Of a stretch of DNA of 64,000 bases, positions 1 to 64,000 are shown piece by piece (position 1 is the stretch's first letter; each line of letters begins with the position of its first letter). The notes beneath the pieces are model-generated. The model had not been told where the DNA came from. It did no database searches and saw nothing but the letters and a program-made list of their open reading frames with translations. The stretch is from the NCBI RefSeq assembly GCF_033096445.1, contig NZ_AP028155.1:3663880-3727879 (forward strand). Direction: 5' to 3'. This DNA comes from Butyricimonas faecihominis (GTDB lineage Bacteria; Bacteroidota; Bacteroidia; Bacteroidales; Marinifilaceae). The translations under genes and the position numbers were made by a program.

Positions 1-7
1 GTCGTAA

Positions 8-1030
8 TTATTTTTGGAATAATTTGTTCCAGTTTTTGTATTCTCTCTCTTTCCAAGGTCCGTTGTGGTAAACGTAGCTTGCGATAGCGGGAATAACGGT
101 GGTTCCTTCAGCGTAAACCATTTGTTCGTAGGTAACGTCAACTTTACCCCAAGAGCAAGCCTCTTTCAAGGTAGAAGAAGAGCAAGCCCCGTCGCGAACA
201 TCGGCCACGGTGATCTGGATGGCGTATTTGTGCATCGGTACGTCGAATCCGAGGATTTCAGCACAAACAACGGTGTCTTGAGCGAAGTTCTTCGGGGTTC
301 CACCACCTACCATGAACAAGCCGGTTGTTCCTGCCTTGATCTTGATCTGGGTCAATTCGATAAAGTCTTTTACAGAGTCGATCGACACGTGTTTGTCGGG
401 GTGTTCCCATTGGTGTTTACCAATTCCGAATCCTGCACTACAATCAGAGAATGCGGGGCAGAAGATGGGTACTCCACATTCGTAGCAAGTCTGGATCAAG
501 CTGTCTTTCTTCACGGCGTGTCCTTCGTGTAACCATTTACCGATTTCCCAGATAAATTCGCGTGATGAATAGGGACGCGGCTCCAAATTGTTAGCGATCT
601 CGTAAGTTGTGTGGTCGCAAGCCTGTAATTCTTCTTCATCGATGAACGTATCGTAAATACGGTCAATGTAAAGTTCTCTTAATTGCATGTCAGGCACATC
701 CTGATGTCCCTTGTAGTGTTTGTAACCAAGGGCCTCGAATAAGTCCATATCGATGATAGACGCACCGGTAGAAACAACCACGTCAACCATTTTGTTACGA
801 ACCATATCCACGTAAACCTGCATACATCCGGCAGCACTGGTACTTCCGGCAATGGTAAGAATATTAGTACACTCTTTCTCTCCGACCATCATCATCAGAA
901 TATCGGTTGCTCTGGCCGTATCGCGAGAGGTGAATGACATATCGCGCATCGCGTCGATCAATTGGGTTGAGTCATACGACTTGATGTCGATGTGTTTGAT
1001 AGTGTCTTTTAATAAATCTTTCTTTTCCAT
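8..1030 (-). CDS. Deoxyhypusine synthase family protein
   Basis: A 340-residue protein of the deoxyhypusine synthase (DHS) fold, which moves the aminobutyl group of spermidine onto an acceptor using NAD. The segment EACSWGKV near residues 290-297 matches the DHS active-site region, and K296 corresponds to the lysine that carries the enzyme intermediate. Glycine-rich NAD-binding stretches are present (AGSTSAAG at 61-68, VGGGTPKNF at 241-249). Bacteria lack the eukaryotic acceptor eIF5A, so the acceptor is probably a small polyamine, as in homospermidine synthases derived from DHS. It follows agmatinase by 72 bases on the same strand, which supports a polyamine role. The family is clear; the exact reaction is not. 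Confidence 0.85.
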   Translation of the reverse strand: MEKKDLLKDTIKHIDIKSYDSTQLIDAMRDMSFTSRDTARATDILMMMVGEKECTNILTIAGSTSAAGCMQVYVDMVRNKMVDVVVSTGASIIDMDLFEALGYKHYKGHQDVPDMQLRELYIDRIYDTFIDEEELQACDHTTYEIANNLEPRPYSSREFIWEIGKWLHEGHAVKKDSLIQTCYECGVPIFCPAFSDCSAGFGIGKHQWEHPDKHVSIDSVKDFIELTQIKIKAGTTGLFMVGGGTPKNFAQDTVVCAEILGFDVPMHKYAIQITVADVRDGACSSSTLKEACSWGKVDVTYEQMVYAEGTTVIPAIASYVYHNGPWKEREYKNWNKLFQK

Positions 1031-1102
1031 TCTATTTATCTTAAAAATATAAGGTACAATTATGAGGACCTTATTGACTCAATTTCGTCATTTAAAATTA
1101 TT

Positions 1103-1966
1103 TCATTGGTTTTGATATTTTATGCTCAATATCTGGTAGATCAGTTTGCTAGCCAAGAAGTCAGATGATTTGTTAACTTCGTTGGGGCAAAGTTCTACCA
1201 CGTCCAAACCGACAATGTTGTGACGTTCGTTGATCAATTTCAGAAAGTTCAGCACTTCTCTGTAATAGAGTCCGTCCGGTTCCGGGGTTCCTGTAGCCGG
1301 AAGGATAGCCGGGTCGAAAACGTCAAGGTCAATCGTGATATACACGTTGTCATGTAATTTTTGGGACACCATGTACATCCAGTTGTTACCTTCTTTGGCA
1401 TCATGTAAATCGTGAGCATAGAAAATACGGTCCGGCATGATGTTCTCTTTTTCTTCAATGGCAGAACTTCTGATTCCTACCTGAGCTACGGTTGCCACTT
1501 CCTTGGCACGAGCCATGACACAAGCGTGGTTGTGGGTCGATCCCTCGTATTCGCTACGCATATCGGAATGTGCATCCAACTGCAGGACAGAGAACTTTTC
1601 ATAGTGTTTGGCGAAAGCCCGGAATGCACCGATACTAACGGAATGCTCTCCTCCCAGGATCACCGGGAACTTTTTGTCGGTTAATATCTTGTCAACTTGT
1701 TTTTCAACTTCCTGAGACATGGCTTCCGGAGATGAGGCCTCTGTCACCGGTTCCAAGGTTGCGATACCATGAGTATATACTTCGGAATCCGTTTCAATAT
1801 CGTAGAGTTCCATGTTAGCCGATGCTTCAAGAATTGCATCGGGACCTTTATCTGCCCCTTTCAGCCACGTGCTTGTCCCGTCATAAGGTACAGGTAATAC
1901 TACAATCTCGGCAGTTTCGTATGCCGTAAACTCGCTGTCGAGTCCTCCATAATTTTTATTTTCCAT
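1103..1966 (-). CDS. speB: Agmatinase (agmatine ureohydrolase)
   Basis: A 287-residue ureohydrolase that hydrolyses agmatine to putrescine and urea in the cytoplasm. The binuclear manganese ligands of the family are all visible: H108 in GGEHS, D131/H133/D135 in LDAHSDMR, and D213/D215 in ITIDLDVFDP. The length fits short bacterial SpeB. It lies directly upstream of the DHS-family gene on the same strand and probably supplies it with putrescine, suggesting a two-gene polyamine operon. Arginase or another guanidine hydrolase cannot be excluded by motifs alone, but the neighbour favours agmatine. Confidence 0.9.
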   Translation of the reverse strand: MENKNYGGLDSEFTAYETAEIVVLPVPYDGTSTWLKGADKGPDAILEASANMELYDIETDSEVYTHGIATLEPVTEASSPEAMSQEVEKQVDKILTDKKFPVILGGEHSVSIGAFRAFAKHYEKFSVLQLDAHSDMRSEYEGSTHNHACVMARAKEVATVAQVGIRSSAIEEKENIMPDRIFYAHDLHDAKEGNNWMYMVSQKLHDNVYITIDLDVFDPAILPATGTPEPDGLYYREVLNFLKLINERHNIVGLDVVELCPNEVNKSSDFLASKLIYQILSIKYQNQ

Positions 1967-2086
1967 ATCTAATTGGGTTTATAGTATTTATAAACTCCTT
2001 TCTTTGTAAAAAGGTTTGCAAAACTAACGAATATAATTGAGAATTGAAAATGGAAATTCGAAAATGAAAAACTCATTTCCATGTCA

Positions 2087-3394
2087 TCATTTTCGGTTGT
2101 CAATCTGGCTGTTAACGATGTGTTTCATGGACTCCATGGTTTCCGTTTTATTGATATTCATAAGCTCCCGGTTGCGCATAATCCATTTCCCGTTTACCAT
2201 GCTGGAACGAATGTTTTTGCTGTTGGATGCATAAACGATGGCTGAATACACGTCGTAGATCGGGAGCATATTGCTGGCATCGGCATGAATCACGATCAAG
2301 TCGGCTCGTTTCCCGACCTCAAGTGAACCCGTGAGGTGATGAATACCGAGGGCTTTTGCCCCGTTGATCGTGGCCATTCGTAATGCCGTTCGGGCGTTGA
2401 CGGCTTCCGGGTTGTAGAGGGAGCCTTTGGGAAGGAGGGCTGCGAAGCGCATTTCTTCCACCATATCCAGCGTGTTGTTGCTTGCCGTGCCATCGGTGCC
2501 GATGCTGACGTTAATACCCGCTTTCATGTATGTATCCGTGTCGGCGATGCCACTGGCCAGTTTTAGATTACTTTTCGGGCAGTGGGCAACGGACGTGCGG
2601 GTTCGGGCGTATAATTCAATCTCTTTCGGGTTTAACCAGACGGAATGGGCCGCGATCACGTTTCTGTCCAGCAATCCGATCGAGTAAAGGTATTCGGCCG
2701 GAGCCATCCCGGTTTGTGCCGTGAGGTCTTCCACTTCTTTACGGGTTTCTGCCACGTGGATGTGGAGAGGAATATTGTATTTCTCGGAGAGGACTTTGGC
2801 TTTTTGTAGCGTCTCTTTTGAACAGGTATAGGGAGAATGGGCGCAAATGGTAGGATGAATCAAGCTGTCCCCGTACCATTGTTGAACGAGGGATTCACAG
2901 CGGGCCACCCCTTCGTCGACCGTGTGAAAACTCGGCGTCGGGAAGTCGATCAGGGACTCCCCCACGACGGCCCGGATACCCGCTTTTTTGGCTTCCGAGG
3001 CGATGATGTCTTCAAAGAAGTACATGTCGTTGAAACACGTGGTTCCCGACTTGATCATCTCGATAAAAGCAAAGCGGGCGGCAACTGCCACGTTTTCCGG
3101 GGTCACCATACGTGCCTCTGCCGGGAAAATATGCTCGTTCAGCCAAGTGTGGAGAGGGAGATCATCGGCATACCCACGTAACATGGTCATGGGGACGTGA
3201 GTATGTGTATTGATAAATCCGGGCATCACGATCATGCCTTCCGCATCGAAATACTCCGCGTTGGAAAATTCGATCTTTCCTTCCCTGATCTCTTTTATCT
3301 GGTTGTCTTCCACCCGGATGGAACCGTTTTTGATCACCTCCATGTCGTCATTCATGGTGATGATGCAAGCATTGAATATAATTGTAGTTGCCAT
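2087..3394 (-). CDS. mtaD: Amidohydrolase, likely 5'-methylthioadenosine/S-adenosylhomocysteine deaminase
   Basis: A 435-residue metal-dependent amidohydrolase of the MTA/SAH deaminase group, which deaminates SAM by-products to inosyl derivatives. The metal site is visible as HTH (H64, H66), HIHVAE in the middle, HCPKSN, and the catalytic aspartate region GTDGTASNN. The open frame reaches back to 3541, but the extra 49 residues are basic and AT-rich and run into the promoter region of the divergent fecR; homologues begin near MATTIIFNA, so I place the start at 3394. MTA is released by spermidine synthesis, which fits the two polyamine genes just downstream. A related chlorohydrolase-like deaminase is the main alternative. 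Confidence 0.85.
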   Translation of the reverse strand: MATTIIFNACIITMNDDMEVIKNGSIRVEDNQIKEIREGKIEFSNAEYFDAEGMIVMPGFINTHTHVPMTMLRGYADDLPLHTWLNEHIFPAEARMVTPENVAVAARFAFIEMIKSGTTCFNDMYFFEDIIASEAKKAGIRAVVGESLIDFPTPSFHTVDEGVARCESLVQQWYGDSLIHPTICAHSPYTCSKETLQKAKVLSEKYNIPLHIHVAETRKEVEDLTAQTGMAPAEYLYSIGLLDRNVIAAHSVWLNPKEIELYARTRTSVAHCPKSNLKLASGIADTDTYMKAGINVSIGTDGTASNNTLDMVEEMRFAALLPKGSLYNPEAVNARTALRMATINGAKALGIHHLTGSLEVGKRADLIVIHADASNMLPIYDVYSAIVYASNSKNIRSSMVNGKWIMRNRELMNINKTETMESMKHIVNSQIDNRK

Positions 3395-3611
3395 AGTCTT
3401 AATTTTTATGCCAAAGTTAGTGATATTTCCGGGTAGACTTTGAAATGTAAATATGATTTTGTGTAATTGGATAATATTTATCAAGCACCCTCTTTTGTTT
3501 CGAATTTCATATTTAACATTGTTAAATGTAATTTTTTTCATTTTCTTAGGTAAAAATGGGGAGAGAAAACTGATATATATACAAAAGCTAATAAAGTTTA
3601 TTGCAGAAAAT

Positions 3612-4760
3612 ATGAGGAAACGTGAAAACGATATTGAGAAAAAGGATTTGGAGATGGCCGAAGAGGCGATAAAGCAATCCGAGAATATAAAAGAGGGGCT
3701 TGCTTTTCGGGAGGTTGGAGAGATTGGGGAAAAAATGTCTTCGGGTAAGGTTGAAGAGATGGTGGAATCTGTTCATGAAGTGTCGAAGATCGATAAGAAA
3801 GAATCGGTTAAAAGAATGTTGACCGAGATAAAGAGACGGGGGCGTAAGAAACGAATGGTGCGTGTATGGAGGTCTGCAGGAGGCTCTGTGGCTGCGGCAA
3901 TACTTGTGTTCTTTACCTTGACGCAATGGTTACCGTGGGGAGAGAAACTGGAGGAGAAGAAAATACCCACGATTGCTTTAACCGAAATAAAAGTGCCGAC
4001 TTTAATTACCATGGAGAATGATCATGATATTTTATCTTTAGAGACATTGGATTTGAAAGATGCGAAAGTGGGGTATATCGTTAAGGAATCGGGGCTATCG
4101 GAAGAAATAATTGATGCCGAGAAACCGATACGTTATAATCGGGTTGTTATTCCCGCAGGTTTCACCTATAAAGTTAAACTTGCTGACAGTTCTGTTGTGA
4201 CCTTGAATGCCGGTAGTGAATTAAGATTTCCGAATGAATTTCGGGATTCTTTACGGGAAGTGGAGTTTTCCGGGGAGGCATATTTTGAGGTAAAGAAATC
4301 TGGTAAGCCCTTTGTCGTGAAAGCCGGGAATACACGAGTGAGAGTCTACGGAACGCGATTTAACCTGTTTTATTGTGAAAAGCTGGCATTATCCGAGGCG
4401 GTTTTGGTGGAAGGGAGCATTGGTATGACGGCGAATGGTAAAGAAACTAAGATTACTCCCAATCAACGGGTATTTTATTCCATGAAGGATTCATTGGTGC
4501 GTGCTGAAAATGTAGATCCGGCGGATTACGTCGGTTGGTTGGGAAATAGTTTTAAATATAATGGGGCAAGGTTAGATAAAATTGTTTTTGACATTGCCCA
4601 GTGGTACGGGGTAGAGATTCAACTTGCCCCGGGGTTAGAAAAACAAACCTTCTCGTTGGAGTTTGACAAGTCATCTACCGTCGAGTGGGTGGTGCGTGCT
4701 TTAGGACTGATTATTGACAAACCTATCAAAACAGAAGGAGGTGCATATTATATAGAGTAA
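3612..4760 (+). CDS. FecR-family anti-sigma factor (first uptake locus)
   Basis: An inner-membrane anti-sigma regulator that relays a signal from the outer-membrane SusC protein to an ECF sigma factor. I start it at the ATG at 3612; the frame extends to 3453, but that part encodes an unrelated hydrophobic stretch. The roughly 90-residue cytoplasmic N-terminus is charged and longer than that of the second FecR here. One membrane segment follows (SVAAAILVFFTLTQWL), then the FecR domain (IPAGFTYKVKLADSS, VEFSGEAYFEV, VRVYGTRFNL) and a C-terminal STN-like DUF4974 domain. The usual partner, an ECF sigma gene, is not adjacent: the upstream neighbour is the divergent mtaD. susC follows after a 151-base gap with two hairpins. 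Confidence 0.88.
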   Translation: MRKRENDIEKKDLEMAEEAIKQSENIKEGLAFREVGEIGEKMSSGKVEEMVESVHEVSKIDKKESVKRMLTEIKRRGRKKRMVRVWRSAGGSVAAAILVFFTLTQWLPWGEKLEEKKIPTIALTEIKVPTLITMENDHDILSLETLDLKDAKVGYIVKESGLSEEIIDAEKPIRYNRVVIPAGFTYKVKLADSSVVTLNAGSELRFPNEFRDSLREVEFSGEAYFEVKKSGKPFVVKAGNTRVRVYGTRFNLFYCEKLALSEAVLVEGSIGMTANGKETKITPNQRVFYSMKDSLVRAENVDPADYVGWLGNSFKYNGARLDKIVFDIAQWYGVEIQLAPGLEKQTFSLEFDKSSTVEWVVRALGLIIDKPIKTEGGAYYIE

Positions 4761-4781
4761 ATTCATATTTACCAAAAAAGA

Positions 4782-4853
4782 GAATCTTCTTAGAGAAGAT
4801 TCCCTTTTAAAACATCACCAAAAGGTTCGATTTCTCAGGTCAGAAACCTTTGG
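4782..4853 (+). promoter_or_regulatory. Two hairpins between fecR and susC
   Basis: Two stem-loops lie in the fecR-susC gap. The first has 9-base arms (GAATCTTCT / AGAAGATTC, 4782-4802) with a loop of three and is followed by CCCTTTT, like a weak intrinsic terminator. The second pairs CCAAAAGGTT with AACCTTTGG (4818-4853). They probably reduce read-through from fecR or stabilise the susC message. The second locus has an equivalent pair in the same place. Confidence 0.55.
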
Positions 4854-4911
4854 TCGTTGTTCATTCATTACGACGTAAGTAAAAACGTTACATCTAATTT
4901 CTCACAAATTT

Positions 4912-7900
4912 ATGAAAAAGAAAGTGGAAATCATCAAAACAGGGGCAAATAAAATTGCCGTCGGTATATTTTTGTTGTTTATTTCGACGTTGTGTTGCCC
5001 GAAACAGCTTTTTGCTTCTGAATTTATAGAAGTACAACAACAAGATCAAAAGAAGGTTACTTTAAACTTGAAGGACAGGACTTTAGTAAATATCCTGTCG
5101 GAAATTAAAAGACAAACGGGTTTGGCTTATGGCTTCCGCGATAATCGGGATGCCACTTCGAATGAACGTTTTTCGATTCAGGTGAAGGAAGTCAGTGTCG
5201 ATTCTGCCTTGACCGTATTGTTGAAAGGATCAAAGTATTCCCACCAGATCGTGGGCGATTTAATCCTGATCAGTACAAAAAAAGATAAAACTGCCGAAGA
5301 ACAGAAGGACTTGATCATGGTGAAGGGAACGGTCGTTGACGAGAATGGGAACCCGATTCCCGGGGCTACAATTCTTGTTCACGGAACATCTCGGGGTATC
5401 GCTTCGGACATGGAAGGACGGTATTCAATCGAGGCCAAACCGGATGACGTGCTGAAGATTACCTTCGTGGGGTATAAGGATGAAGTAATCCCAATCAAGG
5501 GTAAGACTAAAATCGACGTCCGACTGAATCCAACGGTTGAAAATATCGAAGAGGTTGCTGTTGTTGCTTTCGGTACGCAGAAAAAGGAGAGTGTGGTTTC
5601 GGCCATTACGACAGTGGATGCTTCCATGTTGAAGTCTTCCAATAGTGATCTGACCTCCCAGTTTGCTGGGAAAATTGCCGGTATGATTGGTTGGCAACAG
5701 GGAGGTATTCCCGGAGCCTTGACCGAGGAGGAAATGAATACGAAGTTTTACATTCGCGGTATTACTTCTTTTCAATCGGGAGCAAATATTGATCCGCTGA
5801 TTCTGTTGGATGGGGTGGAGGCCTCTAAGTTGGATTTGGCCCGTATTGATCCGGAAGATATTGAGACTTTCAGTGTGATGAAGGATGCTTCTGCCACGGC
5901 GATGTATGGTGCCAGGGGGGCAAACGGGGTAATTATAGTGACGACCAAGAAAGGGCAGGAAGGTTCGGTCTATACTTCTGTTCGTTATGAGGCGATAGCA
6001 ACGATGCCGACAGATGAGATTGATGTCGTGGACCCGATCACGTGGATGGAAATGTATAATCAAGCTCTGTTGAGCCGAGATCCTAATGCCACTCCTAAAT
6101 ATTCGGCAGAGCGAATTTCCAGAACAGGAAGTAAGAAATATCCTGATTTCGTTTATCCGACCAATGACTGGTACGATGTCTTGTTCAAAAATTTCTCGAT
6201 AAACCATCACATGGGAATTAACATTCGTGGGGGATCAAAAGTGATTCAGTACTATGCTTCCGTTAATCATAACCGGGATGAAGGGATGTTGAAGACCGAC
6301 CGATTGAATCAATTTAAGGTGAATATTAAGAATAATAATACTTCTTTTCGGTTGAATTTGAATATCGATTTGAGTAAAGGCATTAAATTGGTTGTAAACT
6401 CTTTCACCACGCTCGATTCTTACCATGGGCCTTTGGAAGATGTAAAAACAGCCTATTCTTTGGCTTTTTATGCTAATCCGGTGGATTTTTCCCCGACTTA
6501 CCCGGCTGATGACACGTACAATTGGCCGCATTTACGTTTTGGAAAGTCGCGGGATAGCGAGAATCCGTACGCCTTGATCCAGCGGGGATACGTGGATCGG
6601 AGCCGTTTTTCCACGATAAACCGTTTGGAATACATCCAGAATCTCTCTTTTCTGTTGAAAGGACTTGAATTCCGGGGAGATGTTTCTTTCAGTCAAGCCG
6701 GTTATTATTCCAATCCATACATGACAACGCCTTTCTACTATAGTTTGTTAGATTATGATCATGTTACTGGTAAACATACTTTAGAAGCATTAAATCCGGA
6801 TGAGGGAAAAAGAACTTTATCCAAGGGGAATGGAACAACAACCGGATCGAATCAGCTGGCTTATAATATTAAGATTCTGCACACGGCGGCATGGAAAGAC
6901 CACACGACTTCTTATTTGGCCGTGTTATCCGGACAAGAGTCCCTTCAGTCTACTCCCAATAGCGTATTGGACGGTATCCGTCGACGTAATCTAGGGTTAT
7001 CCATGCGTCTTTCATACGGATACAAGGAACGGTATTATCTTGAAGGTAGTTTCGGTTATAATGGTTCAGAACGTTTTGCGAAGGATCATCGGATGGGATT
7101 CTTCCCTTCGGTTGGAGGTGCATGGGTTGTTTCCAAGGAGCCGTTTTTATTGAGTTCGTCTAAATGGTTGTCATTTTTGAAACTGAGATTATCTTATGGA
7201 AAAGTCGGGAATGATGGTATCATTAATACCCCGCGTTTCGTGCATCTTCCGAGCATAGGGCAAGATCAACCGTCTGGTTCGTTCCGTCCGGGATTAGGAC
7301 AGATTTCGAGATATAGAATCACCGGTTATCAAAATAATGATGTGACTTGGGAAATTGCAGAACAGGCGAATCTGGGACTTGAAACCAAGTTTTTTAATGG
7401 CTTGTTTGAGGCTACGGTTGATATCTATCAACAAGTTCGTCATAACGTGTTGGCTAACCGTACGGTTATTCCGGAAGCGATGGGACTGGGACTCCAACCA
7501 TTGGATAATATTGGTAAAGTTCGATCTCGCGGGCTTGATTTTGCGGGTAAGATTCAGCATGCTTTCAATTCGGATCTTTGGGTAATTCTAAATGGTACGT
7601 TTACCTATAGTAAAGCAACCTATCGGGAAATCGAAGAAGCTGCCGATAAGCCGGAGTGGCAATGGAAAAAGGGACACGACATTTCGCAACAGGTCGGTTA
7701 TATTGCCGAGGGGTTGTTCCGTGACCAGATGGAGATCGACAACTCTCCGGTTCAAGGTGGAGATTTAATGCCGGGAGATATTCGTTACCGGGATATTAAT
7801 GACGATGGCGTGATAGATGTGAAAGATGCTGTGCATATCGGTTTTCCGACAACGCCCCGTATCATTTACGGATTTAATGGTTTTATCAATTACAAAGGAC

Positions 7901-8364
7901 TGGAATTCAGTTTTGCTTTCCAAGGGTCCGGACAGCGAGGATTCTTTATTAATCCGGCAGCGATCTCTCCTTTTTATGGGAATCATGCTTTGCTGACGGC
8001 GATTTATAAGGATCACTGGTCTGTGGATAATCAGGCGGAAAGACCGTTATGGCCCCGGTTATCGACAAAGAGTATCACGGCTCACAATCCACAGGAAGAT
8101 TATACAACAGATAAAGAAACTCGAATGAGTACCTATTTTTTGAAAGAGTGCCGTTTCTTGCGTTGTACGTCGTTGGAATTAGGATATAATCTTCCCAAAA
8201 AGTGGTCACGTAAATTGGCATTGAAGAACTTAAAGGTGTATGTGCGTGCCAATAACCCGTTCTTAATCTCGAACTTTGATCTTTGGGATGTGGAGTTAGG
8301 AGGAAATGGATTTAATTATCCGATACAAAAAACCTATTCGGTTGGTTTGAATGTAAACTTTTAA
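4912..8364 (+). CDS. SusC/RagA-type TonB-dependent outer-membrane transporter with STN domain
   Basis: An 1150-residue TonB-dependent transporter that would import an oligomeric substrate across the outer membrane with the SusD lipoprotein encoded next. Order of parts: signal peptide (about 1-35), STN domain (about 48-122), carboxypeptidase-regulatory-like domain (about 137-213; GTVVDENGNPIPGATILV), plug (about 225-345, including GARGANGVIIVTTKKGQ), then the beta-barrel to the aromatic C-terminus (GLNVNF). The STN domain is typical of transporters that signal through FecR, matching the fecR gene upstream. It is closely similar along its whole length to the SusC at 25275, so the two loci are duplicates. 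The substrate cannot be read from the sequence. Confidence 0.93.
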   Translation: MKKKVEIIKTGANKIAVGIFLLFISTLCCPKQLFASEFIEVQQQDQKKVTLNLKDRTLVNILSEIKRQTGLAYGFRDNRDATSNERFSIQVKEVSVDSALTVLLKGSKYSHQIVGDLILISTKKDKTAEEQKDLIMVKGTVVDENGNPIPGATILVHGTSRGIASDMEGRYSIEAKPDDVLKITFVGYKDEVIPIKGKTKIDVRLNPTVENIEEVAVVAFGTQKKESVVSAITTVDASMLKSSNSDLTSQFAGKIAGMIGWQQGGIPGALTEEEMNTKFYIRGITSFQSGANIDPLILLDGVEASKLDLARIDPEDIETFSVMKDASATAMYGARGANGVIIVTTKKGQEGSVYTSVRYEAIATMPTDEIDVVDPITWMEMYNQALLSRDPNATPKYSAERISRTGSKKYPDFVYPTNDWYDVLFKNFSINHHMGINIRGGSKVIQYYASVNHNRDEGMLKTDRLNQFKVNIKNNNTSFRLNLNIDLSKGIKLVVNSFTTLDSYHGPLEDVKTAYSLAFYANPVDFSPTYPADDTYNWPHLRFGKSRDSENPYALIQRGYVDRSRFSTINRLEYIQNLSFLLKGLEFRGDVSFSQAGYYSNPYMTTPFYYSLLDYDHVTGKHTLEALNPDEGKRTLSKGNGTTTGSNQLAYNIKILHTAAWKDHTTSYLAVLSGQESLQSTPNSVLDGIRRRNLGLSMRLSYGYKERYYLEGSFGYNGSERFAKDHRMGFFPSVGGAWVVSKEPFLLSSSKWLSFLKLRLSYGKVGNDGIINTPRFVHLPSIGQDQPSGSFRPGLGQISRYRITGYQNNDVTWEIAEQANLGLETKFFNGLFEATVDIYQQVRHNVLANRTVIPEAMGLGLQPLDNIGKVRSRGLDFAGKIQHAFNSDLWVILNGTFTYSKATYREIEEAADKPEWQWKKGHDISQQVGYIAEGLFRDQMEIDNSPVQGGDLMPGDIRYRDINDDGVIDVKDAVHIGFPTTPRIIYGFNGFINYKGLEFSFAFQGSGQRGFFINPAAISPFYGNHALLTAIYKDHWSVDNQAERPLWPRLSTKSITAHNPQEDYTTDKETRMSTYFLKECRFLRCTSLELGYNLPKKWSRKLALKNLKVYVRANNPFLISNFDLWDVELGGNGFNYPIQKTYSVGLNVNF

Positions 8365-8370
8365 TGTATC

Positions 8371-10308
8371 ATGATTATGAGAAAATATTTTATATCTGTT
8401 ATTGCGATTGTTGCATTGGCTTTTACGGCTTGTGACGATTATCTGGATCAGGTGCCGGAAAAGGACGTGGAGACGTTTGAATCCATTTTCGAACGTAGGG
8501 CGAGTGCTGATATATGGTTGACTCAGGCTACAGAGTTTATGGCTGGATCTTTTTTCACCGGGTTTGGTGGTAATGCAGGAGTTGTCGGGGCGGATGAATT
8601 CGTTACCGGGAATTATTTTCGGGATAACAATATCGCTAAATTATTCAATATTGCGGATGGCCTGCAAATGAGTCAGGATCCGTTAGGAAACATTTGGACA
8701 ACAACTTATTATTCGATCCGGATGTTGAATACGTTTATTTCCAATATTGATAATGTGTACGATTTGACAGCTGCCGAGAAGAGAAATTGGAAAGCAGAGG
8801 CGATAGCCGTAAAAGCTTTTTATTATTTTGAATTGATGAGACGTTACGGCCCCATTGTATTAGTACCGAAGAATATTGACGTGAATGCTGATTTGGCCGA
8901 AATGCAGATCCCTCGCTCGCACGTGGATACTTGTTTTAATGAGGTCGTTCGTTTACTGGATGAGGCGATTCCGGATTTGTTATATGGTAAAGAGAGATTA
9001 ATTTCTCATAAACTCTTCTTGAGCAAGGAAGGTGCGATGGCATTAAAAGCCCGCGTGTTACTTTATCAAGCATCACCTCTTTTCAACGGGAATGAGTATT
9101 ACGTGAATTTTAAGGGAAAAAAGGGAGAACAGTTGTTCAGTACGGAATACGATCCGGAAAAATGGAAACGGGCGGCGGAGGCTGCAGATGCTGCGGTGGA
9201 GATGTGTGAAAGTCGGGGATATAAATTAAAGACGGGTGAAGGAAATAAGGCAACCAAGTTGTTGAATCAGATGCGAGATATTGAAATGTCGATCTGGGAA
9301 CCGAATTACGAGGGCGAGGAAGCTGTTTTCCTAACCGGAAATGCTTCGATAATGAATTCGTATATCATGTTCACATTACCTCTTTTCCCCGAAGGTCATT
9401 CGGATCGGGATGCGTTATTGACCGGATGTGTGGCTCCGAGTATGAAGATGGTTGAGATGTTTTATACCAAAAATGGTCTTCCCTTGAACATGGATAAGGA
9501 ATGGGATTATGCCAATCGTTACAAATTGGGACGGGAAGTGAACAATGATTACCAGAATGTTGTGGCATTAAATGAGGATGTTTTGAATCTACATCTGAAA
9601 CGGGAGCCTCGTTTCTATGCCAACGTGGCTGCCGATCGGTGCTATTGGCAACGCGGACCTGCCGCGAACAAGAATATGCTTGTACAAGCTTATCGGGGAG
9701 AGGCATTCGGAATTCACGAGTCTTTTTTGTTGTATTCTCAACCGCAAAATTTGTGCGGTTATTACGTGAAGAAATTCTCTCGTTCGGAGGTACAGACTTA
9801 TCAATATACGAGTAATACCGGTAGTTTGGGCGATTGTCGGTGGCCGATGATCCGTTTGGCAGAACTTTATCTGATTCAGGCTGAGGCGTGGAATGAGTAT
9901 TTGAGCAAACCGGATGATAAGGTGTATGAATCTTTAAACAAAGTGCGTAGGCGTGCCGGTATTCCCGACGTGGAAATTGCTTGGAAGGAACATTCCTCTC
10001 AACCACATAAGATTGAGACAAAAGAAGGAATGAGAGAGATTATTCAACAGGAAAATTTTGTAGAATTTGCTTTTGAGGGCCATCGGTTCTGGGATTTGCG
10101 GCGTTGGAAATTGGCTCATCTGGAATTGAATGACAAACTTTTGGGATGGAATGTTTTGGGGGAGAATGCCCGTACGTTCTATAATAACTTCGAAGGTCCG
10201 GTGGTTGTATGGGATAAGGCGAAGTTCGTGGCTCCGCGGGATTATCTTTTCCCGATAAAGGCGGAAGAAGCTATGATTGCCGGGTACGTGCAGAATCCCG
10301 GATGGTAA
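8371..10308 (+). CDS. SusD/RagB-family substrate-binding lipoprotein
   Basis: A 645-residue surface lipoprotein forming the lid of the SusC transporter. It has a lipoprotein signal (LAFTAC, lipidated cysteine near residue 21), the conserved early segment DYLDQVPEKD, TPR-like helical regions with the family signature AEAIAVKAFYYFELMRRYG, and the C-terminal motif FEGHRFWDLRRWK. The start codon lies six bases after the susC stop, so the genes are translationally close. The SusD at 28744 is its paralogue. Initiation at the second ATG (8377) is equally possible. Confidence 0.93.
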   Translation: MIMRKYFISVIAIVALAFTACDDYLDQVPEKDVETFESIFERRASADIWLTQATEFMAGSFFTGFGGNAGVVGADEFVTGNYFRDNNIAKLFNIADGLQMSQDPLGNIWTTTYYSIRMLNTFISNIDNVYDLTAAEKRNWKAEAIAVKAFYYFELMRRYGPIVLVPKNIDVNADLAEMQIPRSHVDTCFNEVVRLLDEAIPDLLYGKERLISHKLFLSKEGAMALKARVLLYQASPLFNGNEYYVNFKGKKGEQLFSTEYDPEKWKRAAEAADAAVEMCESRGYKLKTGEGNKATKLLNQMRDIEMSIWEPNYEGEEAVFLTGNASIMNSYIMFTLPLFPEGHSDRDALLTGCVAPSMKMVEMFYTKNGLPLNMDKEWDYANRYKLGREVNNDYQNVVALNEDVLNLHLKREPRFYANVAADRCYWQRGPAANKNMLVQAYRGEAFGIHESFLLYSQPQNLCGYYVKKFSRSEVQTYQYTSNTGSLGDCRWPMIRLAELYLIQAEAWNEYLSKPDDKVYESLNKVRRRAGIPDVEIAWKEHSSQPHKIETKEGMREIIQQENFVEFAFEGHRFWDLRRWKLAHLELNDKLLGWNVLGENARTFYNNFEGPVVVWDKAKFVAPRDYLFPIKAEEAMIAGYVQNPGW

Positions 10309-10361
10309 ATGAATTTTAGATTTACGATTTTGATTGTAGATTTTAATCTTTTAAAAATAGA

Positions 10362-11693
10362 ATGATGAAAAATACAATTTTGATATTATTACTGATATTC
10401 GGATTGTTTGCCTGTGAGGACAACGATTCCTATTTTGACGCTTCGATTCCCCAGGAAAATGTTTCGTTCGAGGCCATTCCGGGAGGGGCTATCATGCGTT
10501 ACACCTTACCTGAAAATACAGATATTTTTGCCGTTAGAGCAGAGTATGAAGATTATAAGGGAAAGAAAATGATCAAGATCGCCTCGTATGCTTATGATTC
10601 TCTCGTACTTGACGGGTTTAACGAGGCTCGAAATAACGTGCCGGTACGGGTGTCATTGTTGAATCAGAGTAACGAGGCATCGAAAGCGATGGAGTTTACT
10701 TTCAACACGCAGGATTCCGGTCCGGTGGCTTTCTTTAACAATATAGAAGTGCTGCCTTATTGGGATGGATTCCAGGTGAAATATAAAGTTCCCTGTGCGG
10801 CTACCGGACTTTGTAACGTGTTTTTTATCGGGACAAATCCGATGACAAAGGAATTAGATACCCTTTTACTGGAGACTTTTGCCATTGAGGCCGGGGAGAA
10901 TGTGAAATATTATTCTTTGGCTCAAAAAAGAGACATGAATACGGTTGTCGTGAAGACGGAAGATTTCAGGGGAAATGTGGCCATGCAGAAAATATACGAG
11001 GGAATTGCCTCGTATAACGTGGAAAAATTGGATCCATCGAATTTCGAATGGTTAGACCCGTTCTCTTTGTCCGTGGAGAACGATAACCAAGGATTTATGG
11101 TTGGTTGGAAGTATCTTTTTGATGGCGATGTAAAAGGGTCCCGGAAATTGGCTTTTCAAGAATCTTGGGGTAACACGCTGTCTCCGGCGAATATGTATTC
11201 TTTTGTAACCCTCCCCTATGCGGTGAATAAGCCGGATGCCCCGAAATATTTTATTTTGGATATTAAGGAACCCAAGCAAGTGTCCAGTATTAGAATGTAC
11301 GGGATGTTAAATCTGAATACTATGACAAAACCGTCTGTTTTCGTAACCTGTTATGGAACGATGTTGCCTAATGATGTCACGATATATGCCTCTAATGATA
11401 AAGATGATAACAATTCTTGGGTCAAAGTGGGTAATTTCTATCAGTCGCTGACAGCGGCGGTTCCATGGATACAACGTGCTGGTGATGTTGACAATTCCAC
11501 GAAAATAAAGACAACCAGTGAACTGGAAGCCGTTGAACCATGTTACCTTACGGTTAATTTTTCTGTTGATAATCCTCCCTACAGGTATTTCAAAGTTGAA
11601 TTTAACAGTGTTTTCAAGAAAATACCGAATCAATATTATGAGAATACCACGGAACGGGTGACTTTGCATGAGGTTGAAGTATACGGGAAATAA
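10362..11693 (+). CDS. Surface lipoprotein, DUF4959/DUF5126/DUF5000-like
   Basis: A 443-residue lipoprotein (lipobox LFAC, cysteine at about 18) resembling the three-part DUF4959-DUF5126-DUF5000 proteins that accompany SusC/SusD pairs in Bacteroidota. The N-terminal part looks like Ig-like beta domains (GGAIMRYTLPENTDIF) and the C-terminal part, after LFDGDVKGSRK, like a discoidin-type binding fold. It is probably a surface glycan- or substrate-binding accessory of the SusCD complex. The corresponding paralogue in the second locus is at 30721. Domain names are from memory of the family. Confidence 0.75.
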   Translation: MMKNTILILLLIFGLFACEDNDSYFDASIPQENVSFEAIPGGAIMRYTLPENTDIFAVRAEYEDYKGKKMIKIASYAYDSLVLDGFNEARNNVPVRVSLLNQSNEASKAMEFTFNTQDSGPVAFFNNIEVLPYWDGFQVKYKVPCAATGLCNVFFIGTNPMTKELDTLLLETFAIEAGENVKYYSLAQKRDMNTVVVKTEDFRGNVAMQKIYEGIASYNVEKLDPSNFEWLDPFSLSVENDNQGFMVGWKYLFDGDVKGSRKLAFQESWGNTLSPANMYSFVTLPYAVNKPDAPKYFILDIKEPKQVSSIRMYGMLNLNTMTKPSVFVTCYGTMLPNDVTIYASNDKDDNNSWVKVGNFYQSLTAAVPWIQRAGDVDNSTKIKTTSELEAVEPCYLTVNFSVDNPPYRYFKVEFNSVFKKIPNQYYENTTERVTLHEVEVYGK

Positions 11694-11707
11694 TAAATAG
11701 ATGAATT

Positions 11708-13231
11708 ATGAAGAGAATATATATAATCATTGTTTTGACGGCAATCTTTGCCGGAATCTTTGCCGGGTGTGAAGACCAAGAAGATACGTGGGAGGAGTAT
11801 GCGGGTAATGGTCGGATTCGTTACACGGGAAAATGTACGGATGTTTTGTTGAAATTGGGATGGGAGAGTGTTGTTGTTTCTTGGAAAAATACGTTGGACC
11901 CGAATCGGGAAAATATTTTGATAGAGTGGGTTGGTGGAGAGCAGACCGGAGACTCGCTTTTGACGAAAGATATGGAAAGTTGTACAATTAAAAATTTGGG
12001 TAACGTGACATACACGTTTCGTGTGTATGCCGTGGATAAAGAAGGAAGGCGTTCTTTGGGGGCCGAGGCTTATGGGCGACCGTTTTCCATGGCGCATGAA
12101 GCGTTGAACGGGTTTACCCCGGTTGTGACGAAATGCTTTCCGTTGGGAGAGGATAAACTGGTTCTCTATTTTGACCGCTGGCAAAATACCTTAGCGGCAG
12201 CAAGCCTTCGGTATTATAAGAAATCAAATCCGAACGAGCTTGTTACCTTGGAATTGACGGATACGGACAGTATTCTGAAACAAAGGTATTACGTGGTGGA
12301 TAACATTGATGTAAACAAGGAGGTAGCGGTGGAGCGGAAAGGGCAGTTGCAAGAACTTCCCGGAGTGGATATTGTTTTTAATTCCCTGCCGTTAGATGTA
12401 CATCAGCGGGTGTTTAATAGTGATTTTGTTCGGGAGATTCAAACTCATTATTTCATTGACGAATTGGATGAAAACTTTATTAACACGGTAGAGGTGTTGG
12501 AGTTTGATTATGACTTGTCCACATTGGAAGACTTGTTTTATTTCCCGAACTTGAAAAAAGTGGTGTTGGGTAAGAACCGGTATTTATACGAGGCCTATAA
12601 GGATGCTGTTAAGCAGAGCGTGTTGGCGGATACGGCAGCCAGTCGGTTTGCCTTGGAAGCGCTTCATGAATTGCAAGGAGTGGAAGTGGAGAGATATAAC
12701 AAGCATTATTTCCCGAATCCATTGTCTGTGTTGAAAGAACAAGGACATTCGGAAGTGCCTGCCACCTTGCACTATTTTACGGCTGCGGGAATAACGGTTT
12801 TACCTTCCGATCAGACTGGGTATAATGCTCATCCTGAATTTTTATTGGATAATAATCAGGCGACGATATGGAATCCTCAGCAGATAAATTCTTTCCGGCA
12901 GCATGAATTGCTTATCGATTTGGGGAAGGTGGAGACCGTTTCCGGATTTAAAGTGGCGCAGGATGCGACGAGCCCGATCAGTAGTCCATGGGACACGAAA
13001 CATAATTTCCGTCCGAACCTTCTGAAAGTGTTAGTGTCAAAAGATCAAGCATCTTGGGAAGGGGCTACTTTTGATGAAGATAACGAGATTGGGAATACGG
13101 CGGGGGAGATCACGTTACTTCGTATGAAACAGCCTAAAGAAATCAGGTATGTCAAAATAACCGTGAGCGATCAGGCTTATTATGCGAATTTTGGCATAAT
13201 CTTGGCTGATTTTGTCGCCTTTAGTGAATGA
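11708..13231 (+). CDS. DUF4998-like surface lipoprotein with C-terminal discoidin-like domain
   Basis: A 507-residue lipoprotein (FAGC lipobox near residue 20). The first 110 residues, from DTWEEYAGNGRIRYTGKC onward, resemble DUF4998, an Ig-like domain of SusCD loci. The last 150 residues (LLDNNQATIWNP, LLIDLGKVETVSGFKV, RYVKITVSD) have the pattern of an F5/8 type C carbohydrate-binding fold. Fourteen bases separate it from the preceding lipoprotein gene. The paralogue is at 32074. Likely role: surface capture of the substrate. Confidence 0.75.
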   Translation: MKRIYIIIVLTAIFAGIFAGCEDQEDTWEEYAGNGRIRYTGKCTDVLLKLGWESVVVSWKNTLDPNRENILIEWVGGEQTGDSLLTKDMESCTIKNLGNVTYTFRVYAVDKEGRRSLGAEAYGRPFSMAHEALNGFTPVVTKCFPLGEDKLVLYFDRWQNTLAAASLRYYKKSNPNELVTLELTDTDSILKQRYYVVDNIDVNKEVAVERKGQLQELPGVDIVFNSLPLDVHQRVFNSDFVREIQTHYFIDELDENFINTVEVLEFDYDLSTLEDLFYFPNLKKVVLGKNRYLYEAYKDAVKQSVLADTAASRFALEALHELQGVEVERYNKHYFPNPLSVLKEQGHSEVPATLHYFTAAGITVLPSDQTGYNAHPEFLLDNNQATIWNPQQINSFRQHELLIDLGKVETVSGFKVAQDATSPISSPWDTKHNFRPNLLKVLVSKDQASWEGATFDEDNEIGNTAGEITLLRMKQPKEIRYVKITVSDQAYYANFGIILADFVAFSE

Positions 13232-13247
13232 TGATAAAAGGATAATT

Positions 13248-14339
13248 ATGAAAAGAATCATGTTATTTATAGCTTGCATGGCCCTTTGGGGGCTATGCAA
13301 TGCTCAAAAAGGTTACCACATTACGGGTAATTTAGGGCAATTGCAACAAGATACTTTTTATTTGGTCGTTCCCAATCTGAACGGGACAGTAAATGTGTTG
13401 GGAGTATCGATACTTAAGGAAGGGAATCTTGAATTTAAAGGACAGGTTCCGGAACCCGTGATGGCAACGATCATGACATCCGATCGTCAGGGAATGATCC
13501 CGTTAATGCTGGAGAATACAGATTATTCAATACAGATTGGTGCGGAGTCTATTGAAGTGGAAGGAGGAACGGAACAAGCTGTTTTTAATCAATTCAATGC
13601 GCTGCAAAGAGAGGCCAAAAAGCAACAGCAAAAGTTGCAATCTGACATGAAGACAGCCTACGAGGATGCCAACCAGATGCGGGTTCAGGCTCTTTCCGGG
13701 CAAGCGCAGAAGTTCATGCAGAATATGCAAAAACGGCAAACAGAGATCGTGAAAGAGAATGCGAATACCAGTACCGCCGCGTATATCGTATTGACTTGTG
13801 GGTTGCAGGCTCCTGTTGAACAGTTGCAGGAATTGTATAACTTATTGGGTGAACAAGCCAAGAGTTCTGTCTATGGGAGAATTATTGCCGCCCAATTGTC
13901 GGAACTCGGACGAGTGGCAGTTGATAAAGTGGCTCCGGATTTTACGGTGAATAGTCCTGAAGGGAAGCCGATTTCGTTGCACGGAATTAAAGCCAAGGCG
14001 AAGTTAGTGGATTTCTGGGCATCTTGGTGTGGTCCCTGTCGGGCAGAAAATCCTAACGTGATCCGGTTGTACAAGAAGTATCATGATAAAGGCTTGGAAG
14101 TATTGGGGGTATCTTTGGATGATAACAAATCTAAATGGGTACAGGCGATTATGGAGGATGGGTTGCCTTGGTTGAACGGTTCCGACCTGAAAGGACAGGC
14201 TTCGGAGATTGCCCGGATATATGGTGTACGGAGTATACCTTTTACGTTACTATTGGACGAGAACAATCGGATTGTAGCTAAGAATCTTCGCGGGAAAGAA
14301 TTGGCAAAAAAGATAGAGGAACTACTGAAATCTAAATAA
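13248..14339 (+). CDS. TlpA-like thioredoxin with DUF4369-like N-terminal domain
   Basis: A 363-residue exported thiol-disulfide protein. It has a signal peptide ending at CNA, a DUF4369-like domain of about 100 residues, a helical linker rich in glutamine (REAKKQQQKLQ), and a C-terminal thioredoxin fold with the redox pair in WCGPC (C261, C264). I start at the ATG at 13248 rather than the upstream frame opening at 13212, because the signal peptide begins there. It probably handles disulfides in the periplasm for the secreted proteins of this locus. It is homologous to the protein at 37291, which closes the second locus. Confidence 0.88.
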   Translation: MKRIMLFIACMALWGLCNAQKGYHITGNLGQLQQDTFYLVVPNLNGTVNVLGVSILKEGNLEFKGQVPEPVMATIMTSDRQGMIPLMLENTDYSIQIGAESIEVEGGTEQAVFNQFNALQREAKKQQQKLQSDMKTAYEDANQMRVQALSGQAQKFMQNMQKRQTEIVKENANTSTAAYIVLTCGLQAPVEQLQELYNLLGEQAKSSVYGRIIAAQLSELGRVAVDKVAPDFTVNSPEGKPISLHGIKAKAKLVDFWASWCGPCRAENPNVIRLYKKYHDKGLEVLGVSLDDNKSKWVQAIMEDGLPWLNGSDLKGQASEIARIYGVRSIPFTLLLDENNRIVAKNLRGKELAKKIEELLKSK

Positions 14340-14361
14340 TTGAAAATGTAAATTTCTAGTT

Positions 14362-14856
14362 ATGAAAAGAATTATAATACTGTTAGGTATCTATTTTTGT
14401 ATTTCTGGCGTGTATGCGCAAAAGTTTGAGGCAACCCCTCTTGATGAACAAGGAGACGTGTACGAGATAAAAATCAGGCAGTTTAACAAGTTGTTCGGTA
14501 AGTGGTTTACCGTAGAGCGGGTTGCAGAACCGACAGATGGAGATGTGGCACAACGATCGGAATGGAGGGATTCGTGTGCGGCAAAATTGTTAACCCCGGA
14601 GTTGAAAGAAATTTTAAAGGAGGCGGCAGATAAGGGGGGAGGTAGTTTTTGGATAGCTTTTTATTGCGATTCGGACGGTAAAATCCAGACGGTAACATTC
14701 ACGATGTCATCATCCGTGTACGTGAATTTACCTAACAAAATGCTACAAGAGCTTTATCGGCGGGCAATGGAGATTATGATGAATCCGAATTACTATAAAT
14801 TTGACGGGGAACACGATTACGCGATTGATACAATAGAATTGATGCAACGAGTGTAA
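14362..14856 (+). CDS. Secreted protein of unknown function (locus paralogue family)
   Basis: A 164-residue protein with a clear signal peptide (ends VYAQ, about residue 20). I do not recognise the family. Its second half has the pattern FYCDSDGKIQTVTFTMSSS, then LYRRAMEIMM and YYKFDG. The same arrangement occurs in the secreted proteins at 15678, 16622 and 17488, so these look like diverged paralogues. The gene is 23 bases after the thioredoxin gene and 8 before the next lipoprotein, so it belongs to the same transcript. Confidence 0.7.
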   Translation: MKRIIILLGIYFCISGVYAQKFEATPLDEQGDVYEIKIRQFNKLFGKWFTVERVAEPTDGDVAQRSEWRDSCAAKLLTPELKEILKEAADKGGGSFWIAFYCDSDGKIQTVTFTMSSSVYVNLPNKMLQELYRRAMEIMMNPNYYKFDGEHDYAIDTIELMQRV

Positions 14857-14863
14857 AAAATTT

Positions 14864-15661
14864 ATGGTTACGAAAGAGTGTTTGAAAAGGATTATATGGA
14901 TTCTATTGTCAGCCGTCTTCTTGGTGGGATGTTACGATGACGGAAATTATATAGCAGAAGAAGAAACGATTGAAAGTGAGAGTTCTTTTTATTACGAGTC
15001 GGAGGAAGTCTCGTTGAGTATGGTCTTGTCATTATTTGATATAATAAATAGTGATCCGGGCATACCGAAGGAGGATCTCGTGCGTATGTGTGAGAGTATT
15101 TGTAATGTAGTTAATATCGAATTTCCCCGGTTAAGAGATGTTATTCGCGCACTTGTGAATTTGAAAAAGATAAGGATGAGGATAGTTTTAGCTAAAACAG
15201 GGGAAATAAAAGAAGGATATGCAGATTGGAATGACGGGGTGATCAGGATAAAAGAAAAGCGAGTTTTAGGTGATCCTTCTATAATTATTCATGAAATGAT
15301 ACATCAGTTGCAATTCGGTTTATGTGGCGGTTCGGCTTATATGCGACCGGATTTTAAACGTAATATTGAATTTGAAGCATACCTTATAATGGATATAAGT
15401 ATGGCTGAAGCTTGGCTAAAACAGGGGGCGATCCCTGATGCGAGTAAATTACATTTCCTGTATGGAGTGAAGGATACGGTTCTCGTTATGGATTATATCA
15501 ATTTTTTATGTAGGGTCTATGAACGGGCCATTAGTAAGGAAGAGTTTGTATCAGAATTTAATCGTTTTGCAGAAAAATTTAAGGCTTACACGGGGACTGA
15601 ATATTCTCCTAATGGTGTCCCGTCTTTAATCTTTAGCTTGTGGCCGTTTGTATGGCATTAA
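14864..15661 (+). CDS. Putative zinc-metalloprotease-like lipoprotein (HExxH)
   Basis: A 265-residue lipoprotein (LVGC lipobox, cysteine at about 22). The segment IIIHEMIHQLQFG gives a HExxH zinc motif (H143, E144, H147), and the glutamates in NIEFEAYLI about 25-30 residues later could supply the third ligand. This suggests a small surface or periplasmic peptidase, although no named family is recognised and activity is unproven. The last 68 residues are repeated downstream as a truncated copy at 16399-16605, produced by a tandem duplication. Confidence 0.7.
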   Translation: MVTKECLKRIIWILLSAVFLVGCYDDGNYIAEEETIESESSFYYESEEVSLSMVLSLFDIINSDPGIPKEDLVRMCESICNVVNIEFPRLRDVIRALVNLKKIRMRIVLAKTGEIKEGYADWNDGVIRIKEKRVLGDPSIIIHEMIHQLQFGLCGGSAYMRPDFKRNIEFEAYLIMDISMAEAWLKQGAIPDASKLHFLYGVKDTVLVMDYINFLCRVYERAISKEEFVSEFNRFAEKFKAYTGTEYSPNGVPSLIFSLWPFVWH

Positions 15662-15677
15662 TTAAATAAAAAGAGAT

Positions 15678-16373
15678 ATGAGGAAAATATTTTTTTTGGT
15701 GATTGTTTTGTTTGCAATGCAGCACCTTTCAGCCCAGAAATTTGTTTTGATGAAAGATACAGCGTGGATTGAAAGCAAAGATAGTTGTGTCTATCGAGTG
15801 GAAGGGTATGACCAATTGATCTCGAAAGAGAAATTCAGACATTATATTGTGATACGTTCGCGATCTTTGGAAAGTGCGTGGTTGGACTGGTTGAGTTGGT
15901 CGGTGCTTCCTCGAGAAATTCGTCCGTTTATCAAAAAGTGTGAGCCCGGTCTACCGCGTCCCATGTTTGGGCCTCGTCAGCTTTTTGATACTTATAGAGG
16001 TTTGATGTTAGAGTTTGTTCTTGATGGGCATGGAAATATTATAACCGTATTTTTTTATGTCAGTAAAGAAATACGTGATAAGATAACGGAAAAGCATCTG
16101 AAAAAGATGTATAATGCTATAATGAAACACAAAATGCCCTTGCCAGTAGTGGAGGAAATCTTGGCTTCACACCAGAAATTTTATGAATGGGATGATCTGT
16201 CACCGGATTCGACTCGTATCGGGTGTATGGTAGATATGGGCAGCGAGATAGAATTTTTAGAAGAATTGAAAAATTTCGAGTGGCAGGAGTTGAGAGAGAT
16301 ACGGGAAGAACGTGAGAAGAAGTGGAAGGAGTGGGAAGAGAAGGAGTGGAAAGAGGGAAGGTTTAGGCTATAA
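15678..16373 (+). CDS. Secreted protein of unknown function, copy 1
   Basis: A 231-residue exported protein with a signal peptide ending near LSAQ (residue 20). It has no family I recognise. The middle (LEFVLDGHGNIITVFFYVS, then KKMYNAIMK) matches the pattern of the secreted proteins at 14362 and 17488. The C-terminus is a highly charged helix made of repeated glutamate, lysine and tryptophan residues (REEREKKWKEWEEKEWKEG). The tandem copy at 16622 differs at about ten positions. Confidence 0.7.
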   Translation: MRKIFFLVIVLFAMQHLSAQKFVLMKDTAWIESKDSCVYRVEGYDQLISKEKFRHYIVIRSRSLESAWLDWLSWSVLPREIRPFIKKCEPGLPRPMFGPRQLFDTYRGLMLEFVLDGHGNIITVFFYVSKEIRDKITEKHLKKMYNAIMKHKMPLPVVEEILASHQKFYEWDDLSPDSTRIGCMVDMGSEIEFLEELKNFEWQELREIREEREKKWKEWEEKEWKEGRFRL

Positions 16374-16398
16374 TTGATGAACAGGTGTTGAGAGTGTG

Positions 16399-16605
16399 TT
16401 CCTGTATGGAGTGGATGATACGGTTCTCGTTATGGATTATATCAATTTTTTATGTAGGGTCTATGAACGGGCGATTAGTAAGGAAGAGTTTGTATCAGAA
16501 TTTAATCGTTTTGCAGAGAAATTTAAGGCTTACACGGGGACTGAATATTCTCCTAATGGTACCCCGTCTTTAATTTTTAGCTTGTGGCCGTTTGTATGGT
16601 ATTAA
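16399..16605 (+). pseudogene. Truncated copy of the HExxH lipoprotein (C-terminal 68 codons)
   Basis: The reading frame from about 16402 repeats the C-terminal end of the lipoprotein at 14864 (LYGVDDTVLVMDYINF to SLWPFVWY). It lacks the signal peptide and the HExxH motif. It is the broken remnant left at the junction of the 944-bp tandem duplication and is not expected to be functional. Confidence 0.85.
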
Positions 16606-16621
16606 TTAGATAAAAAGAGAT

Positions 16622-17317
16622 ATGAGGAAAATATTTTTTTTGGTGATTGTTTTGTTTGCAATGCAGCACCTTTCAGCCCAGAAATTTGTTTTGATGAAAG
16701 ATACAGCGTGGATTGAAAGCAAAGATAGTTGTGTCTATCGAGTGGAAGGGTATGACCAATTGATCTCGAAAGAGAAATTCAGACATTATATTGTGATACG
16801 TTCGCGATCTTTAGAAAGTGCGTGGTTGGACTGGTTGAGTTGGTCGGTGCTTCCTCGAGAAATTCGTCCGTTTATTAAAAAGTGTGAGCCCGGTCTAGCG
16901 CGTCCCATGTTTGGGCCTCGTCGGCTTTTTAATACTTATCGAGGTTTGATGTTAGAGTTTGTTCTTGATGGGCATGGAAATATTATAACCGTATTTTTTT
17001 ATGTCAGTAAAGAAATACGTGATAAGATAACGGAAAAGCATTTGAAAAAGATGTATAATGCTATAATGAAACACAAAATGCCCTTGCCAGTAGTGGAGGA
17101 AATCTTGGCTTCAAACAAGGAATTTTATAAATGGGATGATCTGTCACCGGATTCGACTCGCATCCGGTGTATGGTAGATATGGGCAGCGAGATAGAATTT
17201 TTAGAAGAATTGAAAAATTTCGAGTGGCAGGAGTTGAGAGAGATACGGGAAGAACGTGAGAAGAAGTGGAAGGAGTGGAAAGAGAAGGAGTGGAAAGAGG
17301 GAAGGTTTAGGCTATAA
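16622..17317 (+). CDS. Secreted protein of unknown function, copy 2
   Basis: A 231-residue tandem copy of the protein at 15678, with the same signal peptide and charged C-terminal helix. Most differences fall in two short stretches: LARPMFGPRRLFNTYR against LPRPMFGPRQLFDTYR, and SNKEFYKWDD against SHQKFYEWDD. The frame is intact and the upstream 60 bases are duplicated with it, so translation signals are preserved. Function unknown. Confidence 0.7.
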   Translation: MRKIFFLVIVLFAMQHLSAQKFVLMKDTAWIESKDSCVYRVEGYDQLISKEKFRHYIVIRSRSLESAWLDWLSWSVLPREIRPFIKKCEPGLARPMFGPRRLFNTYRGLMLEFVLDGHGNIITVFFYVSKEIRDKITEKHLKKMYNAIMKHKMPLPVVEEILASNKEFYKWDDLSPDSTRIRCMVDMGSEIEFLEELKNFEWQELREIREEREKKWKEWKEKEWKEGRFRL

Positions 17318-17487
17318 TTGATGAACAGGTGCTGAGAGTGTGTTTGTTATTAGTTTTCTTTCAATTATCTTCCTAGAGGATTTTTATGTTTTCTTCGAAA
17401 TGGAAGGGTGAGGGTGGGCAATCTAATGCGAGTTTTATTCCTTGGATAATTGAGATGTATTACTATTAATATATAATATTGAAAATT

Positions 17488-18021
17488 ATGAAGTTAATTA
17501 TAAGTTTGTTCGCTTTATTATGTTTCTCTATTTGTTTGAATGCACAGGAAGTAGATCGAGAGGTGAAAATTGAGAAGGTCTTGACTAAACATTGGGGAGA
17601 TAGTACATTTATGTATTATGTCGGGGGAAAATTCTTGCAATATGGCTTTGAAAAATTAGCACCTTCTGTGAAGGATGATACTCTCCTTAAAGAGAGGGAA
17701 AGAGAATTGAATTCTCTCATTTTTAGTTGGAGTAAGGGGAGCGTAAAAGAAGTACAAAAAATTCTCCAAGATAAAGAAGAATTTGGCCTTTTGGTTTTTG
17801 AGGTCTATTTTGATAGAGATGGAAAAGCTGTTGGTGGTACTCTTATGATGTCTGAAAACGTGTTTAATATACTAACGAAAAAGGAAGTTATAAAAATCTA
17901 TCACCGGATGATGAATAGGATATATGAAACTCGTTATTATCGTTTTGAAGAACAAGATAAATTGGGTTCTATGTGGGGATTTCTCATTCGTCCTGCAGAT
18001 TATTTGGCTCCTGTGAAATAG
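17488..18021 (+). CDS. Secreted protein of unknown function (locus paralogue family)
   Basis: A 177-residue protein with a signal peptide ending near LNAQ. I start at the ATG at 17488; a TTG nine bases earlier is less likely. The section FEVYFDRDGKAVGGTLMMS, then KIYHRMMNRI and YYRFEE, follows the same pattern as the proteins at 14362, 15678 and 16622, so it is a fourth, more distant member of the group. No enzymatic motif is visible. The 170 bases before it show only AT-rich sequence. Confidence 0.68.
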   Translation: MKLIISLFALLCFSICLNAQEVDREVKIEKVLTKHWGDSTFMYYVGGKFLQYGFEKLAPSVKDDTLLKERERELNSLIFSWSKGSVKEVQKILQDKEEFGLLVFEVYFDRDGKAVGGTLMMSENVFNILTKKEVIKIYHRMMNRIYETRYYRFEEQDKLGSMWGFLIRPADYLAPVK

Positions 18022-18084
18022 AAGAAGTAATCATGAGAAAGAAAAAAGTAAAAGATATGAAGTGACAAAAAATGAAAGAAAAAT

Positions 18085-19299
18085 ATGGGAAATAAGATGT
18101 TAACAAAGAACTTGGTTTGGAGAAGTAAAAAATGTAGCAAATCTGTATTGTTATTTTTAGTCGTGGGTTTATACCCTTTGTTACTTGACGCGGCGCTTGC
18201 TACGCAAGATAGTATCGTAACTTCTTCGGTCTTGAATTATAATGATTCTCATGGTGTACCTGTTGTCAACGTGTCCATAAATGGTAGGGGATACTCTTTC
18301 CTGTTTGACACGGGGGCGGGAATGACCTGTATTTCGGACAAGGTGGTTAGCGAGGCGGGATTGTTTCTTCGTTCGACGAGTAACTATATCGTGGGGATGG
18401 ATGGGAATGTGTCTTATGCCACAATTTCTTCGCTTGTCTTCGGCGATGTAAAAGCGGATAGCTTGGAAGCGATCGTGTTACCCGGGAATAATCCGGGGCT
18501 TCGTGCAATAGGTGTTGATGGTATCTTGGGAGCTAATGCTTTTTCGGATTTTGTCGTAACATTTGATGCGAAGACGAAAACCATCATGATCGAGAAATCG
18601 GTTATCAGAGAGGAAGGAGATTGGATGCCGATGAAACTATGGGATGGCCTTCCCTTGCTGGCACTCAAATTGCGTGGAAAGGAAGAGTTATACGATGTTC
18701 CGGGGGTATTTGATAGTGGAAGTAGTATGGGGGCTTTTGGTTTGCCTTCGGTGAAAGGTTTCGAGGAGTGGACAGCTGCCGGGCTTATCGATAGCGTGGA
18801 AGAGGGGCAGGGAACTACCACGCTTATGCTTGGGGGACGGGTAGGTATGGATAAATTGTATCGGGGTGAATTGAAAGAATGTCATATCGGGAACGGAGTT
18901 TTTTCTGGAATCCCGGTATATACAGGTGGCATTGACTATCTGTTACTTTGTTTTAAAATCACGGATCTCGGTAAATTGACACTGGATTATCCGAACAAAC
19001 GTTTTAGTTTTACAGCCTACGAGGGTGCTGCCGTTTGGGAAGGGGATCAACGTCCCGTGACCACGGCCGTGATTAACGGGGAACTCAAGATTACGGCGGT
19101 GTGGGGTAAGGAAGCCCTTGAAAAGATTGCCCCCGGCTACACGGTGACGGCTCTTGATGGTAAACCGACCAATAAAGTACCCCCCGGGATACCCAATATT
19201 GACGTGTTTATCGGGATGGTTAAGGCCAAGACGGTTACGGTTCGGGATATGGATGGGAATGAACTGACCCTGCCTGCAACCTTATTTTTGGCGGAATGA
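18085..19299 (+). CDS. Retropepsin-like aspartyl protease with C-terminal PDZ-like segment
   Basis: A 404-residue exported protein with two aspartic-protease half-sites: FDTGAGMTCIS (D75) and FDSGSSMGAFGLP (D210). This is the two-lobed arrangement of bacterial pepsin-retropepsin-like proteins. The last 80 residues (APGYTVTALDGKPTNKV) resemble a PDZ domain, as in related secreted aspartyl proteases. A hydrophobic signal segment lies at 20-40; the start could also be the ATG at 18097. It probably cleaves peptides in the periplasm or at the surface, consistent with a peptide-uptake role for the locus. Substrate unknown. Confidence 0.82.
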   Translation: MGNKMLTKNLVWRSKKCSKSVLLFLVVGLYPLLLDAALATQDSIVTSSVLNYNDSHGVPVVNVSINGRGYSFLFDTGAGMTCISDKVVSEAGLFLRSTSNYIVGMDGNVSYATISSLVFGDVKADSLEAIVLPGNNPGLRAIGVDGILGANAFSDFVVTFDAKTKTIMIEKSVIREEGDWMPMKLWDGLPLLALKLRGKEELYDVPGVFDSGSSMGAFGLPSVKGFEEWTAAGLIDSVEEGQGTTTLMLGGRVGMDKLYRGELKECHIGNGVFSGIPVYTGGIDYLLLCFKITDLGKLTLDYPNKRFSFTAYEGAAVWEGDQRPVTTAVINGELKITAVWGKEALEKIAPGYTVTALDGKPTNKVPPGIPNIDVFIGMVKAKTVTVRDMDGNELTLPATLFLAE

Positions 19300-19430
19300 G
19301 AAAAATTTATATATGATTTTTTGAAATTGATGCGACCATTTTCCTCTAATTCCGTATTACATTTGTAGTATAAATCGGAATTAACAGGAAGATTAGATGA
19401 TTTAGTGATTGATTTTTTAATGTAAATACA

Positions 19431-19874
19431 ATGAAACGAGTAAATTTATTCATTCTTTTAGTTGCTGGAACATTATTATTCTTTGGTTGTAAGGATAAGA
19501 CAAAAAACGAGGCTTCTGGGAATGCGGAAACAAAATCTACGGTCACGGTCGGATTGAGGTCGGCTAATACTGATACATTGAGAGCGACGAGTATAGATTC
19601 ATTACGTCATCCCTGTCGGGGATGTCTGGATACGATTACTGAAATCCCGTATGATATTCCGGCACAGCGATTCGATGAAACGGCACAGGCTTTGGCTCAT
19701 GCCACGGGATGTTTTATCGAGACGGATTTGGCAAAGACGGGTAGCGTGAAAGTAAATGCCGTGAAAGGTAAAATGAGTATCCGGGATGCGATTCGCGTAG
19801 CAATTAAAGGTACGAAACTGCAAATCACCGAAGAAAAACCGGATCGTCTGAAAGTAGAGATTGTTGAAGAATAG
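19431..19874 (+). CDS. Lipoprotein consisting of a free-standing STN domain
   Basis: A 147-residue lipoprotein (FFGC lipobox, cysteine 20). After a short spacer, residues from about 66 to the end have the STN pattern normally found at the N-terminus of TonB-dependent signalling transporters or secretins: DIPAQRFDETAQALAHATG, then VKGKMSIRDAIRVAIKGTKL. Here it is not attached to a transporter. It lies 131 bases after the protease gene; that gap holds an 8-base inverted repeat (TAATTCCG / CGGAATTA, about 19350-19384). It may bind the FecR C-terminal domain or a TonB-system partner. The fold call is fairly secure; the role is inference. Confidence 0.68.
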   Translation: MKRVNLFILLVAGTLLFFGCKDKTKNEASGNAETKSTVTVGLRSANTDTLRATSIDSLRHPCRGCLDTITEIPYDIPAQRFDETAQALAHATGCFIETDLAKTGSVKVNAVKGKMSIRDAIRVAIKGTKLQITEEKPDRLKVEIVEE

Positions 19875-19880
19875 GCGTTG

Positions 19881-19924
19881 CAAAAATCATCAGCTCCTTG
19901 TTGGGGTTCTCCGGGGAGCTGATG
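19881..19924 (-). terminator. Intrinsic terminator at the convergent end
   Basis: A 10-base stem (CATCAGCTCC 19888-19897 with GGAGCTGATG 19915-19924). Read on the minus strand it is followed by ATTTTTG, so it chiefly ends the minus-strand gene at 19928. It also closes the first uptake locus. Confidence 0.7.
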
Positions 19925-19927
19925 AAG

Positions 19928-20254
19928 TCAATCAAAATTATCTTTTACCATTTGTTCTCCGAATAGCCGGACTCGTACTTCCCGGATACGGTGGTCATAT
20001 TGTTCGTGGGGGAGTCCTCCTTTTATAGCCATCTGCTTCATGGCTGAGTATTGCTTTATTTCTATTTCACCTAAGCGATAATCCTGTAAGCTATATCCTT
20101 CGTTTGTAGCTCTTTGGACAAACATTTCATGGGCTCTTTCGAGACAGGCGATAGCCTCGGTACATTGTTGCTTGATGGGGAAATTATCTTTTTCCAAGGT
20201 TTCGATCTCTACCAATAGATCGTGCATCCGTTGTTTGTTTTCTTCTTCTGTCAT
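19928..20254 (-). CDS. Small charged helical protein of unknown function
   Basis: A 108-residue, strongly charged protein predicted to be mostly helical (MHDLLVEIETLEKDNFP, ACLERAHEMFVQRA). No family is recognised. It follows an XRE-type DNA-binding gene by 10 bases on the same strand, within a stretch of toxin-antitoxin-like modules. The pair could be a regulatory or toxin-antitoxin unit, but nothing in the protein itself shows toxicity or an enzymatic site. Confidence 0.6.
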   Translation of the reverse strand: MTEEENKQRMHDLLVEIETLEKDNFPIKQQCTEAIACLERAHEMFVQRATNEGYSLQDYRLGEIEIKQYSAMKQMAIKGGLPHEQYDHRIREVRVRLFGEQMVKDNFD

Positions 20255-20264
20255 GGTGTGATAT

Positions 20265-20513
20265 TTAATTATTCCTCAGAAAACGGTGTAAACGCTCTTG
20301 GTAAGAACGCTTGTATATTTGCTTTCCCGTTTCTATACTTTTGATGATCCGCGGACTCAAACCGGTATCATCTGTCAAATCCTGTTGGGTCAAACCAAGC
20401 AAAGTACGACGGTTCTTTAATAAGTTGATAGAAATCCATAGTGCAATATATTTCCCTTTTAGTGCAAATTTGCGATAAAAATGGGATAATTCAACCGTTT
20501 TGGACAGTCCCAA
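20265..20513 (-). CDS. XRE-family helix-turn-helix protein
   Basis: About 82 residues with a Cro/CI-type helix-turn-helix (LLGLTQQDLTDDTGLSPRII, then SIETGK). No ATG opens this frame. The first usable codon is a TTG at 20513, but a shorter start close to the HTH is possible because the residues before it look unlike coding sequence. It is a likely autorepressor of itself and the helical protein downstream. The 480 bases upstream carry several inverted and direct repeats that could be operators. Confidence 0.6.
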   Translation of the reverse strand: MGLSKTVELSHFYRKFALKGKYIALWISINLLKNRRTLLGLTQQDLTDDTGLSPRIIKSIETGKQIYKRSYQERLHRFLRNN

Positions 20514-20994
20514 TTTATATCCTAATCTAACCCAGATAAAGTGGTAATCTAACCGAGATTATCTCACTTAAGCAGAGCTTATTCGAAGCTTTCACAGAAC
20601 TTAAATATTGTGGAATGTGGGAGCTACGTGTAAGCTTCGAGGGTTCTTCGAATAAGTGGGATTATTTGGGTAACTTCTCCTTAGGTTCTCTTTAGGTTCT
20701 CCTTGTACTCCTGCTTGGAATTAGAGTTTTTACCCCGTAATAACATCGTGATAATACTGTAATAATCTCACGTGACTATTATACCGTCCTTTCAGTACTC
20801 TTTCCGGTATATTGGGAATGGGTTATGAAAGGGCGATGAAAGGGCAATGAAAGGGGCGGGGGAGATTATAACGATAGTAAAAGGGTGGCTTATCCCTGTT
20901 TTATCCCTGTTGATGTTTTCTAATAATAAAAACGGATGAATCATTGATTTTTGTTCACTAATTAGTTATCTTTGTAAAAGCAAAAATACTTGTT
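20514..20994. other. Repeat-rich intergenic region of the toxin-antitoxin island
   Basis: No gene is visible. The region holds a perfect inverted repeat (CTTATTCGAA near 20578, TTCGAATAAG near 20650), the related pair GAAGCTT / AAGCTTC inside it, near-repeats of TAATCTAACC around 20521-20560, repeated AGGTTCTC near 20680-20700, and three 11-base repeats of TGAAAGGG type around 20826-20860. It separates the divergent XRE gene and HigBA-like genes, so operators for both are expected here. Confidence 0.55.
20944..20974 (+). promoter_or_regulatory. Bacteroidota-type promoter of the higBA-like operon
   Basis: TATCTTTG at 20967-20974 matches the Bacteroidota -7 box TAnnTTTG, with ATTG ending 20 bases upstream as the -33 element. 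The toxin-like gene starts at 20995. Pattern match only. Confidence 0.5.
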
Positions 20995-21360
20995 ATGGCA
21001 GAAAAAAGAGAATATGTTCGCCAAGTAGTAGCGTATGCAAATTATTTTAAGGATTTCAAAAAGACTTTATCTCGGAATACTTTGCGTAAAATCTACCAGA
21101 TTTTTATTTATATAATGACGTTAGAGCAGGTCCCGGAGATATTTCTTAAGGCAGTTGTTGGGGTGCATGGGCTTTTTGAAGTTAGAGTTGAAGAGGGTGG
21201 TAATATTTATCGAATTTTTTGTTGTATGGACGAGGGTAATTTGGTGATATTGTTTAATGGTTTTCAGAAGAAAACGCAGAAAGCACCTCTCAGGGAGATA
21301 GAACGAGCTAAACGGATTATGAATGAATATTTTGCTAGTAAAGACAGGAAAGGAGAATAA
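20995..21360 (+). CDS. RelE/HigB-type toxin (phage Gp49-like)
   Basis: A 121-residue basic protein of the RelE/ParE superfamily, Gp49-like branch. Family features are FKKTLSRNTLRKIYQ, a central GLFEVRVEEGGNIYRIFC strand pair, and VILFNGFQKKTQKAPLREIERAKR near the end. Such toxins cleave mRNA on the ribosome. Its stop codon overlaps the region just before the antitoxin start, giving the toxin-first order of higBA systems. Upstream lies a typical promoter. Confidence 0.85.
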   Translation: MAEKREYVRQVVAYANYFKDFKKTLSRNTLRKIYQIFIYIMTLEQVPEIFLKAVVGVHGLFEVRVEEGGNIYRIFCCMDEGNLVILFNGFQKKTQKAPLREIERAKRIMNEYFASKDRKGE

Positions 21361-21361
21361 A

Positions 21362-21673
21362 ATGATGAGTAATGATGAATTGAAAGCAATAGGATGTACT
21401 CCGATTGAGGATTTAATCACGGAAGATTTTGGTGCTATCGGGACGGAAGAACGTAATGAATTTGAAAATGGTTGTGAGGCATTCATTATAGGGGAGCAAT
21501 TAAAAGCGGAGCGTTTGAAAGCGGGCATGACGCAGGAGCAACTTGCAGCTAAAATAGGAACAAAAAAAAGTTATATTTCCCGTATCGAAAATGGACATGC
21601 AGATATTCAGCTTTCCACGTTGTTTAAGATATTTCAAGGGCTTGGACGTAAAATTAGTTTTACTATAATGTAA
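21362..21673 (+). CDS. HigA-like antitoxin, XRE family
   Basis: A 103-residue protein with a C-terminal XRE helix-turn-helix (GMTQEQLAAKIGTKKSYISR, then IENGHADIQLSTL). I start at the paired ATGs at 21362/21365; the frame begins at 21323 but that part overlaps the toxin gene. It should neutralise the RelE-type toxin encoded directly before it and repress the operon. The order toxin then antitoxin and the near-overlap of the genes are characteristic of higBA. Confidence 0.85.
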   Translation: MMSNDELKAIGCTPIEDLITEDFGAIGTEERNEFENGCEAFIIGEQLKAERLKAGMTQEQLAAKIGTKKSYISRIENGHADIQLSTLFKIFQGLGRKISFTIM

Positions 21674-21712
21674 TTTCATAAATCCCTTGTTCCCAAACGA
21701 GGTGAGTAGTTT

Positions 21713-21793
21713 ATTACTTCACCATATGTTTCCGTAAAATAAGAATCGCCTCCCCCCGGCGTTTGTTATAGACGGTTTGGAGGGCGAGGCCCA
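21713..21793 (-). pseudogene. Duplicated 3' end of an ECF sigma gene
   Basis: These 81 bases repeat the last 78 bases of the sigma gene at 23467 (23466-23543), with three substitutions and a three-base insertion in a C run. They include its stop codon and encode the recognisable tail QTVYNKRR...LRKHMVK. The copy lies on the far side of the abiE pair, so the pair is framed by a direct repeat. Confidence 0.88.
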
Positions 21794-21802
21794 ATAAGTA
21801 TA

Positions 21803-22603
21803 TTATCTGGTCCAAGAAAGTCTATCAATGAGCCTCTCTTTCACAACTAGATATGCCTCTTGGGGGTTGAATGAAATCTCCGGTCGCAGTAATAATTGTG
21901 AGTCACCAAGGAAATCTGGATCTTGTATTTTCTCCTCCATGTTGAGAATAAATTGTTTGTAGGTGGGTGGCTGTTGTACTGTAAACCTCATATACTTGTG
22001 ATAGCAGCGAATCACGTCATCTGGATTTACATCCGTTTGTTTTAATGCAACGTACAGATCAAATAAATCACGCCCTTTCTTTCGTTGATAGAGCGCACGT
22101 AATTTCGTCCCCAATAATTCAGCAAATTGGTAGGTAGTAATCTTACAGGAACCGGAAAACCATTTATTTCCGACCGAGAAAGGAACTTCTACCAGGCCCA
22201 TTTCAGTGAAATGCTCAAAGCAGTTTATCTCCAGTTTCAAACGAATCGGCATGACGGGAGGTATTTCGGATTCCATACGAAATAGCATGGTGTTATTATA
22301 TCGTTTCTGTTTTGTTACTTTATTTGGCATAAAATCAAGAACTTCGCCTAGTCGGGACATGATGGATTTTATGGGGCCGGCAGTTATTTGTACCAGATCA
22401 ATATCTTCACTATATCGAGGCTGAGGGGAAAGATATAATTTATGAAGAGCCGTACCTCCACGGAAAGCCAGTTGATTTCGCAGAAAGTTATCGTTAAAAA
22501 TAGCCACGAGACAACGTGAAATCAGTAAATCCTGTTCCACTTGAGCATTGTCCGTCCAAGGTACTTGTGCGCCCCATTCTTGTATCGCTGATCTGTTTAT
22601 CAT
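21803..22603 (-). CDS. abiEii: AbiEii-type nucleotidyltransferase toxin
   Basis: A 266-residue nucleotidyltransferase of the AbiEii/AbiGii family, the toxin of type IV toxin-antitoxin and phage-abortive systems. The signature FRGGTALHKLY (GGTALHK at 49-55) and RYSEDIDL (63-70, with the metal-binding acidic residues) are intact. A later KLRALYQRKKGRDLFDLYVA segment is also typical. Its start overlaps the abiEi stop by four bases (ATGA), indicating translational coupling. Confidence 0.9.
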   Translation of the reverse strand: MINRSAIQEWGAQVPWTDNAQVEQDLLISRCLVAIFNDNFLRNQLAFRGGTALHKLYLSPQPRYSEDIDLVQITAGPIKSIMSRLGEVLDFMPNKVTKQKRYNNTMLFRMESEIPPVMPIRLKLEINCFEHFTEMGLVEVPFSVGNKWFSGSCKITTYQFAELLGTKLRALYQRKKGRDLFDLYVALKQTDVNPDDVIRCYHKYMRFTVQQPPTYKQFILNMEEKIQDPDFLGDSQLLLRPEISFNPQEAYLVVKERLIDRLSWTR

Positions 22604-23403
22604 ATATCGTCTATTTCTATTGTTTGATTAATAATAATTTTCCATTTGTTGTTTCGTTTGTTTCCACGGATGGGCAGACAATGTGCAAGAGGTGTATAGC
22701 CGGGCTTTTTGTTTAGTAGACATAATTGCTGATACAGCATCTCGGCCTGTTTTGTCTCTTCCAGTATATAATCCAATATATATCCGAGTCGTTGAATCGA
22801 TGTTAATGAGGCTGTCTGAAATAAAGTATTTGAGTTTTTGGAGAAGTCGATAGTTTCTACTAATTCAGAAAGAACTGTGGCGGCAACGGACAATCCTCCT
22901 ATCTGATGCTCGAATTGTACGAGGTCAACAGCTGTCAATTCAGCTGATGAATAATGAATTATCCCGGTTTCGGAATTCTTGCTGCAAAGTAAATTTTCGG
23001 GAATATCTTTTCTATAATTCCAAACGATAAGGTTGTTTTTCCGTGCAGATGTTGTTACCACGGGGCGTAAAGTCGTGACAGAGAAGCGTTGAGGGCGCTG
23101 GTGGGCTGCACCATGAATTTCCGCTGCACTGAGTAAACTGATATAATAAGGTTTAGCGAGATATTCCATCAGTTGGTCGATATAATAAGTGGGGGGAACG
23201 ATACCACGAACTGAATATTGTATCGGAATCACGGTATAAAAGCTTTTGTAAACTGATTGGATAATTTTTTGCCTTGACAGACGGTACAACTCGTTCATGA
23301 TATGTTGTTCGGGCATGTCACTAAAATTGACTTTTACATCTCGATATGAGAATGTGGGCTTACCAAGGCTTTCTTGTTGTTTTATCCAATTTCTTATAGT
23401 CAT
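22600..23403 (-). CDS. abiEi: AbiEi-type antitoxin / transcriptional regulator
   Basis: A 267-residue protein of the AbiEi family. The N-terminus carries a winged-helix region (WIKQQESLGKPTFSYRDV), and the middle has the family pattern YYISLLSAAEIHGAAHQRPQ. The frame extends to 23466, but I start at the ATG at 23403 (MTIRNWIK), which matches usual family N-termini and leaves the upstream sigma gene free. AbiEi represses the operon and counters the AbiEii toxin by a type IV mechanism. Confidence 0.88.
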   Translation of the reverse strand: MTIRNWIKQQESLGKPTFSYRDVKVNFSDMPEQHIMNELYRLSRQKIIQSVYKSFYTVIPIQYSVRGIVPPTYYIDQLMEYLAKPYYISLLSAAEIHGAAHQRPQRFSVTTLRPVVTTSARKNNLIVWNYRKDIPENLLCSKNSETGIIHYSSAELTAVDLVQFEHQIGGLSVAATVLSELVETIDFSKNSNTLFQTASLTSIQRLGYILDYILEETKQAEMLYQQLCLLNKKPGYTPLAHCLPIRGNKRNNKWKIIINQTIEIDDI

Positions 23404-23466
23404 ATCAATATAATTTGTTGTAAAGATAATCATTTTTTGATTAGGGTTGCAATAAATTATGGACAA

Positions 23467-23994
23467 TTACTTCACCATATGTTTCCGCAAAATAAGAATA
23501 GCCTCCCGGCGTTTGTTGTAGACGGTTTGGAGGGCGAGGCCCAGTTGTGTGGCGATTTCTTCGGGTTTCCAGCCTTCGAGGTACATGCGGATAACCGTGG
23601 CGTAATCGTCGGGCAGGAATTTTAGTGATTCGTACAGGGAATGAAATAATTCCACTTGCTCGATGTCTTCCGAAAATTCGTTTTCAATTTTACTCTCCAG
23701 TTCGAAACGTTGCTGGTATCCCAGATGCTTGATTTTATTTTTGTAGGCATTCTTCAACGCGATAAAGCAAAATGTTTTGATGTAAGGGATCGACGAGAAT
23801 TGGACGGATTCCCGGAGCCATATATCGGTGAAAATATCTTGGATAACGTCCTCTGCCGGAAGATTCAACGGGTTGAAAATGTGGGTTGCGTATAGGTATA
23901 ATTCTCTATATATCATTCGATAAACGATACTAAACGCTTTCGGGTTTCGCCGATTAAAAGATTCCAAAAGGATTATATCGTCCTGTTTTGACAT
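23467..23994 (-). CDS. ECF RNA polymerase sigma factor (second uptake locus)
   Basis: A 175-residue sigma-70 family ECF factor. Region 2 is visible as PKAFSIVYRMIYREL...EDVIQDIFTDIW and region 4 as KPEEIATQLGLALQTVYNKRR. It is divergent from the fecR at 24104, 109 bases away, and is the natural partner of that anti-sigma factor and the following susCD genes. Its 3' end is the template of the direct repeat found at 21713. Confidence 0.92.
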   Translation of the reverse strand: MSKQDDIILLESFNRRNPKAFSIVYRMIYRELYLYATHIFNPLNLPAEDVIQDIFTDIWLRESVQFSSIPYIKTFCFIALKNAYKNKIKHLGYQQRFELESKIENEFSEDIEQVELFHSLYESLKFLPDDYATVIRMYLEGWKPEEIATQLGLALQTVYNKRREAILILRKHMVK

Positions 23995-24103
23995 ACATCC
24001 AATATAGATTTATTTGTGCAAATGTAAATCTTTTTTGAAAATAATCACTTTTCTACGGTAGTTTTTCCTGTTTCAGTTTATATATGTGTAAAAAGATATA
24101 GAT

Positions 24104-25132
24104 ATGAAAACTGAAAAAGATATAGAAGAAATGCTGGATAACGTGAAAATCCCTTCGGATGAAGAGGTTGAGGCCGCGGGGGTGCGATTCGATCGGCGGC
24201 TGCGTCGTGTGAGAATGCGCCGTCGGATCATTTGGAGCGGGAGTTCCGTGGCGGCGGTGCTGTGTTGTGGGCTCGTGTTTGCCTCGTTGTGGGTACGTGA
24301 AAAGGAAGAGGTGCCTGAGGTGACAAAAGTGGTCAGCGTGATCAAGATGGATCACGATTTTGCCGTGCCGACATTGATTCTGGCGGACGGGAATAGTTTG
24401 AATCTGAAAGGGAAAAAGATGGATTCCGTTGTTCAGAAATCGAACATTCAGATTGCGAATAACCATATCATGTATGATACGGCAAGGACTGCTCGTGAAA
24501 TTGCGTACAACACTCTGATCATCCCTGCCGGGTTCACGTATAACGTGACGCTTGCTGATGGGACGGAAGTAACCCTAAATGCCGGGAGTCGTTTGAAATA
24601 CCCGGAAGAGTTTGTCGGGGATTTGCGGGAGGTGGAATTGTCGGGGGAGGCTTATTTTAATGTGACGAAGTCGGGGCAACCGTTCGTGGTAAATATTGAC
24701 GGTTCTAAAATCCGGGTTTACGGGACCCGGTTTAACGTGAAGGGACGTTCTCAAAAGACAGTCGAGACCGTGTTGATCGAGGGGAAGATTGGTTTTAAAT
24801 CTCCCGGTCGTGATGAGATTCAAGTCATTCCCGGAGAACAGGTCGCTTATAACGTGGGGTCCGGTGATATTAAAGTGGAACGTGTGGACGTGCAATATGC
24901 CATGGCGTGGCTGAATAACGTGTTCCGCTATCGGGACAAGCCTTTGGATCTCGTGCTGGAAGATATTTCAACTTGGTACGGGGTCGAGTTTGAAGCCCGG
25001 ACGGAACTGGCCCGGATTGAAATAACCATGAATTTGAGTAAAGAGACTCCGATTGACGAGGTGATTCAATTCCTTGAAGAAATGACGGATTGTAAATTTA
25101 TAAAAGAAAGGGGGCATTACATCGTGAAGTAA
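24104..25132 (+). CDS. FecR-family anti-sigma factor (second uptake locus)
   Basis: A 342-residue inner-membrane protein. It has a short charged cytoplasmic part (about 1-43), one membrane segment (SSVAAVLCCGLVFASLW), a FecR domain (IPAGFTYNVTLADGTEVTL, VELSGEAYFNV, IRVYGTRFNV) and a C-terminal DUF4974/STN-like domain. It should hold the divergently encoded ECF sigma factor until the STN domain of the SusC at 25275 signals substrate. The periplasmic part is similar to the FecR at 3612, but the cytoplasmic parts differ, suggesting different sigma partners. Confidence 0.92.
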   Translation: MKTEKDIEEMLDNVKIPSDEEVEAAGVRFDRRLRRVRMRRRIIWSGSSVAAVLCCGLVFASLWVREKEEVPEVTKVVSVIKMDHDFAVPTLILADGNSLNLKGKKMDSVVQKSNIQIANNHIMYDTARTAREIAYNTLIIPAGFTYNVTLADGTEVTLNAGSRLKYPEEFVGDLREVELSGEAYFNVTKSGQPFVVNIDGSKIRVYGTRFNVKGRSQKTVETVLIEGKIGFKSPGRDEIQVIPGEQVAYNVGSGDIKVERVDVQYAMAWLNNVFRYRDKPLDLVLEDISTWYGVEFEARTELARIEITMNLSKETPIDEVIQFLEEMTDCKFIKERGHYIVK

Positions 25133-25149
25133 AAAACAACAAGTAAAAA

Positions 25150-25220
25150 AATTATCCCGCTAGGCAGGATAATTTAGGGTAAAATCGCTATCGTATAAAA
25201 TTGAGCCTTTATCCATAGCG
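25150..25220 (+). promoter_or_regulatory. Two hairpins between fecR and susC (second locus)
   Basis: A perfect 8-base stem (AATTATCC 25150-25157 with GGATAATT 25167-25174) is followed by CGCTAT...ATAGCG (25186-25220). Position and number match the hairpin pair at 4782-4853, although the sequences differ. Likely partial termination or message stabilisation between fecR and susC. Confidence 0.5.
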
Positions 25221-25274
25221 ACCATCAAACAGTAAAGTGAATTTACTATTTAATTAAATAAGTACGACAAATTT

Positions 25275-28200
25275 ATGCAAAAAAATCACATGGGCGGTAT
25301 CTCTATCGCTAAAAAAATTGTGTTGTATATATTCTTGGTATTTACAACACTAGGAGCTATACCTAGGGACACGTACGGGGCGACATCTTGTGTGTTTCAG
25401 GTCATCCAGAAGAAAGTAACCATTTCGATGAAAAATGCCACGCTGGAAACCATTCTTGCCGAAATTAACCGCCAGACGGGTATTGATTACGGTTTCCAAA
25501 GTAACGGGGCGGTAGATAAAAACCGACACTTCACCTTGGAAGTGAAGGATGTCTCCGTGGACGAGGCCTTGAAGACGTTGTTGAAAGACAGTCCATACGA
25601 TTATGTACTCGAAAAAAATCGGGTCGTGATCGTGGTTAAGGAGGCAAAACCGGTACAGTTGGTAGCAGTGACCGGGCGGGTTGTGGATGAAAAAGGGAAT
25701 CCCATTCCCGGAGCTACGGTGCTTATCCAAGGAACAACTCAAGGAGTGGCCACGGATGCCGAGGGACGTTACACGATCAATACCCGGCCGGAGGATGCCT
25801 TGCGGATTTCCTTCATTGGTTACAAGACAGAGGTAGTGCCGCTCAAAGGGAAAACGAAATTAAACGTTCGTTTGAATCCCACGGCCGAGAATATCGAGGA
25901 GGTAACCGTTGTGGCTTTCGGAGAGCAAAAGAAAGAGAGTGTGGTTTCGGCTATTACCACCGTGGATGCGAGAACCTTGAAATCTTCAAGTAGTGACTTG
26001 ACTTCCCAGTTTGCCGGAAAAATTGCCGGTATCGTGGGATGGCAGACGGGAGGTATTCCCGGTGCGTTGACGGAAGAAGAAATGAATACCAAATTCTACA
26101 TTCGTGGTATTACTTCCTTTCAATCCAAAGCCAATATCGATCCCTTAATTTTGATTGATGGGGTGGAATCGTCCAAGCTGGATCTTTCCCGTATGACACC
26201 GGAAGACATCGAGACTTTCAGTGTGATGAAAGATGCATCGGCAACTGCCATGTACGGGGCTCGTGGGGCAAACGGGGTAATCTTGATTACCTCCAAAAAA
26301 GGACAGGAAGGTAGTGTTTACACCTCTGTTCGTTACGAGGCGGTATTGAGTATGCCGACAAGGGAGATCGAGGTGGTAGACCCCATCAATTACATGAAGA
26401 TGTACAATCAGGCGTTGTTGGCTCGTAACCCGGATGCCACCCCGCAATACAGCGTGGAACGCATCGAACGCACGGGTTCTCCTTCATATCCTTCTTGGGT
26501 GTATCCGGCGAATGACTGGTACGACATCATGTTCCACAATTACTCCATTAATCACCGTGCCGGTTTGAATATCCGGGGTGGTTCCCGGTTGGTTCAATAT
26601 TACACGTCCGTGAATTACGTCCGTGATGAGGGGATGTTAAAAACTGATCGTCTGAACCAGTTCAAGTGTAATATCGAGAATAGCACGTTCTCTTTCCGTA
26701 CGAATCTGAATATCGACTTGAGTGCCGGAATTCGTTTGAATATTAACACTTCAGCGAACTTGGATAAATATCGCGGTCCTTATGCTGATGTATCGCAGGC
26801 ATATTACTTGGCTTTTAATGCCTCTCCGGTGGATTTTGCCCCGACTTATCCGGCGGACGAGTCATCCAATTGGCCGCATCTTCGTTTCGGTGCGGTGGAT
26901 CAAAGCACTGTCAATCCTTATTTGATATTGCATCAGGGATATAAGGATCGTCGTCGCTATTCGGCTGTTGCCCGTGCGGAGTATATTCACAATCTTTCTA
27001 CTCTTCTCAAAGGTTTGGAGTTACGGGCTTCGGTTTCCATGAACCAAACCGGGTACTATGCGAATGCTTATAAGACAACCCCTTATATGTATTCTCTGAA
27101 GAATTATGATTTTGAAACTGGAGTACATCAGTTGAATGCTTTGAATAGTAGTGAGGCATCAAGGACATTGGCGAAAGATAATGATGATAAGCATACCAAT
27201 AGTTCTCAATCTACGCAGATGAGTTACGAGGTACGGGGGCTGCATGTGGCAGCTTGGGGAGAACATCAGACCAGTCTGACCGTTGTGTTTAATTTGCAGG
27301 AAACTACTACTTCTCAAACAGCATCTGTGCTAGATGGTATTCCAAACCGGAATATGGGCGTGTCCATGCGCGGAACTTATGGATGGAGGGACAAATATTT
27401 TGCAGAGGCCAGTTTCGGGTATAACGGTTCCGAACGTTTTGCCAAAGATCATCAGTTCGGTTTCTTCCCTGCGTTAGGGGCAGCTTGGATTGCATCCAAA
27501 GAGAAATTTCTTGCCGACCACACGGCTCATTGGCTCTCTTTCTTGAAATTCCGTTTCTCGTGGGGTAAGGTCGGAAATGACGGTGTTATCAAGGACCCGC
27601 GTTTTACCCATTTACCTTTATTGAAAAATGACAGTGCGTTAGATCCCTCCCCAAGTGGGAATAATATATCAAGGCCTTTTGTGGCTTCTTATCCTAATGA
27701 GAAGCTCACGTGGGAAATTGCTGAACAGAGTAATATCGGTATCGAGACCAAATTTTTTGGAGGAATCGTGGAGCTTAATGCCGATATTTATCAGGAAATT
27801 CGCCATAATATCTTGGACTATCGCTATACGATGCCATCAACTACCGGTTTGGAACAACCGCAAATTGGAAACGTGGGCAAGGCTCGCTCTCGGGGTATTG
27901 ACCTCTCGGGTAAGGTGCAACATGCCTTTACCCCGGATCTTTGGATGATCTTGAATGGTACGTTCACGTATAGCAAGGCTACTTACAGGAAGATCGAGGA
28001 AGCAACTAGTAAACCGGCATGGCAGCGGAGAGAGGGACATGAACTGTCACAACAGATCGGTTATATTGCCGAAGGTCTTTTCCGCGATCAGGCGGAGATC
28101 AATAATTCGCCTACCCAAGGAGGTGATATCATGCCGGGAGACATCCGCTACCGTGATATAAACAAGGATGGAGTGATCGATGTGAACGATGCCACGTACA

Positions 28201-28724
28201 TCGGGTTCCCGACAACTCCCCGTGTGATTTACGGGTTTAGCGGATTCTTTAACTTCAAGAATATCGAGTTTAGTTTTGCTTTCCAAGGATCCGGGAAACG
28301 GGCTTTCTTTATGAATCCCCAAAAGATTAGTCCGTTTGAGGAAAACCGGGCTATGCTGAAAGCGATTTATGATGATCACTGGAGTGCCGATAACATGAAG
28401 GAACGTCCTTTCTGGCCGCGTCTTTCCACACAATCGATCATCGTGCATAATCCACAGGAAGAGTGGGGAGGATCGGAACAACGGAGGTCTACCTATTTTA
28501 TGCGGGAGTGTAGTTTCTTGCGTTGTACTTCTATTGAATTGGCTTACAATCTTCCGCGGGAGTTCCTGCAAAGGTTGAGAATGCAAACGGTGAAATTCTA
28601 TGCCCGTGTCAATAATCCCTTCTTGATCACGAACTTCAAGGTATGGGACGTGGAGTTGGGGGACAATGGTTTTAATTATCCGATTCAGCGTACATGGTCG
28701 ATCGGGTTGAACCTAAGTTTCTAA
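25275..28724 (+). CDS. SusC/RagA-type TonB-dependent outer-membrane transporter with STN domain
   Basis: An 1149-residue TonB-dependent transporter with the same plan as the SusC at 4912: signal peptide, STN domain (about 50-125; VTISMKNATLETILAEINRQ), regulatory-like domain (GRVVDEKGNPIPGATVLI), plug (GARGANGVILITSKKGQ) and a beta-barrel ending GLNLSF. Long stretches of the plug and of the C-terminal barrel are nearly identical to the first copy, while the central barrel differs. This suggests the loci import related but not identical substrates. Confidence 0.93.
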   Translation: MQKNHMGGISIAKKIVLYIFLVFTTLGAIPRDTYGATSCVFQVIQKKVTISMKNATLETILAEINRQTGIDYGFQSNGAVDKNRHFTLEVKDVSVDEALKTLLKDSPYDYVLEKNRVVIVVKEAKPVQLVAVTGRVVDEKGNPIPGATVLIQGTTQGVATDAEGRYTINTRPEDALRISFIGYKTEVVPLKGKTKLNVRLNPTAENIEEVTVVAFGEQKKESVVSAITTVDARTLKSSSSDLTSQFAGKIAGIVGWQTGGIPGALTEEEMNTKFYIRGITSFQSKANIDPLILIDGVESSKLDLSRMTPEDIETFSVMKDASATAMYGARGANGVILITSKKGQEGSVYTSVRYEAVLSMPTREIEVVDPINYMKMYNQALLARNPDATPQYSVERIERTGSPSYPSWVYPANDWYDIMFHNYSINHRAGLNIRGGSRLVQYYTSVNYVRDEGMLKTDRLNQFKCNIENSTFSFRTNLNIDLSAGIRLNINTSANLDKYRGPYADVSQAYYLAFNASPVDFAPTYPADESSNWPHLRFGAVDQSTVNPYLILHQGYKDRRRYSAVARAEYIHNLSTLLKGLELRASVSMNQTGYYANAYKTTPYMYSLKNYDFETGVHQLNALNSSEASRTLAKDNDDKHTNSSQSTQMSYEVRGLHVAAWGEHQTSLTVVFNLQETTTSQTASVLDGIPNRNMGVSMRGTYGWRDKYFAEASFGYNGSERFAKDHQFGFFPALGAAWIASKEKFLADHTAHWLSFLKFRFSWGKVGNDGVIKDPRFTHLPLLKNDSALDPSPSGNNISRPFVASYPNEKLTWEIAEQSNIGIETKFFGGIVELNADIYQEIRHNILDYRYTMPSTTGLEQPQIGNVGKARSRGIDLSGKVQHAFTPDLWMILNGTFTYSKATYRKIEEATSKPAWQRREGHELSQQIGYIAEGLFRDQAEINNSPTQGGDIMPGDIRYRDINKDGVIDVNDATYIGFPTTPRVIYGFSGFFNFKNIEFSFAFQGSGKRAFFMNPQKISPFEENRAMLKAIYDDHWSADNMKERPFWPRLSTQSIIVHNPQEEWGGSEQRRSTYFMRECSFLRCTSIELAYNLPREFLQRLRMQTVKFYARVNNPFLITNFKVWDVELGDNGFNYPIQRTWSIGLNLSF

Positions 28725-28743
28725 TTTAAACATATATGTAGCA

Positions 28744-30675
28744 ATGAAAAAATATTTATTATCAATACTTTGTGGCATTCTTCTGCTCCCTGGGTGTAAT
28801 TACCTTGATATGGTGCCGGAGAAAGACATTGAAACGATTGAATCGCTTTTTGAGCAGCGCACGAAAGTAGAGCTTTGGTGGAAAGGGCTTTATGCCGAGT
28901 TGAACAATATATTTGCCGATTTTAGAGTGAATACGGCTTATCTTGGAGCGGATGAATTTGTGACGTGTCAGGCGTTGCATAACTCTACCATGTACAATCT
29001 TGACGGGTTAAAGATTGCAGATGGCCTTCAGATGTCTCAGAATCCTTACGGGTCAATCTGGTACAGGATGTATGTTGTTATCCGAAACTGTAATATTTTC
29101 CTCGAAAATGTGGATCATACGTATAATATGAGTGAGGAAGATCGTAACTGGTGGAAGGCAGATGTGAAAGCGGTGAAAGCGTATGTTTATTTCGAATTGG
29201 TGCGTCGTTACGGGCCTATTTGTTTAATCCCACAGAATATGCCGGTAGATTTGCCGGTGAAAGATTATCAATTACCTCGTCAACACGTGGACTCTTGTTT
29301 CAAGGAAATCATTAATTTGTTGGATGAGTCCATGGAATACGTGCCAAAACATAGTCAAAGAATATCTAATTACGGCCATACGTTCAGCCTCGAAGCGGTG
29401 TATGCACTGAAAGCAAAAGTGTTGCTTTATGCTGCCTCTCCTCTTTTTAACGGGAATGCATTTTATTCCGATTTTAGGAACAAAAACGGGGAATTGCTTT
29501 TTAATTCCACTTACGATCGAAATAAATGGTTATTAGCTGCGGAAGCCGCTGATAAGGCAGCTGAAATGTGTGAAGAAGGCGGACGGGCTTTAATCTCGGG
29601 AGCAACCGGGAAAAAGACCGATTTGTTGAATAAGATGGCTGATATAGAGAATATGTCGTTCTCTCGCTTTAGCAATTCTGAATACCTGTTGGAATGGAAA
29701 TATCCATCTCCATTTTATCAATTTATTTTGCCGCGGTTAGTCGGTGATGATGATAATTTTGACTCTCAGGCGTTAGGCTGTCTTTCTCCTTCCATGAAGA
29801 TGGTGGAAATGTACTACACGGCAAATGGGTTACCTATTGATGCTGATATTACATGGAGTTATAGCAATCGCTATAAATTGGCTTCCGAGAGTAGCCCCGT
29901 GTACGAGGGTGTCATTCCGATGAATATCGATGTGGTGAATCTTCATCTTCGTCGTGAACCTCGGTTCTATGCTTGTATTGCGGGAGATAGGATGTATTGG
30001 CAACGAGGGACGAATACGGTAGATAAGGACTATAATTTTCTTGTAAAGGCACATAAAGGAGAAGAGCCATGGGGGACGCAATATGACTTTATTGTCAGCA
30101 ATTCATGGCAGAATATCAACGGTTACTGGTTAAAGAAACATTTGTTTTCGTGGTTTAATACTTTGGGATACGCTAACAATCTGCAAGGAAATGAAACGGC
30201 AGCTATCATCCGTTTGGCTGAAGTTTACTTGATGCAGGCGGAGGCTTGGAATGAATACTTGGATCAACCGGATAGCAAGGTGTATGATCCGCTGGATAAG
30301 GTTCGTGAACGTGCCGGAATTCTACCCGTGAGAGAGGCTTGGGGAAGTTATTCCAACAACCCGGTAAAAGTAACCACGAAAGTCGGAATGCGGGATATTA
30401 TTCATCAGGAGTATAGCGTTGAGTTCGCTTTCGAGGGACATCGGTACTGGGATCTTCGCCGCTGGTTGACAGCCCATCAGACAATGAATGAAAAACAATA
30501 TGGCTGGAATGTTATCGGGACCACGGATCAGGCCTTTTATAACTATGAAACGGGACCGGTTGTGGTATATAGCAGTAATAAATTTATTGCCCCGCGGGAT
30601 TATCTTGATCCGTTTGATGCAGAAGAGATTCTGATTTCCGGAATGGTACAGAACCCGGGATGGGGAGGTAAATAA
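28744..30675 (+). CDS. SusD/RagB-family substrate-binding lipoprotein
   Basis: A 643-residue lipoprotein (LLPGC lipobox) starting NYLDMVPEKDIE. It carries the family segment KADVKAVKAYVYFELVRRYG and the C-terminal FEGHRYWDLRRW. It pairs with the SusC 19 bases upstream. It aligns throughout with the SusD at 8371, but the middle, which normally forms the ligand site, is clearly more divergent than the ends. Confidence 0.93.
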   Translation: MKKYLLSILCGILLLPGCNYLDMVPEKDIETIESLFEQRTKVELWWKGLYAELNNIFADFRVNTAYLGADEFVTCQALHNSTMYNLDGLKIADGLQMSQNPYGSIWYRMYVVIRNCNIFLENVDHTYNMSEEDRNWWKADVKAVKAYVYFELVRRYGPICLIPQNMPVDLPVKDYQLPRQHVDSCFKEIINLLDESMEYVPKHSQRISNYGHTFSLEAVYALKAKVLLYAASPLFNGNAFYSDFRNKNGELLFNSTYDRNKWLLAAEAADKAAEMCEEGGRALISGATGKKTDLLNKMADIENMSFSRFSNSEYLLEWKYPSPFYQFILPRLVGDDDNFDSQALGCLSPSMKMVEMYYTANGLPIDADITWSYSNRYKLASESSPVYEGVIPMNIDVVNLHLRREPRFYACIAGDRMYWQRGTNTVDKDYNFLVKAHKGEEPWGTQYDFIVSNSWQNINGYWLKKHLFSWFNTLGYANNLQGNETAAIIRLAEVYLMQAEAWNEYLDQPDSKVYDPLDKVRERAGILPVREAWGSYSNNPVKVTTKVGMRDIIHQEYSVEFAFEGHRYWDLRRWLTAHQTMNEKQYGWNVIGTTDQAFYNYETGPVVVYSSNKFIAPRDYLDPFDAEEILISGMVQNPGWGGK

Positions 30676-30720
30676 ATGATGGATTTACGTTTGTAAATTT
30701 TAATCCTTAAAAAAGATAGA

Positions 30721-32070
30721 ATGATGAAAAATACCATTTTCTTATTATTATTTGTGTTCGCTTTGTTTGCCTGCGAGGACGATGATTCGGTTTTCGAACC
30801 ATTGACGGAAGGACTGGAGATCAAATTTACTCCGGTTGCGGGCGGGGCGATGATGCATTATCGCCTGCCGAATAATAGCGACATCTTTGCCATGAATATC
30901 CGTTACAAGGACTGGCAAGGATTGGATGTTTTGAAAGCCTGTGGATATAGTGGTGACTCGGTTTTGCTGGATGGTTTTACCAGAAGTCAGGAGGGGATAA
31001 AGGCTCAGATCTCTTTTGTTAATCAAAATAACGAAGAATCGGGAGCAATGGACTATCAATTTTCAACATTGGACAGTGCGCCTTGGTCTTTCTTCGATGA
31101 TTTGACGGTAAGATCCTCCTGGAATGGTTTTCAGGTGATCTATAAGAGTCCTTCGGTGATTACCGGTATGGTTCATGTTTTTTACTTGGGAACAAATCCG
31201 TTGACACAGAAGGAAGATACGATTCTGATGAGCAGTTTCCCGATTACTCAACAGGGAGATACGCTTAATTTTATACAGAAACAGGAAAGATCAAGTAACA
31301 CGGTCATTGTTCGGACGGAAGATTTTCACGGTTTCCGTGTAAGACAGGAAATTTATCCGGACATTGATGCCTTCCGGGCGGAGCAATGGAAGATGTCTGC
31401 AAGTGACTTTAATGATTTCGGCTTGTCGAGGGAGAGTGCTAAGGCTAAGACGGGAGTGGAATATCTTTTTGACGGGGAATTGAAAGGTTTGGAGCGCTTG
31501 ATCGCTTCCGCTTATGAAGACAAAGATTCGCGTCAGGGGACGGAAGTTTATGGAGCTTATCTTGCCGGTCCTTATGCTTATGGAAAGCCGATGATTCTCG
31601 ATTTGAGAGAACAGAAAATTCCGGCATGGATTCGTATTTATTGTCTTTATCCGATACTTGCTCAATATGCGGTTGGTCAGGCTACTTGGGGAAATGTGTG
31701 GATTGGTTCTTACGAAGACAAGGTGCCGTGCAAAATTTCGGTATATGGCAATAGTACCTCCCCGGATCCGGATGACGAAGGATGGGTTTACTTGGGGCAA
31801 TTGGATCAGAATCCCAAACGCGAGGCGGTAACCAAAAGATGGTCGCATCTTACAACAGATCTAATGTCGGCTCCTAAAGACGTGAATGATTTGGAAACGA
31901 AGGACCCGATTTACGTGGATATTCAATTTCCTCCTGTAAACAACAAGTATCGTTATTTGAAAGTGCTGGTACTCGACACGTTTGACACGTCAAAAGAAGA
32001 CGGGATAAATCGTAATTTACAAGAGTATTTTACGTTACAGGAACTGGAAGTTTATGTGAAAAAGGATTAA
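30721..32070 (+). CDS. Surface lipoprotein, DUF4959/DUF5126/DUF5000-like
   Basis: A 449-residue lipoprotein (LFAC lipobox) and paralogue of the protein at 10362. It shares GGAMMHYRLPNNSDIFAM, the central beta domains and the LFDGELKGLERL segment that opens the C-terminal discoidin-like part. It probably binds substrate at the cell surface beside the SusCD complex. Domain assignment is by resemblance. Confidence 0.75.
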   Translation: MMKNTIFLLLFVFALFACEDDDSVFEPLTEGLEIKFTPVAGGAMMHYRLPNNSDIFAMNIRYKDWQGLDVLKACGYSGDSVLLDGFTRSQEGIKAQISFVNQNNEESGAMDYQFSTLDSAPWSFFDDLTVRSSWNGFQVIYKSPSVITGMVHVFYLGTNPLTQKEDTILMSSFPITQQGDTLNFIQKQERSSNTVIVRTEDFHGFRVRQEIYPDIDAFRAEQWKMSASDFNDFGLSRESAKAKTGVEYLFDGELKGLERLIASAYEDKDSRQGTEVYGAYLAGPYAYGKPMILDLREQKIPAWIRIYCLYPILAQYAVGQATWGNVWIGSYEDKVPCKISVYGNSTSPDPDDEGWVYLGQLDQNPKREAVTKRWSHLTTDLMSAPKDVNDLETKDPIYVDIQFPPVNNKYRYLKVLVLDTFDTSKEDGINRNLQEYFTLQELEVYVKKD

Positions 32071-32073
32071 GTT

Positions 32074-33648
32074 ATGAGAAAGAGAAAATACATCATAAAT
32101 CTATTTGCGGCTGCCGCGTTGTTGGTGGGATGTGGTGAGAGCCTGGAAGACACGTATAGTGATTATGCCGGAGACGGAAAGATCCGTTACGTGGCAAAAT
32201 GTACAGAGGTTCATGCCACTCCGGGCTGGGAACGTTTGCTTGTGGAATGGATAAACGGGACGGATGCAACCGTTGATAAAATCAAGGTGATATGGTCATG
32301 TGAAGACCTGAAGGATTCGGTATTACTTCCCAGTACGGCCGAGTCCTACGAGCTGAAAAATTTGACGAACGGGACTTACCGTTTTGACGTGAGTGCCATA
32401 GATTTTTCGGGTAACGAGTCTTTGGTGGAAACCACCTATGGCCGTCCTTACACGAGAGAGCACGAGATCATGCTGGCCTTCACGAGAGGTGTTGTGAAAC
32501 CGTACTTCCTGAAAAACAAATTGATTTTCTTTTCTGATCAATGGAATGAGAATATTGATGAGATTAAATTGCAATACAAGGATACACGGGGTGATATTCA
32601 ATATTATACGTTTGACAAGGAAACGAGTTACAATGCTTTTATCACGATCGACGATGTGAGCATGAACCCGACGGATACGATTTATGTGCTTCGGAAAGGA
32701 AGGGTGGAAGGCTGTCCGGATCAGATTGAGTTTGATCCGCTGGCATTGAGCCACACGAAGATCTTCAGTTCGGGATTTGTAAATGCCATCGAACGTCGTT
32801 ATGGTTATTCAAACAAGACGAAAGAACAGGAAGTGGAATTTGAGAAATTTGTAGAGGGGGTGACAGAGTTGGAGTTTGATTACGATATGGAAACTTTTGA
32901 GGATGTGTTGTATTGTCCGAATTTGAAAAAGCTGATATTTGCGAAAAATCGGTATTTGGATTCGAAGTATACTTATTCGACAGAAAATGATTATCCCAAA
33001 TTACGGAGTGATATAGGAAGGAGTCTTCAAGTTTTGGATAAGGCCAGCGAACCGGATGTGTTGGGATTGAAAATCGAATGGTATGGTGGTTGGAATATTC
33101 CTTATTTCGAATCCGAAGAACCCCCATATATGGAATACATGGGATACTCCCCGCTTCCCGAGATGGAATTGATTGCACCGGAAGCCTTGAAAACGTATGA
33201 CAACGGGAGTAAGGTTAATTGTTCTCCTTCGGATCTTTATGCCGACTTGGATGCTTTGTTGGATGATAATTATCAAACAACATGGACCACCACGTCTAAT
33301 ACGGTTCCTCGTAAGTACGAGATGGCTATGGAATTGCTGGAGGAAACAGAGATTAGCGGGATAAAGATCGCGCAACCCTTGTATCACCCGATGATGGATC
33401 GACGGATGCAATACATCATGCCTTCTCAGATTTCCATTCAAGTGTCCACGGACGGAGGTCATTGGCAGAATGTCACTTATTTTGAAACCAATGAACTGGG
33501 ACGCGGATCGGGAGAAGTTACTTTGTTGAAATTCCCGGAAGGTTCCCGGCGGGTACGCTACATCAAGTTTACCTTACAGGATGGAACGGACCCGGGTGGA
33601 AACTGTGCGATTGCTTTGGGGGATATTCTTCTCTTTAAGTTGAAGTAG
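32074..33648 (+). CDS. DUF4998-like surface lipoprotein with discoidin-like C-terminus
   Basis: A 524-residue lipoprotein (LVGC lipobox) starting only 3 bases after the previous stop. The N-terminal DUF4998-like domain begins DTYSDYAGDGKIRYVAKC. The C-terminal part (LLDDNYQTTWTTT, AMELLEETEISGIKIAQ, RYIKFTLQD) looks like an F5/8 type C fold. It is the paralogue of the protein at 11708. Confidence 0.75.
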   Translation: MRKRKYIINLFAAAALLVGCGESLEDTYSDYAGDGKIRYVAKCTEVHATPGWERLLVEWINGTDATVDKIKVIWSCEDLKDSVLLPSTAESYELKNLTNGTYRFDVSAIDFSGNESLVETTYGRPYTREHEIMLAFTRGVVKPYFLKNKLIFFSDQWNENIDEIKLQYKDTRGDIQYYTFDKETSYNAFITIDDVSMNPTDTIYVLRKGRVEGCPDQIEFDPLALSHTKIFSSGFVNAIERRYGYSNKTKEQEVEFEKFVEGVTELEFDYDMETFEDVLYCPNLKKLIFAKNRYLDSKYTYSTENDYPKLRSDIGRSLQVLDKASEPDVLGLKIEWYGGWNIPYFESEEPPYMEYMGYSPLPEMELIAPEALKTYDNGSKVNCSPSDLYADLDALLDDNYQTTWTTTSNTVPRKYEMAMELLEETEISGIKIAQPLYHPMMDRRMQYIMPSQISIQVSTDGGHWQNVTYFETNELGRGSGEVTLLKFPEGSRRVRYIKFTLQDGTDPGGNCAIALGDILLFKLK

Positions 33649-33725
33649 AGGACGGTATCTCGATATGCTCGCTTGAGCAATTTTGATGAATCATTAAAAA
33701 GGGGGAGTCTGGAAAGTTGTTTTTT

Positions 33726-33852
33726 AACTCCCTCCCCCCTTCGGGGTACTCCCTCTATAAACAGAGGGAGAGCTGAGTTGCTTACCGTCTTTGGTAAGAG
33801 TTACCAGCTCCTCCTCTGTTCATAGAGGAGGTGGCCGAAGGCCGGAGGAGTT
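33726..33852. repeat. MITE-like imperfect inverted repeat with nested hairpins
   Basis: About 127 bases whose two ends are imperfect inverted copies (33726-33774 against 33806-33852; both arms begin AACTCC and end AGCT). Each arm itself contains a hairpin (CTCCCTCT...AGAGGGAG and CCTCTGTTCATAGAGG), and the centre holds CTTACC...GGTAAG. No protein is encoded. It looks like a small dispersed palindromic element lying between two genes of the second locus. Confidence 0.75.
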
Positions 33853-33902
33853 TGTTTCGCGACAGATAGAACTTTTCGGATGGCCCCTGCAAATAGATCG
33901 AT

Positions 33903-36900
33903 ATGCTAAAAATCAATCATTTTACCAAACTCTTTTTTAGCGGGATACTCTTGTTGTGTTTTTCCGGGGCTTTCGCTCAAGAGCAGGAGGATCGTCTCCT
34001 GCAACTGATGAAACGGGAGCTGGCGTATAGCATGGAGCAACTGAAAAAACAGGAAAGTGTCCCCTATTACATGAACTTGCGGGCGATGGACGACCGCACG
34101 ATAACAGTCGTGAGTTCATTCGGGGCCGTGACTACCTCTAACGAGAATCGTATGAGGACATTGGTGCCACAAGTTCGGTTGGGCAGTCCAGATTTGGATA
34201 ATTTCAAGTATAATATGCAGGGAGGGTTTGCCGGACCTAACGCGCAAGGAGCGCGAGGGGTCGTTTTGCCTTTGGATGATGATGCCACGGATGCGATCCG
34301 GGAAGCGATTTGGCGGGAAACGTTGAAACGTTACGAGTTCGCCCGTAATATGTACGATCAGGCGAAAACCCGGGCCACGGTGAGCGTGGCAGACGAGGAT
34401 AAAGCCCCGTGTTTCTCTGATGCTCCCATGGAACGTTATTACGAGGCTCCCTTGGCTGCCGGGAGACAGAAAATGGATATTAAGCGGGCTTGGGAACAGC
34501 GCCTGAACGAGGTTTCCGCCGTGTTCAAAACTTGCCCCGAGTTAAGCGAGGGATCAGCCAGTTTTAGTTTTCAGGTATTGCGCACCTATTTCGTGAATAG
34601 CGAGGGGAGCGTGGTGGTACAAAACCGGATTGCTACCCGGGTGATGTTGATGGCCTCTTTGAAAGCGGCTGACGGGATGGAACTGCCCTTGAACAGAGAC
34701 TATTTTGCTTACACGCCCGATGACTTACCGGATAATGATCGGATGATCGCGGATGCACGGGACATGATCAAACGCTTGCTGGCGTTGCGCGATGCCCCGG
34801 TGGCTGATCCTTACACGGGACCCGCCATCCTGTCCGGTCCTGCCAGTGGGGTGTTCTTTCACGAGATCTTTGGCCATCGGTTGGAAGGCCATCGCTTGAA
34901 ATCGGGCGGTCAAACCTTCAAGAAGATGGTGGGAGAGCAAGTGTTGCCTGTTGAATTTCAAGTGTATTGCGCGCCTTTGTTGAAAAGCTATGCCGATACC
35001 GATTTGTACGGTCATTACGTGTATGATGACGAGGGAGTGAAAGCTCGCCGGGTGGATAACGTGGTGAATGGCGTGTTGAAAGAGTTCTTGATGAGCCGGG
35101 TTCCGCTGGATGGTTTCCCGTCAAGTAATGGCCACGGTCGTACTTCCGGCGGGGGAGACCCCGTTTCCCGGCAATCCAACTTGATCATAGAGACCACTCA
35201 TCCCTACACGGAGGATGAACTTCGGGCCATGTTGGTGGCAGAGGCTCAAAAGCAGGGGAAGGAGTACGGTTACTATTTCCGGACCGTGACAAGCGGTTTC
35301 ACGTACACGGGTGAGGGCGGAAGTCTGAACTCCTTCAACGTGACTCCCTTGGAAGTGTACCGGGTGTTCGTGGACGGTCGCCCGGATCAGTTGGTGCGGG
35401 GGGTGGACCTGATCGGAACCCCGTTATCCATGTTCTCCAATATCGCGGCTGCCGGAGACAAGCCCAGCGTTTTCACGGGTGTTTGCGGCGCGGAGTCGGG
35501 ATGGGTGCCCGTGACGGCATCCTCTCCCACGATATTCGTGAGTAAGATCGAAACGCAACGTCGGGCGCAGGCTCGTGATATTGCCCCGATCCTGCCTTCC
35601 CCGAAACCGGAAGTGGTGAAAGAGAATAATCCGGATGATGTTATTTTTGCCGCGATGCGCTCCGAACAGGAACGTAACAAGGCAGCTTTAGTTCTTCCTA
35701 ACGGGCCGAAACCTTATTATATTTCGTACACGATAGCCCGCTATCGTCATTTTCAAATGGCGGCCTCGTTGGGAGGATTAATGCTTTCGAACGTGTCCCC
35801 GTGGCAAATGAGTGGCGGCACGCAGGTGTTGCTTGGTGATTACCAGAGAAACAGTGACGTGCAGTATCAGGAACAGATCGCTCCCGCGCAATTGCCTTCG
35901 GAGGTGGACTATGACGTGATTCGCCGCGGGTTGTGGGAGTCGTCCGATATGATGTACAAGTACGCTTTGGGTATGATGGCGCAGAAAATGAATTACCTGC
36001 AACAGAACCCACTTCCCTCGGAAGAGGCGGCGTTGGCAGATATGCAACCGCTCCCGGCGGTTACCCGTGTACAAGAGCGTCCGGAGGCCTACAAGATTGA
36101 TCAGGGTGTTTTGGAACGGCTCGTGACCGAGGTGTCTGCCGTGTTCAACGAATACAAGGAGATTTATAATTCCAGCGTGGCGATCAACGGGATGGAGGTG
36201 GATATGTACCGCCTGACGACGGAAGGGGTACAATTGAAAGAGCCGGGTGGATACGTGAGTGTCACGGTTTCTGCGGAAGTCCGAGGTGACGACGGTTCGA
36301 ACTTGGGGGATTCGTTCTCTCTTTCCCTGTTGAATCCGGCAGAGATTCCTTCGGTGGAGGAGTTGAAAGAGCGGGTGAAAGCGTTTGCCGAGGGATTGAT
36401 GCAATTGAAAGCGGCTCCTCCCGTGGCGGAATATTACAATGGCCCGATCCTGTTCGAGGGTGGTGCCGTGGCAACCATCTTGGCCAATAACTTGCTTTAT
36501 CGCGGCGGGTTGATTGCGGCCCGTTCTCTCATGCCTATGGGGCGGGGATTGGCGGATCAGTTCGGTCAGAAGATCATGGACGAGCGCCTGACGGTGAAGA
36601 ACTACACGAACAAGAAGGAATATAACGGAACCCCGCTATACGGTTATTACGAGGTGGACGGGGACGGTGTCACGCCGGAAGCGGAAATGGTGCTGGTGGA
36701 AAAGGGCGTGTTCAAGAAAATGCTGAACGGACGGATCCCCGCGTTGAAGGCTCCGGAGACCACGGGTAGTTCCCGTTTCATCATGTCACCGCAAAGCCCG
36801 ACGTTAGTGACGGGAACGGGAACGATCCACGTGCAGGCGGAAAAGGGCGTTGCTCACGAGAAGATGAAAAAGTTGTTGATCAAGGCGGCGAAAGCGGCCG

Positions 36901-37205
36901 GGCAATCTTGTGCTTACATCGTGAGAGGTATTTCCGGGTCGGCACTTGTCGTGTACCGGGTGGACTTGAAGGACGGGAAAGAGACCCGTGTCCGGACCAC
37001 GGGTTTCCGTATGCCGGAGCTGACAAAATTGTTGAGGCTGGTTGCCATCTCCTCGAAGGAAGAGGTAATGAATTACTTGCCGAACGCTTACCCGGCCTCG
37101 ATGATTTACCCCGCGGGGATGATCGTGGACGGCATGGTGATCGAGAAGGCTAACCCGAAGACGGAGAAGGAACCGGCGTTGAAACTCCCAAGACAGCGGG
37201 ATTAG
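33903..37205 (+). CDS. Exported tandem TldD-TldE-like (PmbA family) metallopeptidase
   Basis: A 1100-residue protein with a signal peptide (ends AFAQ, about residue 25) followed by two TldD/PmbA-family halves. The first half has the TldD zinc site: HEIFGH (H320, E321, H325) and the cysteine of TGVCGAESGW (C528) as probable third ligand. The second half, from about residue 560, shares the fold (GPILFEGGAVATILANNLL aligns with the region before the first-half motif) but has lost the metal ligands, as in TldE/PmbA. Ordinary TldD and TldE are separate cytoplasmic proteins of about 450-480 residues forming a heterodimer that degrades unfolded peptides or matures microcins. Here a single exported chain would reproduce that pair. 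It sits in the susCD locus before a thioredoxin. Confidence 0.85.
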   Translation: MLKINHFTKLFFSGILLLCFSGAFAQEQEDRLLQLMKRELAYSMEQLKKQESVPYYMNLRAMDDRTITVVSSFGAVTTSNENRMRTLVPQVRLGSPDLDNFKYNMQGGFAGPNAQGARGVVLPLDDDATDAIREAIWRETLKRYEFARNMYDQAKTRATVSVADEDKAPCFSDAPMERYYEAPLAAGRQKMDIKRAWEQRLNEVSAVFKTCPELSEGSASFSFQVLRTYFVNSEGSVVVQNRIATRVMLMASLKAADGMELPLNRDYFAYTPDDLPDNDRMIADARDMIKRLLALRDAPVADPYTGPAILSGPASGVFFHEIFGHRLEGHRLKSGGQTFKKMVGEQVLPVEFQVYCAPLLKSYADTDLYGHYVYDDEGVKARRVDNVVNGVLKEFLMSRVPLDGFPSSNGHGRTSGGGDPVSRQSNLIIETTHPYTEDELRAMLVAEAQKQGKEYGYYFRTVTSGFTYTGEGGSLNSFNVTPLEVYRVFVDGRPDQLVRGVDLIGTPLSMFSNIAAAGDKPSVFTGVCGAESGWVPVTASSPTIFVSKIETQRRAQARDIAPILPSPKPEVVKENNPDDVIFAAMRSEQERNKAALVLPNGPKPYYISYTIARYRHFQMAASLGGLMLSNVSPWQMSGGTQVLLGDYQRNSDVQYQEQIAPAQLPSEVDYDVIRRGLWESSDMMYKYALGMMAQKMNYLQQNPLPSEEAALADMQPLPAVTRVQERPEAYKIDQGVLERLVTEVSAVFNEYKEIYNSSVAINGMEVDMYRLTTEGVQLKEPGGYVSVTVSAEVRGDDGSNLGDSFSLSLLNPAEIPSVEELKERVKAFAEGLMQLKAAPPVAEYYNGPILFEGGAVATILANNLLYRGGLIAARSLMPMGRGLADQFGQKIMDERLTVKNYTNKKEYNGTPLYGYYEVDGDGVTPEAEMVLVEKGVFKKMLNGRIPALKAPETTGSSRFIMSPQSPTLVTGTGTIHVQAEKGVAHEKMKKLLIKAAKAAGQSCAYIVRGISGSALVVYRVDLKDGKETRVRTTGFRMPELTKLLRLVAISSKEEVMNYLPNAYPASMIYPAGMIVDGMVIEKANPKTEKEPALKLPRQRD

Positions 37206-37290
37206 AACATGAATATCGGAAGTGCTGAAAGTCCCGTTCGTTACGGCGGGCGGGCTTTCAGTCACTTCTCTACAACAAAAAGCGGAAAAG

Positions 37291-38382
37291 ATGAAAAGGA
37301 TTTTATTTACAGTATGTATGTTATTAGGTTGTGTCCTGTTCATGATGGCACAGAATAAGGGCTACAAAATTGAGGGACGTTTGGCCAACACGGTCAATGG
37401 TAAGTTGCTGTTGGTTGTCAAAATGGATAAAGGAACGATTGATATTAGCGAAGCTGATGTTACGAATGGGGTTTTCGAATTTACAGGTCGGATGCCTGAG
37501 ATGACATTGGTTTATCTGATGCCGGTAAAAAAGAATGCCGTGCTGGCTTCTTTCATGCTGGAAAACGCTAACTACACGATCACGATGGGCGCAAACGAAT
37601 TGATTGTGGAGAGCGACGGGGAAGCGCAGAAAGTATGGAAAGAATTTTATGATTTAGATAAGTATCTGAAACAAAGCCAACAACAGTTGGATATGCAAGC
37701 CCGGGCAAATCCCCCGCAATTACAGAGATTGCAACAGGAGTTTAAAAAAATAGTGGCGAAAGTCGAGGCTGACGAGTTGGCCTTAATAAAGAAGCATAAC
37801 GACTCTCCCGTGTCTGCATTTGTGATCGCTTCGAAGTTACCGCAGAGTCTGGATGAGGTGAAATTAGCCGAACGTTATGATGCTCTGAGTGAAAAGGCGA
37901 AAGCAACTTCCTACGGCAAACAGATTGCAGCTGATCTGGAAATGATGAAAAAAGTCGCTGTGGGGGAAATCGCTCCCAACTTCAGCGCCCCGTTGGCGGA
38001 TGGCGGTGTACTTTCACTGCACGAGACGAAAGCTAAAGTGAAAGTCGTTGATTTTTGGGCTTCTTGGTGTGGTCCCTGCCGGGCAGAGAACGTGAACCTG
38101 ATAAAGATCTATAAGCGTTATCGCCCGAAAGGGTTGGAGATCATCAGTGTTTCCATTGATGATAACAGGCAGGCTTGGTTGTCGGCAATCGGTCAGGATG
38201 GCAGCGATTGGAAAAACGTGTCCGACTTGAAAGGCGGGCAATCTGAGATTGCTACCGCATATAGCGTGAAGGGAATTCCCTGCACCTTTATCCTCGATGG
38301 TGAAAACCGTATTGTGGCTAAAAATCTCCGGGGAAAAGACTTGGAGAAGAAGATCGACGAGATGCTGAAAAAGAAGAAATAG
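37291..38382 (+). CDS. TlpA-like thioredoxin with DUF4369-like N-terminal domain
   Basis: A 363-residue exported thioredoxin-fold protein with WCGPC (C260, C263) and an N-terminal DUF4369-like domain. I start at the ATG at 37291, where the signal peptide MKRILFTVCMLLG begins; the frame itself opens at 37222. It is the paralogue of the protein at 13248 and closes the second locus in front of a strong terminator. Likely role: disulfide reduction for secreted partners or peptide substrates. Confidence 0.88.
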   Translation: MKRILFTVCMLLGCVLFMMAQNKGYKIEGRLANTVNGKLLLVVKMDKGTIDISEADVTNGVFEFTGRMPEMTLVYLMPVKKNAVLASFMLENANYTITMGANELIVESDGEAQKVWKEFYDLDKYLKQSQQQLDMQARANPPQLQRLQQEFKKIVAKVEADELALIKKHNDSPVSAFVIASKLPQSLDEVKLAERYDALSEKAKATSYGKQIAADLEMMKKVAVGEIAPNFSAPLADGGVLSLHETKAKVKVVDFWASWCGPCRAENVNLIKIYKRYRPKGLEIISVSIDDNRQAWLSAIGQDGSDWKNVSDLKGGQSEIATAYSVKGIPCTFILDGENRIVAKNLRGKDLEKKIDEMLKKKK

Positions 38383-38407
38383 CAAGTGTGAGGAGTACGT
38401 TGAATCG

Positions 38408-38447
38408 GGACCGCCTCTAAACTCATCCAAGGGGCGGTCCTTTTTTT
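38408..38447 (+). terminator. Intrinsic terminator after the second uptake locus
   Basis: An 8-base GC-rich stem (GGACCGCC with GGCGGTCC) with a 17-base loop, followed by seven T residues. A classical Rho-independent terminator ending the susCD-thioredoxin operon. Confidence 0.88.
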
Positions 38448-38467
38448 AACCTTTAAAATTTGCGATT

Positions 38468-38986
38468 ATGAAGAAAGAATTACTTGTACTCTGGGTAACG
38501 GGTATCTTGATTTTTTTATCATCATGCGCCTCGCTACATAAAAGTTTGTCGAAAAAGGAGATGACCAATGCTGTTCATGCAAAAATAGATAGCCGGGAAT
38601 ATCGAATTGATATGATACCTAGGCCTTTTACCAGTGAGGGTGGTACGCTGTATGTTCCGGGTTATATTCAAGTGTGTGGGGATTCAGTCATTTCTTGCAT
38701 GACCTATGATAATCCTTATCCGGGTACGTTTCCCCCTAAAGGTTACGTGGAGAACATGAAAGGCGTGAAATATGAAATTTTGGACTACCAGCAAACGGAA
38801 ACCCGGAGAGGGCGTCGGGTCGTCAGTTTTTGGTTCAAAATAAAATACGACGAGTATGACCCTTACACATTGGCAAGATTTAAAGATCGGATTGTTCCGA
38901 TGCGTTACAGATTTGAATTTGGCAATTCGACCAAAGTGCGTGTTCTCCAGTTTGAATATCTGATGTTTGGAACGTTGTCCTTGTAG
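38468..38986 (+). CDS. Lipoprotein of unknown function (DUF4251-like)
   Basis: A 172-residue lipoprotein (LSSC lipobox, cysteine near 20). After a charged helix (KSLSKKEMTNAVHAKIDSREY) the rest appears to be beta-strands (GGTLYVPGYIQVCGDSVISC). The layout is reminiscent of the DUF4251 lipoproteins of Bacteroidota, but I am not certain. It follows the terminator of the second locus, so it probably has its own promoter. Confidence 0.6.
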   Translation: MKKELLVLWVTGILIFLSSCASLHKSLSKKEMTNAVHAKIDSREYRIDMIPRPFTSEGGTLYVPGYIQVCGDSVISCMTYDNPYPGTFPPKGYVENMKGVKYEILDYQQTETRRGRRVVSFWFKIKYDEYDPYTLARFKDRIVPMRYRFEFGNSTKVRVLQFEYLMFGTLSL

Positions 38987-39028
38987 AAGGGTAATGTGGA
39001 TAATTTGTTATTAACCAATAATTTATGA

Positions 39029-40378
39029 GTGATGAAAAAATTGAAGTTTGTTCCATGGATATTTTTAGCTTGTTTTCGTGTTTTTGTTCCGATGGAAGTT
39101 TCCGGGCAGAGCATGGTTCTTATCGAGAGGGATACTTTCCGGATGTATTCCAATCCTTTAAACGCAGATTCAACATTGGCGGCCAAGGTGTACGATCGGG
39201 TATATTCTCCTCCTTATATTCGGGATGCGTCAGCGTATTATGGGTGGTGGCGTTTGCAGGAGGATTCCTTATTTTTGGAGAAGATCGAAGATACCTATGG
39301 TACGATGCGTTCTGATGATCATGAAGTCGTGTTTATGGATTTAGGCGGTATTTTTGATGATTATGTGCAAGATGGAAAAGTTTTTGCCTCGTGGTTTAGC
39401 GGGGAGCTGGATGTGGTAGGAGGAAAATGTATTTATGAGGGTGCTTTGGGATTTCGATCGGATTACGAGGATGAATGGATATACCGGGTAGAAAACGGAC
39501 GAATCATGTCTAAAGCGACGTATCGTAACGAGCTGAGAGAATCAACGTTCTCCTATGTAGAGGCCGGGAATTTAATCACGATGTTATTTAACGGGGATTG
39601 TTTTCCGGAATTGGCGAATAAATATTTGCTTGCCAAAGTGCAGGTGACACCCCGGCCTGACGGGACGATAGATAGTCTCGGCCTTGCCGTGCGAGTGGTG
39701 TCGAATAAATCCGCTATCGGACAAGTAAGAGACGATGACGGACAATGGGTAGAGAATGATTACTCCAATCCTTACATACAAGAATTGAAAGAGTGCGTGC
39801 AGCTTGTGCCTGAATGGGAGTACGTGAAGTTACGCGGTCGGGTACATGCGCCGTTGATGGAAGTGAGAGCATGGGAGGGCAAGGGATGTAAGGCTATCTG
39901 TTCGGCTACTTTTTGGGTTAACAAGGATTTCGATGAGATTACCGTGAACGGTAAGACTTACGAGTTGGAGAATTACCCTTTCCAATATAACACGAATCTT
40001 TACGCCCGGATTCGTCCCCTGTTGCGGGGTGAGTTCACGCGTTTCCGTTTGCGGGGATATATCGGGTACTGGGAAATCCGGGACGATAAACTCTACTTAC
40101 TCTCGCTCCGACGGGCGAATTCATGGGAAATAATCCCTCTTGATGTCGTTTTTCCCGGGAATGGCGATAACCCGGTGGAGGCAACGTGGTACACGGGTAA
40201 GTTGCGTTTGTCGGATGTGCGAAGTGCTGAAAGCGACTACTGTCCCCGTCACGGTCGTGGGGAAATTTTTTACAAGGTGAAAAAGGGAAAAGTCATCAAG
40301 CGGATGAAAGTCGTTCCTGTAAAAAAGAAAAAAGGGAAGATTTCCCGTTGGGGGAACTATCATTTTGATTTGGAATAG
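39029..40378 (+). CDS. Exported protein with two internal repeats, function unknown
   Basis: A 449-residue protein with a signal peptide (ends VSGQ). I see an internal duplication. An early unit (YYGWWRLQEDSLFLEKI, FASWFSGELDVV, WIYRVENGRIMSKATY) matches a late unit (YIGYWEIRDDKLYLLSL, EATWYTGKLRLS, IFYKVKKGKVIKRMKV). Between them, VQVTPRPDGTIDSL and ELKECVQLVPEWEYVKLRGR are weakly like a TonB C-terminal domain. No catalytic motif is apparent. It follows the lipoprotein at 38468 by 42 bases. Confidence 0.65.
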   Translation: MMKKLKFVPWIFLACFRVFVPMEVSGQSMVLIERDTFRMYSNPLNADSTLAAKVYDRVYSPPYIRDASAYYGWWRLQEDSLFLEKIEDTYGTMRSDDHEVVFMDLGGIFDDYVQDGKVFASWFSGELDVVGGKCIYEGALGFRSDYEDEWIYRVENGRIMSKATYRNELRESTFSYVEAGNLITMLFNGDCFPELANKYLLAKVQVTPRPDGTIDSLGLAVRVVSNKSAIGQVRDDDGQWVENDYSNPYIQELKECVQLVPEWEYVKLRGRVHAPLMEVRAWEGKGCKAICSATFWVNKDFDEITVNGKTYELENYPFQYNTNLYARIRPLLRGEFTRFRLRGYIGYWEIRDDKLYLLSLRRANSWEIIPLDVVFPGNGDNPVEATWYTGKLRLSDVRSAESDYCPRHGRGEIFYKVKKGKVIKRMKVVPVKKKKGKISRWGNYHFDLE

Positions 40379-40473
40379 TTTTAAGTGACATTTTGACTTA
40401 GGCAATGTCTGTTTGGTCTTTTGTTTTCCGGGTTTATTTGCGAATGTCAATAATCGCTACAGCCGCCGGGGCA

Positions 40474-40494
40474 GATTTTACGAGGTGTAAAATC
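40474..40494. promoter_or_regulatory. Inverted repeat before the LytTR gene
   Basis: A perfect 8-base inverted repeat (GATTTTAC / GTAAAATC) with a 5-base loop, ending 8 bases before the start codon at 40503. It may be an operator or a translation-control hairpin. Confidence 0.45.
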
Positions 40495-40502
40495 AATCAT
40501 TT

Positions 40503-40904
40503 ATGGAAAACAAAAAGACCAACACGTTAATACATTCAAGCGAACCCCGTTACGGCGAGGGACATATATTTCTTTGGTGGGAGAATTATTGCCGGCGGCT
40601 TTTGTACGCGGACATTCTTTACGTCGAGGGATCGGGCAGTTACAGCGAGTTTCACGCGATCGACGGGAGTCGGGTGACGATTTCTTATCGTTTGGGGGTG
40701 ATGGAACGCTCTTTGCCGGACGACACGTTTATCCGGGTACACCAGAGTTTCATCTTGAACTGGCATTACATCGATACATTTGTGGGTAACAGCGTTAAAA
40801 TCGGTGACCGATGGTTCCCGATTGGGCGGGCCTATCGTCCCCGCCTATTGCAAGTGCTGCACTTCCCTGAACTTCCCCGGCAAAACAGTAAACAGGAGTT
40901 ATAA
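40503..40904 (+). CDS. LytTR-domain DNA-binding regulator without receiver
   Basis: A 133-residue protein made almost entirely of a LytTR DNA-binding domain. Its features are ADILYVEGSGSYSEFHAIDG, the central MERSLPDDTFIRVHQSFILN and WFPIGRAYRPRLLQ. No receiver or membrane domain precedes it, so it is a stand-alone regulator. It is separated from the lysis-like cassette by a gene-free stretch of about 690 bases; whether it controls that cassette is not known. Confidence 0.85.
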   Translation: MENKKTNTLIHSSEPRYGEGHIFLWWENYCRRLLYADILYVEGSGSYSEFHAIDGSRVTISYRLGVMERSLPDDTFIRVHQSFILNWHYIDTFVGNSVKIGDRWFPIGRAYRPRLLQVLHFPELPRQNSKQEL

Positions 40905-41590
40905 TTATCATCTTTAATCATCAATCGGCCTGGTGAATCGGCCATCGGCGGCTTTACTATCTCTTGAAATTTCCAGTATATCATAGTAGTGATGCCATGT
41001 ATAAAGGAAGGTAAATCACCTTTCTGAGAAATTTGGCACTATAAATATACACCTTTCTAACGTATAAATGTTAATGTTTCCGATTTAAATTTAATTTTTA
41101 TCGTCGATAAATCTTTTCTTTATCTTTAAAATGTCTCTTGTGAGGGTATATTGATCTGCATGAGATGTAAGTTTCTTGGTTTGTATTAACTCCCAAGTAT
41201 TGTTGCTTGATATTCTATCGGGTAATATCCATTCTTCTGCCGTTGAGAATCCAATGTAGTTAGGGATTAATGACGTATCATTTTCGAATCAAAGACGAAT
41301 CAAAGACGTTCAGTGGGTGTCTTTGATGCGGGAGAAAGGGGAGATTGTCTCCTCTTTACCGGGGATGTTTGACGGTTGTTCATCGCTTTGTTCTACGGTC
41401 TGTTCAGGGATTTTCTTTTATCGGGAGAGTTGTGTGTTCACGAGTGAGGGATTTGGATTTATAGCGAATATGAAACGTAAAAGGTTATTTGTGAAAACAT
41501 CCTGTCGCTTGTGAATTAGAGTTTTATGTCGAAGATGCAGGCTCTATCTTTGCATCAGAAAACAAAGAAAACTTTAAAAACGAACGAGTG
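40905..41590. other. Gene-free region before the lysis-like cassette
   Basis: No convincing gene: the short frames here show no family pattern or start signal. It holds an inverted repeat (ATCAAAGAC / GTCTTTGAT, about 41300-41328) with an extra upstream copy of CAAAGACG. At its end is a promoter with TTTT at 41522-41525, a 19-base spacer and TATCTTTG at 41545-41552, a good match to the Bacteroidota consensus for the gene starting at 41591. Confidence 0.55.
41522..41552 (+). promoter_or_regulatory. Bacteroidota-type promoter of the lysis-like cassette
   Basis: TTTT (-33 region), a 19-base spacer and TATCTTTG (-7 box TAnnTTTG), placed 38 bases before the ATG at 41591. Confidence 0.55.
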
Positions 41591-42211
41591 ATGGCAATAA
41601 CAGAAGAGAATATTCGAGGAAAGATCGGGAATTCGATTTTCTACCGGGTGGGATCGGTGACACGGGTGAGGAGTGTGGCGGCACGGTATGCGGATGCGAA
41701 CACGTCAAAACAGAGGGAAAGCCGTTCCCGCTTGAGGGTGGCAATACGTTTTTACCGACGTTTGGCGGAGACGGAATTACGAAAGGTGTGGTATTTGGCA
41801 ACAAAGGGAACGGGGAAAAGCGGGTATAATTTATTTTTGAAGTTGAACATGATGATTTTTAAGCCTGACGGGAAGATTGGGGATTTTGCCCGGTTGCAGT
41901 TGACGGTCGGTCGGTTACAAAAAGTGAATCATCTCGTGGTGCGTGTTGATGAGGGGGATGTGGTTTCTGTGGCGTGGGAACGGGAGGAAGATCTTCCTTC
42001 TGCGGGAAAAGAGGATAAGTTCATGGTTGCCGTGCTTTATGCCGATCGTTCGTTTTCCCCGGAGTTAGTCAAGACGAGCGGGGAGACAAGGGGTGACGGG
42101 AAAGCCACTTTCCGTTTGCAGCGTAAACGGGGAACGGCAGCCCATTTGTATTGTTTCTTTCGGGAAAAGGATGGGAAGGCTTATTCGCCGAGCCAACACG
42201 TAAGAATTTAA
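41591..42211 (+). CDS. DUF6266-like protein, first copy
   Basis: A 206-residue protein without signal peptide or membrane segment. The N-terminal half has the pattern of a Bacteroidota family I know as DUF6266: GKIGNSIFYRVGSVTRVRS, a run of basic helix, and GTGKSGYNLFLKLN. The C-terminal half is beta-rich and ends LYCFFREKDGKAYSPSQHV. The whole length aligns with the protein at 43875, so the cassette is framed by two homologues. A structural or phage-derived role is plausible but unproven. I chose the ATG at 41591 over the GTG three bases earlier. Confidence 0.72.
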   Translation: MAITEENIRGKIGNSIFYRVGSVTRVRSVAARYADANTSKQRESRSRLRVAIRFYRRLAETELRKVWYLATKGTGKSGYNLFLKLNMMIFKPDGKIGDFARLQLTVGRLQKVNHLVVRVDEGDVVSVAWEREEDLPSAGKEDKFMVAVLYADRSFSPELVKTSGETRGDGKATFRLQRKRGTAAHLYCFFREKDGKAYSPSQHVRI

Positions 42212-42448
42212 TGATTTTAGATTTATGATTTTAGATTCCAGCCGCACGGGGCCTTACTGATTTTAGATTTTAAATTTAAAAATTCAGGGATTGGGTGATT
42301 TCCGGTTGAAGGATTACTTTATGAACCTTATAAACTTTCAAACTTTATAAACGAACAAAAGACGAGGCGTTTAGCTGTTCCGGGCGTGTCGTTACGAGGG
42401 AGACGCGGGCGATGATAAAAGGGAACGGGTAACTTTAATAATAAAAAC

Positions 42449-42748
42449 ATGGCAAAAAGAGAGACAAGTAAAAGAGAAGAAACGGCGAACGTGCCCGTGC
42501 AAGTGCTTGAGGAATTAAGAAAATTGCGGGAAGAGGTTCGACTGGCAATCGAGGCGGCATCAAATGCTTCCTACAGGTTGATGGATGCCGAGGAGTTGTG
42601 CCGGGCGATGCAAATATCCAGGCAAACATTACGGCGTTACGAGAAACAACTCCTTATCCCGGAGAGGAAGGTGGGTAACAAGAAGTTTTACCTCGCGGCA
42701 GAGGTGAAGAATTGTATCGTCACGGCTTTACGACTTTGGAAGGAGTGA
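42449..42748 (+). CDS. Helix-turn-helix (MerR/excisionase-like) DNA-binding protein
   Basis: A 99-residue protein: a charged helix (VLEELRKLREEVRLAIEAA) followed by a MerR/excisionase-type motif (LCRAMQISRQTLRRYEKQL, then PERKVGNKKFYL). It is like the HTH_17 proteins used as excisionases or small regulators. Its end touches the holin-like gene. The 237 bases before it hold only AT-rich dispersed repeats and a short GC-rich stem. Confidence 0.78.
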   Translation: MAKRETSKREETANVPVQVLEELRKLREEVRLAIEAASNASYRLMDAEELCRAMQISRQTLRRYEKQLLIPERKVGNKKFYLAAEVKNCIVTALRLWKE

Positions 42749-42753
42749 AGAAC

Positions 42754-43110
42754 GTGGTCGGGGCGGTTGGCGAGGTGATCGACCGCCTGACACTCCCGGC
42801 GAGGGAGAAGCGACAACTGCAAGTGGACTTGCTGGGATTGCTGGCGGAACACGAGAAGGAGATGGCCCGGTCCCGTTCGGCAGCCGTGGTGGAAGAGGCC
42901 CGGGGGAACTGGTTGCAGCGATCGTGGCGGCCACTGGTGATGCTGGTGTTCGCCTTGATCGTCCTCGTGGGGACGTTCACGACGCTGCCCATCCTTTCCG
43001 ATACTTCCCGCTTTTGGGATTTGCTGGAAATCGGCCTAGGCGGTTACGTGGTGGGAAGGAGCGGGGAAAAAATGGCGGAGGCGATTTTTAAGGTAAAAGC
43101 TAAAAAGTAA
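42754..43110 (+). CDS. Holin-like membrane protein (GTA 3TM holin type)
   Basis: About 118 residues. A charged helix (REKRQLQVDLLGLLAEHEKE) precedes the signature RSWRPLVMLVFALIVLVGT, a short loop and LLEIGLGGYVVGRSGEKM. This is the pattern of the three-helix holins described in gene transfer agents, which let endolysin reach the cell wall. The frame is open from a TTG at 42712. I prefer the GTG at 42754 because AAGGAG lies eight bases before it; GTG at 42745 is also possible. The peptidoglycan amidase gene follows. Confidence 0.75.
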   Translation: MVGAVGEVIDRLTLPAREKRQLQVDLLGLLAEHEKEMARSRSAAVVEEARGNWLQRSWRPLVMLVFALIVLVGTFTTLPILSDTSRFWDLLEIGLGGYVVGRSGEKMAEAIFKVKAKK

Positions 43111-43217
43111 AAACTAAAAGTTGGAAAAAGTAAAAGGTAAAAACTTGATTAATTAAATTTTTATTCATGGGAATTTCAATTTTCAATTCTCCATTTTCAA
43201 TTGTCAACCATCGTTTG

Positions 43218-43775
43218 ATGGGTGGCGGGGTGGTTCACCTGGTGAGCGCGAAGAACACCCGGCGTTTGGAGGGGCCGGACATGATCGTGCTGCACTACAC
43301 GGCGGGAACGAGTGCCGAGAGTTCCGCACTTTTCCTGACCCGCCCGGACGTTTCGGCCTCGGCTCACGTGGTGATCGGTCGGGAGGGGGAGGTGTTCCAG
43401 CTGGTTCCTTTCAACATCGAGGCGTGGCACGCGGGGAAGAGCTGGTACGCCGGGCGTGGCGGGTTGAACCGTTACTCGATCGGGATAGAGCTGGATAACC
43501 TCGGGAAACTCCGGTTCGCTGGGAATCTATTTATTGCGGAGTGTGGCCGGGTGGTACCGCCAGAAGAGGTTTACACGGACTGTTCCGGTGATCGCCCGAC
43601 GTACTGGCATTGCTACACGGCAAGGCAGGTCCGGGTGTTACGGGAGGTCTGTAGCCTGCTGGAAGAGACTTACCCGATCCGTGACGTGGTGGGTCACTCG
43701 GTGATCACGCCGAGAAAGATCGACCCGGGTCCGGCGTTGGAATTCGCCTTTAGCGAATTTCAAGATAAAAACTAG
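43218..43775 (+). CDS. N-acetylmuramoyl-L-alanine amidase (Amidase_2)
   Basis: About 185 residues of the Amidase_2/AmpD fold, which cuts between muramic acid and the peptide stem in peptidoglycan using zinc. Visible parts are IVLHYTAGTSAES (first histidine), SASAHVVIGREGEVFQL, AWHAGKSWY, SIGIELDN, and VVGHSVITPRKIDPGPAL (second histidine plus catalytic region). The frame opens at 43167, but codons 3-13 are made of an AT-rich intergenic repeat found again before dnaG, so I start at the ATG at 43218. No signal peptide is evident, so release would need the holin encoded before it. Confidence 0.83.
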   Translation: MGGGVVHLVSAKNTRRLEGPDMIVLHYTAGTSAESSALFLTRPDVSASAHVVIGREGEVFQLVPFNIEAWHAGKSWYAGRGGLNRYSIGIELDNLGKLRFAGNLFIAECGRVVPPEEVYTDCSGDRPTYWHCYTARQVRVLREVCSLLEETYPIRDVVGHSVITPRKIDPGPALEFAFSEFQDKN

Positions 43776-43798
43776 AAGTTAGGAACTAAAAATTTACC

Positions 43799-43874
43799 TT
43801 CCGGGGGCAGGGCCCGCCCCGGGCATGTAAAGTTCATTTTCAATTTTCAATTTTTAATTTTCAATTGTAAAGTT
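43799..43874. repeat. GC-rich stem and AT-rich dispersed repeat
   Basis: CCGGGGGCAGGGCCCGCCCC can fold into a stem (about 43801-43822). It is followed by a low-complexity TTTTCAATT repeat reaching the DUF6266-like start. Similar strings occur at 43174-43202, 55136-55170 and 63178-63206. Confidence 0.5.
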
Positions 43875-44504
43875 ATGGCAGAATTTAACTCGTATTTACT
43901 GGGAAAAGCAAGAAAATCAGTGGGAAACATCACGTTGTGTTACACGAGAGGGAAGAACATCGCCAAGGCGAAGGTGTTCTCCCGGAAGGACAACCCGACG
44001 CCGGAGATCCTGGCCCAACGGGCGAGAATGAAAGCGCTGGTGCAGTTATCCCGGCAGTTGTTGCCGGTGATCCGGAAAGGCTTTGCCGGGATCGGTAAGG
44101 GTTCGGCAGCGAACGCTTTCGTGAAGGTGAACATTGCCCGGGTATCGGTGGACGAGAAGAACGTGGCAACCGTGGATCTCGACCGCTTGCTCTGCGCTTC
44201 CGGTATGTTGTACCCGCCGAAAGTGGAAGTGACTTACTCGGAAGAGAACAAGATGTATTCTTTCATGCAGGAGATGCAGGACGAGGAAAACGGTTACGCC
44301 TTCAGCGATGACGTGGTGTACGCCATGTTGTACGAGACGGTACTTGGACGAGCCCGCCTGGTGACGTTGCGAGTCCGTGGGGAGAACGGTAACACGAGTT
44401 ACGCTCTCCCGGAGGAGTGGAGTCACGAGAACGTGAAACTGTATTGTTTCGCCACGTTGAAGAACGGGAAGAGCGCTTCGGATAGCCAGGTGATGACGCT
44501 GTAA
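43875..44504 (+). CDS. DUF6266-like protein, second copy
   Basis: A 209-residue protein without signal peptide. It aligns end to end with the protein at 41591: GKARKSVGNITLCYTRGKN with the first copy's GNSIFYRVG segment, GIGKGSAANAFVKVNI with GTGKSGYNLFLKLNM, and the tail VKLYCFATLKNGKSASDSQV with LYCFFREKDGKAYSPSQHV. The basic N-terminal half and beta-rich C-terminal half suggest a two-domain protein. The function is not known. Confidence 0.75.
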   Translation: MAEFNSYLLGKARKSVGNITLCYTRGKNIAKAKVFSRKDNPTPEILAQRARMKALVQLSRQLLPVIRKGFAGIGKGSAANAFVKVNIARVSVDEKNVATVDLDRLLCASGMLYPPKVEVTYSEENKMYSFMQEMQDEENGYAFSDDVVYAMLYETVLGRARLVTLRVRGENGNTSYALPEEWSHENVKLYCFATLKNGKSASDSQVMTL

Positions 44505-44628
44505 ATTTTATGGTTCCCGATCGAGTGATTTCGCGAGAGGAACGAGTTTTCACGTTTCCGGCATAGGATCCATGTCGGAGGCGTGAATCCCATTCTAAAT
44601 TCTAAACTTTAAATTTTAAACTATCAAA

Positions 44629-44793
44629 ATGGGTAATTATTTTTTGATCGGAATGTTTTCGACGTTGAGTTTTAACGCCGTGTTGTCGCAGATGGCGGAC
44701 AACTTGTTGGCAGGAGTTTTCAGTATCGTTGGTGGGGTGATCAGTTCGCTGGCGGTGGCGTGGGTGAAACGACGATGGGAGAGGAGGGGATAG
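44629..44793 (+). CDS. 54-residue single-span membrane peptide
   Basis: A short frame MGNYFLIGMF...VKRRWERRG. It has a hydrophobic stretch (LLAGVFSIVGGVISSLAVAW) followed by a strongly basic tail, the layout of a small inner-membrane peptide. It is the last gene of the lysis-like cassette. Equivalent short peptides accompany amidase genes in other Bacteroidota, and a second holin or antiholin role is possible. Coding status rests on composition, the TAG stop and its place in the cassette. Confidence 0.55.
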   Translation: MGNYFLIGMFSTLSFNAVLSQMADNLLAGVFSIVGGVISSLAVAWVKRRWERRG

Positions 44794-44811
44794 CCCCTCA
44801 CTTTTGGGGTA

Positions 44812-46146
44812 TTAAATGTTTTTTAAAATATGAGGAATTTGTCCTACCAGATAAAAGGGTAAATTAATGAGCTTGCATATTTTCCCTTTTACAGTTTGTA
44901 TCGTGTCTATTGAGTAGGGTTGAGACCATACACGTATTGCAATGGTTTGTGGGGAACGTTCCAAAAACGAATGTAGAGAACGTAAATGTGCGTTATGACC
45001 GGATTTTACTTCGATAGGATAGATCATGGAGTCTTGAACCCAGATGAAATCTACTTCTGCAGGAGATTCGCTTTTGCCCCGCACCCAAAAATTACGTTTT
45101 TGACTCACTTTGTCTGTTAATGTTAATAATTCTTGTGCCACAATATGTTCTGCAATATTCCCTCGCCAAGCATCGAGAATATCTTTTGCACCTAAAACTT
45201 CTTTTTGTACTTGTGCAGAATAGTTTACCAAACCCGTATCCAACCATATTAGTTTGGGCATTCGTTTTTGTTCAGGAATGGCGGGAACTTCCGTTGAGGT
45301 CGTGGGGTAAACGAGTTCGGTAAGCATGGCTTTTTCTAATAAACGGAAGGCTTCGCCAATTTCTCGAGCGTTATAATTTGAACCGGCAAAGCGTCCTAAT
45401 GTAACGGTTTGTCCTGCCATGTTCCAGCCTTCTTTTAATAGGAAACGTACAACATCAGGCATTTGTCGTCCTTGAGTGTATTTTTCCACATCGTCTCGAT
45501 AGCCTTGTAATAGTGTTTCGTATATTTTATTTAATGCCAAAATATCTCTGCGTTCAGCATAGATTTGTACGACTTCGGGCATTCCACCAATGAGCGTGTA
45601 GAGATTAAATAATCCTAAAAGACGATCATGGAAGGCGAGCGAAACCTCTGGACGCTCTAAAACAGGAAGCATGGCTTCTTCACCTGTTGCCCGTAGGAAC
45701 TCTCGAAATGAACATGGGCGTAGTGCGAGATATTCTACCCGTCCGACGGGGAAAGAAACATGAATATCAACGAGATTCTCCAATAGAGAACCAGCGGCAA
45801 TTACATGAATTTCCGGTAATTCTTCATAAAAATAACGCAATAAAGATACAGCTTTTGCTGAATTTTGAATTTCATCAATAAATATTAATATATTTCCAGC
45901 TTGCTTGATCTTTCCACAGTGAGCAAAGATAAAGGGAAGTAGATCTTTGAGAGGAAGGGATAATTCAAAAATGTCTTGAGCTTCTTTTTTTTCGAGATTT
46001 AAGTAGAGGTAGTTATCAAACTCCTTTCCAAATTCGTTGATTAACGTTGTTTTGCCTACTTGTCTAGCACCTCGTAGTACTAAAGGTTTACGATGAGTGT
46101 CATTTTTCCATTGCTTTAGAGAAGCTAATATATCTCGTTCAAACAT
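44812..46146 (-). CDS. AAA ATPase with C-terminal DUF4143
   Basis: A 444-residue ATP-binding protein of the AAA_14/DUF4143 type. The Walker A GARQVGKT (25-32) and Walker B ILIFIDEIQ (about 86-94) are intact. The C-terminal DUF4143 has a nuclease-like core (SPAEVDFIWVQDSMIYPIEVKSG, with the D...E-V-K pattern of restriction-like folds). Such proteins are widespread in gut Bacteroidota, often in many copies, with no settled function. It ends 19 bases from the membrane peptide gene, tail to tail. Upstream lie three 33-base tandem repeats. Confidence 0.87.
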   Translation of the reverse strand: MFERDILASLKQWKNDTHRKPLVLRGARQVGKTTLINEFGKEFDNYLYLNLEKKEAQDIFELSLPLKDLLPFIFAHCGKIKQAGNILIFIDEIQNSAKAVSLLRYFYEELPEIHVIAAGSLLENLVDIHVSFPVGRVEYLALRPCSFREFLRATGEEAMLPVLERPEVSLAFHDRLLGLFNLYTLIGGMPEVVQIYAERRDILALNKIYETLLQGYRDDVEKYTQGRQMPDVVRFLLKEGWNMAGQTVTLGRFAGSNYNAREIGEAFRLLEKAMLTELVYPTTSTEVPAIPEQKRMPKLIWLDTGLVNYSAQVQKEVLGAKDILDAWRGNIAEHIVAQELLTLTDKVSQKRNFWVRGKSESPAEVDFIWVQDSMIYPIEVKSGHNAHLRSLHSFLERSPQTIAIRVWSQPYSIDTIQTVKGKICKLINLPFYLVGQIPHILKNI

Positions 46147-46194
46147 AGTTTTATTATATATTGATTTCCAGTTACAAATATATCAAATTGTTTC

Positions 46195-46293
46195 AAAACC
46201 TAAGCAAGTTGACCTTATTTTTGTTCCAAAACCTAAGCAAGTTGACCTTATTTTTGTCGCAAAACCTAGGCAAGTTGATTTTGTATTGTACCA
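46195..46293. repeat. Three tandem 33-bp repeats
   Basis: Three head-to-tail copies of a unit beginning AAAACCTAAGCAAGTTGACC (46195-46227, 46228-46260, 46261-46293). The first two are nearly identical and the third has drifted. They lie between the divergent AAA ATPase and ECF sigma genes, in the position of an operator. Confidence 0.92.
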
Positions 46294-46392
46294 GCTTGTA
46301 CCAGCATTTACCCGAGGGTGTAATTTTTCAACAATCTAGGAAAGAATCAAAATTTTTGTGTAAATTCGCCTAAATAATCTTATTCTTCATGC

Positions 46393-46938
46393 ATGGAAGT
46401 TTGTCAGAATGATGATTCAGCCTTTTTGTTAACGCGTTTTAATCAACGTGACACTTCGGCTTTTGCCATGATTTACACGAGGTTTTTCACGGAACTCCAT
46501 GTTTATGCTAATCGTTTGTACGCAAACACGTTCGAGTCTGCCGAGGATGCGGTGCAAGAGGCATTTTGTTATTTGTGGGAGCGGCATGATGTTGTTTTTG
46601 ATAGTTTGATGAAGATAAAAGCGTTTTTGTTTGTTGCAATAAAGAATAGGTACAAGAATCACATGAGTCATTTGGGTGTGGAGCAGAAATACAGGGATGT
46701 ACTGGAGCGAGAAACCTCTTTCGTTGAGGACATCTTGGAGAGTGAACTGGCAACTTCCCTGTTGGAATACGTAGAGCGTATTCCGGATCCGGAGGGGCAG
46801 GTAATGAAACTTTACCTGACAGGATTGGATGCAGAGGCAATTGCCGATAATATGCAGTTGAGCATACGAACGGTGTACAACGTGAAATCGAGGGCTGTCG
46901 GGATGTTGAAAAAATTCTTTTCTTTGAGTAATGAATAA
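46393..46938 (+). CDS. ECF RNA polymerase sigma factor (no adjacent anti-sigma)
   Basis: A 181-residue ECF sigma factor: region 2 DTSAFAMIYTRFFTEL...AEDAVQEAFCYLWE and region 4 DAEAIADNMQLSIRTVYNVKSR. No FecR gene is next to it, unlike the sigma at 23467. Its 3' end overlaps the start of an exported nitrilase homologue by eight bases. It could serve a distant anti-sigma, including the sigma-less FecR at 3612, but no sequence evidence ties them. Confidence 0.88.
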   Translation: MEVCQNDDSAFLLTRFNQRDTSAFAMIYTRFFTELHVYANRLYANTFESAEDAVQEAFCYLWERHDVVFDSLMKIKAFLFVAIKNRYKNHMSHLGVEQKYRDVLERETSFVEDILESELATSLLEYVERIPDPEGQVMKLYLTGLDAEAIADNMQLSIRTVYNVKSRAVGMLKKFFSLSNE

Positions 46939-47749
46939 TATTTTGAAGATGAAGGTATTTTACGGAATGTTATGTTTCCTGTTTGCTTTCTCCTTGACCG
47001 TGAAGGCACAGGATTCGGTGAGGGTGGCGCTTGTACAGGCGCACTTGATATGGGGGGATGTGAAGTCCAATCTATGGGCTTTTGATAAGCGGGTGCCTTT
47101 GTGTAAGGGTGCCGATGTGATTGTATTTCCGGAGCTTTTCACTTCCGGGTGTGAGATGAAGAAACGGGATAAAGAAGAGGCAATGCGTTCGAAAGATGAG
47201 GTGGCTTCTTATTACCCGACAGTGATCAAGCGGATGAAGAAATGGGCGAAGCGCTCCGGGGCATTGGTGATCGCTTCCACGATTTACAAGGAGGAAGGGA
47301 AATATTATAACCGGTTACTGGCTGTTTATCCGGATGGGAAATACGAATATTACGACAAGCATAATTGTTTTAAAAAGGGCAGTTTCTCGCCCGGAGACCG
47401 TCATCTGACACTGGAATGGAAGGGGATACGTTTCTCAACTTATATCTGTTATGATTTGCGCTTTCCGGAGTGGAGTAGGAATCAGGGCGAATATGATGTT
47501 GCCATTTACATCGCGAACTGGCCGGAATTCCGGCAAGATGATTGGAATCGACTTTTGCGGGAACGAGCTATTGAAAACGAGGCGTACGTTGTGGCCGTTA
47601 ATTGTGCCGGGACAGACTTAACAGGACTTGTTTACCGGGGAGAGAGTTGCGTGATCGCTCCCGACGGAGAAGTAAGGGCGAGATGCAGGGATTATTGGGA
47701 TGATGTCGTGGTTCATAAAGTTTGTAAGGTTCATAAGGTTATAAAGTAG
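46931..47749 (+). CDS. Exported carbon-nitrogen hydrolase (nitrilase superfamily)
   Basis: A 272-residue nitrilase-fold amidase with the E-K-C triad in place: E68 in FPELF, K143 in YDKHNCF and C173 in YICYDLRFP. The core resembles omega-amidases (YafV type), which are normally cytoplasmic, yet this protein has a signal peptide (FYGMLCFLFAFSLTVKAQ). The start overlaps the sigma gene; the second ATG at 46949 is also suitable. The last dozen residues (VHKVCKVHKVIK) are encoded by the left arm of an inverted-repeat element, so the natural C-terminus may have been altered. Confidence 0.83.
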   Translation: MNNILKMKVFYGMLCFLFAFSLTVKAQDSVRVALVQAHLIWGDVKSNLWAFDKRVPLCKGADVIVFPELFTSGCEMKKRDKEEAMRSKDEVASYYPTVIKRMKKWAKRSGALVIASTIYKEEGKYYNRLLAVYPDGKYEYYDKHNCFKKGSFSPGDRHLTLEWKGIRFSTYICYDLRFPEWSRNQGEYDVAIYIANWPEFRQDDWNRLLRERAIENEAYVVAVNCAGTDLTGLVYRGESCVIAPDGEVRARCRDYWDDVVVHKVCKVHKVIK

Positions 47750-47827
47750 CTTAAGGGGCATACAAATAAAGCGTCCTTGGGGGACGCTTACTTTATAAAC
47801 TTTACAGACCTTACAAACTTTATGAAC
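47711..47827. repeat. Inverted-repeat (MITE-like) element with internal hairpin
   Basis: Two 38-39-base arms in inverted orientation (47711-47748 and 47789-47827) are built of ATAAAGTT-type units. Between them is a perfect stem (AAGCGTCC / GGACGCTT, 47769-47789). The left arm includes the nitrilase stop codon and the right arm ends at the lepA stop codon, so the element also serves as a convergent terminator. The arms match those around the four-helix-bundle gene at 53189-53613. Confidence 0.85.
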
Positions 47828-49614
47828 TAATCCAATTTCAGCACGGCAAGGAATGCTTTTTGCGGGACCTCAACATTACCGATTTGTTTCATTCGTTTCT
47901 TTCCTTTTTTCTGTTTTTCCAGTAGTTTACGTTTACGGGAAATATCACCACCGTAACATTTTGCGGTTACATCCTTGCGAACGGCTTTGATGGTTTCGCG
48001 GGAAATAATCTTCGCGCCGATGGCAGCTTGGATTGCAATGTCGAATTGCTGACGGGGAATCAGTTCTTTTAATTTCTCGCAAATGCGTTTCCCGAAAGAA
48101 TAAGCGTTATCAAAGTGGATTAAAGCAGAGAGGGCATCCACGGATTCGCCATTCAGCAGTATATCCAATTTCACAAGGTTAGCCCGACGATAACCGATCT
48201 GGAAATAGTCAAAAGAGGCGTAACCTTTCGTGATACTTTTCAATTTGTCGTAGAAGTCAAACACGATTTCGGCCAGTGGCATCTCGTAGTTCAACTCGAT
48301 CCGGTTTCCTGTCAGGTAGTGTTGCTTTATCAGTACGCCTCGCTTGCCGAGACAGAGGGTCATGATCTGACCGATGTAGTCGGTAGGCGTGATGATCTGT
48401 GCTTTTATGTAAGGTTCCTCGATATAGTCCAGTACCGTGGGGGAGGGCATATCGGAGGGGTTGTGCATTTCGAAGACTTCGCCTTTCGTGGTGTGGGCGA
48501 TATACATAACGTTGGGAACGGTGGTGATCACGTTCATGTCGAATTCCCGGTCCAGACGTTCCTGCACGATTTCCATGTGTAGCATTCCGAGGAACCCGCA
48601 GCGGAATCCAAATCCAAGGGCGGCTGAAGATTCCGGTTCGAAGGTTAGGGATGCATCGTTTAGCTGTAATTTCTCGATGGAGGTGCGCAGGTCCTCGTAA
48701 TCCTCCGAATCAATTGGGTAGATTCCAGCAAAGACCATGGGTTTTACTTCTTCGAATCCCTCGATGGCAGTGGTGCATGGACGTTCCACGTGCGTGATCG
48801 TATCCCCGACTTTTACCTCGGATGAAGTTTTAATACCGGAAATAATGTATCCCACGTCTCCCGTTTTCAGTTCGTTGCGGGGTTCTTGTTCTAGGCGTAA
48901 TACTCCAATTTCATCTGCATCGTATTCCTTGCCCGTACTCACGAATTTCACGATGTCACCTTTTTTCAGACTACCGTTCATGATACGGCAATAGGTGATG
49001 ATTCCGCGGAAAGAGTTAAATTCCGAGTCGAACACCAAGGCCTGAAGTGGCGCGTTGGGATCGCCCGTGGGTGCGGGAATTCGTTCTACAACGGCTTCCA
49101 GTATTTTATCCACGCCCAGTCCGGTTTTTCCACTGGCTTCAATAATATCATCCCGGTCACATCCGATCAGTTCTTCAATCTGGTCCTTCACTTCCTCGGG
49201 CATGGCATTGGGCATATCCATCTTGTTCAAAACGGGAATGATTTCCAAGTTATTGTCAATGGCAAGATAAAGGTTCGAGATGGTTTGTGCCTGAATACCT
49301 TGCGTGGCATCGACAATCAGTAGCGCACCCTCGCAGGCAGCAATGGAACGCGATACCTCGTACGAGAAGTCCACGTGTCCCGGGGTGTCTATCAAGTTTA
49401 GAACATATTTCTCTCCCTTGTAATGATAATCCATCTGTATGGCGTGGCTCTTGATGGTGATGCCTCGCTCTCGTTCCAGATCCATATCGTCAAGCACTTG
49501 TGCTTGTAAATCTTTCCCTACTACAGTTCCGGTCGTTTCCAGTAAACGGTCGGCAAGTGTACTCTTACCGTGGTCAATATGTGCGATTATACAGAAATTC
49601 CTAATGTTCTTCAT
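47827..49614 (-). CDS. lepA: Elongation factor 4 (LepA GTPase)
   Basis: A 595-residue translational GTPase that remodels ribosomes during stress. The GTPase motifs are AHIDHGKST (G1), DTPGHVDF (G3) and NKMDMP (G4). The LepA-specific C-terminal domain is recognisable ([27 protein letters not shown]). Length matches the family. The upstream 155 bases hold the terminator of pstS. Confidence 0.97.
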
Positions 49615-49701
49615 CTACGAAATTTTAGATTTAGGCTGCAAAGATAATGATTTTCCGGAATTATTCATTTAGTAACCACTTCCATAGGGGAATAATAGGG
49701 T

Positions 49702-49738
49702 AAAAAATAACACCTCTCGTGCGAAAGGCGTTATTTTG
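49702..49738 (-). terminator. Intrinsic terminator of pstS
   Basis: On the minus strand AATAACGCC pairs with GGTGTTATT around a 12-base loop, followed by a T run. It lies 30-65 bases after the pstS stop. Confidence 0.75.
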
Positions 49739-49769
49739 TTTTATGGATAAAATTGGAGTGTATACTTGA

Positions 49770-50831
49770 TTATTTCAACACGGGTTGCCCGTTGTAAGTG
49801 ACTGATTTTAGTAACGCTTTTGCATTCTTTACAGCCTTTCCCGGGAGCGGGGAGTAGTTTACTTTCGTGGTTAAGGCTTGGGCCTCTGCGTCCAGCATCC
49901 AGTTCAATAGTTTCAATGTCTCTTCGGCTTGAGCTTGATTTCTATCGGCATAGGCTTGCTCTTTGTACAAGATGATCCATGTGAAACAACTGATCGGGTA
50001 TGCATCCGGGGCGGCCGAGTTGGTGATCATTGTACGGGTATCGGCGGGCATATCTCCTTTCGCTGCGGCTGAGATGCTTTCCGTGTTTGGGGTAATAAAG
50101 TTACCGGCCGCATTTCTCATCTGGGCGAATTGGATTTTCATGGCAAAAGCATATTCAGAACCCACGTAACCGATGGAACCTTCCGTTTGACTGATGACTC
50201 CGGCAACGCCCGGGTTACCTTTAGCAGCCATACCTACCGGCCATTTTAATGATTTTCCGGTTCCGATCTTCTCGGCCCATTCCGGGCTTACTTTGGTCAT
50301 GTAGTCACTGAACACGAAAGTGGTTCCGCTACCATCTGAACGATAGACAGGACTCATGGCTTTGTCGGGTAAGTTCACGCCGGGATTGATGGCTGCAATA
50401 CGGCTGTCGTTCCATTTAGTAATTTTGCCCAAGTAAATATCGGCAATAATGTCCCCGGTTAGTTTCAAGTTGTCTACTCCCGGAAGGTTGTACGCCAGTA
50501 CCACGGCTCCCATGCACGTCGGGATGTGAACTACGGCCGCGGGCATTTCGCCCATTTCTTTGTCGGACAGATAGGCGTCGGAGCCTCCGAAATCCACGAT
50601 TTTGTCTTTTAGACTACGAATACCGCCACCACTACCGATGCCCCCGTAGGTAATGGAATTACCTGTTTTATCTTGATAGGTTTTGAAGGCAAGGTTATAG
50701 AAGGGAAGAGGGAAGGTTGCCCCTGCTCCGGAGATAGATACTTTTTTAGCGGGACCGTTCACGTCATTTGTCGCGTTGCTGCTAAAAATAACAGCTAATA
50801 TAAGAACTGTGGTTAAAAGTAAGTTTTTCAT
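49770..50831 (-). CDS. pstS: Phosphate-binding periplasmic protein PstS
   Basis: A 353-residue periplasmic protein with a signal peptide (ends SSNA) and the PstS pattern: SGAGATFPLPFY, GIGSGGGIRSL, DFGGSDAYLS, VYRSDGSGTTFVFSDYM and GSIGYVGSEYA, which line the phosphate site. It has its own terminator and no pstC, pstA, pstB or phoU next to it; a uracil permease gene lies upstream. Either the rest of the transporter is elsewhere or this is an extra PstS. Confidence 0.93.
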   Translation of the reverse strand: MKNLLLTTVLILAVIFSSNATNDVNGPAKKVSISGAGATFPLPFYNLAFKTYQDKTGNSITYGGIGSGGGIRSLKDKIVDFGGSDAYLSDKEMGEMPAAVVHIPTCMGAVVLAYNLPGVDNLKLTGDIIADIYLGKITKWNDSRIAAINPGVNLPDKAMSPVYRSDGSGTTFVFSDYMTKVSPEWAEKIGTGKSLKWPVGMAAKGNPGVAGVISQTEGSIGYVGSEYAFAMKIQFAQMRNAAGNFITPNTESISAAAKGDMPADTRTMITNSAAPDAYPISCFTWIILYKEQAYADRNQAQAEETLKLLNWMLDAEAQALTTKVNYSPLPGKAVKNAKALLKSVTYNGQPVLK

Positions 50832-50999
50832 TTTCTATTCATTTAAATAAATTGTTTTCTTTCTTTTTTGCGATTGCAAGTTCCGCTGATTATGTGAATC
50901 TAATGTTTCAAAACGGTTATTTTTTTGTTACACGGTAGGGCATAAAGGGGTGGTGGATATGTTGATCCACAAGAGATGAGTGACGTTTGGAAGCCTGTA

Positions 51000-52193
51000 T
51001 TATGCTTTGGATTCTTTTGTCGGTAATATCAAGTTTAAGATGACACCCAATAAGGCGGCAAGGCCTATGCCGGACATAGAGAAATTACCCCATTCGAAGG
51101 CCGCCCCTCCAATACCGAAAGTTAGGATGAGAGAGACGATAATCATGTTGCGGGTGTTGGAAAGGTCAACCTTGTTCTGTATTAGGTTGCTCATTCCCAA
51201 AGAGGCAATTGTTCCGAACAAGAGTAGCATGATTCCACCCAAAACAGAGGCTGGAATGGATTTTAACAAAGCACTGATTTTACCGAAAACAGAGAAGACG
51301 ATCCCCGTCACGGCAGCAATTCGAATCACGGCAGGGCTTGTCACCTTTGTTAAAGACACGGCCCCAGTAACTTCGGAATACGTGGTTACGGGAGGGCCGC
51401 CGATTAACCCGGCGAAAACACAGGCAAGACCATCACCCAGTAGTGTACGGTGTAATCCGGGGTTTTTCACGAAATCTTTACCGGCAACACTGTTCACCGC
51501 ATAGACATCCCCGATGTGTTCGATGACAGGAGCGATGGCCACGGGAACCATGTAGATAATGGCTTCCCAAGAGAAATCGGGAGTTACGAATTGGGGAAGG
51601 GCAAACCAAGCGGCTTCTTTGATCGGGGTGGTGTCCACGTTATAGAAGAAAAGTGCCACGAGATATCCAACAATGATTCCGCAGAATATAGGGATTAATT
51701 TTAACAGTCCCCGGCCTTTCAGAGAGACAACGACAGCCGTGATTAGGGAGATAAGGGCCAATACCCAGTTCTCGCTTGCCATTTTTACCCCGGAGCCAGC
51801 GAGGGAAAGCCCGATTAATATGATTACCGGACCAATCACGATCGGGGGAAATAGTTTCTTGATGAAGTCGGTTCCCCGTAATTTTACCAATAAACTCATA
51901 AGCCCGTAGACCGCACCCACGGCGACCATTCCGGAAAGGACTCCGGCCATACCGTACAATTCACTGGCTTTGATGATTGGGGCGATGAATGCGAAACTAC
52001 TTCCCAGAAAGATGGGAACGATGCCTTTCGTGACAAGATGGAAAATTAAGGTTCCGATTCCTGCGGTAAGAAGTGCTGTTGACGGGTCCAATCCTACAAG
52101 TAGGGGAACGAGTACAGTCGAACCGAAGGCGACGAAAAGAAATTGTACCCCGATAACTCCTTTTTGGAAGGCAGAAAGATGATTCGCATCCAT
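51000..52193 (-). CDS. uraA: Uracil permease (NCS2 family)
   Basis: A 397-residue, highly hydrophobic membrane protein of the nucleobase-cation symporter-2 family. Typical segments are QFLFVAFGSTVLVPLLVGL at the start, PVAIAPVIEHIGDVYAVN with the family's key glutamate, and GGPPVTTYSEVTGAVSLTKV. These favour uracil rather than xanthine transport. About a dozen membrane helices are expected. It is a single gene with no pyrimidine gene next to it. Confidence 0.93.
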   Translation of the reverse strand: MDANHLSAFQKGVIGVQFLFVAFGSTVLVPLLVGLDPSTALLTAGIGTLIFHLVTKGIVPIFLGSSFAFIAPIIKASELYGMAGVLSGMVAVGAVYGLMSLLVKLRGTDFIKKLFPPIVIGPVIILIGLSLAGSGVKMASENWVLALISLITAVVVSLKGRGLLKLIPIFCGIIVGYLVALFFYNVDTTPIKEAAWFALPQFVTPDFSWEAIIYMVPVAIAPVIEHIGDVYAVNSVAGKDFVKNPGLHRTLLGDGLACVFAGLIGGPPVTTYSEVTGAVSLTKVTSPAVIRIAAVTGIVFSVFGKISALLKSIPASVLGGIMLLLFGTIASLGMSNLIQNKVDLSNTRNMIIVSLILTFGIGGAAFEWGNFSMSGIGLAALLGVILNLILPTKESKA

Positions 52194-52305
52194 GATTATG
52201 TATATTCTGATGATTTGACAAACTGAACAAAGGTAGTTATTTGGCGGGGATTTTCAAAAAAAGCCTTACTTTTGTGGTTAAATGTTTGTATTTAAAACAA
52301 GAGCT

Positions 52306-53184
52306 ATGATAAAATCAATGACCGGTTTCGGTAAAGCAACAGTGGACTGCGGGACAAAGAAAGTGATCGTGGAGGTAAAAAGTCTGAATTCAAAACAATT
52401 GGATATTAATTTGAGGACTCCGAGTATTTACAAAGAGAAGGATATCGAGATCCGGAATATGATAAAGAACGTTCTGGAACGCGGGAAGGTGGACGTGTAT
52501 ATCTATTTTGATAATGCGGAGGACGAGAAAGATGTTGCCGTGAACCAATCGGTGGTAAGACAGTATTATAATCAGATGCTGGAAGTGGCGGGTTCATTAG
52601 GAGTGGAAATCAACAAGAGCGAGTTGCTGCAAACCATCATGCGTTTCCCCGACACGATGCAAGCTAAAATGGAAGAGTTGGATGAAGAAGGCTGGAATTG
52701 TTTGAGAAGTGCCATCGAGAAAGCGTTGTCGGATGTCGATGATTTCCGTATTCAAGAGGGTAAAGTTTTGATTGCAGATATTTTGAAACGGATCGAGTTG
52801 ATCAAAAGCTTGTCAGGAGAAGTACCCCAGTTCGAGAAACAACGAGTGGTTACCATCAAGCAACGCTTGCAAGACAAGATGAAGGAGTGGGGAGAGATCA
52901 AAAATATTGATGAGAATAGGTTAGAGCAGGAAATTATCTATTATTTGGAGAAGTTAGATATCACGGAAGAGAAAGTCCGTTTGGCAAATCATTGTAAATA
53001 TTTTGTCGAGACCGTGGAGAAAGAAGAAGCTCCGGGACGTAAACTCGGATTTATCGCCCAAGAGATCGGTCGCGAAATCAATACTATGGGTTCCAAAGCC
53101 AACGACCACGACATCCAGAAACTGGTTGTCCGCATGAAAGATGAACTGGAAAAAATAAAGGAACAGAGTCTCAATGTGCTATGA
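52306..53184 (+). CDS. YicC-family endoribonuclease
   Basis: A 292-residue protein starting with the canonical MIKSMTGFGKA and carrying the family tail (GRKLGFIAQEIGREINTMGSKAND). I use the ATG at 52306; the frame opens 24 bases earlier. YicC proteins are single-strand endoribonucleases linked to stationary-phase RNA turnover. It is normally followed directly by guanylate kinase. Here a four-helix-bundle gene inside an inverted repeat lies between them. Confidence 0.93.
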   Translation: MIKSMTGFGKATVDCGTKKVIVEVKSLNSKQLDINLRTPSIYKEKDIEIRNMIKNVLERGKVDVYIYFDNAEDEKDVAVNQSVVRQYYNQMLEVAGSLGVEINKSELLQTIMRFPDTMQAKMEELDEEGWNCLRSAIEKALSDVDDFRIQEGKVLIADILKRIELIKSLSGEVPQFEKQRVVTIKQRLQDKMKEWGEIKNIDENRLEQEIIYYLEKLDITEEKVRLANHCKYFVETVEKEEAPGRKLGFIAQEIGREINTMGSKANDHDIQKLVVRMKDELEKIKEQSLNVL

Positions 53185-53188
53185 TTAG

Positions 53189-53613
53189 GTTCGTAAAGTT
53201 CATAAAGTTTATAAGGTTCATAAAGTAAGTAATGAGAGTAGAGCGATTTGAAGATATTCTTGCTTGGCAAAGAGCTCGAGATTTGGCAAGAAGAATTTAT
53301 AATCAATTTGGTTGTAGTAAAGATTATGGATTCAAAGATCAAATACAACGAGCTGCAGTATCTGTGATGAATAATATTGCAGAGGGATTTGAGCGTAAGT
53401 CCAATCTTGAATTCAAACAATTTCTTTATATTTCGAAAGGATCGTGTGGTGAAGTTCGCTCAATGCTTTATTTAGCTAAGGATGTATTGATATTAGATGA
53501 AAAGAATTTTTCCGAACTTTTGCTAGAAACAGAAATCATATCTAAAATGTTATCGAACTTTATCAAAAAGCTTTGACTTTATGAACTTTATAAACCTTAT
53601 AAACTTTATAAAC
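53189..53613. repeat. Inverted-repeat element carrying a four-helix-bundle gene
   Basis: Two 38-39-base arms (53189-53227 and 53576-53613) are inverted copies built from ATAAAGTT units and flank one complete gene. The arms resemble those of the gene-less element at 47711-47827. The left arm starts four bases after the yicC stop and the right arm ends two bases before gmk, so the element fits exactly between two housekeeping genes. Confidence 0.82.
53232..53576 (+). CDS. Four helix bundle protein (23S rRNA intervening-sequence family)
   Basis: A 114-residue protein of the 23S-IVS/four-helix-bundle family. It begins VERFEDILAWQRARDLARRIY and contains FKDQIQRAAVSVMNNIAEGFER and FLYISKGSCGEVRSML, all hallmarks. 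The family occurs in rRNA intervening sequences and scattered through Bacteroidota genomes; related Avd proteins help diversity-generating retroelements. No reverse transcriptase is nearby. The stop codon lies at the edge of the right inverted-repeat arm. Confidence 0.92.
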   Translation: MRVERFEDILAWQRARDLARRIYNQFGCSKDYGFKDQIQRAAVSVMNNIAEGFERKSNLEFKQFLYISKGSCGEVRSMLYLAKDVLILDEKNFSELLLETEIISKMLSNFIKKL

Positions 53614-53615
53614 GG

Positions 53616-54179
53616 ATGAAAAAGAAGGTAATCATATTTTCAGCCCCCAGCGGATCGGGGAAAAGTACGATCGTGAATTACTTGTTGGCAAAGGATTTAG
53701 GATTGGAGTTTTCGGTATCGGCAACGTGCAGGGCGCCCCGGGGAGAGGAAAAACATGGGAAAGAGTATTATTTCTTTTCAACGGATGAGTTTAAAGAGAG
53801 AATTGAGGCGGGGGATTTCCTAGAGTGGGAAGAGGTTTATCCGGGGTGTTTCTACGGGACGTTGAAGAGTGAACTGGAGCGAATTTGGAAGGCTGGTCAT
53901 GCCGTGGTGTTTGACGTGGATGTTGTTGGAGGGGTGAATATCAAGAAAATATTCGGGGATCAGGCGCTATCTGTCTTTATTAAAGCTCCTTCCGTGGAGG
54001 TCTTGCGGCAACGGTTGATCGGGCGGGGTACGGATTCGATGGAGAAGATAGAGCAACGTGTGGCTAAAGCGGAGTATGAGATGACATTTGCCGATAAATT
54101 TGACGTGGTTATCGTGAACGACAATTTGGACACAGCTTTAGCCGAAGCTGAAAAGACGGTAAGAGATTTTTTGAAATAA
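53616..54179 (+). CDS. gmk: Guanylate kinase
   Basis: A 187-residue kinase converting GMP to GDP with ATP. It has the P-loop SAPSGSGKST near the start, the GMP-binding region RAPRGEEKHGKEYYF, and VVFDVDVVGG in the core. Length is standard. It precedes nadD by four bases. Confidence 0.97.
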   Translation: MKKKVIIFSAPSGSGKSTIVNYLLAKDLGLEFSVSATCRAPRGEEKHGKEYYFFSTDEFKERIEAGDFLEWEEVYPGCFYGTLKSELERIWKAGHAVVFDVDVVGGVNIKKIFGDQALSVFIKAPSVEVLRQRLIGRGTDSMEKIEQRVAKAEYEMTFADKFDVVIVNDNLDTALAEAEKTVRDFLK

Positions 54180-54183
54180 TCGG

Positions 54184-54780
54184 ATGGAGCAAGGTAAGGA
54201 AAAGAAAAGCGGACCTGTTATCGGGCTTTTTTTCGGATCGTTTAACCCGATTCATAACGGGCACGTGGGAATTGCTCGCTACCTGTTGGAAAAAAGGCTG
54301 TGTGCGGAAGTGTGGTTTGTGGTCAGTCCTTGTAATCCGTTTAAAGTAGATCGTTTCCTTTTGCCGGAGACCGAGCGTTTCGAGATCGTGAAGGTTGCCA
54401 TCAAGGGAATTCCCGGAATGAAAGCCTGTGATATCGAATTTTCAATGCCTAAACCTTCCTACACGGTGGATACCTTGCGGGTTTTGTTTGATCGATACCC
54501 CGGTCAACAATTTGCTTTGATCATCGGGGGGGATAACGTACCGGATTTCCCGAAATGGAAGGATCATCGTTGGATCGAGGGACATTGTGATATTTTTGTT
54601 TATCCCCGTTTAGGCATTATCACTTCTATTGAAGGATTTACGAACATGACGTTCGTTGATGCCCCTTTGTTTCCATTGTCAGCTACCGAGATCCGGGAAA
54701 TGATCCGAAAAGGAGATGATATTTCAAGCTTAGTTCCAAGCGAGGCGTTATCATTGATTTGGAAATTGTATTCAAAATAA
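54184..54780 (+). CDS. nadD: Nicotinate-nucleotide adenylyltransferase
   Basis: A 198-residue nucleotidyltransferase for NAD synthesis. The nucleotide-binding motif FGSFNPIHNGHVGIA and the late SATEIREMIRKGDDISSLVP (equivalent of ISSTxxR) are present. It probably shares a transcript with gmk. A 13-base inverted repeat starts at its stop codon (54775-54787 against 54838-54850). Confidence 0.95.
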   Translation: MEQGKEKKSGPVIGLFFGSFNPIHNGHVGIARYLLEKRLCAEVWFVVSPCNPFKVDRFLLPETERFEIVKVAIKGIPGMKACDIEFSMPKPSYTVDTLRVLFDRYPGQQFALIIGGDNVPDFPKWKDHRWIEGHCDIFVYPRLGIITSIEGFTNMTFVDAPLFPLSATEIREMIRKGDDISSLVPSEALSLIWKLYSK

Positions 54781-54850
54781 GTGAGTTAGTTACGCGATGT
54801 AAAACAAAATTGGCAGAGATATTCTACATCTCATAACAACCCACTTATTT
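54775..54850. terminator. Inverted repeat at the nadD end
   Basis: AAATAAGTGAGTT (54775-54787) pairs with AACCCACTTATTT (54838-54850), one mismatch in 13, around a 50-base loop. It could end nadD transcription and also the minus-strand RNA from the riboswitch. There is no strong T run, so the terminator call is tentative. Confidence 0.45.
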
Positions 54851-54949
54851 CACAGAACAATGCTTGTTGGAAAATTTGGTAGAAGAAGATCATGTTACCA
54901 TGATAAACATCTTGCCAGCTTCACTTCCCGAAAGCTACATAAACAGTTA

Positions 54950-55125
54950 CGTGTTGGCAGGTTTTCTGACTTGTTTCCTTTTCGTCGCCTTCCCATCCAT
55001 GTACAGACAGTGGCAGTAGAGACTAAAGTTTTGAAACTTACAGCTGCGGGTACAGTTCCCGATTCTCACGGGATTCCCTCGTAATGTCACGAAGAACATT
55101 ACCTTTCCAATACGTCTACAAACAT
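54950..55125 (-). ncRNA. Cobalamin riboswitch, no recognisable downstream gene
   Basis: Read on the minus strand, the order of conserved pieces is that of the adenosylcobalamin element: GAGGGAATCCCGTGAGAATC, then GGGAACTGTACCCGCAGCTG, a CCACTG block (55008-55013), GGGAAGGCGACG, and the B12 box AAGTCAGAAAACCTGCC (54956-54972). It would control a gene at lower coordinates on the minus strand, but the next 170 bases hold no gene and then nadD lies in the opposite direction. The plus-strand frame of 74 codons over it is a shadow. Confidence 0.88.
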
Positions 55126-55293
55126 AAGGAAAATAATTGAAAATTGGAAATGGAGAATCGAAAATTATTCTTTTTCATGGGGTTCGTGTTTTTTCGAATA
55201 ATTATGAGGTGAGTTGTATAATTATGCATGAAAAATAAAATGTAATATGCAGATTATAAATGCATTATGATTAAATTTGAGAAGTCGAAAACG

Positions 55294-55325
55294 TTGTAAA
55301 AAGTCAAAAACAAGTTGTACTTTTG
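55294..55325 (+). promoter_or_regulatory. Bacteroidota-type promoter of the YitT-like gene
   Basis: TTG at 55294-55296, a 21-base spacer and TACTTTTG at 55318-55325 fit the TTTG/TAnnTTTG consensus, 52 bases before the ATG at 55377. Confidence 0.5.
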
Positions 55326-55376
55326 TGCGGCTAAAAATAAGCGAAATTAATTGTTAAAATAAAAATAAGTTGTAGT

Positions 55377-56288
55377 ATGGGATTTGTAACTAAGGAGAAA
55401 TTATTCTCTAAGGATTTCTTTATCACCTACGGATGGTTGTTGGGTGGTTGTTTCATGTTCGCGTTAGGTGCGGTATTGTTTGCGGAGCCTTATGGTTTTG
55501 CTCCCGGGGGAACATACGGTCTGTCCATGGTCTTTCATCACTTGTGGGGCTGGGAAACTGAGATCGCTGCCCTTTGTATGGATGTGCCTTTGTTGTTGTT
55601 GGGAATTTATTTCCTAGGAGGAATGTTTGGTGTGAAAACCATCATCTGTACGTTTGCTATTCCGGCATTTATGCGTTTGATTCACTATGTTTACGGTTAT
55701 GATGCTTTGCTGGAACCGGGAATTACTGACCGGACGATGTTGAATGAACAATTACTGTCAGCTATTTTCGGCGGTATTGTTTATGGTATTGGTATCGGTA
55801 TGATCTTCAAGGCTCGGGCTACTTCCGGGGGATCGGATATTATTTCCATGATTTTGAACAAGTATACCCATATTTCTTTGGGTACGTTGGTTATTATCGT
55901 GGATTGTACGATTACTTTGTCAACCGTGGTGGCTTTCGGAGACTGGCGTTTGCCCATGTATTCTTGGATTATCGTGTTCATCGAAGGTAAGGTGATTGAC
56001 TTGATCGTGGAAGGTGCTTCTGTCCACAAGACATTGATGATCGTCACGAAAGAGATGGAAACGGTGAAAAATATCATCTTGAATGATATTAATCGTGGAG
56101 CTACGATTTTACCGGCTGTCGGTGCTTATAAGGGTGAATCTCGCGAGATTATTTACACGATTTTAACTCGTCGTGAGATGATGATCTTACGTCACAGAAT
56201 TCGTGAGATTGATCCGGAGGCTTTTATAAATGTGATCGACTCCAGAGAGATATTAGGAAAAGGATTCAAGTCGTTAGATGAAGAATAA
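55377..56288 (+). CDS. YitT family membrane protein (DUF161/DUF2179)
   Basis: A 303-residue protein with five to six membrane helices in the first 200 residues (GGCFMFALGAVLFAEPYG, ATSGGSDIISMIL) and a soluble DUF2179 domain at the end (TILPAVGAYKGESREIIYTI, REMMILRHRIREIDPEAF). This is the architecture of YitT/YqfU proteins, whose function is unsettled. It is a single gene closed by two hairpins. Confidence 0.9.
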   Translation: MGFVTKEKLFSKDFFITYGWLLGGCFMFALGAVLFAEPYGFAPGGTYGLSMVFHHLWGWETEIAALCMDVPLLLLGIYFLGGMFGVKTIICTFAIPAFMRLIHYVYGYDALLEPGITDRTMLNEQLLSAIFGGIVYGIGIGMIFKARATSGGSDIISMILNKYTHISLGTLVIIVDCTITLSTVVAFGDWRLPMYSWIIVFIEGKVIDLIVEGASVHKTLMIVTKEMETVKNIILNDINRGATILPAVGAYKGESREIIYTILTRREMMILRHRIREIDPEAFINVIDSREILGKGFKSLDEE

Positions 56289-56290
56289 AA

Positions 56291-56356
56291 AAAGAGGCAT
56301 TAGCCTCTTTGCGTGAAGTACATATACAAAAAAAAGAGCCGAAAGGCTCTTTTTTT
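56291..56356. terminator. Paired terminators between convergent genes
   Basis: Two stems: AAAGAGGC / GCCTCTTT (56291-56310) and AAAGAGCC / GGCTCTTT (56333-56352) with flanking A and T runs. The second works in both directions and overlaps the stop codon of the PII-like gene. Confidence 0.9.
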
Positions 56357-56651
56357 AATACATATCGGTAATATCCCAGACAAATGCCCGGATACCGTTT
56401 TCTTTATTCACCTCATCGAGGTTCTTGACGTATTTCAAGATCAGAGGAACCATTTCTTCCTCCACGATAGTCAAGGTGGCAGAGTTCATCTCCGGCCATG
56501 TGTGAGTTCCCATTCTAGGTTCTCCATCCACAGTTCCTGCCCCGTTTACCAAAGGCCATTGCGTGAATCCCCGAATTTGTAATTGATCAAGGATAAAAGC
56601 AACCCGTTCGGTCAAAGCTTGGTTATATGATATAAATACTGCTTTCTTCAT
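56355..56651 (-). CDS. Small PII-like protein at the end of the efflux operon
   Basis: A 98-residue protein (MKKAVFISYNQALTERVAF...). The order of strands and helices (FISYN, VAFILDQLQIRGFTQWPLV, SATLTIVEEEMVPLILKYVKNL) is that of PII-like/CutA-type ferredoxin-fold sensors, some of which accompany metal or RND efflux systems. I cannot name the subfamily with certainty. It is the last gene after the RND pump and may sense a ligand or regulate the pump. Confidence 0.65.
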   Translation of the reverse strand: MKKAVFISYNQALTERVAFILDQLQIRGFTQWPLVNGAGTVDGEPRMGTHTWPEMNSATLTIVEEEMVPLILKYVKNLDEVNKENGIRAFVWDITDMY

Positions 56652-56670
56652 AATTATAGGACTTTAGATG

Positions 56671-56708
56671 TTAGATTTACGATGTTACATTCTACATCGT
56701 AAATCTAA
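56671..56708. repeat. Perfect 15-base inverted repeat between pump and PII-like genes
   Basis: TTAGATTTACGATGT and its exact complement ACATCGTAAATCTAA are separated by 8 bases. It forms a strong intercistronic hairpin that would set the pump message apart from the PII-like message. Confidence 0.85.
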
Positions 56709-56719
56709 CTTAGTGTTAC

Positions 56720-59700
56720 TTATTTCTTTTTCGGAAGATCTCTTTCCGGATCAAAGTCAGCCATGAACTTGAATTGTTTGCTGAGAATCTTCTTCTTGTC
56801 ACGGCTACCACTCTTGTCCATTGCGGCGTAAACGGCCGGAACGATAATCATCGTGATAATCGTGGAGAATACCATACCACCGATTACGGCGATACCCATC
56901 GGTCTCCAAGTTTCAGAACCTTCGCCAACGCTGATTGCCATCGGCACCATACCTAAGATTGTGGTTAATGACGTCATCAATACCGGGCGTAAACGAGAAC
57001 GACAAGCCATAGCGATTGCATCGTACAAGCGGATTCCCCGTTCACGCATCAGGTTGATAAAGTCGATTAGCACGATACCGTTCTTCGTAACGATACCAAC
57101 CAGCATGACAGCTCCTAAGGCGGCAACAATACTTAATGTCGTGTTCGTGAGCAATAATGCCAAAATTACACCGGTGAATGCGAACGGGATAGCCAACATG
57201 ATGATAAACGGCATCTTGAATGACTCGAACTGTGCTGCCATCACGATGTATACCAGCATCAAGGACAGGAGTAGCAACATACTCAATGAGCCGAATGATT
57301 CCTGTTGATCTTCGAAGCTACCACCGATGTACATTGTTACGTCTTGTGGAATATCTTCCATGTTATCGATAAGAGCTTGAGCAGCACCTGCTATTTCTCC
57401 CAAAGCAACACCTGCAGCCGGAGTAATCGAAACTTTTAGGATACGTTGTTTACTCTTACGCTCGATATTTGGCGGAGAGAAATATTCTTTGATTTCTCCA
57501 AGTTCTTTCAGACGTACTTTTTGTCCTTTACCATCGGTAATCAGGATGTTTTCAACATCGGTAATAGACGAACGATATTTCTCATCCAGACGAACGATAA
57601 TATCATATTCTTCACCATCTTCTTTAAATTTGCTATTACGGTACCCGTAAATGCGGTTACGTAAATAGCTTCCAACATCTGCTGTACTTAACCCATGACG
57701 GGCCAATTTATCTTGATCTAGAACAATTTGTAATTCGGACTTATCTTCATCCCGGCTGATTTTGATATCTTCAGCTCCTGGAATCTTTCGAGCTTGTTCC
57801 GCAATTGTGTGAGCTAAGTTTGTAGTCGTGTTGAAATCATGTCCCATAATTTCTACGTCGACACTATTACCTCCCATTGACCCCCCACTCGATGTGGTTA
57901 CCGTGTATTGGAGAATATCAGGAAAACGTTTTAAAATTCCGCGGACTTGGTCAGCGATCTCGAAAACACTGCGGCTACGTTCTTTTAAGTCGAGAGTTCT
58001 TAGACGCATGTTTAAGATGTTATTACCAGTACTGTTCATCATAGAAGCAAAAGAGGCTTCCTCTTCACTACCGTATGACAAGTTGATCAACGTGATTTCC
58101 GGGATTTCTGCACGAATGATGGAATCGATGTCCAAAGCCACTTTTTTAGTTACCTCAACTCGCTGTCCGGACTGCATCTTGGCATACACGCTCATGTAGT
58201 TCTGGTCATTCTGAGGCATGAAGTCTGTTTTGATCAATTTTGCAAGGGTTAATGATGCAAAGAACAAAGCAAACATGGAAACAATCGTAACCGTTTTGTG
58301 ACGAAGAACCCAGCGGATGAGCTTTTCGTAGGCAAAATCAAGTTTATCCAACATTTTGGATACAAAATGGTAGAAACTAAATTTACCCGTATCCGTGTTA
58401 TCCTGAATTTTCATCAACTGAGATGAAAGCATCGGTGTTAACGAAATAGCGGTTACCGTTGAGGTACATACGGTGATACAAACGATCCAACCTAATTGCT
58501 TGAACAGGATACCGGTCATTCCGGTTACCAATGTCAACGGGAAGAACACGGCTACAGTTACAAGGGTAGTTACAATTACAGATAACCAAACCTCGTTCGT
58601 ACCGTATTTGGCTGCTTCTCTCGGACGGCTACCTCGGTCGATGTGTTTTGTGATATTTTCAAGTACTACAATCGCATCGTCCACCACCATACCGATTGCA
58701 ATGGAGAGGGAGGACAACGAAATCACGTTGAGCGATTCTCCCGTTGCGAACAGGTAGATAAAGGCTACGATCAAAGAGATCGGGATGGTCAAGGCAATAA
58801 TGAATGTCGCTCTCCATCGTCCCAAGAATAAGAATACGACCAAGACCACGAAGATCAAAGCGTACATTAAAGATTCCTGCAGGTTATTGATGGATTTCAC
58901 GATAAAATCGGAATTATCCGAGATGATCTGGAACTTGATATCTGAAGGCAATTCTTTCATTGCTTTCTCGATCTCTTTTTTGGCTTGATTAGCCACGGCT
59001 ACGGCGTTGGCATCGGTTTGTTTGGTTACCATCAAAACGCCACCATTTCCTCTATTAATCGTTTGCTCCAATGTGATATCCTTCAAGGTATCACGGACGG
59101 TTGCAACATCATGTAAATAGATGGTTTTGTTGTTTTGGGTTCCTAATACAAGGTTCTTGATTTGATCACTTTCATCAAATTCACCTTCAACACGCAACGT
59201 GTAGTCCATATCTCCCATCTTCACGTTACCGGAAGAGATATCCCGATTTTCTGTTAGGATTTTATTCCCGATTTGTTCTAGAGTTAGGTTATAAGCATCT
59301 AGTTTATTGGGATCGAGGTCTACGTAGACAACGCGTACCGGAGAACCGGCAATGTTTACAGATGCAACACCGTCTACCCGGTTCAAGCGAGTAATTAATT
59401 TATCATCTAGAATCTTGTCAATACCAGGATAGGATTCTTCAGCTGTTACTGCATAAATAAGAATCGGCATCATGGAAGTATTAAAACGCATGATCGTCGG
59501 GCGATCAATGTCATCCGGAAGATTATTCATGGCTTTATCCACGGCATCCCGTACGTCATTGGATGCTTCATCCAAATTCACTTCCCATTCAAACTCTAGT
59601 GAAATTACCGCCAAGTTATCATAAGAGGTGGAGGTCATTTCTTTTAAGTCGTCCACCGAGTTTAACTGGTCTTCCAGAATCTTCGCTACGTTCTCTTCAA

Positions 59701-59875
59701 TATCGGCAGCGTTGGCTCCTGGATAGGTCGCCATTACCGTGATGTAAGGTGGGTCCATTTTTGGATACTGGTCCACCGGCAATTGTATATAGGAGGCAAC
59801 ACCCAATACCATGATGGCGAGGAAAACCATTAAGGTTGAAATGGGTTTGTTGACCGCTGTATTATATATACTCAT
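56720..59875 (-). CDS. RND multidrug efflux permease (AcrB/MexB type)
   Basis: A 1051-residue proton-driven inner-membrane pump. It has twelve membrane helices in two repeats, large periplasmic loops, and the proton-relay region GMVVDDAIVVLENI in helix 4. The C-terminal repeat is seen in TLSIVAALGAVMLVGIVTKNGIVLIDF. Length and motifs match the hydrophobe/amphiphile efflux family rather than the metal exporters. It acts with the adaptor and TolC-like genes encoded just before it. Confidence 0.95.
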   Translation of the reverse strand: MSIYNTAVNKPISTLMVFLAIMVLGVASYIQLPVDQYPKMDPPYITVMATYPGANAADIEENVAKILEDQLNSVDDLKEMTSTSYDNLAVISLEFEWEVNLDEASNDVRDAVDKAMNNLPDDIDRPTIMRFNTSMMPILIYAVTAEESYPGIDKILDDKLITRLNRVDGVASVNIAGSPVRVVYVDLDPNKLDAYNLTLEQIGNKILTENRDISSGNVKMGDMDYTLRVEGEFDESDQIKNLVLGTQNNKTIYLHDVATVRDTLKDITLEQTINRGNGGVLMVTKQTDANAVAVANQAKKEIEKAMKELPSDIKFQIISDNSDFIVKSINNLQESLMYALIFVVLVVFLFLGRWRATFIIALTIPISLIVAFIYLFATGESLNVISLSSLSIAIGMVVDDAIVVLENITKHIDRGSRPREAAKYGTNEVWLSVIVTTLVTVAVFFPLTLVTGMTGILFKQLGWIVCITVCTSTVTAISLTPMLSSQLMKIQDNTDTGKFSFYHFVSKMLDKLDFAYEKLIRWVLRHKTVTIVSMFALFFASLTLAKLIKTDFMPQNDQNYMSVYAKMQSGQRVEVTKKVALDIDSIIRAEIPEITLINLSYGSEEEASFASMMNSTGNNILNMRLRTLDLKERSRSVFEIADQVRGILKRFPDILQYTVTTSSGGSMGGNSVDVEIMGHDFNTTTNLAHTIAEQARKIPGAEDIKISRDEDKSELQIVLDQDKLARHGLSTADVGSYLRNRIYGYRNSKFKEDGEEYDIIVRLDEKYRSSITDVENILITDGKGQKVRLKELGEIKEYFSPPNIERKSKQRILKVSITPAAGVALGEIAGAAQALIDNMEDIPQDVTMYIGGSFEDQQESFGSLSMLLLLSLMLVYIVMAAQFESFKMPFIIMLAIPFAFTGVILALLLTNTTLSIVAALGAVMLVGIVTKNGIVLIDFINLMRERGIRLYDAIAMACRSRLRPVLMTSLTTILGMVPMAISVGEGSETWRPMGIAVIGGMVFSTIITMIIVPAVYAAMDKSGSRDKKKILSKQFKFMADFDPERDLPKKK

Positions 59876-59932
59876 ATTTTAAATTTTAAATTTTGAATTT
59901 TAGATTTCAGGCATCAATCCGTGAATAAGTGT

Positions 59933-60970
59933 TTATTTGGTAATTGAAAGTGGTGAGCCATCAACCAAACGTCCTTGTCCGACAACAATTAGTTCGTCGC
60001 CTTCGTGAACTTCATCACTGATTAATTCAACCTTGTCATCAAAACGTTTGCCGAGTTTCACCCCAACGCGTTTTGCCTTACCGTCTTTGTTCAAGAACAC
60101 GTAACGATCGTTAGAACCTTGTAGTTTTAACACGGCGATAGCCGGGGCAACCACGGTCTCGGTGTTACCGATAAAGAAATTGATAGTGCCATACATTCCC
60201 GGCCTCAGAGCTTCATTTTTGTTTGGGATCTTGACCTCAACGGTGAAAGTTCTGGATGCCGGATCTATACTTGGATAAACGATACTTACTTTCCCTTCGA
60301 ATACTTGGTCTGGGTAAATATTATTTTTTAATTCAACTTTGGTTCCGGGTTTCACGGTCAAGTAATATTGTTCTGATAAACTTACGTAAGCTTTTACCGG
60401 ATCAATCTTTTCAATGGCGATAATAGAAGGTTTGGTTGCACCACCGAAAGAAGCTCCCGTGTAAAGCTCTTTGTCCTCGAAGTATTTTCCGGTAACGACT
60501 CCATCAAAAGGAGCGAGCATTTGAGTGTTTTCCTTCAAGAATTCCACGTTAGCTTTGGCCACTTCATATTGTGTTACGGCAGCATCGTAAGCTTGTTTGG
60601 AGATACTTCCGGTTTCATTTAATTGGATGGCACGGTTATATTCTGTTTCCAAGTTTTTTAATTGAACTTCAGCCTGTACCAGTTGGGTCTTGTCCATTTC
60701 AACGAGTACTTGTCCTTTTTTGATTTGATCTCCAACTTCCACGTATATTTTTTCAATCCTTCCGGTGGCTGCAGGGGCGTAAAAAACTTGTTTATCTGCT
60801 TCCAGATTTGCGGCGTAATCCAAGGTTCTGGCAATATCCGTTTTTTCTAACTTTTGTACTTTAACGGGGATTGCTTCCACGACATCACTGTCTGTCGTCT
60901 TATCTTTTTTGCCTGAGCAACCGGCAAGGATAGCTATCGCTATAATCGATAAAATGAGATTCTTTACCAT
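59933..60970 (-). CDS. RND efflux periplasmic adaptor (membrane fusion protein)
   Basis: A 345-residue lipoprotein (LAGC lipobox, cysteine 18) linking the pump to the outer-membrane channel. It has the lipoyl/hairpin pattern of AcrA proteins: ATGRIEKIYVEVGDQIKKGQVLVEMD, a coiled-coil hairpin (QLKNLETEYNRAIQL), APFDGVVTGKYF and the beta-barrel region LRPGMYGTINFFI. Confidence 0.95.
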   Translation of the reverse strand: MVKNLILSIIAIAILAGCSGKKDKTTDSDVVEAIPVKVQKLEKTDIARTLDYAANLEADKQVFYAPAATGRIEKIYVEVGDQIKKGQVLVEMDKTQLVQAEVQLKNLETEYNRAIQLNETGSISKQAYDAAVTQYEVAKANVEFLKENTQMLAPFDGVVTGKYFEDKELYTGASFGGATKPSIIAIEKIDPVKAYVSLSEQYYLTVKPGTKVELKNNIYPDQVFEGKVSIVYPSIDPASRTFTVEVKIPNKNEALRPGMYGTINFFIGNTETVVAPAIAVLKLQGSNDRYVFLNKDGKAKRVGVKLGKRFDDKVELISDEVHEGDELIVVGQGRLVDGSPLSITK

Positions 60971-61005
60971 TGTATTTCTTTTTTGTTTTTATTATTCAAG
61001 TTGTT

Positions 61006-62292
61006 TTATCGAGGAAGTTGATTATACAATTTTTCCAAGCTTACTTGTGCTTGTAATAATGTAAGAACTGCTTCCGTGTAATTTGTTTCTGCTTGCAGGT
61101 AGTTGTTGTTTGCTTGCGTTAAGTCCAGACTGGAAACGGCTCCGAGTTCGTACTTCCTTTGGTAACTTTTTAACACCCGCGTGGCTACATCGATGTTTTC
61201 TTTTTGCAGGCTGTAATTTTCCATGGCGTTTTTCAAGTTGAATTTCAATTGTTCGTCTTGTACGTTCAACTGGTCTTGCAACAAGCTCTTCTGCATATAA
61301 GATTGTTCCAACGTGATTTTGGCTTGTTTAACCTTGGAATCCCGTTGCAAACCGGAGAAGATCGGAATATTCATTGTGAGGCCGGCTGTGTGTTTCGGGC
61401 TCATATCCAATGCCGGTTTCAAAATCTTGTAGTTGAAGTTATAATTACCGGAGATTGTGGGAGCGTAACTCCATTTCTCCAATCCTAACATCTTTTTATT
61501 CAACTCGGTTTGAGTCGTGATCAACTGATAGCTTAAGTTGTTATTGATGTCGAATTTCTCGACATACAAGCGGGCGGATTTATCGTTTTCCAAGAATACA
61601 TTCAACGCATCCGTGAGTTTGATTGGAGTACCTGTCTCCAGTCCTAGTTGAAGACGTAGTAAATTGTAATTCACGGCAACCGTTCTCTCCATGGACAATA
61701 AACTGTTTTTCAGTTGTCCCACGTTAATGCGGATTTGATCCACGTCCGTCACTTCAACCGTTCCGGCCTTGTACATGTTATCGGTATGCTTGTAAATTTC
61801 ATTCATGTTCTCCAAGTTCTGACGCAGGATATCGAGCATTCTTTCGGATACTAGTACCGTGTAGTATGAATTATAGATATTCTCAATGATGTCCAGTTCC
61901 GTGGTTTCAACTTCCTGCTCGGTCAGGCGTACAGCGATTTTACTGGTTTGCATCCCTAGAATCCATTGGCCGCTGAATAATAATTGTTGTAAACCTACTG
62001 TTAGGTTAGACTGGTCTTTCATTTTTATTGCTTGACCGCCAAAATCCATCTTGTAGCCGAAATTGGTACTGTAAGTTACAGTACCATTGACTTGTGGTAA
62101 CCCTTGTGATACGGATTCCCGTACCTTTTGGCGATACAAATCAATATTCATCTGCGAAGATTGCAGTTCCTTATTGTGCTTGATGGCAAACTCCACTGCT
62201 TGTTGCAGCGATATCGTTTGCGGCGCTTCCTGTGCGTGGAGCATCCATGGCACGAAAAACATTAGGAGGAAAAGAGTCATTCCTTGTTTCAT
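61006..62292 (-). CDS. TolC-family outer-membrane efflux protein
   Basis: A 428-residue exported protein (signal peptide ends LHAQ) with the two repeated TolC helical hairpins (SLQQAVEFAIKHNKELQSSQ, LYNQL near the end). It forms the outer-membrane channel of the efflux complex encoded here. Spacing to the adaptor gene is 35 bases. Confidence 0.94.
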   Translation of the reverse strand: MKQGMTLFLLMFFVPWMLHAQEAPQTISLQQAVEFAIKHNKELQSSQMNIDLYRQKVRESVSQGLPQVNGTVTYSTNFGYKMDFGGQAIKMKDQSNLTVGLQQLLFSGQWILGMQTSKIAVRLTEQEVETTELDIIENIYNSYYTVLVSERMLDILRQNLENMNEIYKHTDNMYKAGTVEVTDVDQIRINVGQLKNSLLSMERTVAVNYNLLRLQLGLETGTPIKLTDALNVFLENDKSARLYVEKFDINNNLSYQLITTQTELNKKMLGLEKWSYAPTISGNYNFNYKILKPALDMSPKHTAGLTMNIPIFSGLQRDSKVKQAKITLEQSYMQKSLLQDQLNVQDEQLKFNLKNAMENYSLQKENIDVATRVLKSYQRKYELGAVSSLDLTQANNNYLQAETNYTEAVLTLLQAQVSLEKLYNQLPR

Positions 62293-62379
62293 AGATTATA
62301 GATTTAATTATTTATTTTTTCCGGGAAATTTTTCAAGTGTTTTTTCTCTCGTTACAAAACTCGTACCAAAAAAAATCAA

Positions 62380-63024
62380 TCATCCGTCTTCTGGTCGTTT
62401 TGCCGTGTTCCTTAGGCGTTCAAATTCTTTTAGACCTTTTTCTGTGGATATAGCGTAAATAAAATTGATAAAGATCGTTGAAATAATTACTGAAATCGGG
62501 TATTCAAGCTTACTGGTGATTTCAGGATCTTTCAGGAAGTGCAATTGTTTGCCTAACAGGTACAATTGTAATTCTTTGTCAATATCCTTCCGAAAGAGTT
62601 CTTGTTTTATACCGTTATCCAGTAATGCCACGAGAAACTTCTTCGTTGACTCCTCTTCTTGCTTGGCTACTCTTTCGTACACGGCCGGGTGATATTTCCT
62701 TAAATCAAAATGATTGGCAGGTAAGCGGCTACCCAAATCACTCACCATGAAATCCCGAATTTCGCTCATGACCACGATCGGGTTTTTCTTGGCTAGTTGA
62801 TTAACATCCGTGTTTTTTATTTTTTCATCTCTCCTGTACAACATCACTTGCTCCACCACGTCGTCTTTATTGGCGAATTGTTGGTAGAGTGTTTTCTTTG
62901 AAATTTTCAAGTGATTCGCTATATCATCCATGGAGGTACTTCTCAATCCGAATCTCAGGAAAAGATCCGAAATTGCGGCTATAAGCTCCCTTTTTTGTTT
63001 TACATTTTCATCCATAGCTGACAT
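62380..63024 (-). CDS. TetR-family transcriptional regulator
   Basis: A 214-residue regulator with an N-terminal TetR helix-turn-helix (SDLFLRFGLRSTSMDDIA, HLKISKKTLYQQFANKDDVV) and a helical ligand domain. It is the first gene of the efflux operon and probably represses it. The start may instead be the second ATG at 63015. Palindromes just upstream are candidate operators. Confidence 0.92.
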   Translation of the reverse strand: MSAMDENVKQKRELIAAISDLFLRFGLRSTSMDDIANHLKISKKTLYQQFANKDDVVEQVMLYRRDEKIKNTDVNQLAKKNPIVVMSEIRDFMVSDLGSRLPANHFDLRKYHPAVYERVAKQEEESTKKFLVALLDNGIKQELFRKDIDKELQLYLLGKQLHFLKDPEITSKLEYPISVIISTIFINFIYAISTEKGLKEFERLRNTAKRPEDG

Positions 63025-63040
63025 TTTAGTGTTTGTACTT

Positions 63041-63115
63041 GGAAACGAAACGTGTTTAAAACGTTTCCACGTGCAAAAGTATACAAATATTGTTCCACTA
63101 ATACGACACGCGTGT
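63041..63115 (-). promoter_or_regulatory. Promoter and palindromes upstream of the efflux operon
   Basis: On the minus strand TACTTTTG (63081-63074) fits the -7 box. The inverted repeat GGAAACG...CGTTTCC (63041-63068) lies at the expected transcription start, and the perfect palindrome ACACGCGTGT (63106-63115) lies upstream of the box. Binding of the TetR protein at either could block transcription. Confidence 0.5.
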
Positions 63116-63177
63116 TAAAGTATTGTTAAAACTCTTGTCGGGCGCAACTTTTCAATGATTTTAATCTTATTACATCA

Positions 63178-63206
63178 TTTTCAATTTTCAATTCTCCATT
63201 TTCAAT
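63178..63206. repeat. AT-rich dispersed intergenic repeat
   Basis: A 29-base low-complexity string of TTTTCAATT units that is identical to 43174-43202 and similar to 2037-2066 and 55136-55170 on the other strand. Confidence 0.8.
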
Positions 63207-63228
63207 TCCATTATCCTATCTTTGTATC

Positions 63229-64000
63229 ATGATTGATCAGGCTACCATACAGAAAATTTTTGATGCGGCGGATATATACGAGGTGGTTTCCGATTTCGTG
63301 AGTTTAAAAAAGCGAGGTGTGAACTATCTTGGGTTATGTCCGTTTCATAACGAGAAGACAGGTTCGTTCACCGTTTCCCCGGCAAAGGGCATATACAAAT
63401 GTTTCGGTTGCGGAAAGGGGGGAAATGCCGTGAATTTTATCATGGAACACGAGCAGATGTCTTACGTGGAGGCATTGAAATATCTGGCCGAGAAATATCA
63501 TATCCCGGTTGAGGAAAAGGAATTAACAGAGGAACAGAAAAAGGAGAAAACGGAGCGGGAGAGTATGTTGATAGTCTCTTCCTATGCGAACGAGTATTTC
63601 CAGTATCAGCTGTGGAACACGGACGAGGGGCGTTCCGTGGGATTGGGTTACTTGCGTCAACGAGGTATCAGTGACGAGATGATTCGCAAATTCGGTTTGG
63701 GCTATAACCCGGAAGGTTGGGGGGCGTTCACGAAAACAGCTCAGGAAAAGGGCTACAAGAAAGAGTTTCTCGTGAAGACCGGATTGACCATCGAGAACGA
63801 GAAAGGACTTTTCGACCGATTCCGCGCCCGGGTGATGTTTCCCGTGCTTGATTTGGCAGGTAAGGTGATTGCTTTCGGGGGACGAACGATGACAGCCGAT
63901 AAAAAGATTTCAAAATACCTGAATTCCCCGGAGTCTGAGATATATCACAAGAGTAAAACCCTTTACGGGATATTCTTTGCCAAGAAATCTATCGTGCAAC
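63229..64000 (+). CDS. dnaG: DNA primase (5' part, runs off the window)
   Basis: The first 257 codons of DNA primase, which makes RNA primers for replication. The N-terminal zinc-binding domain is clear: CPFHNEKTGSFTV then YKCFGCGKGG. The start of the catalytic core (RVMFPVLDLAGKVIAFGGRT, LNSPESEIYHKSKTLYG) follows. TATCTTTG lies only a few bases before the ATG, so the message may have almost no leader. The frame is open to the end of the window. Confidence 0.96.
   Translation, partial: MIDQATIQKIFDAADIYEVVSDFVSLKKRGVNYLGLCPFHNEKTGSFTVSPAKGIYKCFGCGKGGNAVNFIMEHEQMSYVEALKYLAEKYHIPVEEKELTEEQKKEKTERESMLIVSSYANEYFQYQLWNTDEGRSVGLGYLRQRGISDEMIRKFGLGYNPEGWGAFTKTAQEKGYKKEFLVKTGLTIENEKGLFDRFRARVMFPVLDLAGKVIAFGGRTMTADKKISKYLNSPESEIYHKSKTLYGIFFAKKSIVQ

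Follow-up and report, generated by a model that had tools for sequence, protein, structure and literature searches.

Introduction

The TldD/TldE superfamily is already known, as a compartmentalised peptidase that works inside cells. In the Escherichia coli pair, as described in PMC5810440, the two proteins form a hollow shell in which TldD alone binds a metal and both proteins are needed, and the shell threads in and shortens unfolded N-termini that are at least about 15 residues long; the same account has Lys456 of TldD in salt bridges with Glu270 and Asp272. LmbIH and LmbQ, which belong to the same superfamily, occur in lincosamide clusters according to PMC4351081. Among the matches listed in our literature search, no exported or fused TldD/E was found, and a description may exist.

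The exported, fused form described here, from a stretch of 64,000 nucleotides of Butyricimonas faecihominis (the window), is a variant of this superfamily. We propose that it is, probably, a periplasmic single-chain TldD/E metallopeptidase that trims unfolded peptides and has been recruited to some uptake cassettes, activity and substrate being inferred.

A single chain with two TldD/E lobes

The preliminary description of this DNA held that one chain contains two TldD/PmbA halves, and this is what we find: an intact frame of 1100 amino acids, both halves of which have the TldD/E fold (Table 1). Pfam gives two matching stretches for PF19289 (PmbA_TldD_3rd) and one for PF19290, and among PDB sequences the chain matches TldD of E. 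coli (residues 268-549, E 9.8e-12), GVCG falling on GVCG. The NCBIfam TldD and PmbA models match with scores far under their cut-offs, the E. coli-type TldD equivalog NF008006 giving 37.2 bits against a cut-off of 513. The N-terminal domain PF01523, present in 10 of 14 control genomes, has no match anywhere in the genome of the window; even so, the structure of this region aligns with residues 8-481 of TldD.

Table 1. Features of the fused gene and its surroundings in the window
Feature	Coordinates	Strand	Basis or remark
Fused exported TldD-TldE, 1100 aa	33903..37205	+	Single uninterrupted open frame, Pfam, model
Putative Sec-type signal peptide, residues 1-25, cleavage AFA/Q, no lipobox	33903..33977	+	By eye and crude tests
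TldD half, residues 26-572	33978..35618	+	VIA-align Z 32.3 to 5nj5_C; PF19289
HEIFGH, residues 320-325	34860..34877	+	Motif position and alignment
C528, aligned with Cys454 of E. coli TldD (third ligand of the metal there)	35484..35486	+	
TldE-like half, residues 573-1100, without metal motif	35619..37202	+	Own model and row counts
ANNLLY, residues 861-866, TldE half; opposite HEIFGH of the TldD half	36483..36500	+	Profile alignment, column counts
FecR-like anti-sigma factor	24104..25132	+	
SusC with N-terminal extension	25275..28724	+	
SusD	28744..30675	+	
DUF4959 protein, lipoprotein-like N-terminus	30721..32070	+	N-terminus by eye
DUF4998 + F5/8 type C protein, lipoprotein-like N-terminus	32074..33648	+	N-terminus by eye
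TlpA-like protein (DUF4369 + AhpC/TSA, WCGPC)	37291..38382	+	
Paralogous FecR-SusC-SusD-DUF4959-DUF4998-TlpA cassette without TldD/E	3453..14339	+	

The same fused chain is found in other genomes, at 98% identity in one (G001) and at 79-80% in three more (G003, G004, G005), so the fusion is more than a chance event. In the genome of the window itself, two loci are fused and two more are split pairs.

The whole chain, modelled with AlphaFold2 from 16 fused homologues, reaches a mean pLDDT of 84.9 and a pTM of 0.83 over 1100 residues, which gives the two lobes a predicted mutual position, and its residues 30-555 superpose on E. coli TldD (rmsd 3.5 over 444 residues). Modelled alone from 40 sequences, the second half (pLDDT 91.4, pTM 0.89) superposes on TldE, as had been expected, with a Z of 23.6 that ties with the 24.2 for TldD. 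The profiles of the two halves align over 538 columns with a probability of 100, and in Foldseek each of the 16 hits at E 0.001 or lower is a TldD/E chain; the rows below these chains in the structure search (capping protein, MHC-like and others, Z up to 5.5) were taken as background. Its predicted structure, then, makes the second half a lobe of the TldD/E type. Because the fold alone is tied, it is the place after TldD and the absence of HExxxH that make this lobe TldE rather than TldD.

A conserved putative metal site in the first half only

The residues that had been pointed out in the first half, H320, E321, H325 and C528, are where they were claimed to be. All four are present in 91 of 92 TldD halves (of the 91, 20 are fused and 71 split), a count in which the two histidines were partly selected, split rows having been admitted by the pattern H[EA]xxxH, and in which E321 and C528 are independent. 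Seven rows of less than 450 amino acids had been dropped before these counts. Five split rows that score best against TldD and do not have H[EA]xxxH had been sorted into the E set: four are the second genes of pairs, and the fifth, L027, which is not a second gene, is a diverged TldD-like relative (26%) with HNIVGH, without the catalytic glutamate, and the sole exception among the 92. H320, E321, H325, R326, E328, C528 and A530 are invariant in the 91 aligned halves.

Cysteines occur in the chain at positions 19, 170, 211, 356, 528 and 1003. C170 and C356 are each kept in 21/91 TldD rows, C211 in 13/91, and C1003 in 12/85 E rows; C528, as the only cysteine kept throughout, is therefore not part of a conserved disulfide. 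The position of E. coli Lys456 is alanine in every one of the 91 TldD rows, and position 330, the equivalent of Asp272, is mostly histidine (55/91) or glutamine (28/91), which implies that the tether of the clamp differs from that in E. coli.

The second half was said to be without metal ligands, and the metal motif is indeed absent from it, as are HExxH and HExxxH from all 85 E rows, five of which had been sorted there for lacking the motif. The motif in the TldD half only agrees with the earlier picture of a putative asymmetric single-chain TldD/E with the active half first.

Probable export independent of fusion

The chain begins with a positively charged and hydrophobic stretch that reads, by eye and in a crude test, as a Sec-like signal, MLKINHFTKLFFSGILLLCFSGAFA/Q. 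C19 lies, by eye, outside any lipobox, and its column is without cysteine in all others of the 16 fused rows. In the strict version of the crude test, export-type N-termini were scored in 19/21 fused chains, 68/75 TldD and 48/58 TldE, and the same version passes 65/172 control ORFs and 0/15 canonical TldD; the test is weak, its first version having passed 96/172 control ORFs. Since so many control ORFs pass, the claim of export is carried by the pattern of the N-terminal sequence and its conservation, both of which support the signal peptide assigned to the fused chain earlier; the survey of homologues for export signals, which had been suggested as a check, likewise found such N-termini in most of them. 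Judged by sequence, the fused chain belongs to a widespread branch with export-type N-termini.

One part of the original proposal finds no support in the form given, namely, that it is the fusion that takes the enzyme to the periplasm or surface. Export-type N-termini are common to fused and split members, so that export is usual in the branch and fusion did not create it. The junction leads to the same conclusion: the split TldD genes examined end in PILPAP..., followed by a stop, and TldE begins with its own signal, whereas in the fused chain PILPSP runs straight into the start of mature TldE, so that fusion removed the second signal.

Distribution and history of the fusion

In a sample of 393 genomes of the order, 50 have matches at E 1e-20, as do 40 in a sample of 395 of the phylum; in the order sample at most two candidates were scored per genome, so that the number of copies is an underestimate, and some matches extend over a single half. 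The match spans both halves in nine of the 50 order genomes (G000, G032, G358, G274, G211, G226, G330, G322 and G304). Most members of the branch are split tandem genes; TldD precedes TldE in all 61 distinct pairs, and the median gap is 36 nt (range -388 to 570). A chain from Pseudomonadales (L013) that appeared as a fusion in one frame of 1122 amino acids was rejected: the locus consists of two distinct genes, an alternative frame being open. Of 135 stretches of viral contigs that matched a pattern, none is a relative, and six plasmid records give weak matches to part of the chain.

We also considered whether exported and canonical TldD/E exclude each other. Among 59 close relatives, 13 genomes have the exported form (E 1e-40 or better) and 15 the canonical one, with an overlap of 0 where 3.3 is expected (P 0.013). 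In the order sample, with 50 exported and 60 canonical, the overlap is 10 where 7.6 is expected (P 0.21 for an overlap of at least 10); mutual exclusion was thus rejected there as a lineage effect.

On the tree of the TldD half (79 rows, 17 fused), the fused state takes at least five changes, gains or losses, a number that holds when only well supported branches are trusted; two of the fused rows are long branches. A single clade of all fused rows is rejected (AU p 1e-78, on a quick LG+G4 tree). The tree of the E half (65 rows, 16 fused) also gives five changes, and the fused clade of the window is recovered with both halves (11 rows, SH-aLRT 99, for TldD; 10 rows, 98, for TldE). By parsimony, the halves seem to have fused more than once, and the five changes in each half fit obligate partners.

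The SusCD cassette and its optional insert

The fused gene sits in the order FecR-SusC-SusD-DUF4959-DUF4998-TldDE-TlpA, with SusC and SusD on the same strand; the N-terminal extension of SusC we take to be an STN domain. The frame of the TlpA-like protein was listed from a GTG at 37222, its first ATG being at 37291. The segment from SusC to TlpA recurs with a fused gene in six more loci (L045, L048, L049, L054, L056 and L065), and at L076 a cassette has a split pair after TlpA. A Bacteroidetes-type consensus promoter pattern has no match in the gap before the gene and six in the window, where 2.9 are expected, and Rfam at gathering scores finds nothing between 24000 and 41000.

The placement inside a susCD locus, as previously described, is correct for the gene of the window and does not generalise to the branch: SusC and SusD lie on the same strand within four genes at 13 of 33 exported TldD/E loci, against 8 of 59 control genes drawn from 20 spaced stretches of the genome of the window. 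A thioredoxin-fold gene lies within two genes at 13/33 of these loci and 6/59 controls. The one-sided Fisher P values, 0.006 for SusCD and 0.001 for the thioredoxin fold, are too small, orthologous loci being counted repeatedly.

The cassette also exists without TldD/E. Seven copies are found in the genome of the window, two with TldD/E and five without, one of the latter in the window, and in all five a thioredoxin-fold gene directly follows DUF4998. When the DUF4998 protein was searched in five chosen genomes, 25 places were recovered, with TldD/E nearby in six and none in the stretch read for the other 19; in 11 of these 19 a thioredoxin-fold gene is directly next, and two (L172, L173) soon reach the end of a contig. 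As cassettes without TldD/E keep the thioredoxin-fold gene, TldD/E is an optional insert and TlpA a part of the cassette itself, and TlpA cannot be counted as specific to the peptidase, the same order existing without TldD/E even in the window. The idea of TlpA as a dedicated partner that keeps C528 reduced was, on the same ground, rejected as the leading one. The link between transporter and enzyme is likewise optional, given the 20 of 33 loci without close SusCD and the 19 DUF4998 places without TldD/E.

Proposed mechanism and alternatives

Under the reading that we favor, the Sec system would export the chain, and the two TldD/E lobes would close into a hollow pseudo-heterodimer as in E. 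coli, the closed capsule being presumed. The first lobe alone would bind the metal, through H320, H325 and C528, with E321 activating water; unfolded peptide N-termini would be threaded and trimmed with little sequence preference, and folded proteins would be excluded. The fused gene probably arose from a tandem pair of exported tldD and tldE when the stop of tldD and the signal peptide of tldE were lost, an event that would fix a 1:1 stoichiometry and make a single export event sufficient. In Butyricimonas, a repeated SusCD-lipoprotein-TlpA cassette would then have acquired the enzyme in some of its copies and, going by gene order, the most likely substrate of the enzyme would be peptides brought in by the adjoining SusCD. 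Because the triad and the inactive partner are conserved, an E. coli-like mechanism in the periplasm is our best guess. The wider TldD/E family includes proteins called N-deacetylases, so that peptide hydrolysis is not certain.

This last point bears on what we regard as a quite improbable alternative, that the chain is an exported TldD/E-family amidohydrolase, such as a deacetylase whose substrates would be amino sugars or modified peptides imported via the SusCD cassette. F5/8 type C and SusD proteins, both present in the cassette, often bind glycans, and with the F5/8-domain protein there, glycopeptides or glycans may be substrates. The superfamily also includes the lincosamide-cluster proteins cited above, and E. 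coli Lys456 is replaced throughout the branch; the retained metal triad and two-lobe architecture argue against this alternative, and a scan of 27 proteins, many of which matched nothing, likewise turned up no enzyme family that acts on glycans. Somewhat less improbable, and still unlikely, is a general periplasmic clean-up peptidase for signal-peptide remnants or misfolded and unfolded exported chains, to which the susCD operon would give only its expression. Such a role would suit the loci at a distance from SusC and SusD, the many cassettes without the enzyme and a split pair in the genome of the window (L047) that adjoins ABC-2 transporter genes. Against it, the order around the fused gene is kept in five of six genomes of the genus, our own included (G002 has only split pairs), and another genus also has copies within or close to cassettes of this kind (fused at L075, split at L076). 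A third alternative, with a second half that has decayed and a chain that acts as a TldD homodimer or monomer, strikes us as barely credible: an active Sulfolobus TldD homodimer is reported in work cited in PMC5810440, but the TldE half is a complete fold with positions conserved in fused and split forms.

Trimming of unfolded peptides by a periplasmic single-chain enzyme, the reading preferred here, also admits a more far-reaching version, which we consider doubtful: a self-contained periplasmic TldD/E capsule of Bacteroidota would shave imported peptides from the N-terminus until it meets a modification or a fold, and would thereby digest or disarm modified (RiPP-like or host) antimicrobial peptides. 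If this is true, single-chain fusion would have been selected repeatedly because the halves must meet after export, and Bacteroidota would possess a large TldD/E system outside the cytoplasm that seems not to have been described. More generally, the exported branch, widespread as it is, would point to an overlooked extracytoplasmic step of peptide handling in gut Bacteroidota. Natural single-chain versions would provide a ready-made covalent heterodimer for studies of mechanism, and the copies of the SusCD cassette that carry the enzyme, set beside those that do not, offer a natural comparison for finding the substrate.

Comparison with known systems

The proteins of the LmbIH/LmbQ type share their superfamily with the chain of the window and differ in being proteins of antibiotic biosynthesis. 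RagAB and other SusCD uptake systems represent the same type of neighbour, and the SusC of the window matches RagA (E 1.4e-39); it is, however, nearer to other SusC homologs, which match better, so that its sequence cannot tell peptide from glycan.

With the E. coli TldD/TldE (PmbA) pair, MEROPS M103, the chain shares the fold of both halves, the HExxxH and remote cysteine in TldD only and the presumed division into a catalytic and a non-catalytic partner. Unlike it, the E. coli proteins are separate chains that act, according to PMC5810440, before export of the product, whereas those of the window are fused and of the export type; identity is about 20% over the TldD fold, and the window protein gives no Pfam match to PF01523 in its N-terminal domain and has alanine for Lys456. 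The exported split pairs of Bacteroidota differ in being two genes, usually with two signal peptides and often without SusCD close by, and have in common with the fused chain FFHEIFGHRxEG, N409/H411/R413, R423-N426 and G526-x-C528-G-A-E-S-G.

Surroundings of the fused gene and its cassette copies

The gap that precedes the fused TldD-TldE gene holds a dispersed repeat, the 26-base core of which is present 9 times genome-wide when at most 2 mismatches are allowed (control, 0). Short inverted arms were judged by eye to be present in this repeat; the repeat finder (seed 9) returned none there. The small module downstream of the fused gene is phage-like, again as judged by eye: it has an ORF resembling N-acetylmuramoyl-amidases, accompanied by related ORFs some 200 aa long. 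A similar module (L165:933-3301) adjoins a cassette in G005, a genome of the same genus. The two 231-aa proteins encoded after the cassette copy without TldD/E are identical over their first 70 residues, and a comparable pair, of 217 and 223 aa, follows the cassette of another surveyed locus, L158. The broken fused copy of G001, also of this genus, sits amid numerous short frames, and a TlpA-like gene comes after it.

Features in the window and in surveyed loci (L-numbers)
Feature	Position	Setting
Dispersed repeat, 26-base core	window 33825-33850	inside 254-nt gap preceding fused gene
Phage-like small module	window 41588-44504	downstream of fused gene
Two exported-looking 231-aa proteins	window 15678-16373 and 16622-17317	after cassette without TldD/E
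Retropepsin-like aspartyl protease genes	window 18085-19299; L170:5031-6434	downstream of FecR-SusCD-type cassettes
Third fused TldD-TldE copy of G001, split into two frames	L050 6543-9825	
Diverged TldD-like protein, exported-looking, 718 aa	L027:1-2154; L078:1-2157	
Canonical TldD with twin-arginine-like start	L028-L030, L032-L039, L080:5519-8411	

Diverged and canonical TldD proteins

In the diverged TldD-like protein (26% identity), catalysis may have been lost, because HNIVGH stands where the other members have HEIFGH.

The canonical (PF01523-type) TldD proteins of close relatives often start with a twin-arginine-like stretch that includes a cysteine (SRREFIRTGSVSLAGMAILPSFLSFGC); RR occurs at the N-terminus in 11 of the 15 genes of the set L028-L042, and TatC was found in all 16 genomes checked. 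The TldE that adjoins canonical TldD in L080 has no signal at its N-terminus. In these relatives, canonical TldD, too, may be exported, with TldE carried along.
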